A stretch of 32,050 nucleotides of DNA, taken from a virus. Positions 1 through 32,050 of this stretch are shown here, piece by piece. The notes below the pieces were generated by a model. It worked only from the letters and a program-made list of their open reading frames with translations, had not been told where the DNA came from and did no database searches. Position 1 is the stretch's first letter; every line of letters starts with the position of its first letter. A program made the translations under genes and the position numbers. The DNA lies in the IMG/VR virus record IMGVR_UViG_3300017917_000861, positions 1 through 32,050 of that record. One strand, given 5' to 3'.

Positions 1-132
1 GACACTCTTCCTCAATGGTTTGAGATATTCTGGCAGACAGATAATGCAAATGTTAGGATTGAACAACTTCCAGCATCTGGAAATATGCCAGCAACACCAG
101 CAGTTATCTTGACAGTTAATCAAATTGCATAA
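1..132 (+). CDS. C-terminal fragment of an upstream gene, function unknown
   Basis: An open frame runs from the first base to a TAA at 130-132 and gives the last 43 residues of a protein that begins outside the window (starts DTLPQWFEIF, ends ILTVNQIA). The fragment has no recognisable motif. Its aromatic and polar make-up would fit the end of a phage structural or tail protein, but that is inference only. The last bases of the gene overlap the palindrome and promoter of the next gene, which suggests that transcription is restarted here. Confidence 0.6.
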   Translation, partial: DTLPQWFEIFWQTDNANVRIEQLPASGNMPATPAVILTVNQIA

Positions 133-150
133 ACTGATATAATTTATGCA
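126..150 (+). promoter_or_regulatory. Extended -10 promoter enclosed by a palindrome (operator candidate)
   Basis: TGATATAAT at 135-143 is an extended -10 element. Two perfect 8-base arms, TGCATAAA (126-133) and TTTATGCA (143-150), flank it with a 9-base centre. The ATG of the next gene starts at 150, six bases after the -10, so its mRNA should be leaderless. A TTGACA at 109-114 is 23 bases from the -10, too far to be a normal -35. A protein bound to the palindrome would block the promoter; no binder is identified. Confidence 0.6.
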
Positions 151-488
151 TGAACAACTTCATACATAAATCTATTAAGCGCTTTTATTTAGACGGACAG
201 ATTTTTGATGATTCGTTCATACCTCGCCTACGAGAAGAATATATAAGAATATTACAAACCCAAATGAGACTACAGGGGTACGCCCCAAGACTTGACATTG
301 ATCCAGATTTTACAATAGAATATACAGGGAAAAACTACGATTTTAAATTATCAGTTTATGGTACTTTTGTAGGGAAAAGGAATGCAGAATGTATTACAGG
401 GATAGACAAAAACAAACCGATATATATACACCAGAACAGGTCAGACGAACCATCCTCGGATCAGGAATTCAAATCGAATCAGAAGTAG
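150..488 (+). CDS. Hypothetical protein upstream of primase
   Basis: This 112-residue soluble protein has no family I recognise. The N-terminal part is basic and aromatic and probably helical. The middle looks like beta strands (DFTIEYTG, YDFKLSVYGTFVGKR). It has no ribosome binding site, but the ATG lies six bases after a TATAAT, so leaderless translation is likely. Its last 100 bases overlap the start of the primase in another frame. The overlap region codes the low-complexity tail after the YIHQNR segment, so the C-terminus may be shaped mainly by the primase reading frame. The position suggests a DNA replication accessory role, which is inference. Confidence 0.7.
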   Translation: MNNFIHKSIKRFYLDGQIFDDSFIPRLREEYIRILQTQMRLQGYAPRLDIDPDFTIEYTGKNYDFKLSVYGTFVGKRNAECITGIDKNKPIYIHQNRSDEPSSDQEFKSNQK

Positions 489-1333
489 AATCTGAGTACA
501 TCGTATTTTGTCCCTTTCATAATAATTATCGCACTCCTGCCGCAGAAATAAATAAAGAGCGCGGAACACTTTTTTGTTTTTCATGTCAGGCATCAAAAAG
601 CCTCGTAGAGTTTGTAATGTTTGTAACTAAAAAGACCTTTTTTGAAGCCACTAGAATGATTGATTCTTTTGCAACTGAATCAGATATCTCTGGCATGATT
701 AATAATATTCTTGAAGATAAGCCTGAATACACTCCATTTGATGAACTTATGATTAGAAGGCTTCATCAGCAGGCGCTTGATTCTCCACGAGCAATGAGAT
801 ATTTTGAGGGTAGAAGAATATCAGAGAGTTCTGTAAAAACATATCTTCTAGGATATTCTAATAATCAAGACATGGTAACGATTCCAATGCATGATCCCAG
901 TGGCAAGATATGCGTGGGCTTTGTTGCTAGATCAGTAGAAGGAAAAGATTTTAAAAATACTCCAAAGTTGCCAAAGTCTAAGATACTTTTTAATCTTCAT
1001 CGTGCAAGAAAATATGATACAGTCTACGTTGTTGAATCATCTTTCGACGCAATAAGATTGGATCAGAATGGTATTCCAGCGGTCGCCACGCTTGGAGCAA
1101 ATGTCTCAAAAACTCAAACAGACCTATTGACAAAATACTTTAATTCTGTTATAGTTGTTGCAGACAATGATGATGCTGGAAAAGAGATGCAAGATAAGAT
1201 ATCAGAGCGTCTTGCTCATCGTGCCACATCAATCAAAATTCCAAACGGGTTCAAAGATATCGGAGATATGACAGATTCCGATATTAGAGAACTAGCATTG
1301 AAAATAAATGATCCACTATTAAATTATATTTAG
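389..1333 (+). CDS. DnaG-type DNA primase (CHC2 zinc finger plus TOPRIM)
   Basis: The 314-residue protein has a zinc-binding CHC2-like site with C41, H44, C63 and C66 (CPFH ... CFSC). A TOPRIM domain follows at about 210-275, with the catalytic glutamate E216 in VVESSFD and the metal-binding acidic run VADNDDAGKE at 257-266. It is shorter than bacterial DnaG and lacks the C-terminal helicase-binding domain, as is usual for phage primases. ATG 389 has AAAGGA seven bases upstream and no other start exists before the zinc finger, so the 100-base overlap with the previous gene is probably genuine. It should make RNA primers for the polymerase encoded downstream. Confidence 0.9.
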   Translation: MYYRDRQKQTDIYTPEQVRRTILGSGIQIESEVESEYIVFCPFHNNYRTPAAEINKERGTLFCFSCQASKSLVEFVMFVTKKTFFEATRMIDSFATESDISGMINNILEDKPEYTPFDELMIRRLHQQALDSPRAMRYFEGRRISESSVKTYLLGYSNNQDMVTIPMHDPSGKICVGFVARSVEGKDFKNTPKLPKSKILFNLHRARKYDTVYVVESSFDAIRLDQNGIPAVATLGANVSKTQTDLLTKYFNSVIVVADNDDAGKEMQDKISERLAHRATSIKIPNGFKDIGDMTDSDIRELALKINDPLLNYI

Positions 1334-1341
1334 GAGATATT

Positions 1342-2001
1342 ATGGGTATTATGAAGGGACTAAAGGCCATGGAACAGGCTATTGACAAGCCCCGCGCAAC
1401 AGAAAATACAGGAGCCAAGGTCCGTTGGCTTAAGATGGAGGATGGTCAGGCTGTTAAGGTTCGTTTCGTCAATGAACTTGATTCAGACTCACCAAACTAC
1501 AGCGAGGATCGTGATCTAGCAATTGTTGTTGCAGAGCACACAAATCCAAAGGACTACAAGCGTAAGGCAGTATGTACTCAGGATAGCGAGGGACGCTGCT
1601 TTGGGTGTGAGATGGCTCGTAAGGAGCCTAAGAGTGGTTGGCGTGCAAGACTACGCTTTTATACCAACCTTCTAGTAGATGACGGCCTAGAAGATCCATA
1701 TGTTGCCGTGTGGTCACAGGGTGTAAGCAAGCAGTCTGCCTTTAACAATGTTCGTGAATACGCCCTTGAGACAGGCAGCGTAAGCAACCTCAATTGGAAG
1801 TTGAAGCGTCAGGGCACTGGCACAGACACTACATACGTTCTTCTTCCAAGCGCACCAGATACAGAGCCATTTGACTGGAACGGCACAGAGGCGTATAATC
1901 TAGAGAAGGTTGTGCGCGAACTACCTTATTCAGAGCAAGAGGCCTTCTATCTAGGTTTCGATGGTCCAGTAGGAAGTTCATCATCCAACATTGATTGGTA
2001 A
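1342..2001 (+). CDS. Single-stranded DNA-binding protein, T4 gp32-like
   Basis: This 219-residue protein resembles the gp32 type of phage SSB rather than bacterial Ssb. A zinc site of the H-C-C-C kind is visible at H66, C78, C86 and C89, inside an OB-fold-like region rich in beta strands. The C-terminal tail is Ser-rich and ends in DW, in the position where SSBs carry their partner-binding tail. AGGAG lies five bases before ATG 1342; a second ATG at 1351 is possible. It sits between primase and polymerase, as expected for a replisome component. The codons look richer in G/C-ending forms than those of its neighbours (many AAG, CGT, GGC), which suggests high expression. Confidence 0.85.
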   Translation: MGIMKGLKAMEQAIDKPRATENTGAKVRWLKMEDGQAVKVRFVNELDSDSPNYSEDRDLAIVVAEHTNPKDYKRKAVCTQDSEGRCFGCEMARKEPKSGWRARLRFYTNLLVDDGLEDPYVAVWSQGVSKQSAFNNVREYALETGSVSNLNWKLKRQGTGTDTTYVLLPSAPDTEPFDWNGTEAYNLEKVVRELPYSEQEAFYLGFDGPVGSSSSNIDW

Positions 2002-2008
2002 TTAGGCT

Positions 2009-2119
2009 GGTAGGGGAGGGTACGCAATTCGTGCGTGGAATTCCGTGATAACTTAGGATGGTTATAGTTAATTCGGCTGAGTTACGGTTGAGATTCCATA
2101 CAGAAGTCCCTCCCCTACC
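2009..2119 (+). ncRNA. Structured RNA element closed by a 12-bp perfect helix
   Basis: GGTAGGGGAGGG (2009-2020) is perfectly complementary to CCCTCCCCTACC (2108-2119). The 87 bases between them fold further: ACGCA/TGCGT hairpin (2022-2036); GGAAT 2037-2041 with ATTCC 2093-2097; CCGT 2043-2046 with ACGG 2084-2087; ATAAC/GTTAT hairpin (2048-2065); and a weaker hairpin at 2069-2084 that competes with the CCGT/ACGG pairing. There is no U-run after the helix, so it is not a plain intrinsic terminator. It fills nearly all of the gap between ssb and dnaE and ends before the dnaE ribosome binding site. It could be a processed small RNA, an RNase III site or a cis-regulator. I do not recognise the family. 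Confidence 0.6.
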
Positions 2120-2140
2120 TTACTACTGAAAGGATATTTC

Positions 2141-5100
2141 TTGTACGTTCCACTTCATGTTCACACTCACTATAGCCAAATGGATGGCGTTGCCACCCCT
2201 GAAGAATATATTGAGCGTGCTATAGAAAATCAGATGAATGCGATTGCAATCACTGATCATGGCACACTTTCTGGTCATAGGCCTATGTATCGTGCGGCTA
2301 AGGCAGCAGGAATCAAGCCAATTCTTGGGGTAGAGGGCTATATTACTGGCGATAGGTTTGATCGAAGAGATAAGTCTGAGCGTACAACACCATTAGATTT
2401 AGTTTATAACCATATCATTATTCTTGCAAAAAATGATCAAGGCCTAGACAACCTTGGTAAGTTGAATGAGATTTCTTGGAATGAAGGCTACTATCGTAAG
2501 CCTCGTATTGACTTTGATGTTCTTGATAAATATGGTGATGGACTAATTATTACTTCTGCTTGCATGTCTGGTCTTATTAACAAGGCTATTGAGGCAGGCG
2601 AGTTTGCGGTAGCAAAGCAACACCTGAAATGGTTTGGGGACCGTTTTGGAGAAGATTTTTATGTTGAGGTAATGCCACACAATCCTCCAGAAATTAACAA
2701 GGCTTTGATAGAACTTGCTGATGCTGGCGGATTTAAACTTGTTGTTACTCCTGACTGTCACCATGCAACGGTTGACCAAAAAGAAATTCAGGAGATGATG
2801 CTTATTCTTAATACACATGCAAAGATAGAGAAGGATGCATCATATGAGAAGTCAAAGAAGTTTGACAGTATGATGGAAAGACTTGACTACTTGTATGGTC
2901 ATGATCGCATGATGAGTTTTAATAAGTTTGACATTCATCTCTTGTCATCAGACGAGATGCGAGAAGCAATGGAGCAAAACGGAGGATTCCGCGATGATAT
3001 GTTTGCTAATACGCTTGAAGTTGCAGACAAGGTTGAAGATTATACAATTAGTCGCAATCTCAACCTGCTTCCTGTCGAATACCGCGATCCTGACAAAGAG
3101 ATCCGTGATCAGGCTATGGCTTTCCTTAAGGATAATGGCCTTGATGAACCAAGGTATTTAGATCGACTTGAAGAAGAACTTTCAGTAATCAAGGATAAGA
3201 AGTTTGCATCATACTTTATTGTTGTTAGGAATATGCTTAACTGGGCAAAGAAGAACGGGATTATGGTCGGCCCAGGCCGTGGTTCTAGTGCTGGATCTCT
3301 TATCTGCTATGCGTTGGGAATTACAGATATTGATCCAATTAAGCATGGTCTTCTTTTCTTCCGCTTTATTGATATTGACCGTGACGACTGGCCTGACATT
3401 GACTCCGATATTCAAGACTCTCGTCGTGAAGAGGTTAAGGATTACCTAGAAAGGCAGTATAGATATGTCGCATCAATTGCCACCTTCCTACAGTTTAAGG
3501 ATAAGGGAGTCGTGCGCGACGTTAGTCGTGCTCTCAATATTCCACTCTCTGATGTTAACCGTGCGCTTAAAGCAGTGGATACATGGGAAGAATATCTAAC
3601 ATCTAAGAATACTGCGTGGTTCCGTGAAAAGTATCCAGAAGTAGAAACCTATGGTGATAAGTTACGCGGAAGAATTCGTGGAACAGGTGTCCACGCGGCT
3701 GGAGTTGTTACATCAAAGATTCCTATTTCAAAAATTGCTCCAATGGAAACTCGTTCAGTTACTGGAAGTGAAAATAGAATTCCAGTTGTCGCGGTAGATA
3801 TGGAAGAAGCAGCAGATATTGGGCTTATTAAGATCGACGCACTTGGACTTAAGACGCTAACAGTATTAAATGATTGTCTTAGCATTATTGAAGAGAGAAC
3901 GGGAAAGCGACCAGATCTTCATAAAATTGATATGGAAGATAAGAATATTTATAACATGCTTTCTGATGGTCATACTAAGGGAGTATTCCAGTGTGAAGCA
4001 ACTCCATATACCAATCTTCTTATCAAAATGGGTGTAAATAAATTTGATGAACTAGTTGCCTCAAACGCATTGGTACGCCCAGGCGCAATGAATACTATTG
4101 GAAAAGATTATATTGCTCGTAAGCAGGGTAAGCAGGGTATTGTTTATCCTAGTCCCATTATGAAGGAGTTTACAGAGGATACTTACGGTACAATTCTATA
4201 TCAGGAGCAAGTTATGCTTGCTTGTGTGAAACTTGGTGGCATGACCATGGGTGAAGCCAATAAGGTTCGCAAGATTATTGGTAAGAAGAAGGATGCCCGT
4301 GAGTTCGATCAGTTCAAAGAGTTATTTGTTAGGAATGCGTCTGGGCCACTTGGCGGGACGGCTGCTGAGAAGATGTGGCATGATTTTGAGGCCCACGCGG
4401 GGTATTCGTTCAATAAATCCCATGCTGTGGCTTACTCAACGCTCTCGTACTGGACAGCATGGCTAAAGTATTACTATCCACTAGAATTCATGTTTGCTCT
4501 TCTTAAGAATGAGAAGGATAAGGATACTCGCACAGAATATCTAATTGAAGCAAAGCGTATGGGAATTCCGATGCGTTTGCCACATATCAATGATTCTGAT
4601 ATTGACTTTAAGATCGAAGGAAAGGGAATACGATTTGGACTGGCAGCAATTAAGTTTATTTCTGATAAAATCGCTGAACGATATATTTCTGGCAGGCCTT
4701 TCAAGTCTTACGAAGCCGTTCAAGAGTTCACTTTCACAAAAGGAAATGGAGTTAATTCAAGAGCACTGGAATCAATGAGAAAGGTTGGTGCCCTTACATT
4801 TCCAGATAATCCCCGAAATGAGGAAGAGGTAAGAGAAAATATGTATGAGTATCTTAATCTTCCTGAATTTACAACTACTGTTCCACAGCACTTCCATGCA
4901 TACATAACGTCAGCAGACTCATATGATGAAAAGGGCGCATATATTCTGATGGGCATTGTTCGTGGAATTAAGCGTGGTAAGGGTTGGAGCAGGATAGACA
5001 TACTAGATAACACAGGATCAATAGGAGTGTTTGATGAAGAAGAAACAAAAATCGAAGCAGGTAGAACTTATATTGTTCTTGTTGGATCTAACAGAATCGT

Positions 5101-5410
5101 GGAAGCGGTTCCTGTTGATGAGATACGAGAAAGCAAGTCTCCGCTCATTAGATTCTTAAACTACAAACAACTACCATATGGACAAGATGAGTATTTTGTG
5201 CTATCCTTTAAACCTCGTATAACGAAAGCAGGAAAGCGAATGGCAAGCCTCGTAGTCGCTGATAGCGGCAGAGAGTTAATGAGTATGATCGTTTTCCCAT
5301 CAACCTTTGCAATGGCCTATACAAGAATTGAAGAAGGCAACGCATATAAAATCAACTATAGTCTTAGTAAGGAAGAAGATTTAGTATTTCAGGAGGTAGT
5401 AAATGATTAA
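2141..5410 (+). CDS. dnaE: DNA polymerase III alpha subunit (DnaE-type replicative polymerase)
   Basis: The 1089-residue protein has the full C-family polymerase layout. An N-terminal PHP domain shows H6, H8 and H10 and the ITDHG motif near 37-41. The nucleotide-binding GPGRGSS lies at 377-383. The palm aspartates are in PDIDSD (D419 and D421), with the third acidic residue at about D566 in IKIDALGL. A helix-hairpin and OB-like region ends the protein. The length is close to bacterial DnaE1 (about 1160-1180). Translation starts at TTG 2141, with GAAAGGA six bases upstream. The stop overlaps the mazG start. A phage encoding a C-family rather than an A- or B-family polymerase is a trait of some actinophage groups. 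Confidence 0.95.
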   Translation: MYVPLHVHTHYSQMDGVATPEEYIERAIENQMNAIAITDHGTLSGHRPMYRAAKAAGIKPILGVEGYITGDRFDRRDKSERTTPLDLVYNHIIILAKNDQGLDNLGKLNEISWNEGYYRKPRIDFDVLDKYGDGLIITSACMSGLINKAIEAGEFAVAKQHLKWFGDRFGEDFYVEVMPHNPPEINKALIELADAGGFKLVVTPDCHHATVDQKEIQEMMLILNTHAKIEKDASYEKSKKFDSMMERLDYLYGHDRMMSFNKFDIHLLSSDEMREAMEQNGGFRDDMFANTLEVADKVEDYTISRNLNLLPVEYRDPDKEIRDQAMAFLKDNGLDEPRYLDRLEEELSVIKDKKFASYFIVVRNMLNWAKKNGIMVGPGRGSSAGSLICYALGITDIDPIKHGLLFFRFIDIDRDDWPDIDSDIQDSRREEVKDYLERQYRYVASIATFLQFKDKGVVRDVSRALNIPLSDVNRALKAVDTWEEYLTSKNTAWFREKYPEVETYGDKLRGRIRGTGVHAAGVVTSKIPISKIAPMETRSVTGSENRIPVVAVDMEEAADIGLIKIDALGLKTLTVLNDCLSIIEERTGKRPDLHKIDMEDKNIYNMLSDGHTKGVFQCEATPYTNLLIKMGVNKFDELVASNALVRPGAMNTIGKDYIARKQGKQGIVYPSPIMKEFTEDTYGTILYQEQVMLACVKLGGMTMGEANKVRKIIGKKKDAREFDQFKELFVRNASGPLGGTAAEKMWHDFEAHAGYSFNKSHAVAYSTLSYWTAWLKYYYPLEFMFALLKNEKDKDTRTEYLIEAKRMGIPMRLPHINDSDIDFKIEGKGIRFGLAAIKFISDKIAERYISGRPFKSYEAVQEFTFTKGNGVNSRALESMRKVGALTFPDNPRNEEEVRENMYEYLNLPEFTTTVPQHFHAYITSADSYDEKGAYILMGIVRGIKRGKGWSRIDILDNTGSIGVFDEEETKIEAGRTYIVLVGSNRIVEAVPVDEIRESKSPLIRFLNYKQLPYGQDEYFVLSFKPRITKAGKRMASLVVADSGRELMSMIVFPSTFAMAYTRIEEGNAYKINYSLSKEEDLVFQEVVND

Positions 5411-5735
5411 TTTAGATGATCTTGCACTTGATCTGCACGACGTAGCAGTTGCTAAGGGATTCTGGGAGCCAAATACTCCAGAGAATCGCATAGTATTTTA
5501 TTTAAAGCAACTTGCTATGGTTCATTCAGAGGTTAGCGAAACCCTTGAGGCAATTCGGAAAAAGCAAGGTGATGAAAAGGTAGTTGAAGAACTAGCAGAT
5601 ATTATTATCCGCGTTCTTGATCTTTATGGCGGCTTGGTCAGAGATCAATACACCGATCTCTCACTAGAAAGCATTCTGCTAAAGAAGGCAAAGGTTAATG
5701 CACAGCGACCAAGAATGCATGGAGTATTAGCGTGA
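5403..5735 (+). CDS. MazG-like NTP pyrophosphohydrolase
   Basis: This 110-residue all-helical protein has the MazG active-site pattern. E43 and E46 lie in HSEVSE, followed by the second metal-binding helix E63xxD66 in EELADIIIRVLDLYG. The family hydrolyses (d)NTPs or related nucleotides to monophosphates. In phages it is thought to trim nucleotide pools or lower stress alarmones; the substrate cannot be told from sequence. The gene overlaps dnaE by eight bases. AGGAGG, part of the dnaE 3' end, precedes its ATG. It overlaps the recA-like gene by a GTGA junction, so the three are translationally coupled. Confidence 0.88.
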   Translation: MINLDDLALDLHDVAVAKGFWEPNTPENRIVFYLKQLAMVHSEVSETLEAIRKKQGDEKVVEELADIIIRVLDLYGGLVRDQYTDLSLESILLKKAKVNAQRPRMHGVLA

Positions 5736-6742
5736 CAGCAGTTGAAGAAGTTCTCGCTAATCTCAATCCAAAACTGCGTAAGAAAATTTCTTTAGGTTCA
5801 GAAATTGAGCATGTTCAGTTTGCTGCAACACCAAGTTATGGATTAAATAATGCCCTAAATGGAGGCCTTCCATATGGTAGACAAGTCCTAGTCTGGGGAA
5901 ATAAGTCTAGTGGAAAGTCATCATTTCTACTACAGACTATTGCACAGGCCCAAAGAGAAGGGAAGATATGTGCATGGATAGATGCAGAAATGACATTCGA
6001 TCAAGAGTGGGCAAAGATGCTAGGAGTAGATATAGACAGCCTTATCGTTTCTACTTCCAGAACTATAAACGATATGGTAGATGTTGGTACAGATCTCATG
6101 AAGGCTGGAGTAGACATTATTGTCGTTGATAGCATTTCAGCACTTCTTCCTGCTATCTACTTTGAGAAAGACTCTGATGAACTCAAGCAGTTAGAGAATA
6201 CTAAGCAGATTGGTGCAGAAGCCAGAGATATGACTAATGCTGTTAAGATGCTTAACTATGCTAATAATCAGGAAAAGCCTACGCTGCTAATTCTTATCAG
6301 CCAAGCACGCAATAATATTGGAGCAATGTATGCGACACAGCAGCCTACAGGTGGAATGGCAGTCAAGTTCTATTCGTCCACCATTATTAAACTGTTTTCG
6401 TCTGAATCAGAGAATCAAGCCATCAAGGGAAAGATCTATGTTGGCGACAAGATAATTGAAGAAAAGGTCGGACGCAAGGTTCGATGGGAAGTACAGTTTA
6501 GTAAAACATCTCCTGCATTCCAGAGTGGCGAATATGATTTCTACTTTAGGGGTAGTGATATCGGGGTTGACTCTATTGCAGATCTCGTTGATACAGCAGA
6601 AGGCCTTGGATTTATTGAGAGGGCTGGGGCGTGGTATACAGTTGAAGGTGAACGATACCAAGGACGAGACAAACTAGTATTAGGAGTTAAGGAAAACCTT
6701 GACATACAAAATACATTAATCGAAAAGGTTCGTGGTGTCTAA
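5732..6742 (+). CDS. recA: RecA-family recombinase
   Basis: The 336-residue protein has a Walker A motif GNKSSGKS (56-63), the catalytic glutamate E86 in WIDAEMTFD (equivalent to RecA E96), Walker B IIVVDS (D133) and a RecA-like core up to about residue 260. It should promote strand invasion on SSB-coated DNA and so support recombination-dependent replication and repair. Compared with bacterial RecA the N-terminal oligomerisation helix is short and the C-terminal domain diverges, as in phage UvsX/RecA-like proteins. The start is GTG 5732, overlapping the mazG stop. Confidence 0.92.
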   Translation: MTAVEEVLANLNPKLRKKISLGSEIEHVQFAATPSYGLNNALNGGLPYGRQVLVWGNKSSGKSSFLLQTIAQAQREGKICAWIDAEMTFDQEWAKMLGVDIDSLIVSTSRTINDMVDVGTDLMKAGVDIIVVDSISALLPAIYFEKDSDELKQLENTKQIGAEARDMTNAVKMLNYANNQEKPTLLILISQARNNIGAMYATQQPTGGMAVKFYSSTIIKLFSSESENQAIKGKIYVGDKIIEEKVGRKVRWEVQFSKTSPAFQSGEYDFYFRGSDIGVDSIADLVDTAEGLGFIERAGAWYTVEGERYQGRDKLVLGVKENLDIQNTLIEKVRGV

Positions 6743-6890
6743 GTATTCAATATATTCAGGGGCGTTTGTCTGCCAAAAGTGCGATGCAAAAGTTGATAAT
6801 GCAAGATTTTATTTTAAGTCATATGACTTTACTTGGATGTGTGACAATAAGCATTTATCAAAAGTAAATCTTTACGGCAGGGGATACTAA
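6735..6890 (+). CDS. Small zinc-ribbon protein (51 aa)
   Basis: This short frame starts at GTG 6735, with AAAAGG nine to ten bases upstream inside the end of recA. It ends with TAA at 6888-6890, which overlaps the next ATG. The product is 51 residues with C13-x2-C16 followed by C37 and H41 (CQKC ... MCDNKH), a likely zinc-binding knuckle. The overlaps at both ends and the near-complete coverage of the gap between two sure genes support it as real. The function is unknown. Its place after recA hints at nucleic-acid binding, which is inference. Confidence 0.7.
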   Translation: MSKYSIYSGAFVCQKCDAKVDNARFYFKSYDFTWMCDNKHLSKVNLYGRGY

Positions 6891-7180
6891 TGAGTGAGCG
6901 AGGTGAAGCAAAAAGAATAGGAGCAAAACTACACAAGAATTCTGGGCGTAACTATACTAAGGGAGATATGTCGTGGAATGACTATGTTGTAGATGCAAAG
7001 GAATATTCTAAAAGTTTTGCTATCACACAGGATGTTTGGGCAAAAGTTGTTACTGATTGTCTACGGGTAGACAGAAAGAAGTCTCCAGCAATCCTTCTCG
7101 TCCTTGATGGAAAAACAAGACTTGCTATTATAGAGTGGTCTGAGTTTGAAAGGTTGGTAGAAAATGACAACGACTCTTGA
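6890..7180 (+). CDS. PD-(D/E)xK nuclease, Holliday-junction-resolvase-like
   Basis: This 96-residue protein starts GEAKRIGAKLHKNSGRN, which resembles the basic N-terminus of small archaeal-type resolvases. It then has a PD-(D/E)xK-like core: D31, D35-A-K37 in VVDAKEYSKS, then ITQDVW and a strand PAILLVLDGK. The size and order fit phage PDDEXK endonucleases similar to Hjc. It would cut branched DNA made by the RecA pathway; the substrate is inferred. A RuvC-like resolvase is also present at 8532-9116, so the two may act on different structures, or one may be a packaging or repair nuclease. Confidence 0.7.
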   Translation: MSERGEAKRIGAKLHKNSGRNYTKGDMSWNDYVVDAKEYSKSFAITQDVWAKVVTDCLRVDRKKSPAILLVLDGKTRLAIIEWSEFERLVENDNDS

Positions 7181-7460
7181 ACAAATTAATGATTTGTACG
7201 AAATATCTGAATATATGCAGGATGCTGAACTCACAAGTGCTTTGGAATTTATTGCAAAGGTAATTATGAAGCCAGATATTCCGCCACACATTGCTACTAT
7301 AGAAATTGTTAGGTTGCAGGCTATTGCTGCAAAACTCTCCATGAGAGCGACTTGGATGGCAAATGTTGATAAAAGTAGTAGAGAAAAAAAGAACCTCTAC
7401 TATACCGCTGCGGCAGAAATAGATAAGACTGTTGCAGCCCTAAAGTTTATTCTCAAATGA
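7164..7460 (+). CDS. Hypothetical helical protein
   Basis: This 98-residue protein overlaps the previous gene by 17 bases. ATG 7164 lies in the context GGTTGGTAGAAAATG, with a weak ribosome binding site. The sequence is predicted to be almost fully alpha-helical, with regular hydrophobic spacing (MQDAELTSALEFIAKVIM, then LQAIAAKLSMRATWM). No cysteine pairs, membrane segments or catalytic motifs are visible. Its position between two nucleases suggests a recombination accessory factor, but nothing in the sequence proves a role. Confidence 0.7.
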   Translation: MTTTLEQINDLYEISEYMQDAELTSALEFIAKVIMKPDIPPHIATIEIVRLQAIAAKLSMRATWMANVDKSSREKKNLYYTAAAEIDKTVAALKFILK

Positions 7461-7466
7461 TACAAT
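7458..7466 (+). promoter_or_regulatory. Extended -10 promoter candidate before the Cas4-like gene
   Basis: TGATACAAT (7458-7466) matches the extended -10 pattern seen at other sites in this window, with no clear -35. Transcription would start near 7473 and leave a short leader with AGGA before ATG 7491. This also argues against the upstream ATG at 7467 as the real start. Confidence 0.4.
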
Positions 7467-7490
7467 ATGTTTCTACAGACAGGAATTATA

Positions 7491-8258
7491 ATGGCTAAAA
7501 ATTTTTTAAAGCAGGTAATGGATAAGCAACCAGAAGGACCAATAGATACAAAGGCTCTAATTGCAAAAATTGAAACAGGATATACAGCAACTAGAGGAAC
7601 AGAGTTTAAGACAAAGAAAACCTTTAGTCCATCAACTCTTGTATATGGAAACGGAGCCTGCCCAAGATACTGGTTCTTAGCGTTTGATGGCGCTGAATTT
7701 GAAGACCATGCTGATGCTTATGCGGTAGCAAATATGGATAGTGGTACAGACAGACACAAAAGAATTCAAAAGGCAATCACTGATTCTGGACTTATGGTTG
7801 AAGAAGAAAAGCCAATTCGTTCACAAGATCCGCCAATCTTTGGATTTGCTGACGCTATCATTCAATGGGGCGAAGAGCAGCCTGTACTAGAAATCAAAAC
7901 TATGAAGGAAGAGTCCTTTGCCTATAGAAAGTATGCTAAGCCACCGAACTATCACCTTATGCAGTTAATTATTTACATGAAGGTTCTGGGTAAGAAGTTG
8001 GGAATTCTTCTTTATGAGAATAAGAACACTCATGAACTTCATGCAATTACTGTAGAACCAACAGAAGAGCACAAGGCTTGGGCAGAACTAGCATTTGATT
8101 GGATGAGAAAGGTTCGTAAGGCATGGGAGGAAAAGACTATTCCACAAAAGCCGTATCGCTCCAACTCAAAAGTTTGTAAGACTTGCCCACTTGTTAATGC
8201 TTGTGCAGCAGCAGATAAAGGAAAGATAAAGATTGAGCCATTGGAGCATCTTGAATGA
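7491..8258 (+). CDS. Cas4/RecB-like Fe-S PD-(D/E)xK exonuclease
   Basis: From ATG 7491 (AGGA seven bases upstream) the protein is 255 residues. It shows the nuclease core: H89, D121 in GFADAII, E134-x-K136 in LEIKTMK and Q158 in MQLIIY. Four cysteines sit in the Cas4/AddB arrangement, one near the N-terminus (C57 in GACPRYW) and three near the C-terminus (C229, C232, C238 in VCKTCPLVNAC), and should bind a 4Fe-4S cluster. Such phage proteins are single-strand exonucleases used in end processing. No CRISPR array or other cas gene is nearby, so a role in recombination is more likely than adaptation. An alternative start at 7467 has no ribosome binding site. Confidence 0.88.
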   Translation: MAKNFLKQVMDKQPEGPIDTKALIAKIETGYTATRGTEFKTKKTFSPSTLVYGNGACPRYWFLAFDGAEFEDHADAYAVANMDSGTDRHKRIQKAITDSGLMVEEEKPIRSQDPPIFGFADAIIQWGEEQPVLEIKTMKEESFAYRKYAKPPNYHLMQLIIYMKVLGKKLGILLYENKNTHELHAITVEPTEEHKAWAELAFDWMRKVRKAWEEKTIPQKPYRSNSKVCKTCPLVNACAAADKGKIKIEPLEHLE

Positions 8259-8548
8259 AAACCTGCGACTGGTGCTCTCAAGAATTTATAGCAAAAGTTT
8301 CATACCAAATTTATTGCTCAATTGAGTGCAGGCAGGAAGCAACTAAAAACAAGATTGCTGAAAGATATCAGATCAACAGAATAAAAAACAGAACAACAAA
8401 AAAAAGAAAGTGTTCTGGTGGTTGTGGAGCGCACATTTCAATTTACAACGATAATGGATTTTGCGCCAAGTGCATGATTAATAAAAGAAAAGTTGATCAA
8501 ATATTAAGAGAACTTAAGGGTCTTTTTGATTATGAGCAAGAAAATTAA
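8255..8548 (+). CDS. Small basic zinc-finger protein
   Basis: This 97-residue protein overlaps the Cas4-like gene by ATGA. Two zinc sites are visible: C4/C7 with C21/C25 (CDWC ... CSIEC), and a second group C53, C57, C69, C72 (CSGGC ... CAKC). A Lys/Arg-rich stretch lies between them (KNRTTKKRK). This is a nucleic-acid-binding design, but no family is certain. The N-terminal part looks like the zinc-ribbon found at the start of some HNH proteins, without the HNH residues. The end overlaps the RuvC-like gene. Confidence 0.7.
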   Translation: MKTCDWCSQEFIAKVSYQIYCSIECRQEATKNKIAERYQINRIKNRTTKKRKCSGGCGAHISIYNDNGFCAKCMINKRKVDQILRELKGLFDYEQEN

Positions 8549-9116
8549 AACGGAAGAAATGCTTCTTCCAAATTCTTTTTGTGCTGTTGATGCTAGCACT
8601 AATAGTCTTGCTTTTGCTTTTTTTAAAAATGGTGAATTAGAAAAATATGGAAAAATAAGATTTTTTGGATCTACAATTTATGATAAATTGGGAGATACGG
8701 TACATAAAACTAAAGCATTATTTAGTGAGTTACCAACAGAAAATATGATTATTGAAAAAACTATTTTTGCAAATAGCGCTCAAGTAGCAGCAAACCTTGC
8801 CCTAAGCCAAGGCGCACTAATCGGAGGTGCAAAGATAGGTGGAGTTCTTAACATCTATGGAGTTGCCCCAATGTCTTGGCAAGCATATGTTGGTACAAGA
8901 CTATTAACAACAGATGAAAAACAAAAAATTAGACAGTCAAATCCTAACAGATCAAACTCTTGGTATAAATCACAAGAGAGAGAGCAGAGAAAACAAAAAA
9001 CAATTTCTACTGTTAATTCTAAATTTGGAATTAAATTAGATGATAACGATATCGCAGATGCATGTGGTATTGGCATCTTTGCTCTTGACAACTGGTATAA
9101 GGTTGTGAGACAATGA
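8532..9116 (+). CDS. RuvC-like Holliday junction resolvase
   Basis: The 194-residue protein has an RNase H fold with four acidic residues in RuvC order: D20 in FCAVDAST, E75 in MIIEKT, and D171 and D174 in DNDIADA near the C-terminus. The segment after E75 (QVAANLALSQGAL) matches the RuvC helix. A basic 35-residue insert (RSNSWYKSQEREQRKQK) precedes the last motif. It should resolve four-way junctions before packaging. The start is uncertain: ATG 8532 lies 11 bases after AAGGG, while an in-frame TTG at 8526 lies five bases after it. Confidence 0.85.
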   Translation: MSKKIKTEEMLLPNSFCAVDASTNSLAFAFFKNGELEKYGKIRFFGSTIYDKLGDTVHKTKALFSELPTENMIIEKTIFANSAQVAANLALSQGALIGGAKIGGVLNIYGVAPMSWQAYVGTRLLTTDEKQKIRQSNPNRSNSWYKSQEREQRKQKTISTVNSKFGIKLDDNDIADACGIGIFALDNWYKVVRQ

Positions 9117-9262
9117 GGTCTAAGGGTTTACATCTTAATGAATCTTTTATGAGAAAAAGATACGTTATGGAAAAGCGTACTCCAGAGCAAATTGCTCAAG
9201 AGTGCGGGGTAAGCGTACAAATAATATATCGTCAACTAAAAAAGTTTGGTTTGAAGAGGTAA
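9113..9262 (+). CDS. Small helix-turn-helix protein (49 aa)
   Basis: ATG 9113 overlaps the stop of the RuvC-like gene (ATGA), and the frame ends at TAA 9260-9262, two bases before the next ATG. The 49-residue basic product has a helix-turn-helix like those of resolvases and Sigma70 region 4 (TPEQIAQECGVSVQIIYRQL, residues 24-43), preceded by a basic leader. It fills the gap exactly. It is probably a DNA-binding protein, and it is a candidate binder for one of the palindromes at phage promoters. Confidence 0.72.
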   Translation: MRSKGLHLNESFMRKRYVMEKRTPEQIAQECGVSVQIIYRQLKKFGLKR

Positions 9263-9264
9263 TT

Positions 9265-9504
9265 ATGAACGATATGGTTAATCATCCAAAGCACTATACA
9301 AGCGACCCATCTGGTGTTGAATGTATAGAGATTGTTCGCCATAGGAATTATAATATTGGCAATGCTATTAAGTACCTATGGCGTGCAGGACTCAAGAATG
9401 AAGATAAGCACACTGAAGATCTTAGAAAAGCAATATTTTATATTCAAGACGAAATTAATCGAATTGAAGGGAAGTACAGTGCCCCGTCGCAAACCAGTTA
9501 TTAG
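9265..9504 (+). CDS. DUF3310-family protein
   Basis: The 79-residue protein has the DUF3310 signature: HPKHYT at 8-13, VECIEI, NIGNAIKYLWRAG (about 31-43) and a final helix EDLRKAIFYIQDEI. The family is very common in phages and is often called a nucleotide kinase-related protein, with no proven activity. The start is ATG 9265, with AAGAGG upstream. An upstream GTG at 9202 would lie inside the preceding small gene and is not supported. It overlaps the next gene by 26 bases. Confidence 0.85.
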   Translation: MNDMVNHPKHYTSDPSGVECIEIVRHRNYNIGNAIKYLWRAGLKNEDKHTEDLRKAIFYIQDEINRIEGKYSAPSQTSY

Positions 9505-9772
9505 TCCAAATGCTCATCTATATCATCGTGTGCCAAGTTACACAATGCCAGATGGCAGAATCATTGAAAAAGATGAGATAATTAAGATTAAGGGAGAGCA
9601 TGGTGGAAAGTTCAAATTTCTTGAACATGTTACGAGAACAGACACTGGCGTTGAGTGGATTGATTGTTTTGAGTTGCGTGGGGGCGTACTCTGTGGCTGG
9701 AGATCGTTTTATCCAGATCGCATCAAGCCTCTGCCCAAGAACACAAGAAAGCGCAGGAAGAGGGTAGTCTAA
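9479..9772 (+). CDS. Hypothetical basic protein, possible SH3-like fold
   Basis: The best start is GTG 9479, with AAGGGA seven to eight bases upstream, inside the end of the DUF3310 gene. Longer versions of this frame from 9332 have no ribosome binding site and lie over DUF3310. The 97-residue product begins MPRRKPVISPNAH, has a strand-rich centre (IIKIKGEHGGKFKF, VEWIDCFELRGG) and a very basic tail (KNTRKRRKRVV). The charge suggests nucleic-acid binding. I recognise no family with confidence. Confidence 0.75.
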   Translation: MPRRKPVISPNAHLYHRVPSYTMPDGRIIEKDEIIKIKGEHGGKFKFLEHVTRTDTGVEWIDCFELRGGVLCGWRSFYPDRIKPLPKNTRKRRKRVV

Positions 9773-10114
9773 TTGGCTCAAGACAAACTTAGTAGGTTTG
9801 TCCAACCTTCCTTGTTTAATATTGAAAAAAACAAGAAGGAAAAGCCAAAAAAGCGTACACAGCAGAGCAAAAAAGAAATACAAGAAATGCTTGGTAAAAT
9901 AAAAGAAGAAAGTGGATGCGCAGACTGCAATCAAAAATATCCATTTTATGTTATGGATTTTGATCATGTATATGGTAAAAAAGTTTCGAATATAGGACAA
10001 ATGCTAGATTATTTTAGCGTAGAAGATATACTAAAAGAAGTAGCAAAATGCGATATTGTTTGTTCCAACTGCCATAGAAAAAGAACTTATTTAAGAAAAC
10101 ATTCTGCTAGTTAA
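9773..10114 (+). CDS. HNH endonuclease
   Basis: This 113-residue protein has the zinc-HNH layout: C49-C52 in CADC, the central FDHVYG motif at 62-67 and C97-xx-C100-H101 in CSNCHRKRTYL. The N-terminal 45 residues are basic and disordered-looking (KNKKEKPKKRTQQSKK). It starts at TTG 9773, seven bases after AGAGGG. It may be a free-standing homing nuclease or a packaging-linked nick-maker. It is related in layout to the HNH protein at 22438-22863 but differs in sequence. Confidence 0.82.
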   Translation: MAQDKLSRFVQPSLFNIEKNKKEKPKKRTQQSKKEIQEMLGKIKEESGCADCNQKYPFYVMDFDHVYGKKVSNIGQMLDYFSVEDILKEVAKCDIVCSNCHRKRTYLRKHSAS

Positions 10115-10146
10115 TGTGAGATAGCACACAATAAAAAATACTGATT

Positions 10147-10174
10147 TTGCTACCTAGTTATGGTACTCTAGAAT
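10147..10174 (+). promoter_or_regulatory. Promoter candidate for the lysozyme-like gene
   Basis: TTGCTA (10147-10152) and TAGAAT (10169-10174) are spaced by 16 bases in the gap after the HNH gene. A strong ribosome binding site, AAGGAGG, follows at 10189-10195. The overlapping AATAAT at 10172-10177 is an alternative -10. Confidence 0.45.
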
Positions 10175-10201
10175 AATGTTGCCGCCGCAAGGAGGAAACA
10201 G

Positions 10202-10738
10202 ATGATAACGAAACTGCTAGGAGGTGTGTTAATGGTAACGGTATTGGTGACACTAAGTTCATCTAACGCTATTGCTAACACTTCCACCGAACAGGTGTAT
10301 GCTAAGTCTGCACCGATTGCGACGGAGGCTTTGATAAAGCCTGTCGTAGAAATTACAAAGGCTGAAACAAAGCCAAAGGCCTGCAAAAACTGGCTCGTTC
10401 ATGAACTGAAGGAGGCAGGATTTAAGGGCAAGGGATTGCGAATCGCTTGGGCAATTGCCATGCGAGAGAGTGGAGGAAGGGCAAACGCGATTTCTTCCAC
10501 TGGAGACTATGGAGTCTTTCAATTCAATCGCGCAGCGTGGAGCAAGCAACCTTGGTGGAATACCAAGAAGATGCTTACACGCGACTACAACATCATGGTT
10601 GCATATAGAATTTCGCAACATGGAAAAACCTTCTATCCTTGGGACATTGACGGCAAGGGTAGACATAAGGCAGAATATACGTCAAAAGCAGTTTATGCAA
10701 AATATAAGTCATGGTATAACAAGTATCCATGTAAGTAG
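10202..10738 (+). CDS. Secreted lysozyme-like / transglycosylase-fold protein
   Basis: The 178-residue protein starts with a signal peptide (MITK, then a hydrophobic stretch to about 25, cleavage near AIA/NT). A lysozyme-like domain from about 62 follows, with the catalytic glutamate E89 in MRESGGR and GDYGVFQFN further on. The pattern matches the soluble lytic transglycosylase / resuscitation-promoting-factor fold common in actinobacteria. C61 and C177 could form a disulfide outside the cell. It probably degrades peptidoglycan during lysis or lets neighbouring genes act on the wall. ATG 10202 has AAGGAGG; the ATG at 10232 is less well placed. Confidence 0.8.
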   Translation: MITKLLGGVLMVTVLVTLSSSNAIANTSTEQVYAKSAPIATEALIKPVVEITKAETKPKACKNWLVHELKEAGFKGKGLRIAWAIAMRESGGRANAISSTGDYGVFQFNRAAWSKQPWWNTKKMLTRDYNIMVAYRISQHGKTFYPWDIDGKGRHKAEYTSKAVYAKYKSWYNKYPCK

Positions 10739-10743
10739 CAGTT

Positions 10744-10793
10744 AGCAGGGTAGGAAACCTAATTAATTAAGGTGGCAACATTCCTACCCTGCT
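10744..10793 (+). terminator. 13-bp perfect stem-loop after the lysozyme-like gene
   Basis: AGCAGGGTAGGAA (10744-10756) and TTCCTACCCTGCT (10781-10793) form a 13-bp perfect stem. The 24-base loop contains its own ACCT/AGGT mini-stem around AATTAATTA. No T-run follows, so termination would be atypical; an RNase III site or an mRNA 3' stabiliser fits as well. The extended -10 of the terminase operon starts three bases after the stem. Confidence 0.6.
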
Positions 10794-10795
10794 GC

Positions 10796-10804
10796 TGCTA
10801 TAAT
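10796..10804 (+). promoter_or_regulatory. Extended -10 promoter of the terminase genes
   Basis: TGCTATAAT (10796-10804) is an extended -10, with no good -35. Transcription would start near 10811 and leave about 15 bases with AAAGGA before ATG 10826. A start here also rules out the upstream TTG at 10772 for the small terminase. Confidence 0.55.
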
Positions 10805-10825
10805 TGTTACCTACAAAGGAATTCC

Positions 10826-11353
10826 ATGAGTGAAATTGACATTATTCAGCACATAGAGGAAGTTAATTCTGTTGCAGCAGAATATATAAAAGGTAAAGAT
10901 GCTTCTGCAATATCAAAAGAATTAGACATTCCTAGAAATCGTGTGTTGAGTCTTCTCAATGAATGGCGAGAAATGATCGCCAACAACGAGGCAGTAAGAA
11001 TTCGTGCTAGGGAAGCCTTGGCTGGTGCTGACCAACACTACAATCATCTTATTAGACAAGCATATGAAGTAATTGAAGATGCTACAACAACTGCTAACCT
11101 TAGTGCAAAAACAGCGGCAATCAAACTTGTCATGGATATTGAAAGCAAACGCATTGATATGCTTCAAAAGGCTGGTTTGCTAGAGAATAAAGAATTAGCA
11201 GATCAACTCCTTGAACAGGAAAGAAAGCAAGAGGTTCTAATTAAAATTTTGCGTGAGGTATCTGGAGAATGCCCCAAGTGCCGAAATGAAGTTGCTCGCA
11301 GACTCGCAGAAATTTCGGGGCAATCAGAGGTGATTACTGTTGAACACTCTTAA
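10826..11353 (+). CDS. terS: Terminase small subunit
   Basis: From ATG 10826 (AAAGGA five bases upstream) the product is 175 residues. It has an N-terminal helix-turn-helix (ASAISKELDIPRNRVLSLL, about 26-44), a long helical middle that should mediate oligomerisation, and a C-terminal C-x2-C (ECPKC). Direct overlap with the large terminase gene is the strongest support. It should recognise the phage packaging site and pass DNA to the large subunit. The gene begins shortly after its own promoter. Confidence 0.8.
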   Translation: MSEIDIIQHIEEVNSVAAEYIKGKDASAISKELDIPRNRVLSLLNEWREMIANNEAVRIRAREALAGADQHYNHLIRQAYEVIEDATTTANLSAKTAAIKLVMDIESKRIDMLQKAGLLENKELADQLLEQERKQEVLIKILREVSGECPKCRNEVARRLAEISGQSEVITVEHS

Positions 11354-13127
11354 TTTTGATGATTTTTTTGATGCACTAGACGATGATCCTTTTGAAGAGC
11401 AGCCAGTAGATCTAGATACATTTCTTCATAACGAAAATTATTTAAACCAACCAGAACTATCAGAGATCCAAAGGGATCTCGTTGAGGCAATGAGTCAGAT
11501 ATATAAAGAAGAAGATTTAATAAGGCTGATGGGTGACGAGGGTGGAAAAAGACATTACAAGAAATATACAAAGGCAGAGGTTATTCTACAACTTGGCAAG
11601 GGAAGTGGAAAGGACCATACATCAACCATTGGCTGTGCCTACTTAGTATATAAACTACTTTGTCTGAAAGATCCTGCAAAATACTTTGGCAAGCCTCCTG
11701 GAGATTCTATAGACATTATAAATATTGCTATAAACGCAGAACAGGCAAAGAACGTATTCTTTAAAAACTTTAAAAACAAGATCGAAAGATCTCCTTGGTT
11801 TGCTGGAAGGTATGACTCAAAGGTTAACAGCGTAGAGTTTGATAAGGCTATTACAGTCTACTCTGGACACTCTGAGAGAGAAAGCCATGAGGGACTAAAT
11901 CTTATACTCGCTATCCTTGACGAGATCTCTGGCTTTGCTCAAGAGTCATCTAGTGGTAATGAGAATGCAAAAACTGGCGATGCCATTTATAAAGCCTTCC
12001 GTGCATCAGTAGACTCACGATTTCCAGATTATGGAAAGGTTGTTCTTCTTTCGTTCCCCCGCTACCCAGGAGACTTTATTTCAAAAAGATATGATGAAGT
12101 AGTTGCAGAAAAAGAGGTAGAGTTAAGAAAGCATACATTCATAATTAATGAAGACTTGCCACATGATAATCCAGAAAACCAGTTTGAGATTGAGTGGGAA
12201 GAGGACCACATACTCGCATATAAATATCCAGGAATCTATGCGATTAAAAGACCAACTTGGGAAGCAAATCCCACTCGCAAAATCGATGATTTTAAGATCG
12301 CCTTTTTATCTGATTATGCAGATGCTATGCAAAGATTTGCTTGCGTTCCTTCTTTTGTATCAGATGCATTCTTCAAGCAAAAGCAAAAGTTAGAACAAGC
12401 AATGTGTTTGCATAATCCAATAGATTCATTTAAGAGAATAGAGGCATCATTTGAACCAAAAGAGGGTGTTAAATATTTCCTTCACGCAGACTTAGCACAA
12501 AAGCATGACAAATGCGCAATAGCAATTTCTCATGTAGATAAATGGGTACAGATACGAACCTTTAACGATCATAAACAAATTCATCCTTTTGTAATCGTTG
12601 ATGCAATTGTCTGGTGGGAACCAAAAAGAGAAGGACCAGTTAATCTTTCAGAAGTAAAAAACTGGATTATAGATTTTAGAAGGCAAGGATTCCCAATTGG
12701 CCTAGTTACATTCGACAGATGGCAATCATTTGATATTCAACAAGAATTAAAGTCAGTAGGTATTAAAACTGATACTCTTTCTGTAGGTAAAAAACACTAT
12801 GAAGACTTGGCTATGCTTATATATGAGGATCGTGTTTTAATGCCACATAACGATATTCTTTTAGAAGAGATGAGTCAGTTAAGAATTGTTTCCGATAAAA
12901 AGGTTGATCACCCAAGAAAGGGAAGTAAGGACTTGTCTGATGCTGTAACTGGAGCAGTATACAATGCAATAGCGCATACTCCAAAGAATCTTAACCAAGA
13001 GGTATCAGTTCATTCTTGGAAATCAATAAGCAAGAAACAGGAAAAAGAAGAAATAGACAATCTTATTGTTCCACCAAAACCACCTGAAGAAGTTAGGCAA
13101 TTTCTTTCAAATATGGGCTTTATGTAG
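11340..13127 (+). CDS. terL: Terminase large subunit
   Basis: The 595-residue packaging motor has a Walker A variant GKGSGKD (86-92) and Walker B LILAILDE (D194, E195), followed by SGFAQESSSG as the coupling region. An RNase H-like nuclease domain follows, with D384 in FLHADLAQ, D459 in VTFDRWQS and D534 in DLSDAVTGA. Translation begins at TTG 11340, with AGGTGA six bases upstream inside terS. The stop at 13125-13127 abuts the -35 of the next promoter. The usual next gene, portal, does not follow here, so the head genes must lie elsewhere in the genome. Confidence 0.95.
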   Translation: MNTLNFDDFFDALDDDPFEEQPVDLDTFLHNENYLNQPELSEIQRDLVEAMSQIYKEEDLIRLMGDEGGKRHYKKYTKAEVILQLGKGSGKDHTSTIGCAYLVYKLLCLKDPAKYFGKPPGDSIDIINIAINAEQAKNVFFKNFKNKIERSPWFAGRYDSKVNSVEFDKAITVYSGHSERESHEGLNLILAILDEISGFAQESSSGNENAKTGDAIYKAFRASVDSRFPDYGKVVLLSFPRYPGDFISKRYDEVVAEKEVELRKHTFIINEDLPHDNPENQFEIEWEEDHILAYKYPGIYAIKRPTWEANPTRKIDDFKIAFLSDYADAMQRFACVPSFVSDAFFKQKQKLEQAMCLHNPIDSFKRIEASFEPKEGVKYFLHADLAQKHDKCAIAISHVDKWVQIRTFNDHKQIHPFVIVDAIVWWEPKREGPVNLSEVKNWIIDFRRQGFPIGLVTFDRWQSFDIQQELKSVGIKTDTLSVGKKHYEDLAMLIYEDRVLMPHNDILLEEMSQLRIVSDKKVDHPRKGSKDLSDAVTGAVYNAIAHTPKNLNQEVSVHSWKSISKKQEKEEIDNLIVPPKPPEEVRQFLSNMGFM

Positions 13128-13156
13128 TTGACACCGCTAAAAGTTTGGAGTAAAAT
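13128..13156 (+). promoter_or_regulatory. Consensus promoter directly after terL
   Basis: TTGACA (13128-13133) and TAAAAT (13151-13156) are spaced by 17 bases. The -35 starts at the base after the terL stop codon. The next ATG, at 13163, is six bases after the -10, at the expected transcription start, so the mRNA should be leaderless. Confidence 0.75.
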
Positions 13157-13162
13157 TTAGCC

Positions 13163-13324
13163 ATGACAGCATTTATTATTGTATGTATCGCACTATTCAT
13201 TATTTCCATTGTTAGCAATGGATTATTTATTTTAAATAATAATACAGAGTTCAAGGCTGGCGCACTTATTGGGATAATCGTATTTAGCGGAATGACCGCT
13301 TGGGCACTATCTCTCTTGTTTTAA
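13163..13324 (+). CDS. Two-helix small membrane protein, holin candidate
   Basis: This short frame codes 53 residues with two membrane helices (about 4-24 and 32-53) joined by a loop NNNTEFK. It has no ribosome binding site and starts at the predicted transcription start of a consensus promoter. The size, topology and closeness to the endolysin gene suggest a class II-like holin. Small phage membrane proteins of other roles look the same, so this is inference. The reading frame ends six bases before tRNA-Ile. Confidence 0.65.
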   Translation: MTAFIIVCIALFIISIVSNGLFILNNNTEFKAGALIGIIVFSGMTAWALSLLF

Positions 13325-13330
13325 CTATAC

Positions 13331-13405
13331 GCGGCGGTAGCCTAGTCTGGTTTTGGCACCAGTCTTATAAACTGGGAATCGTGGGTTCAAATCCCACCCG
13401 CCGTA
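13331..13405 (+). tRNA. tRNA-Ile (anticodon TAT)
   Basis: The cloverleaf has acceptor GCGGCGG with CCGCCGT (one G-T pair), anticodon stem CCAGT/ACTGG with loop CTTATAA giving TAT at 13366-13368, and T arm GTGGG-TTCAAAT-CCCAC. The discriminator is A, and CCA is not encoded. It reads AUA directly. Bacteria usually decode AUA with a lysidine-modified CAT anticodon, so the phage supplies a different solution for its AUA-rich genes. Confidence 0.9.
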
Positions 13406-13414
13406 CAAACTAAG

Positions 13415-13423
13415 TGGTATAAT
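13415..13423 (+). promoter_or_regulatory. Extended -10 promoter, leaderless start downstream
   Basis: TGGTATAAT (13415-13423) lies ten bases after tRNA-Ile. ATG 13430 is six bases beyond it. No -35 is apparent in the tRNA sequence upstream. Confidence 0.6.
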
Positions 13424-13429
13424 TTTATT

Positions 13430-13558
13430 ATGGAAAATATTGTTGAGCCAGAAGTTACTCCAATTAATAATGAGGGCACAGAGATAATCGTCACAGGAGT
13501 TGGCGCAGAAGATTATACTGTTGCAGATGAAAGTGAAATAGATTGGAGCAAACTATAA
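13430..13558 (+). CDS. Small acidic protein (42 aa)
   Basis: ATG 13430 lies six bases after TATAAT and has no ribosome binding site. The frame ends at TAA 13556-13558, which overlaps the endolysin ATG. The 42-residue product is acidic (MENIVEPEVTPINN ... ESEIDWSKL) and lacks known motifs. It may mainly bring ribosomes to the endolysin gene by coupling, since the endolysin ATG has only weak Shine-Dalgarno sequence. It may also be a small structural or regulatory protein. Confidence 0.62.
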   Translation: MENIVEPEVTPINNEGTEIIVTGVGAEDYTVADESEIDWSKL

Positions 13559-14292
13559 TGCCAAGCCCAAAACTATGTGCCGCAGGAATAACACTAAGAG
13601 ATCAGGTAAATAAGAGATGGCCTGACAGAGATAAGGCCAGCGATGGTTGGATTGGTGATGCTGCTCATGCAGCAAGAGATGGTTGGGGAACAAATGGTCG
13701 TGGCTCATATCATAATCCAGACCCTAATGGCATTGTTCACGCTATCGATTTAGATGAAGACTTTTTTGGAAAAGGTAAGGGTGGACAAAAGGCCGCAATG
13801 GAATTTGCTCAGCAATTGGCAACCTACTGTCGTGAAGGAAAAGATGGTGGAAGAATTGCTCACATTGTTTATGAAGACAAGGTAGCATCAGGAACTGCCC
13901 AAAATTGGCATTTCCGTGGATCAGGATATGGTCACACTCATCACATACATATTAGTTTTACAAATAGAGCAGATAACGATGGAAGCAAGTTTATGCTTCC
14001 AATTTTTGAAACAGGCAACAATAATCCAAAGCCGCCTGCTCCAAAGCCACAAAATAAGATTCCAGCATATCCAGGAAGATCTAAATTAGTTTTCAGACAA
14101 AGAAGCGAAGATGTAAGAGAAATGCAAAAGCAACTTATTAAAAGAGGATTCGCTATTCCAAACGGACCAACTGGATTTTATGGAGATCAAACAGTTTCAG
14201 CAGTAAAAAAGTTTTATGCAAGCATCGGAAAGAAAAAAGATGGAAAAACATTAGATCCAGCAGCATGGAATCAGTTATGGAGTGGTAAATAA
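13558..14292 (+). CDS. Endolysin: M15-like peptidase plus peptidoglycan-binding domain
   Basis: From ATG 13558 the product is 244 residues without a signal peptide. The N-terminal domain has zinc-peptidase residues of the M15 (D-Ala-D-Ala carboxypeptidase/VanY-like) type: H61 and D64 in VHAIDLD and H129/H131 in HTHHIHIS. A proline-rich linker (PKPPAPKPQ) leads to a peptidoglycan-binding domain at about 175-244 (DVREMQKQLIKRGF, TGFYGDQTVSAVKKF). It should cut stem-peptide cross-links at lysis. Without a secretion signal it needs a holin; the membrane protein at 13163 is the nearest candidate. The upstream in-frame TTG 13543 lies inside the previous gene. Confidence 0.88.
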   Translation: MPSPKLCAAGITLRDQVNKRWPDRDKASDGWIGDAAHAARDGWGTNGRGSYHNPDPNGIVHAIDLDEDFFGKGKGGQKAAMEFAQQLATYCREGKDGGRIAHIVYEDKVASGTAQNWHFRGSGYGHTHHIHISFTNRADNDGSKFMLPIFETGNNNPKPPAPKPQNKIPAYPGRSKLVFRQRSEDVREMQKQLIKRGFAIPNGPTGFYGDQTVSAVKKFYASIGKKKDGKTLDPAAWNQLWSGK

Positions 14293-15185
14293 TGCCATGG
14301 CAAATTAGACAAGGAACCGACCAGTGCTCTGGGTATGGAGTCTTTAAAGAAGGAACAAATGAACTTGAGGGCTGCCACACAACAAGAGAGGCAGCAGAGA
14401 GCCAAATGGCTGCACTATATGCATCAGAACCAAGTGCAGCAAAGGCAATAACTAATGAGTTTGAAAAGTATCGCGGAGATTTATATGCGAGATTAACGCA
14501 AGAAGAAAAGGCTTTTCATGATGCACTTTTAAGAATTGCAGAAGAATATGGTCCATTTGATCAAGGAACATCAAGCATCTGGGTTGGTTATGTTGAGGGA
14601 GAAGAAAATGAAAATGCAGAAATTGGTGTAATGTGTGCCAACTGTTCTTTTTTCAATCCACAAAATCAAGCCTGCGCACTTCTTTCTTATAAGGTGCAGC
14701 CCACAGCATTATGCCGACTTGCTGCAATTCCAGATGGATATGTTATTCCAAAGGTCGAAGAAGAAGAGGAAGAAGAGGAAGAGTCTTCTGAAGAAATGAT
14801 GGAAGATTCTCTAAAGCAGTATGGAGGATGTGGCTGCCCAACTTGTAAGGCTCTAAATATTGCATGTGAGGATTGTCCAGTATGCGCCCTTAGAATGGGG
14901 AAGGCAGAAGGAATTAGAGTTGGACAAATGGTTTCTTGGAACTCTAGCGGGGGAAGAGCAGAGGGAAGAGTAAGAAGAGTTATTAGAGATGGATCATATA
15001 ATGTTCCAGATTCTGATTTTACAATTAATGGAACTCAAGATAATCCAGCAGTTGTAATTGAGGTCTATCGTGACGGTAAACCAACAGGAAGAATGGTTGG
15101 ACATAGAATGAATACTCTATCTGCAAAGAAGAATACTTGGTCTGGAATGTTTGATCCAAGGCTTGGATTGATGAAGCGTGGCTGA
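14292..15185 (+). CDS. Multidomain phage protein with C-terminal HVA1/Tudor-like domain
   Basis: The 297-residue protein has three parts. Residues 1-45 (CSGYGVFKEGTNELEGCH, QMAALYASE) resemble a short module often attached to phage prohead proteases. Residues 100-155 hold a Cys-containing module (CANCSFF, CALLS, ALCRL). A Glu-rich run follows (residues 156-172), then a Cys-rich segment (CGCPTC, CEDCPVC). The C-terminus (about 207-275, GQMVSWNSSGGRAEGRVRRV ... RMVGHRMNTLS) matches the HVA1/DUF2945 Tudor-like family. The role is unknown. It overlaps the endolysin by one base and the next gene by eight. Confidence 0.75.
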   Translation: MPWQIRQGTDQCSGYGVFKEGTNELEGCHTTREAAESQMAALYASEPSAAKAITNEFEKYRGDLYARLTQEEKAFHDALLRIAEEYGPFDQGTSSIWVGYVEGEENENAEIGVMCANCSFFNPQNQACALLSYKVQPTALCRLAAIPDGYVIPKVEEEEEEEEESSEEMMEDSLKQYGGCGCPTCKALNIACEDCPVCALRMGKAEGIRVGQMVSWNSSGGRAEGRVRRVIRDGSYNVPDSDFTINGTQDNPAVVIEVYRDGKPTGRMVGHRMNTLSAKKNTWSGMFDPRLGLMKRG

Positions 15186-15555
15186 AACATATCGTCCGAC
15201 CGCTGGCATGAGGGCGGCTGCTCGTCGTGCCATAAAATGGAAAGAAGAGGGAAAGGCCACTGGTGCTGGCACTCCAGTAGGATGGACTAGGGCTAGACAG
15301 TTGGTAAATGGTGAAGCGCTTTCTCTAGATACTGTAAAAAGAATGTACTCTTTCTTTTCTCGTCACGAAGTAGACAAAAAGGGAAAAGACTTCTATAATA
15401 CTTCTAATCCATCTAATGGACGTATTATGTGGGACGCATGGGGTGGAGATGCAGGATTTTCTTGGTCAAGAAGAATTGTTGAAAGAGAGAATGCAAAAAA
15501 AGTTTGGCAAGGTTCAGCATTTTATATAAATGTTGACAAACGTCATAACTCCTGA
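15178..15555 (+). CDS. Conserved phage head-module-type domain protein
   Basis: This 125-residue protein starts at GTG 15178. It contains a pattern I know from C-terminal parts of actinophage head or protease proteins: GMRAAARRAIKWKEEG, WTRARQL, LSLDTVKRMYSFFSRHEVDK and WDAWGGDAGFSW. Here it stands alone. The exact function is not known; a DNA- or protein-binding helical domain is likely. It follows the Tudor-like protein by an overlap, and its 3' end carries the -35 element of the next promoter. Confidence 0.72.
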   Translation: MAETYRPTAGMRAAARRAIKWKEEGKATGAGTPVGWTRARQLVNGEALSLDTVKRMYSFFSRHEVDKKGKDFYNTSNPSNGRIMWDAWGGDAGFSWSRRIVERENAKKVWQGSAFYINVDKRHNS

Positions 15556-15561
15556 TAAAAT
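15533..15561 (+). promoter_or_regulatory. Consensus promoter
   Basis: TTGACA (15533-15538) and TGATAAAAT (-10 TAAAAT at 15556-15561) are spaced by 17 bases; the -35 lies inside the previous gene. A leader with AAGGAG (15568-15573) precedes GTG 15582, so this promoter feeds a leadered mRNA. Confidence 0.75.
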
Positions 15562-15581
15562 CTACATAAGGAGTTGGTAGT

Positions 15582-15920
15582 GTGTTTCAATTCTTGCTTG
15601 CAATAAATCCATCAATTTCTTTTTTATGGGCTATTCTGGCAGATACAATAAAATATGTTCGTGTTAGTGAACTAGATAGAACATTTGACAGTATAGTAAG
15701 AGATGTAGAAGAAGAGATGGAAGAAGAGGAAGAGCAAGGAATAAGCGTTGCTTATGTAGAAGACAAGGCATACTGGGTTCTTAATAACACATTTTATCAA
15801 GCAGATATTGTAGATGGAGAGATTGATAGAGAGTCTTCAAGACCAATTGATCCATTTAAAATGTCAAGCAAAGATATAATGAAAATGCTTTTTATATTGG
15901 ATAATCTAACAGAAGGATAG
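15582..15920 (+). CDS. Hypothetical protein with hydrophobic N-terminus and acidic run
   Basis: This 112-residue protein starts at GTG 15582, eight bases after AAGGAG. Residues 1-22 (MFQFLLAINPSISFLWAILA) are hydrophobic and may anchor it in the membrane. A Glu-rich stretch (VEEEMEEEEEQG, about 42-53) is followed by a strand-rich domain ending in DIMKMLFILDNLTEG. I recognise no family. It is the first gene of an operon that also holds the dCMP deaminase and WhiB. Confidence 0.7.
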   Translation: MFQFLLAINPSISFLWAILADTIKYVRVSELDRTFDSIVRDVEEEMEEEEEQGISVAYVEDKAYWVLNNTFYQADIVDGEIDRESSRPIDPFKMSSKDIMKMLFILDNLTEG

Positions 15921-15922
15921 TA

Positions 15923-16267
15923 ATGAATATCGTTGTTCAGGGAACGAAGGAGTTCTCAGACTATAATGTATTTTTGCGTGCCATGGGCGTTGCGCTTTCT
16001 GATATTACAGATGGCGAGTTTAACGTATACTCCGCTGGACCCGCACAAATTAATTCTTTCACTGCTGAATTCTGTAATCTATCAGAGAACAGTTTAAAGC
16101 AAAGAGGAATTAAGACTAGATTTTATCGTGTTCCACCTTCATTTGTTGAAGAGAATATGAATAGGTTTCAGTATTTTGCTTTTTTGTCAACCCCAAATCA
16201 GCGTCCGTCGAAACTGGCTTCATCTGCTGAACTAAGCGGAGTTGAAGTCGGAATCTTCCGATACTAG
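15923..16267 (+). CDS. Hypothetical protein, Rossmann/SLOG-like
   Basis: The 114-residue protein begins with a strand and a loop typical of small nucleotide-binding Rossmann proteins (MNIVVQGTKEFSDYNVFLRAM). A strand-glycine turn follows (FNVYSAGPAQINSF), and then a charged segment (LKQRGIKTRFYRVPPSF). The layout resembles DUF2493/SLOG-type proteins, thought to bind nucleotide ligands, but the match is weak. It starts two bases after the upstream stop and is coupled to it. It could sense a nucleotide signal; this is inference. Confidence 0.62.
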   Translation: MNIVVQGTKEFSDYNVFLRAMGVALSDITDGEFNVYSAGPAQINSFTAEFCNLSENSLKQRGIKTRFYRVPPSFVEENMNRFQYFAFLSTPNQRPSKLASSAELSGVEVGIFRY

Positions 16268-16275
16268 GAGATAAT

Positions 16276-16653
16276 GTGCTGAGCAAGAAGGACGAAGCAT
16301 TCCTTACTGTTGCCCGATACTTTGCAAAGAAGTCCTCTGCAAGAAACACACATGGGGCCGTAATTGTAAAGGGCGGGAGAGTAATAGGAACGGGATATAA
16401 CAGGAACAGGAATCATCCAACAGTTGTATCACCAGAACACATCAAGACTGAATGTAGCACTCACGCAGAAGAATCTGCCATAAGGGATGCTGGTTATGAT
16501 GTAAAGAATGCAGTAATTTATGTTGCAAGAGTTAACAAGCATGGTGAAGATAGAAATAGTCGCCCATGCCCAAGGTGCCATGCTCTTATCAAGGAGCATG
16601 GAATTAAAAGAATAATTTACACAACCGAACCAAGGAGAGAAAGTGTTAGTTAG
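16276..16653 (+). CDS. dCMP/cytidine deaminase-family protein
   Basis: This 125-residue zinc deaminase has the HAE motif (H63-A-E65 in STHAEESA) and PCPRC (C98, C101). The N-terminal strand pair (NTHGAVIVKGGRVIGTGYN) is typical of the family. Phage members convert dCMP to dUMP to feed thymidylate synthesis; RNA or free-nucleoside activity cannot be ruled out. Translation begins at GTG 16276, seven to eight bases after AGGAG. The neighbouring genes do not include thymidylate synthase. Confidence 0.85.
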   Translation: MLSKKDEAFLTVARYFAKKSSARNTHGAVIVKGGRVIGTGYNRNRNHPTVVSPEHIKTECSTHAEESAIRDAGYDVKNAVIYVARVNKHGEDRNSRPCPRCHALIKEHGIKRIIYTTEPRRESVS

Positions 16654-16864
16654 CAGCCTACTAAAAATGGAGCAAATTGTTGATTTCCGTCCAGATCTAG
16701 AGTGGGATGGGTGGAATGTCGTCCACTACAAGAAGAAGGATTCGGCACAATTTGATAAAGATGGCGCATTTAAAAATGGTCAGTGGTACAAGAAGACGGT
16801 ATATCCAGTAACAGAAAGTGGTTGGACAATACCAAATTATATGGGGATTGATGATGACCTATAA
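16643..16864 (+). CDS. Hypothetical small protein
   Basis: This 73-residue protein starts at GTG 16643, with AGGAGA four bases upstream, overlapping the deaminase by 11 bases. The sequence is rich in aromatics and lysine (WDGWNVVHYKKKDS, FKNGQWYKKTVYPVTESGW). I recall similar YKKDGAFKNGQW-like repeats in small actinophage proteins of unknown role. No catalytic or metal-binding motif is seen. It overlaps the WhiB gene by 11 bases, forming a coupled set of three. Confidence 0.7.
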   Translation: MLVSSLLKMEQIVDFRPDLEWDGWNVVHYKKKDSAQFDKDGAFKNGQWYKKTVYPVTESGWTIPNYMGIDDDL

Positions 16865-17141
16865 ATGGAAAGACAATGCGAAATGCTTAGGCATGGATAC
16901 AAACATATTTTTTGACAAATATGAAGAAGACGCAGCGATGGCTGCAAGTATCGATGCCCTGTGTAGGGACTGCACAGTAAATAGAGAGTGTTTTTCGGTT
17001 GGAGTATCAAATAAGGAATGGGGAGTGTGGGGTGGTGTTTATTTAAAAGAGGGAAATATAGACAAGGAGTTCAACCAGCATAAGAGTAAACAGGCTTGGT
17101 TTGATACTTGGCAATCTTTAACAATGGAGAAAGAAAGATGA
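16854..17141 (+). CDS. whiB: WhiB-family Fe-S transcription regulator
   Basis: From ATG 16854 the protein has 95 residues. It has the four WhiB cysteines, C11, C37, C40 and C46 (KCLGMD, CRDC, ECF), and the turn motif GVWGG at 57-61 followed by a positively charged end. WhiB-like proteins are nearly confined to actinobacteria and their phages. They bind 4Fe-4S and contact the principal sigma factor. This one may redirect host transcription, including at the extended -10 promoters of this phage (inference). GGGGA lies six bases upstream of this ATG; ATG 16851 is too close. Confidence 0.92.
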   Translation: MTYKWKDNAKCLGMDTNIFFDKYEEDAAMAASIDALCRDCTVNRECFSVGVSNKEWGVWGGVYLKEGNIDKEFNQHKSKQAWFDTWQSLTMEKER

Positions 17142-17401
17142 TTTATACCCCAAAGATGAAGCAAGAAGTTCATAAAATTCCAGTGCCATCTGACTTTGTT
17201 ATGGATGTTGTAGAGTATGACATGTATCCGCCATATATTGGACTGAGATTTTATGAAAGTCATTGGAGGCACATGAATGATACAGAAAGACTCAGGTGTA
17301 TTAAGTATCTAAAAAAGATAAAGACAATAATTGAGTCTCATGGAGTTCCTGTCACTCTTGATCCAGTATATGATGTTCCTGGGGGACAAAAACTGGGATG
17401 A
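17138..17401 (+). CDS. Hypothetical protein downstream of WhiB
   Basis: This 87-residue protein starts at ATG 17138, in an ATGA overlap with whiB, after GGAGAAAG. It has an N-terminal strand segment (PSDFVMDVVEYDMYPPYIGLRFYE) and a helical centre (DTERLRCIKYLKKIKTIIESHG), ending in VYDVPGGQ. The family is not recognised. Tight coupling to WhiB suggests co-expression and possibly a partner role, which is inference. An upstream ATG in frame at 17108 lies inside whiB and is not preferred. Confidence 0.7.
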   Translation: MIYTPKMKQEVHKIPVPSDFVMDVVEYDMYPPYIGLRFYESHWRHMNDTERLRCIKYLKKIKTIIESHGVPVTLDPVYDVPGGQKLG

Positions 17402-18354
17402 GTATTTTTGTGTCTATTGTTGCTTATCGTGATACTGAACTACTTCCTACAGTAAAAAGTATTTTGCAAAACGCTAATAGACCAGAAGAAATTAATTTTG
17501 GAATAGTTTCACAGGATTTAGATAAAGATCATCCAGATCTATCATTTATTAAAAATTTAAAATATCTAAAAATAGATTTTCGTGAAGCCAAGGGGGTAGG
17601 CTATGCAAGAAAACTCGCCATGGAAATGTACGATGGAGAATCATTTTATTTGCAACTAGACTCCCACATGCGAGCAGCAGAAGGTTGGGATACTAAATTA
17701 AAAAATATGTATGACGTTACAAAAGAAATAGAAAACAACAGCAAGATAATTCTTAGTCAATATCCTGCGCCATATGAAATCCATACTAATGGCAAAGAAC
17801 ATTTTATTAAAGGACATAGGGAACTTTGGACGGAGCCAACTTGGTCTAAAGTTCATAATAGAGACAACGGTTCTTGGTCAGCAGCAAGAGAAAAAATTAA
17901 AGATCTTTCCAAGCCACATCCCTCTCATACAGTTCTAGCAGGGTATCTTTTTGCCGATGGCAGATTTGTAGAAGAAGTCCCATATGATGAAAGAATAACG
18001 TTTATGGGAGAAGAGTTATGTATAGCGATAAGGGCATACACCCGTGGGTGGAAAATATATGCTCCAAACGAAATGCTTTTTTGGCACTTTTACAAGAGAA
18101 AAAACAGTCCAAAGATATGGAATCAGATGGAAGACATGATGAGGCCATTAAAATGGATTGAACTTGAAATGCAGTCTAAAAGAGTACAAAAGAAAATTCT
18201 TCTTGGAGAAGAGCAGGGTATTTTTGGCATCGGAGACTATGAAAAATATCTAGAATATCAAGATCTGATTGGGATCAATTTTTCTGAATTTTATAATAAT
18301 GTTATGCACAAAAAGATTAATAGCGCGGTAAAATCACAAGAAATAGTTTTCTAG
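17398..18354 (+). CDS. Glycosyltransferase, GT60 (hydroxyproline GlcNAc-transferase)-like
   Basis: The 318-residue protein starts with SIFVSIVAYRDTELLPTVKS, the opening of a GT-A glycosyltransferase. The metal-binding motif is LDSHMR at 87-92, as in the GT60 family, whose studied members add GlcNAc to hydroxyproline of Skp1 in eukaryotes. A second conserved block lies at about 180-240 (AGYLFADGRFVEEVPYD, FMGEELCIAIR, FWHFYKRK). Bacterial members of this family exist but their acceptors are unknown. It opens a cassette with two more glycosyltransferases and a methyltransferase. It overlaps the gene before it by four bases. Confidence 0.82.
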   Translation: MSIFVSIVAYRDTELLPTVKSILQNANRPEEINFGIVSQDLDKDHPDLSFIKNLKYLKIDFREAKGVGYARKLAMEMYDGESFYLQLDSHMRAAEGWDTKLKNMYDVTKEIENNSKIILSQYPAPYEIHTNGKEHFIKGHRELWTEPTWSKVHNRDNGSWSAAREKIKDLSKPHPSHTVLAGYLFADGRFVEEVPYDERITFMGEELCIAIRAYTRGWKIYAPNEMLFWHFYKRKNSPKIWNQMEDMMRPLKWIELEMQSKRVQKKILLGEEQGIFGIGDYEKYLEYQDLIGINFSEFYNNVMHKKINSAVKSQEIVF

Positions 18355-18362
18355 TTCTATAG

Positions 18363-18368
18363 TATAAT
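18363..18368 (+). promoter_or_regulatory. -10 promoter with leaderless GTG start
   Basis: TATAAT (18363-18368) in the 20-base gap after the GT60-like gene is followed six bases later by GTG 18375. No ribosome binding site and no -35 are visible. Confidence 0.55.
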
Positions 18369-18374
18369 TCTTTC

Positions 18375-19076
18375 GTGGCTAAATTTGGAATGATGTGGGT
18401 AGGAAACTCATTAAGCAAAATTCAAGAAATATCCTTATCCTCTTTTCTATATCACGGTCATGAAGTTTCTATGTTTGTGTATGATAAAAAACTCCCAGTA
18501 CCAAGAGGTATTATTAAATTAGACGCAAATGAAATAGTTCTAGAATCAGAAATATTTACTGTTAAAAATACCTACGCTGCATTTTCTGATGTATTTAGAT
18601 ATCAGATGATAAATAAAACAGGACTCCCGTGGGTAGACGCAGATACAATTTGTGTTTCTAGTGAATGGAACTTTAGAGATAATATTTATGCTGGTTATGA
18701 AAATAAAACAGTTGTCGGTGGAGTTCTTAGTCTCCCACAAGAACACCCAGCACTAAAATATATGATACAAAGATCATCAAGTTTTAATAAAGAAAAAATT
18801 AATTGGGTAGAAATTGGACCAGCATTAGTAAATGAAACCTTTAGAAAATTTAGGCTGATGAAATATGTATATAGTGAAGAAACGTTTTGTGGAATACACT
18901 ATTCTAAATGGAGAATGTTGTGGGAGTCGCAGCACTTAGAAGAAATTAAAAATTTAGAAAAAAAATCCCACAGCATATCTGCATACAACTCTATGGCAAC
19001 ATTTGCTGGAATAGATAAAAATAGCCTACCAAGCGGCTCAGCAATGGAATATTTTTATAGAAAGTTTGTAAAATGA
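18375..19076 (+). CDS. DxD glycosyltransferase, GT32-like
   Basis: The 233-residue protein begins IWVG-like (MMWVGNSLSKIQEISLSSFLYHGHEV), the opening of GT32/capsular sugar transferases. It carries the metal-binding DxD motif D88-A-D90 in LPWVDADTIC, preceded by AAFSDVFRYQM, a conserved helix of these enzymes. It should transfer a sugar from a nucleotide donor; donor and acceptor are unknown. The GTG start is predicted to be leaderless. It overlaps the methyltransferase by four bases. Confidence 0.82.
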   Translation: MAKFGMMWVGNSLSKIQEISLSSFLYHGHEVSMFVYDKKLPVPRGIIKLDANEIVLESEIFTVKNTYAAFSDVFRYQMINKTGLPWVDADTICVSSEWNFRDNIYAGYENKTVVGGVLSLPQEHPALKYMIQRSSSFNKEKINWVEIGPALVNETFRKFRLMKYVYSEETFCGIHYSKWRMLWESQHLEEIKNLEKKSHSISAYNSMATFAGIDKNSLPSGSAMEYFYRKFVK

Positions 19077-19738
19077 AAAATAATACAATTATTCTTAAGT
19101 ACAAGAAGTACCATAATCCTCTTTCTATTCTTACAAAAAAGTACGGTAGTGATAAGGGATCTCCGTTTGATGATGATATGTGTGAATCTGGATGGAAGAT
19201 GAGTCTTTACGCAGATTTTTATCATATGCTTTTTTGGAACAGAAGAGATAAAGTCAAAAATGTATTAGAAGTTGGGATAGGAACGAATAATCCTTCTCTA
19301 CCATCAAGCATGACTGCAAATGGTCGGCCAGGAGCCTCGCTCAGAGCGTGGAGAGATTATTTTCCAAAAGCAATGATCTATGGAGCAGATGTTGATAGAG
19401 ATATTCTTTTTGAGGAAGACAGGATTAAAACATTCTATGTAGATCAAACAGATAAATTTAGTGTGGCAGAATTAATTTCTAATATTGATAGGCAGTTTGA
19501 TTTTATTATTGATGACGGTCTTCACGAAGCCCATGCACAAATTACTTTATTAGAAGCAATTTATTACAAATTAAAAATTGGCGGGATCTATATCATAGAA
19601 GATTGTATAAACACCTACAGAGAAGTAAAGAATCATTTAGATGGAAATGGTTATGAATATATAGATTTAGATTTCACCAATGATTCTAATTATTGCTTTG
19701 TTATTTTTAAAAGCAAGGAGCCATGGGATGAACATTGA
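19073..19738 (+). CDS. SAM-dependent methyltransferase, macrocin/sugar O-methyltransferase-like
   Basis: This 221-residue class I methyltransferase has motif I VLEVGIGTN (64-72) and later IYGADVD and FDFIIDDGLHEAH. The N-terminal YGSDKG and the GASLRAWRDYFPKA segment are typical of MycE-like sugar O-methyltransferases. IDDGxH may bind a metal. It lies between two glycosyltransferases with overlaps on both sides, so a glycan methylated on a sugar hydroxyl is the simplest product. Such capping often ends a glycan chain. Confidence 0.82.
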   Translation: MKNNTIILKYKKYHNPLSILTKKYGSDKGSPFDDDMCESGWKMSLYADFYHMLFWNRRDKVKNVLEVGIGTNNPSLPSSMTANGRPGASLRAWRDYFPKAMIYGADVDRDILFEEDRIKTFYVDQTDKFSVAELISNIDRQFDFIIDDGLHEAHAQITLLEAIYYKLKIGGIYIIEDCINTYREVKNHLDGNGYEYIDLDFTNDSNYCFVIFKSKEPWDEH

Positions 19739-20327
19739 TTTAAGAGATATTAAAACATTTTATATTAATTTAGATAGACATAAAGAAAAAAACGAGTCAG
19801 TAGTGAAGCAGATAGAGTTATCTGGAATCAAAGATTTTACAAGAGTATCTGGTGTAAATATGCCAAGAAACAAGGAGGCGGGTTGCGCTTCATCTCACTA
19901 CAATATTCTTTCTGAGGCCACTGCTCCTACATTAATATTAGAAGATGACTGCGCCATTTATAAAAATAATCCAATAATAAATGTTCCAGATAATGCAGAT
20001 GCCCTTTATGTCGGTCTTTCCAGATGGGGCTTTAAGAATAATGTTTCTAAAATAAACAACTATTCATACAGTCCTTGTAAAGGATACAAAGATATTTACA
20101 AAATAGACGGTATGCTTGCAACTCATGCAATCCTTTATCTATCAGAAGAATACATAGATATTTCTAGAAGGGTAGCAAAGCACTGTGCAGCAAACTCCAT
20201 ACATGTTGATGTAGGATTTACTGGTATTCATAAATACTATAATGTTTATGCCATGGGGCAGCCACTTTTTTATCAGAGCACAAATGAGAAATCAACCCAC
20301 ATGTCTTTACGCGGTTCTAGAAGATAA
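19728..20327 (+). CDS. Glycosyltransferase family 25-like
   Basis: From ATG 19728 (AAGGAG seven bases upstream) the product is 199 residues with the GT25 signatures: TFYINLDRHKEK at 10-21, GCASSHYNIL at 52-61 and LILEDDCA at 69-76. GT25 includes bacterial lipooligosaccharide galactosyltransferases and collagen hydroxylysine galactosyltransferases. It closes the first glycosylation cassette. A terminator-like hairpin overlaps its stop codon region. Donor and acceptor cannot be read from sequence. Confidence 0.85.
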   Translation: MNIDLRDIKTFYINLDRHKEKNESVVKQIELSGIKDFTRVSGVNMPRNKEAGCASSHYNILSEATAPTLILEDDCAIYKNNPIINVPDNADALYVGLSRWGFKNNVSKINNYSYSPCKGYKDIYKIDGMLATHAILYLSEEYIDISRRVAKHCAANSIHVDVGFTGIHKYYNVYAMGQPLFYQSTNEKSTHMSLRGSRR

Positions 20328-20328
20328 T

Positions 20329-20357
20329 ATATGACTAAAGTCATATCAATTTTGTTT
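20329..20357 (+). terminator. Weak intrinsic terminator after the glycosylation cassette
   Basis: ATATGAC (20329-20335), loop TAAA and GTCATAT (20340-20346) form a 7-bp perfect hairpin followed by CAATTTTGTTT. The stem is AT-rich and the T tract is broken, so efficiency may be modest. The tail overlaps the next -35. Confidence 0.55.
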
Positions 20358-20384
20358 GACTATTAAACAAATTCCTGATACGAT
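20356..20384 (+). promoter_or_regulatory. Promoter with extended -10
   Basis: TTGACT (20356-20361) and TGATACGAT (-10 TACGAT at 20379-20384) are spaced by 17 bases. A leader with a near-perfect AAGGAGG precedes ATG 20415. Confidence 0.6.
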
Positions 20385-20414
20385 ATATATATCAACCCAA
20401 AAGGAGGAATTTGT

Positions 20415-20567
20415 ATGAAGGCTTTAGGCCGTCTATTAGCAGGTCTTTTTGATACCGCCACAAGCGATGGATTAAAGATCTACCGTGAGTGGGATCGATT
20501 AAGAACAGAGGCACTCACTCCTGCACATAGGTCAGAAATCGATGCAATCTTTTCTCGTCATGTATAA
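20415..20567 (+). CDS. Small protein with EIDAIFSRHV C-terminus (50 aa)
   Basis: ATG 20415 has AAGGAGG eight bases upstream and its own promoter. The product is 50 residues: a short hydrophobic N-terminus (MKALGRLLAGLF) and a helical, charged rest ending in EIDAIFSRHV. I recall similar short proteins with a LTPAxRxEIDAIFSR ending in actinobacteria and their phages, of unknown role. The stop codon is directly followed by the next TTGACA. Confidence 0.72.
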   Translation: MKALGRLLAGLFDTATSDGLKIYREWDRLRTEALTPAHRSEIDAIFSRHV

Positions 20568-20597
20568 TTGACAACCATCCACTCCATACGATATAAT
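20568..20597 (+). promoter_or_regulatory. Strong promoter (TTGACA, 18 bases, TATAAT)
   Basis: TTGACA (20568-20573) follows the previous stop codon directly. TATAAT lies at 20592-20597. Both elements are consensus. The -10 lies at the centre of a long palindrome described separately. GTG 20604 is six bases downstream. Confidence 0.8.
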
Positions 20598-20610
20598 TTT
20601 GGAGTGGATG
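20576..20610 (+). promoter_or_regulatory. 11-bp inverted repeat enclosing the -10 (operator candidate)
   Basis: CATCCACTCCA (20576-20586) and TGGAGTGGATG (20600-20610) are perfect reverse complements, separated by 13 bases that hold the -10 hexamer. The half-site centres are 24 bases apart, just over two helical turns, so a dimer could bind one DNA face and close the promoter. The expected transcript start lies in the right arm, so the repeat cannot form a hairpin in the RNA and must act as DNA. Confidence 0.7.
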
Positions 20611-20699
20611 AGTCATATGATGAGGACTATCTATCTTCCTATTATGAAGGAGTAATTTATGTTGGATGCGAGGGGTATTCCGACGAGGGAATGTCCTAA
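20604..20699 (+). CDS. Possible leaderless 31-residue acidic peptide
   Basis: GTG 20604 is at the predicted transcription start, six bases after TATAAT. It opens a 31-residue frame rich in Asp, Glu and Tyr (MDESYDEDYLSSYYEGV, then YVGCEGYSDEGMS). It overlaps the next gene by 41 bases, a weakness. The spacing matches other leaderless genes of this window. A competing 15-residue frame from ATG 20608 seems less likely. No function can be proposed. Confidence 0.42.
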   Translation: MDESYDEDYLSSYYEGVIYVGCEGYSDEGMS

Positions 20700-20838
20700 T
20701 TGTGCCTCTACTCTTTTTACTATTCAGGCAACCTTTGATGATAATTATGAGATAGGGATGTATCTTCTAAGCGCAGAATGCGCAATGTGTCACACCCTAG
20801 TAACTGCTCCAACCCCATTAGACTTGGTAGATCAATGA
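20659..20838 (+). CDS. Small zinc-ribbon protein (59 aa)
   Basis: ATG 20659 has GAAGGAG seven to eight bases upstream. The 59-residue product has C12-x2-C15 and C41-x2-C44 (CPNC ... CAMC), a zinc ribbon, with an acidic stretch FDDNYEIGMYLLSAE between them and a Pro-rich end (TAPTPLDL). Similar YEIGxYLL ribbons occur in actinophages, role unknown. TGA overlaps the next ATG. Confidence 0.78.
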   Translation: MLDARGIPTRECPNCASTLFTIQATFDDNYEIGMYLLSAECAMCHTLVTAPTPLDLVDQ

Positions 20839-21068
20839 TAGAGTTTTATGCAAAAATTGTTCCGATGGAAAAGGGGGCATTCAAATACTGTGTCACTATC
20901 TGGAAATCAAAAGATGGCATTGAAAGTATTTGGAAAGTTAAAAAGTTTTTAAGAATAAATAGTGCTAGATCTTGGGCAGTAAAAGAAATATCGAAACTTA
21001 TTGCAGAAGATAGCATTGTAATGTTTTTGAAAGAAAGCGATATATTAAGGAGAAAATGGAATGACTAA
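20835..21068 (+). CDS. Hypothetical protein (77 aa)
   Basis: This starts at ATG 20835, overlapping the zinc-ribbon stop (ATGA). The basic product begins MIEFYAKIVPMEKG, with strands and aromatic residues (YCVTIWKSKDGIESIWKVKKF), then a helix (NSARSWAVKEISKLIAED) and a Lys/Arg-rich tail. The beta-beta-alpha order is like small double-stranded-RNA- or DNA-binding folds, but no family is recognised. It overlaps the next gene by eight bases. Confidence 0.68.
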   Translation: MIEFYAKIVPMEKGAFKYCVTIWKSKDGIESIWKVKKFLRINSARSWAVKEISKLIAEDSIVMFLKESDILRRKWND

Positions 21069-21249
21069 CGAAGAACTTTTACAGAAGGTTCTAAACTCAA
21101 CAATTGAGCGATTTGGCAAGCAGGCACTCAGTTACGAAGCAGAAATTGCAAACCTAAATTCACAGATTATTATTCTTAATAGTCAAATTGAAGAGATCAA
21201 GCAACTAACTAAGGAAAAGTCTGCAAAGATTACTCCAGTAAAGGAGTGA
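21061..21249 (+). CDS. Small coiled-coil protein (62 aa)
   Basis: ATG 21061 follows AAGGAGAAAA. Residues 20-52 form a clear leucine/isoleucine heptad coiled coil (ALSYEAEIANLNSQIIILNSQ), and the tail is basic. Such short coiled-coil proteins are common in actinophage replication and regulation regions, without a known role. Oligomer formation is expected. Its stop overlaps the extended -10 of the next gene. Confidence 0.72.
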   Translation: MTNEELLQKVLNSTIERFGKQALSYEAEIANLNSQIIILNSQIEEIKQLTKEKSAKITPVKE

Positions 21250-21255
21250 TATAAT
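21247..21255 (+). promoter_or_regulatory. Extended -10 promoter, leaderless start downstream
   Basis: TGATATAAT (21247-21255) overlaps the stop codon of the coiled-coil gene. ATG 21262 is six bases downstream. An AAGGAG at 21241 is 15 bases from the ATG, too far for normal use. Confidence 0.62.
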
Positions 21256-21261
21256 AATATT

Positions 21262-21552
21262 ATGTATAGATCAATACCAGAACCAAATATGGAAAAGCGA
21301 GACTATAGCACTGCTGCTCGCCGTAGAATGGCAGCCTCAGGACAGGCAATGCCAGACGGCTCTTTTCCAATTGCCAACCGCACTGATTTGAGAAATGCCA
21401 TTCAGTCAGTTGGTCGTGCAAGTAACTATGAGGCTGCTCGTAGACACATTATCTCTCGTGCTAGAGCCTTGGGTGCAATGGACATGCTTCCAGAAGACTG
21501 GAAGAAGTCAACCAAGTCTATGTGGTCTAGTGTGCTTGCACCAAAATGGTAG
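21262..21552 (+). CDS. Protein with the PDGSFPI / GRA-ARRHI phage domain
   Basis: The 96-residue protein contains ARRRMAASGQAMPDGSFPI, DLRNAIQSVGRA and ARRHIISRARALG, followed by LPEDW. I know this pattern as a module in actinophage head and protease proteins and as a stand-alone protein; the biochemical role is unknown. The start is the leaderless ATG 21262. It may be functionally linked to the 15178-15555 protein, which carries another module of the same class of phage proteins. Confidence 0.78.
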   Translation: MYRSIPEPNMEKRDYSTAARRRMAASGQAMPDGSFPIANRTDLRNAIQSVGRASNYEAARRHIISRARALGAMDMLPEDWKKSTKSMWSSVLAPKW

Positions 21553-21704
21553 ACATATTTGAGGACGACAGTCAATATGTTTGTATCTCCCATAATTTTA
21601 TAGTTCCTTGTCCAATGGGTGATAACCATCTGGTATCTAATTGGCCATCAGATGTTGCTAAAGTTCTTGACATTATTAACCATCAAGAATATAATAATCA
21701 TTAA
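21546..21704 (+). CDS. Hypothetical small protein (52 aa)
   Basis: ATG 21546 lies within the last codons of the previous gene, and the frame ends at TAA 21702-21704, giving 52 acidic residues (MVDIFEDDSQYVCISHNFIVPCPMGD ... LDIINHQEYNNH in outline). There is no clear ribosome binding site, so it would depend on coupling. It fills the gap before the next gene. C13, H16, C22 and H28 might bind a metal. The function is unknown. Confidence 0.5.
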   Translation: MVDIFEDDSQYVCISHNFIVPCPMGDNHLVSNWPSDVAKVLDIINHQEYNNH

Positions 21705-21724
21705 CTACTATCGTTAGGCAATCA

Positions 21725-22219
21725 ATGCAAACATTTGTTCCATATGCAGACTTTGCTAAGTCTGCCGCTGTACTAGACAGCAAGCGACTCAATAAGCAAC
21801 TTCTTGAGGGCCGTCAGATTTATGATATTCTGCGCTCTCAACGTACAAAGGGCGCTTGGGTTAACCATCCTGCGGTCAAGATGTGGCGTAATCATCATAC
21901 AGCACTTTACACATATCTTATTGCTATTAAGAACGAGTGTGTTCGCCGTGGCATTCAGACAGAAAAGAACTGGAATGCTATTCAGCATATGCGCAAGTTT
22001 GATTACGGCACAGGAATTAATCTCGTCATGCCACCTTGGTGGGGTGATGAGCGTGTTCATGAGTCTCATCGTAATAACCTATATGTAAAAGATTCAGAGT
22101 TTTATGCACAGTTTGCTAATGCTAACCGTATTGCGTGCTGTGACAAATGCAATTACTTTTGGCCTACTCATACAACATACTATAATGCAGAATTTGGAGG
22201 ATATGTAAATGTCGGATAA
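21725..22219 (+). CDS. Pyrimidine-dimer DNA glycosylase / endonuclease V-like
   Basis: The 164-residue protein opens with MQTFVPYADFAKSAAVLDSKRLNKQLLEGRQI in outline. This matches the pyrimidine-dimer glycosylase (T4 DenV/Pyr_excise) group, in which R and E residues of this N-terminal helix act in catalysis. WVNHPAVKMWRNHHTALYTYL follows the family pattern. It would cut DNA at UV photoproducts, which suits a phage living in sunlit water. A weak ribosome binding site (TTAGG) precedes ATG 21725. The C-terminus has CCDKC, a possible metal site. Confidence 0.82.
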   Translation: MQTFVPYADFAKSAAVLDSKRLNKQLLEGRQIYDILRSQRTKGAWVNHPAVKMWRNHHTALYTYLIAIKNECVRRGIQTEKNWNAIQHMRKFDYGTGINLVMPPWWGDERVHESHRNNLYVKDSEFYAQFANANRIACCDKCNYFWPTHTTYYNAEFGGYVNVG

Positions 22220-22403
22220 GCAACTCACAGAAGAGCAAGAAAAGGCTTTGCGAGATCTTGAGAGCGCAAGCCAAAATCTCAGGAGAGCAGCGGGAGGAAA
22301 GGTTGGAGAGTCTGCTGAAAAGGCATATGGTCTTGCCTATACAAGATGCTATCAACTTGGTCTAAAGCAGTATCCACCGACTGTTTGCAAGACAACTCGT
22401 TGA
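22209..22403 (+). CDS. Small helical protein (64 aa)
   Basis: ATG 22209 is well placed after GGAGGA. The product has a charged amphipathic helix (LTEEQEKALRDLESASQNLRRAA), a glycine turn and a second helix (SAEKAYGLAYTRCYQLG), ending in PPTVCKTTR. This reads as a helical hairpin. The family is not recognised. It overlaps the DNA glycosylase by 11 bases and is followed by the promoter of an HNH gene. Confidence 0.68.
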   Translation: MSDKQLTEEQEKALRDLESASQNLRRAAGGKVGESAEKAYGLAYTRCYQLGLKQYPPTVCKTTR

Positions 22404-22421
22404 TAAATGCCTTCCCTATTA

Positions 22422-22430
22422 TGATATAAT
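22422..22430 (+). promoter_or_regulatory. Extended -10 promoter of the HNH gene
   Basis: TGATATAAT (22422-22430), with a possible TTGATA at 22400-22405 (spacing 19), precedes ATG 22438 by seven bases, so the HNH gene is probably leaderless. Short arms CTTCC (22411-22415) and GGAAG (22432-22436) flank the -10. Confidence 0.6.
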
Positions 22431-22437
22431 TGGAAGT

Positions 22438-22863
22438 ATGAAAACCTGTGGTGCTTGCAAAAGAGAATTAGACATGGGTAGTTTTGCGAGTAATCCAACA
22501 AAACCAGATGGAAAACAATGGCAATGCAAAGACTGTCAAGCAGTATATCGCAAGAAACATTATGAAAAAAATAAACAAAAATATATAGGTAAAGCAAAAA
22601 GCAATGCAGAAGAATATAAAAAGCAATATTATGAATGGCTAAAAACTCAGTCTTGTGTAGATTGTGGAAACACAGACATAAGAGTATTAGAGCAAGATCA
22701 TATTTCAGATAAATCTTTTAATATTTCTTCTAAAGTTGGTACAATAACGCTAGAATCACTTATGCCAGAATTGCAAAAGTGTGAAACAGTATGTGCCAAT
22801 TGCCATAGAATAAGAACGGTGGAGCGCGGTGGATGGATGCGCTCCTACGCGGCATTAGTATAA
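22438..22863 (+). CDS. HNH endonuclease with N-terminal zinc knuckle
   Basis: The 141-residue protein has an N-terminal zinc site (CGACKRELD, then CKDCQAVYRKKHYEKNK), common in HNH proteins of actinophages. An HNH domain follows: CVDCG, EQDHIS and CANCHRIRT. It is probably a free-standing homing endonuclease with its own leaderless promoter. Its last 15 bases, including the stop, lie inside tRNA-Gly. This fits an element inserted next to a tRNA gene, and processing of the tRNA would cut the mRNA end. Confidence 0.85.
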   Translation: MKTCGACKRELDMGSFASNPTKPDGKQWQCKDCQAVYRKKHYEKNKQKYIGKAKSNAEEYKKQYYEWLKTQSCVDCGNTDIRVLEQDHISDKSFNISSKVGTITLESLMPELQKCETVCANCHRIRTVERGGWMRSYAALV

Positions 22864-22920
22864 AAGTTATTATTCCTGCCTTCCAAGCAGGAGAAGTCGG
22901 GGCAGTACCGACATGCCGCT
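22849..22920 (+). tRNA. Divergent tRNA-Gly (anticodon TCC)
   Basis: Acceptor GCGGCAT pairs fully with ATGCCGC. Anticodon stem CCTGC/GCAGG holds loop CTTCCAA (TCC at 22882-22884). T stem GTCGG/CCGAC is perfect. However, the T loop is GGCAGTA instead of TTCRANN, the D loop (AAAAGTT) lacks the GG pair, and the D stem is weak. The usual D-loop/T-loop contact is therefore missing. It may be a degraded gene, a tRNA with a special fold, or one used outside normal translation. The discriminator is T. Confidence 0.72.
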
Positions 22921-22941
22921 CGCTTGGGAAGTTGATGTTTT

Positions 22942-23014
22942 CTGCGTGTGGCGCAACGGACAGCGCAAGTGGTTTCTACCCACTAGGTTGGGGGTTCGAA
23001 TCCCTCCACGCAGA
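22942..23014 (+). tRNA. tRNA-Arg (anticodon TCT)
   Basis: Acceptor CTGCGTG/CACGCAG, D stem GCGC/GCGC, anticodon stem AGTGG/CCACT with loop TTTCTAC (TCT at 22975-22977) and T arm GGGGG-TTCGAAT-CCCTC complete a normal cloverleaf. It reads AGA, the common arginine codon of these AT-rich genes. CCA is not encoded. Confidence 0.92.
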
Positions 23015-23032
23015 CGTAAAGAAAGGATATTT

Positions 23033-24121
23033 GTGTCATCAGTAGGATTTCTTACAGTAGATTGGGCTAGAGGAACAAGCCCACTGGAGCCCAATGGCTG
23101 TGCTTGGTATAGGTGTTATTTGCCAATGCTTGAGTTAGAAAAACTAGATTGGCATACGAATATTGGTTTCCCAGAATTTCATAAAGAGCACGGGTTTGGC
23201 GTATTTAGAAGTTCTGAAGAAATAATTTTTGGTTGGGATGTTGTAGTCTTAAAACTAATTATGCTTAAAAGCGTTTCAGAAATTTTAGATAACTATGAAA
23301 GAATAAATGGTCAAAAGGTTGTGGTAGACGTTGATGATTTTTTTGAGGGTCTACAGCCAAGCAACTACGCCTATGGTTCTACTGATCCAGAAAAGCATCC
23401 AGATAATAATAGACAACATTACATTGACATTATTCATAAAGCAGACGCAGTAATTACCTCTACACCATTTCTTTATAATTATTACAAAAATGAAGTTGGT
23501 CTGCCAAATGTATATCTAATTCGTAATGGGATAGATCTACCAAGATGGAAGCAGAAGAATGATCACTCTAGATACCTTCCAACATTTGGATGGGTTGGTG
23601 CCACTCCTTGGAGGAGCAATGACCTTGAAACAATGCAGCCATTCTTTGGAGAGTTTTTAGAAAAGAATAGACTTCCATTCCATCATGCTGGTCATATTAA
23701 AGAAGGCGTTTGGGCAGAGCACCAGTTAGGAATCCCTTCATCTGTAAAGGTTACGCATAGCCTTAGAATGCAGATAACAAAATATCCTGAAATGTTTAGG
23801 AAAATTGATGTTGGAATTGTTCCGCTCAATAACATTCCTTTCAATCATGCAAAAAGCACTATCAAAGGTTTAGAGTATACTGCGGCAGGAATTCCATTCA
23901 TTGCCTCATACAGCCCTGAATATGAGTTTTTTGCGGAGGACGGAGTAGGAAGATGTGCTCATTCTGAAGAAGAATGGCTAGAATATTTAGGAATGATGGT
24001 TGATCCTAAAATAAGAAAAGAAGAAATAGAAAGAAATATAGAGAACGTAAAACAACGTCACACAATGGAAGTTCGTGGTCGTGAATGGGATACGGTTCTA
24101 AAAGAAATTATAAACAGTTAA
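23033..24121 (+). CDS. GT-B glycosyltransferase (GT4-like)
   Basis: From GTG 23033 (GAAAGGA six bases upstream) the product is 362 residues. It starts SVGFLTVDWARGTSPLEPNGCAWYR in outline and has a two-domain layout. An N-terminal half ends in VVVDVDDFFEG. A C-terminal Rossmann half has LPTFGWVGATPWRSNDLE, IDVGIVPLNN, NHAKSTIKGLEYTAAGIPFIA and EEWLEYL, which are GT4-type donor-binding features. Earlier in-frame starts lie in tRNA sequence. The stop is directly followed by tRNA-Tyr. It may extend the glycan begun by the 17398-20327 cassette. Confidence 0.85.
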   Translation: MSSVGFLTVDWARGTSPLEPNGCAWYRCYLPMLELEKLDWHTNIGFPEFHKEHGFGVFRSSEEIIFGWDVVVLKLIMLKSVSEILDNYERINGQKVVVDVDDFFEGLQPSNYAYGSTDPEKHPDNNRQHYIDIIHKADAVITSTPFLYNYYKNEVGLPNVYLIRNGIDLPRWKQKNDHSRYLPTFGWVGATPWRSNDLETMQPFFGEFLEKNRLPFHHAGHIKEGVWAEHQLGIPSSVKVTHSLRMQITKYPEMFRKIDVGIVPLNNIPFNHAKSTIKGLEYTAAGIPFIASYSPEYEFFAEDGVGRCAHSEEEWLEYLGMMVDPKIRKEEIERNIENVKQRHTMEVRGREWDTVLKEIINS

Positions 24122-24201
24122 GCGGAATAGTCCCCAAGGTGGGGAAGCGGTCTGTAAAACCGTCGCCTCTGGCATGGTTGGTTCGATTCCAACATTCCGC
24201 A
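24122..24201 (+). tRNA. tRNA-Tyr (anticodon GTA)
   Basis: Acceptor GCGGAAT/ATTCCGC, anticodon stem GCGGT/ACCGT with loop CTGTAAA (GTA at 24154-24156), a long variable region of class II type and T arm GTTGG-TTCGATT-CCAAC are all present. It begins at the base after the upstream stop codon. The discriminator is A. Confidence 0.92.
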
Positions 24202-24202
24202 C

Positions 24203-24231
24203 TTGACAACTACATAAAGCAAGCGTATAAT
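24203..24231 (+). promoter_or_regulatory. Perfect consensus promoter after tRNA-Tyr
   Basis: TTGACA (24203-24208), 17 bases, TATAAT (24226-24231). It starts two bases after the tRNA. A leader with AAGGAG (24251-24256) follows, so the next gene is leadered and likely strongly expressed. Confidence 0.85.
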
Positions 24232-24263
24232 ATTTATATCAACTCAAACAAAGGAGATATAAT

Positions 24264-24482
24264 ATGGATACGATGGTAGAAGAGAAATCAGATACTCTTA
24301 ATGCTAATGATCGTTGTGATGCATGTGGGGCACAGGCCTTTGTTTGGGTAAATGGGGTAAGTGGAGATCTTCTTTTCTGCCGCCATCATTTTATGAAGCA
24401 TGAAGACAAGTTGCGTGAGTACGCATTTGAGGTTATTGATGAGACTTGGAAGATCAACGATAAGAGTGAATCTTCCGCATGA
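24264..24482 (+). CDS. DUF7455-like zinc-binding protein
   Basis: The 72-residue protein contains DRCDACGAQAFVWV (16-29) and LLFCRHHFMKHEDKL (36-50). Two Cys pairs and histidines fit the actinobacterial DUF7455 group. Members are encoded by actinobacteria and by many of their phages. The role is unknown; some lie near sigma factors. ATG 24264 has AAGGAG and a perfect promoter, so the protein is likely abundant. The rest is an acidic helix. Confidence 0.82.
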   Translation: MDTMVEEKSDTLNANDRCDACGAQAFVWVNGVSGDLLFCRHHFMKHEDKLREYAFEVIDETWKINDKSESSA

Positions 24483-24580
24483 TTGATCCAAATAGACACT
24501 ATTGCGATGTGCATAAAGTCTATTTTGAATACGATGAAAATGATTGGCCCAATTGCTTGACACAACAAAATAGAGACTGA
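24479..24580 (+). CDS. Very small protein (33 aa), possible zinc finger
   Basis: ATG 24479 overlaps the previous stop (ATGA), and TGA 24578-24580 lies between the -35 and -10 of the next promoter. The 33 residues include H7, C9, H12 and C26 (HYCDVH ... PNC), which may bind zinc. Small size and lack of homologs known to me limit the claim. Coupling to the DUF7455-like gene supports translation. Confidence 0.45.
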   Translation: MIDPNRHYCDVHKVYFEYDENDWPNCLTQQNRD

Positions 24581-24586
24581 TATAAT
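24557..24586 (+). promoter_or_regulatory. Promoter of the Asp-Thr-Glu tRNA cluster
   Basis: TTGACA (24557-24562), 18 bases, TGATATAAT with -10 at 24581-24586. tRNA-Asp begins ten bases after the -10, so the primary transcript has almost no 5' leader before the tRNA. Confidence 0.8.
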
Positions 24587-24595
24587 TTTCTGGTT

Positions 24596-24668
24596 GGCCC
24601 TGTAGAGCAGCGGAGTGCTCGTAACCCTGTCACGGTTAAGGTCGTGGGTTCGAATCCCATCAGGGTCG
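24596..24668 (+). tRNA. tRNA-Asp (anticodon GTC)
   Basis: Acceptor GGCCCTG/CAGGGTC (one G-T pair), anticodon stem TAACC/GGTTA with loop CTGTCAC (GTC at 24629-24631), T arm GTGGG-TTCGAAT-CCCAT. The discriminator is G, as usual for Asp. One base separates it from tRNA-Thr. Confidence 0.92.
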
Positions 24669-24669
24669 C

Positions 24670-24742
24670 GCCTCCTTAACTCAGTGGCCAGAGTGTCGCT
24701 CTTGTAAAGCGAAAGTCGTCAGTTCGACTCTGACAGGAGGCT
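24670..24742 (+). tRNA. tRNA-Thr (anticodon TGT)
   Basis: Acceptor GCCTCCT/AGGAGGC, anticodon stem TCGCT/AGCGA with loop CTTGTAA (TGT at 24703-24705), T loop TTCGACT. The bases CCA follow directly at 24743-24745, so this is the only tRNA of the window with an encoded CCA. It reads ACA. Confidence 0.92.
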
Positions 24743-24753
24743 CCACCATAACT

Positions 24754-24799
24754 GGTATATGAGTGCCGCAAGGTGAGGCTCTGATCAGGCTCATATACC
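24754..24799 (+). ncRNA. Hairpin element between tRNA-Thr and tRNA-Glu
   Basis: GGTATATGAG (24754-24763) pairs perfectly with CTCATATACC (24790-24799). The 26-base interior has a CC-GCAA-GG mini-hairpin with a GNRA loop (24766-24773) and the palindrome CTGATCAG (24781-24788). It is not a tRNA and has no U tract. Within a tRNA precursor it could be a processing signal or a small RNA released by tRNA maturation. The family is unknown. Confidence 0.5.
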
Positions 24800-24803
24800 G
24801 CTT

Positions 24804-24875
24804 GGCCCCATCGTCTAATGGCTAGGATAGCGCCCTTTCAAGGCGCAGAAGAGGGATCGAAACCCTCTGGGGCTA
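24804..24875 (+). tRNA. tRNA-Glu (anticodon TTC)
   Basis: Acceptor GGCCCCA/TGGGGCT (one G-T pair), anticodon stem GCGCC/GGCGC with loop CTTTCAA (TTC at 24837-24839), T arm GAGGG-ATCGAAA-CCCTC. It reads GAA. It is the last member of the short cluster. Confidence 0.92.
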
Positions 24876-24882
24876 CGATAAT

Positions 24883-24932
24883 CTACATGATAAAATATAG
24901 TACGCGCCTGATTAAAAATCATGTAGTATAAT
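24883..24932 (+). promoter_or_regulatory. Promoter -10 abutted by a 9-bp inverted repeat
   Basis: CTACATGAT (24883-24891) and ATCATGTAG (24918-24926) are perfect reverse complements 26 bases apart. The right arm touches the -10 TATAAT at 24927-24932. No -35 is visible, so an activator bound to the repeat could replace it; a repressor is the other option. In RNA reading through from the tRNA cluster, the repeat would also form a hairpin. Confidence 0.5.
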
Positions 24933-24949
24933 TTGTAGAAGGAGAAAAA

Positions 24950-25306
24950 ATGATTAAAAAGTTTATTGTCGTAAGCGCTATTGTGTTAGCAACAACAATT
25001 GGTGCTTCCCCAGTTGTATCAGCAGCGACACCGAATACTAATATAACAAAGACTGAAAATTATAGTAAAAAGAAGAAGAATCAATTTTGGAGTGTTGCTA
25101 AGTCTATAAGTCCAGCGGTAAAGTCTATAGGTAAGGAAAAAACCATTATCAACGGAATATCAACCTGTAATCTTTTAAGGTCTGGGGTTACAAAATTGCT
25201 GGTAGAGGTTGATTCTGAAGAATCTGGCTATGCTGCTTTTGCAACTATTGCTTCTGCTACTGCAATTCTTTGTCCTGATCAGCAGAGCAAAGTTTTATTT
25301 AATTAA
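24950..25306 (+). CDS. Secreted DUF732-like protein
   Basis: The 118-residue protein has a signal peptide (MIKKFIVVSAIVLATT, cleavage near VSA/AT at about 26), a Lys-rich linker and a C-terminal helical domain. C73 and C109 are placed as in DUF732-like actinobacterial secreted proteins (CNLLRSG ... AILCPDQ) and would form a disulfide. DUF732 proteins are known mostly from mycobacteria and their function is unknown. It may modify the infected cell surface or act in superinfection exclusion (inference). AGAAGGAG precedes the ATG. Confidence 0.65.
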   Translation: MIKKFIVVSAIVLATTIGASPVVSAATPNTNITKTENYSKKKKNQFWSVAKSISPAVKSIGKEKTIINGISTCNLLRSGVTKLLVEVDSEESGYAAFATIASATAILCPDQQSKVLFN

Positions 25307-25383
25307 TTAGTAGCACTATTATTTGCTAAACAAGACTTTATTTTTTATCTAGTTAATAATTTTTATACTAACAAAGGATACTA

Positions 25384-25902
25384 ATGAACGTCATTGACGA
25401 GTTTAAGTTTATGACTCTTAATGAAATCAAATATAATATTAGTACAAAGCGTGCGAACTTCACATCAGTATTTCTCAACATGACTCATGATTTTAATAAG
25501 TCTGTTGGGGTACGAAATCACAACGCTTTTGCTGGCAAGGATGTATGGTTTGTTGGTAGAAAGCAGTGGGATAAGCGTGGAGCAGTAGGAACCTATCACT
25601 ATGAGGATATTCATTATGCCGATTGTTGGGACACTTTTCTTTTGCATAAGCCAGATGGACCCCTTATCTGTGTGGAGAATGTTGGTGGTCCACAACAGGT
25701 TTCTCTAGGGTCTTTTGATATGCCAGAGAATTCTATTTTTGTTTATGGAGAAGAGAAGACTGGCATTCCTCAGGAAGTTTTGGATTCGGCAGACTATATT
25801 CTATCTATTCCAATGTGGGGTAGTGTCAGGTCGTTGAATGTCAGCGTTTCCTCTGGTATTATTATGTACGAATATCGTAGGCAACATTCCCCGTTCGTCT
25901 AA
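25384..25902 (+). CDS. SpoU-family tRNA/rRNA 2'-O-methyltransferase
   Basis: The 172-residue protein has the SPOUT motifs: motif 1 near N32-R44 (NMTHDFNKSVGVRNHNAF), motif 2 YGEEKTGIP at 121-129 and motif 3 SIPMWGSVRSLNVSVSSGI at 141-159 with N152. These form the knotted SAM site of 2'-O-methylases such as TrmH and TrmL. Position within a tRNA-rich region suggests that a tRNA is the substrate; this is inference. The last 15 bases overlap tRNA-Gln, and its stop codon lies in the tRNA D arm. AAAGGA lies upstream of the ATG. Confidence 0.88.
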   Translation: MNVIDEFKFMTLNEIKYNISTKRANFTSVFLNMTHDFNKSVGVRNHNAFAGKDVWFVGRKQWDKRGAVGTYHYEDIHYADCWDTFLLHKPDGPLICVENVGGPQQVSLGSFDMPENSIFVYGEEKTGIPQEVLDSADYILSIPMWGSVRSLNVSVSSGIIMYEYRRQHSPFV

Positions 25903-25958
25903 TGGCAAGACCCCAGATTCTGGCTCTGGTAATCGAAGTTCGAATCTTTGGCGGGGAG
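25888..25958 (+). tRNA. tRNA-Gln (anticodon CTG)
   Basis: Acceptor TCCCCGT/GCGGGGA (one T-G pair), D stem GTCT/AGAC, anticodon stem CCAGA/TCTGG with loop TTCTGGC (CTG at 25920-25922) and T arm CGAAG-TTCGAAT-CTTTG. It reads CAG. Its first 15 bases are also the end of the SpoU methyltransferase gene. Confidence 0.9.
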
Positions 25959-25976
25959 CAACAGGAAAGGAAGAAA

Positions 25977-26537
25977 ATGCAAGATCTAAAGATGGCAAAT
26001 GAAATTGGTCCAGCAATTATTGTAATAGACAATGTAATTGAAAATCCAAGACACTATTTGGACCTTGCACTTTCTGAAAATTCTTGGGAGCGTTCAACTG
26101 TAGGATCAGAAAGACACGAAAACTCTGACTATAGAACTTCAAGCGTAACATATCTAGAAACAGGATATGATAAGCCAGTAGAATGGCATCAAATAGGAAA
26201 TACTATTTGGAAATATGGTCTTTGGTATGCTCATAAATATCTAATTGATTTTTCTGAAATGGAAACACTGCAACTTTTGCACTACCCAGAAGGTTTTGGG
26301 TTTTATAAAACTCACTGGGATGATGGACCAGATATGCCTAGAATATTTTCTGCTCTTCTTTACCTAAACGATGTAGAAGAGGGGGGAGAAACACATTTTA
26401 CTAAATTTGATATTTCGGTAGAGCCAAAGGCTGGAAGACTGGCACTTTTTCCAGCAAACTATGTTTTTGAGCACGAGGCCAAAGTTCCAACAAAGGGAGA
26501 TAAGTTTGTCGTTGTAACTTGGTTCAGATCGGTATAA
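25977..26537 (+). CDS. 2OG-Fe(II) dioxygenase, prolyl-4-hydroxylase-like
   Basis: From ATG 25977 (AAGGAAG upstream) the product is 186 residues with a double-stranded beta-helix core. The iron ligands are H113-x-D115 (KTHWDD) and H166 (FEHEAK). K176, ten residues later, is the 2-oxoglutarate-binding residue of prolyl-4-hydroxylases. The block FSALLYLNDVEEGGETHF (124-141) is the P4H/2OG-FeII_Oxy_3 signature. The substrate may be protein proline, a nucleobase or a small molecule. It is notable that a GT60-like enzyme is encoded in the same phage. Confidence 0.85.
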   Translation: MQDLKMANEIGPAIIVIDNVIENPRHYLDLALSENSWERSTVGSERHENSDYRTSSVTYLETGYDKPVEWHQIGNTIWKYGLWYAHKYLIDFSEMETLQLLHYPEGFGFYKTHWDDGPDMPRIFSALLYLNDVEEGGETHFTKFDISVEPKAGRLALFPANYVFEHEAKVPTKGDKFVVVTWFRSV

Positions 26538-26546
26538 CAAAAATAC

Positions 26547-26628
26547 GCCCGTGTGGTGAAATTGGCAAACACGCACGACTCAAAATCGTGTGCCGCAAGG
26601 CTTGTCGGTTCAAGTCCGACCACGGGTA
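26547..26628 (+). tRNA. tRNA-Leu (anticodon CAA)
   Basis: Acceptor GCCCGTG/CACGGGT (one G-T pair), anticodon stem CACGA/TCGTG with loop CTCAAAA (CAA at 26581-26583), a long class II variable arm and T arm GTCGG-TTCAAGT-CCGAC. It reads UUG. The discriminator is A, and the ATG of the next gene begins at the second base after it. Confidence 0.92.
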
Positions 26629-26629
26629 C

Positions 26630-27151
26630 ATGTCACATAAAGAACAAAGAGAATTCTTTGCATATGCAAAGGATCTATTTCCAGAATATTTTAATAATGT
26701 TTCCGTCATTGAAATGGGATCGCTCAATATCAATGGCACTGTAAGAGATTTTTACAATGCCAGCAAATATGTTGGGGTAGACCTACAAGATGGACCAGGC
26801 GTAAACCTTATTTGCGAAGCACAAAAGGTCGATCTACAAGATGGCTCATTTGATGTTGCAGTAAGTGCTGAATGCTTTGAGCATAACCCATATTGGGCTG
26901 AAACATTTGCCAATATGTATAGACTTGCATCAAAGTTTGTTATTTTTACCTGCGCAAGCGATGGTAGGCCAGAACATGGCACTCACCGTGCCCATCCAAG
27001 TACATCCCCATTTACCCTTGATTGGGACTACTATCGTAATCTAAATGAACAAGATTTTAGATCACTATTTGATATTGATTCTATGTTTGATAATCATGAA
27101 TTTATTTATAATCCAAAATCCCAAGACCTATACTTTTGGGGTATAATTTAG
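26630..27151 (+). CDS. Class I SAM-dependent methyltransferase
   Basis: The 173-residue protein starts at ATG 26630, one base after the end of tRNA-Leu. Motif I is VIEMGSLNINGT (26-37), followed by KYVGVDLQDGPGV (47-59) and the motif-IV-like SFDVAVSAECFEHNPYW (73-89). The EHNPYW form resembles Methyltransf_11 enzymes linked to glycosyltransferases. Substrate unknown; a sugar is suggested by the neighbouring glycan genes. There is no room for a Shine-Dalgarno outside the tRNA. Cleavage at the tRNA 3' end would leave C-ATG, a leaderless message. Confidence 0.82.
   Translation: MSHKEQREFFAYAKDLFPEYFNNVSVIEMGSLNINGTVRDFYNASKYVGVDLQDGPGVNLICEAQKVDLQDGSFDVAVSAECFEHNPYWAETFANMYRLASKFVIFTCASDGRPEHGTHRAHPSTSPFTLDWDYYRNLNEQDFRSLFDIDSMFDNHEFIYNPKSQDLYFWGII
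27142..27147 (+). promoter_or_regulatory. -10 candidate for tRNA-Asn
   Basis: TATAAT (27142-27147) lies in the last codons of the methyltransferase. tRNA-Asn begins 11 bases downstream, close to the expected transcript start. There is no clear -35, so this is a weaker call. Confidence 0.4.
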
Positions 27152-27157
27152 TACCTA

Positions 27158-27229
27158 TGACCTGTAACTCAACGGCAGAGTGGCGCACTGTTAATGCGTA
27201 GGTTGGAGGTTCGAATCCTCCCAGGTCAG
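27158..27229 (+). tRNA. tRNA-Asn (anticodon GTT)
   Basis: Acceptor TGACCTG/CAGGTCA, anticodon stem GCGCA/TGCGT with loop CTGTTAA (GTT at 27190-27192), T arm GGAGG-TTCGAAT-CCTCC, discriminator G. The -35 of the next promoter begins four bases after it. Confidence 0.92.
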
Positions 27230-27232
27230 CAA

Positions 27233-27262
27233 TTGACAAGAATGTCATTCTTACGCTATACT
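27233..27262 (+). promoter_or_regulatory. Promoter with palindromic operator in the spacer
   Basis: TTGACA (27233-27238), 18 bases, TATACT (27257-27262). The spacer holds AAGAATG (27238-27244), one central T, and CATTCTT (27246-27252), a perfect 15-base palindrome. A dimeric regulator bound there would sit between the -35 and -10. It drives the zinc-protein/guaB-like operon. Confidence 0.72.
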
Positions 27263-27299
27263 ATTGCTACGGAAACTGGCGCAAGAGTTACGGAGCAAA

Positions 27300-27464
27300 A
27301 TGGCAAGGCGTAGTAAGAAGGAAGACTTTCTTTCTTATCCATACACCCCAGACAGACAACTTGAATGTAAGTCTGGATGGTGTATGACTAAAGATCATGA
27401 TGGATGTAAGTATCAATTTGATCATGGTAAATGTGGATGTAACTGTCATAAGGAGAATAAATGA
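27300..27464 (+). CDS. Cys/His-rich small zinc protein (54 aa)
   Basis: ATG 27300 has CGGAG five bases upstream; an upstream TTG at 27264 lies too near the promoter. The basic 54-residue protein has seven candidate ligands, C23, C28, H32, C36, H41, C44, C46 with C50-H51 (ECKSGWC, DHDGC, HGKCGCNCH). It should bind one or two zinc ions. A DNA/RNA-binding role is likely but not shown. It overlaps the next gene by four bases. Confidence 0.72.
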   Translation: MARRSKKEDFLSYPYTPDRQLECKSGWCMTKDHDGCKYQFDHGKCGCNCHKENK

Positions 27465-27760
27465 GCAAGTCTAAGTTTGGCAATAGCAATCTTTATATGA
27501 CAACAGAAGAGTTTGCACAACTTGTTGTCGATGCTCTTGATGAGCAAAATTATTTTAAGAAGGGTGAGGTTGCTCATCCCGGAGATATCTGTGCTGCATT
27601 TTCTACTGTTGCAGAAACTATTGGCAAGGCTATGGAGTGGGCCATTAGGCAGGAGTCTGATTATCGTAAGCAGGCCATAATGAACCCAACAAATCTCAGA
27701 AAGGATGCATCTTCTATGAATATGGATCGCTATATTCAGGATGCATTTAGTAATTCATAA
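27461..27760 (+). CDS. Hypothetical protein (99 aa)
   Basis: ATG 27461 (ATGA overlap, AAGGAG upstream). The product is mostly helical: TTEEFAQLVVDALDEQNYF (about 14-32), a loop VAHPGDICAAF, then VAETIGKAMEWAIRQESDY, and an unstructured tail. The EEFAQLVVDALDE pattern looks like a protein-protein interaction helix. No family is recognised. It is cotranscribed with the FmdB-like gene. Confidence 0.72.
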   Translation: MSKSKFGNSNLYMTTEEFAQLVVDALDEQNYFKKGEVAHPGDICAAFSTVAETIGKAMEWAIRQESDYRKQAIMNPTNLRKDASSMNMDRYIQDAFSNS

Positions 27761-27939
27761 TGCCTACTTATTCATATAGATGCGCAGAGTGTGGAACCTT
27801 TGATTGGATTCATCCAATGCAAGCCACACTTACTGCTTGTCCGAAATGTGGTAGCAAAGAATTTGGCAAGACATATCACCCTGCGGGGATTTCCTTCAAA
27901 GGAAAAGGCTTTTATTCAACAGACAGTAAGGAAAAGTGA
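27760..27939 (+). CDS. FmdB-family zinc-ribbon protein (59 aa)
   Basis: ATG 27760 overlaps the previous TAA by one base. The product starts MPTYSYRCAECG, the hallmark of the FmdB/CxxC_CxxC_SSSS regulatory ribbon. Zinc ligands are C8, C11, C27 and C30 (CPKCGS), followed by GKGFYSTDSK, also typical of the family. FmdB proteins are small putative regulators. The phage version is complete. Confidence 0.88.
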   Translation: MPTYSYRCAECGTFDWIHPMQATLTACPKCGSKEFGKTYHPAGISFKGKGFYSTDSKEK

Positions 27940-28079
27940 TGAATCCAAAAGAACTTCAGTTTGAAAAGTTCTGGCGTGGCCAACTTCTCAAGGAAGTTGA
28001 AGAACTTATTGCCAGTGTTCCAGAGGTAAATGCGCAGGGTGTTGTCGTTATGATGAAAGATAAGATTAATGATCTCTAA
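27939..28079 (+). CDS. Small helical protein (46 aa)
   Basis: ATG 27939 sits in the FmdB stop junction (TGATG). The 46 residues form two helices (PKELQFEKFWRGQLLKEVEELI and [11 protein letters not shown]). AAGGAAAAG lies upstream. It overlaps the guaB-like gene by 11 bases. Function unknown; its main role could be coupling translation to the next gene. Confidence 0.65.
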   Translation: MNPKELQFEKFWRGQLLKEVEELIASVPEVNAQGVVVMMKDKINDL

Positions 28080-29121
28080 TTACAATCACGACGTTCTATG
28101 TTTTGATGATATTCTTCTTGTTCCGCAGAGAAGTGCTGTGCCTTCAAGACATTCAGTAAATACATCTATGATGATTGGTTCTGGACAGAGGGCCATTTCT
28201 TTGCAGTTCCCTGTCATTGCCGCTCCAATGGATACTGTGTGTGACATTGAGATGTGTATGGCTATTGCAAAGGCTGGAGGACTTGGAATTCTTCATCGCT
28301 ATATGCCTAATGATGAACAGATTCGTAAGGCTAAGACGCTTGCAGATGCGCAGTTCGGTTTTGGTGTAGCCATTGCATCAAACAATGGCTTTATGGATCA
28401 AGCGCAGGCACTCTACGACGTTGGAGTTAGAATGCTACTTGTCGATACTGCAAATGGTCACGGTCAATATGCTATTGATGCTGTTAAGGCTATCAGAGAT
28501 AGGTTTGAAGATGTTCATATTATGGCAGGAAACGTAGCAACTGCTGACGGCTTTGCTAGACTTGCTGATGTAGGAGCAGACAGTGTTCGTGTCGGCATTG
28601 GTGGTGGCAGCGCATGTACCACTCGCATTGTAAGTGGGCATGGTGTGCCTACACTTACATCTATCATGGACTGTGATCGTTGGCTAGAAGAGTTTGGTGC
28701 AAGGGGTATTGATACATGTTCTATTGTTGCTGACGGAGGAATTCGTAATTCAGGAGACATGGTGAAGGCATTTGCCGCTGGTGCTCATGCTGTGATGGTT
28801 GGCTCAATGCTCGCAGGGACAGATGAAGCCCCTGGCAATGTGTTTATTAATGAGCAGGGGCAGCATGTAAAGGCATTTCGTGGAATGGCCTCACGCGAGG
28901 CACAGAAGGATGCTATCGGTAATGTAAGCGTAGCAGAGGGAATCAGCACTACTATTCCATATAAGGGATCTGTATCTCATATTTTTGATGAGATTCGCGG
29001 TGGCCTTGGTAGTGGATGTTCATATTCAGGAGTATTTAATCTTTATGAACTATCTGTTTTTGCAAAGTATATCAAGGTTAGTTCTGCTAGCCTTGCAGAA
29101 TCAAAGCCACACGCACTTTAG
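28069..29121 (+). CDS. IMP dehydrogenase / GMP reductase family enzyme
   Basis: The 350-residue TIM barrel begins [12 protein letters not shown] (11-22) with AAPMDTV at 51-57. It has LLVDTANGH (123-131), MAGNVAT (152-158) and the catalytic loop [11 protein letters not shown] with C183, and later [10 protein letters not shown] and a phosphate-binding [13 protein letters not shown]. There is no CBS insertion. Length and lack of CBS fit GMP reductase (about 345 aa), but both GMP reductases and short IMPDHs share these motifs, so direction cannot be fixed. It should shift the IMP/GMP balance of the infected cell. Confidence 0.88.
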
Positions 29122-29129
29122 GAGAAGAT

Positions 29130-29312
29130 ATGGCTAGCGGAATTCATTGTGATGGTCCAGCATGTGATAAATGGACTAAATCAGAGATGGCAACTGGAAA
29201 GAGTGGATTTTTAACAGTATTTGATGGGGTATATCCATCATATGCTGATTTTGTTGCACATTTTTGCTCATGGGACTGTCTCATGAAATATGCCGATTTT
29301 AAAGACCTTTAG
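29130..29312 (+). CDS. Small zinc-binding protein (60 aa)
   Basis: ATG 29130 follows AGGAGA six bases upstream. The product has C7 and C12 (HCDGPAC) and C46 with C50 (FCSWDC), a C4 zinc pattern, with an aromatic centre (FLTVFDGVYPSYADFV). The C-terminal SWDC and MKYA pattern looks like small treble-clef-like proteins. Function unknown. It is separated from the ABC-GNAT gene by seven bases. Confidence 0.75.
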   Translation: MASGIHCDGPACDKWTKSEMATGKSGFLTVFDGVYPSYADFVAHFCSWDCLMKYADFKDL

Positions 29313-29319
29313 GAGACAA

Positions 29320-30390
29320 ATGTCTGATTGGATTCCTCTTGTTCGTAAGCAAGAGGCAAAGACGAGTAGTGTTGTAATGGATGACATAACTGCAAGCCTT
29401 ATCAGTCCATTTGATTATTCTTCTAATGGAACGGAAAGGTTTTATCCATATGAAATTCCTTCACAACTTCCTACTGATTTTGGCATTGGTGTTATTGTTG
29501 GTGCCAGTGGTACTGGTAAGTCTACTTTGCTGGCAGATTTTGGCAAGTTTGAGCAGCCGACATGGGACAACGATAGATCTATCGCATCTCACTTTTCTAG
29601 TGCAGAGGATGCTAGCGAACTTCTAGCAGCAGCAGGGCTTATGAGTATTCCAGAATGGGTAAAGCCATATAGTGTATTGTCAACTGGACAAAAGTTTAGG
29701 GCTGATCTAGCAAGGAGTATTAAAGATTATGCTGTTATTGATGAGTTTACTTCTGTTGTTGATCGTAACGTTGCTAAGGCTGCGTCTACGGCACTCTCAA
29801 GATACGTCCGTAAGAACGGCATTAGAAATATTGTGGTGGCTACTTGCCATCGGGATGTTCTTGAATTTCTGGAACCTGATTGGGTTATAGATACTGACAA
29901 GGGCATGTGGACTAACGGGAGGTGGCTTCACCGACCTGAACTGGCTCTCACAATACATTCTGCCCACTACTCCATTTGGAGTTACTTCGCTCCATATCAC
30001 TACCTCACAGAAAACATCAACAGATCCGCACATTGTTATGTTGGGATCTGGGAAGGACAGTTAGTTGCATTCAATTCAGTTCTTACAGCGCCCTCAGGTA
30101 CTCTCAAAAATGCTTATCGGGGTCACCGTCTTGTCGTGCATCCTGACTATCAGGGGTTTGGTTTTGGCCCAAAGATCAGCGAGGCAATAGCGCAACATTA
30201 TGTAGATAATGGCAAGCGTTACTTTGCTAAGACTGCCCACCCAAGGCTTGGCGGGTACAGAGATAGTAGTCCTCTATGGAAGCCTACTAGCAAGAATCAT
30301 ATGAAACGTAAAGATGCAGAAGGACATAAGCGATGGAATATTAATCCAGATAGATGGACCTTTTCTCATGAATATATTGGCACGGTATAA
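29320..30390 (+). CDS. ABC-type ATPase fused to a GNAT acetyltransferase (COG2401-like)
   Basis: From ATG 29320 (TAGGAGA upstream) the product is 356 residues. The N-terminal ATPase has Walker A GASGTGKST (61-69), signature LSTGQ (120-124), Walker B YAVIDEF with D141/E142 and H-loop H177 (ATCHRD). No membrane segments are present, so it is a soluble ABC protein. The C-terminal half (about 230-340) has GNAT features (CYVGIWEGQLVAFNSVL, HRLVVHPDYQGFGFG, ISEAIAQHY). This fusion matches COG2401, whose function is unproven; a DNA or tRNA modification role has been proposed for related proteins. It is complete and in a zinc-protein operon. Confidence 0.85.
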   Translation: MSDWIPLVRKQEAKTSSVVMDDITASLISPFDYSSNGTERFYPYEIPSQLPTDFGIGVIVGASGTGKSTLLADFGKFEQPTWDNDRSIASHFSSAEDASELLAAAGLMSIPEWVKPYSVLSTGQKFRADLARSIKDYAVIDEFTSVVDRNVAKAASTALSRYVRKNGIRNIVVATCHRDVLEFLEPDWVIDTDKGMWTNGRWLHRPELALTIHSAHYSIWSYFAPYHYLTENINRSAHCYVGIWEGQLVAFNSVLTAPSGTLKNAYRGHRLVVHPDYQGFGFGPKISEAIAQHYVDNGKRYFAKTAHPRLGGYRDSSPLWKPTSKNHMKRKDAEGHKRWNINPDRWTFSHEYIGTV

Positions 30391-30391
30391 T

Positions 30392-30607
30392 ATGAGAGTC
30401 AATATATTTAGACACCAATCCATGGAGCCATTCGTGACTCACATGAGAATAATGTATGAGGATAACATGAGAAAAGACACCGAATCATACTGGAGAAATA
30501 AAATTTCAAAAGAAATATTATGGGCTTGTGAGCATAGCATTGAGCCCTGCATAGATTGCACAGAACTTTCTTACTTTATTAGAAATGGGTTGAGAAATGC
30601 TTCATGA
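30392..30607 (+). CDS. Hypothetical small protein with CxxC (71 aa)
   Basis: ATG 30392 comes one base after the stop of the fusion gene and relies on coupling, as no ribosome binding site is seen. The sequence has many Met and Arg (FRHQSMEPFVTHMRIMYEDN), then WACEHSIEPCIDCTEL, with C50, H52, C57 and C60 as candidate zinc ligands. A start at ATG 30422 is possible. The H-x4-C-x2-C pattern also occurs in the next gene and at 31793. Confidence 0.65.
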   Translation: MRVNIFRHQSMEPFVTHMRIMYEDNMRKDTESYWRNKISKEILWACEHSIEPCIDCTELSYFIRNGLRNAS

Positions 30608-30806
30608 AAAATTTTGTAGATCGTACTATCCAGAACTAATAAAGTTTGAGGACTGCCGATGGTGCGAAACTATCGCGGCAGTACGAGAAAGTGTTGCCAA
30701 AGACGTTGGACGTTACCTTGCTGGTACACCACACATTGCGTCAGTTCATAGCAATAGAATAAATGAAATTATTTTAGGGAAATGGAAGTATGATGAACAA
30801 GATTAG
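30597..30806 (+). CDS. Hypothetical small zinc-type protein (69 aa)
   Basis: ATG 30597 overlaps the previous gene by 11 bases. Candidate ligands are H3, C7, C20 and C23 (LHEKFC ... DCRWC), followed by a helix (ETIAAVRESVAKDV). The same order, H-x3/4-C, C-x2-C and then a helix with VRE, is found in the 31793-31981 protein, so the two look like paralogs. Function unknown. The end overlaps the next gene. Confidence 0.7.
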   Translation: MLHEKFCRSYYPELIKFEDCRWCETIAAVRESVAKDVGRYLAGTPHIASVHSNRINEIILGKWKYDEQD

Positions 30807-31635
30807 TAAGTTTGTTATTTTTGGAATTTCAGCAGTTATCGCATTTCCAATCGGATCTGCACATGCAACTGACCCAATTCCAGTTCTTAGCAGTGTCTCT
30901 CCATCATCTGGAGATATTGATGGTGGAAACACTGTAACGATTACAGGTGCAGATTTTACTGAGTCAACGGTAATTAAGGTTGGTAGTTCAGTAGTACCAG
31001 ATACATTTGTAAGTAGCACGCAGATTACTATTGTTATGCCAGCCCGATCCGCAGGATTTGTTAATATTTCTGCATTCGCAGGAATGGCTGGTGCAGTGTT
31101 GCCAAATGCTTACGAATACATTGATATTCCAGATCCAACACCTACACCAACTCCAACGCCTACACCAACTCCTACACCTACACCAACTCCTACACCAACT
31201 CCGACACCTACACCTACGCCTACACCAACGCCAACTCCTACGCTTACTGTTGCTCCAGCACCAGTCATTGTTTCAGCGCCAGTTGCAGAATCTTCAGTTT
31301 TGAGCACTGATGTGCAAGAGCCAGAGCAGGCACCTACACCAGTTGCTACTATTGAAACTATTGTGCCTTCAGAAAAGAATTTTCCTGTATATAATTACGG
31401 CAACAGCCTAATGGTTTACACCAATGAATCTGTTATGAATGTGTCGCTATCTAACCTTACAACAAAGCGTTTTCGCTTTACTCTACAGCAGAGGATTGGC
31501 GGTACATGGAAAACAATTAAGATTGCTTACAGGAGTAATGATGGAGAACTTACTTTCTATGGCGTACCACGAGTTGCTGGATCATATAGAATTGTCAATG
31601 CAGCAAAGCCAATTAGATGGTTTAGGATTGTATGA
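30790..31635 (+). CDS. Secreted IPT/TIG-domain protein with Pro-Thr repeat
   Basis: The 281-residue protein has a signal peptide (MMNKISKFVIFGISAVIAF, cleavage near AHA/TD at about 27), an IPT/TIG immunoglobulin-like domain at about 31-112 (VSPSSGDIDGGNTVTITGADF), then 18 Pro-Thr dipeptides (116-151). A C-terminal beta-rich region follows (FRFTLQQRIGGTWKTIKIAYRS, VAGSYRIVNA). TIG domains bind sugars or cell surfaces in other proteins. It may be a secreted adhesin or wall-interacting protein. The Pro-Thr run would be a possible target of hydroxylation or O-glycosylation (inference). It starts at ATG 30790 or 30793. Confidence 0.82.
   Translation: MMNKISKFVIFGISAVIAFPIGSAHATDPIPVLSSVSPSSGDIDGGNTVTITGADFTESTVIKVGSSVVPDTFVSSTQITIVMPARSAGFVNISAFAGMAGAVLPNAYEYIDIPDPTPTPTPTPTPTPTPTPTPTPTPTPTPTPTPTPTPTLTVAPAPVIVSAPVAESSVLSTDVQEPEQAPTPVATIETIVPSEKNFPVYNYGNSLMVYTNESVMNVSLSNLTTKRFRFTLQQRIGGTWKTIKIAYRSNDGELTFYGVPRVAGSYRIVNAAKPIRWFRIV
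31135..31242 (+). repeat. Tandem hexanucleotide repeat coding Pro-Thr x18
   Basis: Eighteen CCN-ACN units run without a break in frame in the TIG protein. The third codon positions vary (ACA, ACT, ACG; CCA, CCT, CCG), which shows that the amino-acid pattern has been kept over time and that it is not a fresh slippage. Frames on other strands and phases are open only because of the repeat. Confidence 0.9.
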
Positions 31636-31796
31636 TGAGTAACGAGGATAGGAAGAAAGCAGAATGGGAGGCCCACGTTATGGTGTGTCTCGCAAAGAAT
31701 CAGTGCCCATATTCTGGATTAGATGGTCCAGAATGTAAGTCTTGGTTATGTGATTGTTTTGAGTTTGAAGATATCTGGGGAGTGAGTCAGAAATGA
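31635..31796 (+). CDS. Small Cys-rich protein (53 aa)
   Basis: ATG 31635 overlaps the previous TGA; ATG 31632 is also in frame. The 53 residues hold C18, C24, C34, C39 and C41 (MVCLAKNQC, ECKSWLCDC), suggesting metal binding. The tail is acidic and aromatic (FEFEDIWG). The stop overlaps the next ATG (ATGA). It is too short for homology claims; the coupling on both sides supports it. Confidence 0.65.
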   Translation: MSNEDRKKAEWEAHVMVCLAKNQCPYSGLDGPECKSWLCDCFEFEDIWGVSQK

Positions 31797-31981
31797 AGGG
31801 CCATGATGGGCTATGCCCAACACCAAATCCAACAATGTTTGAGCGCAAGCATTGTGCATATTGCAACCTTATTGACACTGTAAGAGAGCATTACAAGGAA
31901 AAGGGCAAGGGCAGCAAGACATATGAAGAAGGCTACCATGATGGGTGGCAAGCCGCTATTGACAAGTTAAAGGAGTCGTAG
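31793..31981 (+). CDS. Small zinc-type protein (62 aa)
   Basis: ATG 31793 (ATGA overlap). H4, C8, C21 and C24 (GHDGLCP ... HCAYC) form a probable zinc site, followed by a helix (NLIDTVREHYKEKG) and a second helix (YHDGWQAAIDKLKES). The H-C-CxxC-helix order is like the gene at 30597. Such HDxxCP...CxxC proteins are frequent in actinophages; function unknown. Confidence 0.75.
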   Translation: MKGHDGLCPTPNPTMFERKHCAYCNLIDTVREHYKEKGKGSKTYEEGYHDGWQAAIDKLKES

Positions 31982-31982
31982 T

Positions 31983-32050
31983 ATGATTAAGTGCTGGAAC
32001 TGCGGGATGGAACTGGATAATACGCCTTTAAGTTCGGCGCGAAATACAGA
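31983..32050 (+). CDS. Start of a zinc-finger protein, cut by the window end
   Basis: ATG 31983 follows AAGGAG, seven to eight bases upstream, one base after the previous stop. The visible 22 residues begin MIKCWNCGMELDN, with C4-x2-C7, a zinc-knuckle start. The frame is open to the last base, so the rest lies outside the window. Confidence 0.65.
   Translation, partial: MIKCWNCGMELDNTPLSSARNT

Follow-up and report, generated by a model that had tools for sequence, protein, structure and literature searches.

The window analysed here, the 32,050-base virus record IMGVR_UViG_3300017917_000861 (positions 1 to 32,050), comes from an uncultivated actinophage-like virus and carries at its left end genes for a primase, a single-strand DNA-binding protein (ssb) and a family C DNA polymerase (dnaE), with a MazG-like and a RecA/UvsX-like gene listed after dnaE. 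The primase–ssb–dnaE order is common to the window and to Stanwilliamsviridae phages such as Yaboi, and Faust has an HNH gene between ssb and dnaE; a comparison of the ssb protein with GTDB genomes found no relative. A preliminary description, made from the sequence alone, had placed an unrecognised structured RNA between the two replication genes, ending before the dnaE ribosome-binding site. Its placement was correct: the ssb–dnaE gap spans 2002–2140, and the closing stem of the element, P1, ends at 2119, before the GAAAGGA ribosome-binding site (Shine-Dalgarno sequence at about 2128–2134) and the TTG start at 2141, leaving 21 nt between the end of the element and the dnaE start codon. The dnaE start is apparently TTG here and in three relatives (L015, L017 and L042), and ATG or GTG in the others. 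The features of the locus are as follows.

389–1333: primase, at the left end of the window
1342–2001, + strand: ssb, phage single-strand DNA-binding protein, the gene 5′ of the element (phrog_9721, E 9e-44; gene order as in Stanwilliamsviridae phages)
2009–2020, + strand: 5′ arm of P1, the closing, terminator-like stem; perfect pairing with 2108–2119, with both-side changes in homologues
2021–2023, + strand: bulged U, then AC pairing with GU at 2106–2107, the P1 extension (13-member alignment)
2035–2044, + strand: 5′ side of P3 (GUGGAAUUCC), with its partner GAGAUUCCAU at about 2091–2100; average pair probability about 0.3–0.8, one-sided changes only
2051–2070, + strand: near-invariant core ACTTAGGATGGTTATAGTTA, comprising the P4 5′ strand, apical P5 and the UAGU loop (alignments A1, A3 and A6)
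2087–2098, + strand: conserved GGTTGAGATTCC, bulge plus 3′ side of P3 (alignment A3)
2102–2107, + strand: conserved AGAAGT just 5′ of the P1 3′ arm, invariant in alignment A3
2108–2119, + strand: 3′ arm of P1; perfect pairing with 2009–2020, with the same compensatory changes
2120–2127, + strand: tail 3′ of the stem (TTACTACT), of weak U content in the window and U-rich in L002, L029, L030 and L223
2141–5410, + strand: dnaE, family C DNA polymerase alpha subunit with a PHP domain, the gene 3′ of the element (Pfam PF07733, PF17657 and PF02811; phrog_405)

P1 consists of GGTAGGGGAGGG (2009–2020) perfectly paired with CCCTCCCCTACC (2108–2119), a 12-bp helix around 87 nt, just as first described. 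The accompanying judgement that such a pairing is very unlikely to arise by chance also held, P1 being the sole 12-bp GC-rich perfect inverted repeat counted by script in the window (at least 8 G+C, spacing 3–150), against a mean of 0.01 expected from order-1 Markov sequences. Folding against shuffled controls and a search for covariation in homologous phages, the two sequence checks that had been proposed, both came out in favour of the stem. The whole 111-nt element folds at −48.9 kcal/mol compared with −28.8 kcal/mol for shuffles (z = −5.8), and in 13 distinct homologues the closing stem shows compensatory, both-side changes at 10 of 14 pairs with 98.9% of cells paired, in an alignment that was fitted to the model, so that the counts lean towards it. 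None of 500 shuffles attained the overall covariation score, which is lost when the register is shifted. In the alignment the pairing of the P1 arms is visible by eye (GGUAGGGGAGGG/CCCUCCCCUACC, GGUAGGAGGGGC/GCCUCUCCUACC, GGUAGGAGGGUA/UGCCCUCCUACC and GGUGGGGGAGAG/CUCUCCCCCACC), and the C–G pair of the P1 extension is present in all 13 aligned members, its second pair being A–U or G–U in nine of the ten that have letters there. P1 contains five G.U cells and no A.C cells, the pattern expected for RNA of the + strand. The closing stem is an RNA pairing maintained by compensatory change.

The interior is distinguished by its sequence. UAGGRUGGUURUAGUUA is nearly invariant across the homologues of the element, and the core ACTTAGGATGGTTATAGTTA occurs once in the window. 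Interior identity reaches 97% at an identity of about 45% for the fourfold-degenerate sites in the genes on either side: L017 and L042 share 84 of 87 interior bases at 45% identity of the ssb and dnaE fourfold sites, and the window and L015 share 80 of 93 aligned columns at 50%, figures for single pairs that recombination could inflate. The interior exceeded the fourfold sites in all 45 pairs compared, its identity falling to about 0.5–0.6 where one of the most divergent members (L003, L004 and L030/L033) is part of the pair. These comparisons indicate that the interior is under selection and far more conserved than synonymous sites.

The several perfect short helices and multi-branched shape originally read into the interior are not well supported. 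Folded alone, the interior gives z = −1.85 in the window, +0.1 to −0.9 in five of six other members and −3.5 in L003, and it contains a single both-side change. Averaged pair probabilities yield one long irregular arm rather than several branches, running from P1 through the bulged U, the AC/GU pairing, a large internal loop, P3, an asymmetric GGUU bulge, P4 and P5 to the UAGU apical loop; the one additional branch of the window (ACGCA/UGCGU, directly after P1) is missing in most homologues. RNAalifold returned other interior pairings for alignments A1 and A5, so the single arm is a tentative fold. Unpaired motifs that hardly vary point to a specific protein or small-molecule partner and speak against both a mere spacer and a simple RNase III site. 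Several other candidate features were discarded: a small leader peptide (ATGGTTRTAGTTA...), whose frames by eye end at differing places and which has no spaced Shine-Dalgarno sequence before it; a promoter inside the interior, where the second position of TRTAGT is poor in most members and no −35 partner was seen by inspection; a resemblance of AGAAGU to the hairpin ribozyme, the partner loop NGUC of which is by inspection not conserved; and, inside ssb, a promoter-like TTGACT-N17-TATAAT (1871–1899) that is not conserved.

With dnaE and ssb as queries, IMG/VR yielded 160 loci, from which the ssb–dnaE gaps were extracted. A covariance model built from seven sequences matched, at 45 bits or more, 19 virus contigs including the window, with one copy per contig, always after ssb; the matches include sequences outside model building (L003, L004, L017, L020, L042 and L223). 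A partial copy lies at the start of L021, and weak matches in L001 and L009 correspond to the short hairpins there. Scans with the core pattern returned from IMG/VR only ssb–dnaE sites and chance matches in other sequence, and from 84,980 GTDB genomes nothing. Among 4227 Rfam families only tRNAs were found in the window at the gathering threshold, and at permissive thresholds the top weak match of the element was OxyS, at 11.3 bits against the 75 needed. A riboswitch, as an aptamer upstream of several metabolically related genes, was rejected on the single genomic context and the lack of any other true match in IMG/VR or GTDB. The element is a new, strongly conserved and previously uncatalogued RNA, present in no catalogue searched here, and the label of an unrecognised structured RNA was apt.

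The extracted loci differ in what lies between ssb and dnaE. Some have the long element and others a short GC-rich hairpin; in further loci a gene is inserted behind a short hairpin, or a TTGACA promoter-like sequence extends into a hairpin, and in more distant phages there is almost no gap. In one clade of the dnaE tree a hairpin or the long element immediately follows ssb in all 31 members; the long form is patchy, with 13 of the 31 and several changes on the tree, and L008/L009 and L001/L004, both sister pairs with good support, each combine a long and a short form with the GC-rich stem kept in both. The stem is therefore the constant part and the interior the optional one. The preliminary description had named absence of the gap from close relatives, with no effect on the flanking genes, as evidence against its reading, and this is half the case, in that the interior is absent from the close relatives L001 and L009 and is thus dispensable, and the stem is not absent. 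In the nearest relatives without the element the slot is filled by a plain hairpin rich in GC, and in the cultivated relatives Faust and Yaboi ssb is followed by terminator-like GC hairpins whose tails are T-rich. L033 and L034 have a 735-bp gap in which the element is followed by a gene for an HNH endonuclease, equipped with a promoter-like sequence of its own, before dnaE begins; here the element shows no change relative to L030 (interior 88 of 89 the same between L030 and L033). Because it stays with ssb when dnaE is displaced, the element belongs to ssb and is not a dnaE leader. The stem belongs to ssb and occupies a terminator slot.

Other contents of this slot were recorded alongside. 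Streptomyces phage Faust has an HNH gene (gene 60) at the position that one takes in L033 and L034. Between ssb and dnaE, L005, L010–L013, L025, L058, L064 and L079 encode a conserved protein of about 230–244 aa, uncharacterised and ending ...YKK.FWQRKK..; the one copy scanned, that of L010, had no Pfam match. In some relatives an uncharacterised gene is positioned after the short hairpin. Promoter-like TTGACA-N17-TAGAAT directly follows the ssb stop in L019 (732–806), L022, L023, L024, L026, L014, L031 and L035. In these gaps the terminator-like hairpin contains the −10, which nests the promoter in the upstream gene's terminator, so the dnaE transcript would begin in the loop, without the 5′ arm. 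A CTCACGA-containing loop, perhaps a preferred terminator loop, recurs in short slot hairpins (L008:440–490, L036, L013 and L031). Elsewhere, GC-rich perfect hairpins (for example AGCAGGGTAGGAA/TTCCTACCCTGCT, 13 bp) are followed at once by TGCTATAAT, which resembles an extended −10 promoter, at 10744–10815 of the window, L217:2087–2130 and L219:4910–4970, an arrangement conserved between the window and G013. ARAGORN predicted nine tRNA genes at 13331–27230 of the window, most of them clustered at 22.9–27.2 kb; ARAGORN and Rfam differ on one call each (Tyr at 24122; 22849–22920).

Measured against an intrinsic (Rho-independent) terminator, the element has the GC-rich, perfect, selected stem at a gene end (12 bp, always directly after ssb) and lacks the short loop of about 3–8 nt, its own being 87 nt in the window and about 77–87 nt in homologues. 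The tail contains four U in eight positions in the window and seven in eight in L002, L029 and L030, and TTTTTT follows the stem in L223; the reported lack of a terminator U-run is thus right for the window (TTACTACT) but not for these four relatives. A simple terminator scan of the window did not list the element. The terminator-like hairpins of Faust and Yaboi share with it the slot, directly after the ssb stop codon and before dnaE or the HNH gene, and the GC-rich perfect stem, but their loops measure about 4 nt and their tails are T-rich, where the element has an 87-nt conserved loop domain and an often weak tail. The L17 downstream element (Rfam RF01708) likewise puts a structured RNA domain into the 3′ region of a gene, in its case a bacterial one; its authors called this placement highly unusual in bacteria (PMC2864571). 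It belongs to another gene and host, and its model does not match the element. The STAXI motif also lies near ssb genes, but consists of tandem pseudoknots (PMC2864571), whereas the element is single-copy and without an Rfam match.

Taken together, we suggest that the element is a terminator or attenuator stem at the 3′ end of ssb whose loop is a conserved recognition domain and which sets read-through into dnaE, a reading to which we assign a probability of about 0.5. On this view the ssb message would end in the element, a structured 3′ terminus whose 12-bp GC-rich stem would be the transcript-boundary stem that these phages retain between ssb and dnaE; in this subgroup 87 nt with a nearly unvarying recognition sequence make up the loop of that stem. 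Transcription of ssb would partly halt at the stem, or the transcript would be trimmed back to it; the fraction reading through would supply dnaE, leaving SSB in excess over the polymerase, and binding of a protein or small molecule to the conserved domain could tune formation of the stem. No conserved promoter was found in the 3′ end of ssb among the homologues, so in the long form dnaE mRNA probably arises by read-through, and the stem would then be an attenuator and not a full stop. We infer termination or attenuation at the stem itself from P1 covariation, the hairpin or element present in the slot throughout the clade, the terminator-like hairpins of Faust and Yaboi, the U-rich tails and the unchanged element beside the HNH insertion. 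Against this stand the 87-nt loop and the window's tail of four U in eight, far from a textbook intrinsic terminator, and the ordinary hairpin directly upstream of the element in L008; a plain terminator would, moreover, leave the strong conservation of the interior without explanation. A riboregulator of the SSB to polymerase ratio, as originally suggested, remains the best-fitting role, recast here as termination or attenuation at the ssb 3′ end.

The foremost alternative, in our view an unlikely one, is a translational operator of dnaE, in which translation of dnaE would be repressed by DnaE or SSB bound to the conserved domain, in the manner of T4 gp43 and gp32. Both of these T4 proteins, the DNA polymerase and the SSB, attach to structured parts of the mRNAs that encode them and autoregulate through upstream RNA structures (PMC3014915), the operators of genes 32 and 43 being, like the element, structured RNAs attached to phage SSB and DNA polymerase genes; the short distance to the dnaE start codon and loop and bulge sequences that resemble a recognition site fit this reading. 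T4 operators, however, lie directly upstream of the controlled gene and reach its ribosome-binding site, and the T4 polymerase is of family B, not C. The element follows ssb rather than preceding it, leaves the dnaE ribosome-binding site uncovered, is unchanged where the 735-bp gap with the HNH gene parts it from dnaE, and has no interior in close relatives whose proteins are the same.

Of the other roles proposed at the outset, neither a processed small RNA nor an RNase III site gained specific support. An RNase III-type site, ranking next and likewise improbable, would let the ssb and dnaE messages decay separately after cleavage of the irregular hairpin. T7 early genes are processed by RNase III at long, irregular, intercistronic hairpins, which the element resembles in its internal loops, its position and its compensated stem; the enzyme requires little sequence identity, yet the interior is nearly invariant, and in many relatives a short hairpin is all that the slot contains. 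About as doubtful is a trans-acting small RNA from the ssb 3′ untranslated region with the stem as its terminator: the terminator-like 3′ stem, the conserved single-stranded motifs and the single copy per genome would suit it, but the longest exact complement in the G013 contig is 12 nt, no longer than for random sequences, and an antisense role in trans was rejected on that count. We consider very improbable a feature of the DNA, such as a replication or primase start site formed as a single-strand hairpin, despite its location among replication genes and the suggestion of a DNA role for STAXI, a motif near Ssb genes (PMC2864571), given the G.U and absent A.C pairs of P1, the exact fit between stop codon and ribosome-binding site, a GC skew that does not switch at the site in contig G013 (74 kb) and the unrelated short hairpins that take its place in close relatives.

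The sequence between ssb and dnaE is a new, strongly conserved RNA element with a defined slot at the ssb 3′ end, which probably limits the share of the ssb message that continues into the DNA polymerase gene, and the natural versions with and without the interior in sister phages make its role directly testable. A further, tentative step is that the attenuator is regulated, the loop of the ssb terminator being a sensor for a replication protein or a metabolite that sets the amount of polymerase message relative to SSB. If so, it would be a terminator whose loop is a sensor, within a phage replication module; sensing of this kind would show how these phages balance SSB and polymerase, and would give an example of a regulatory domain accommodated in the loop of a terminator.
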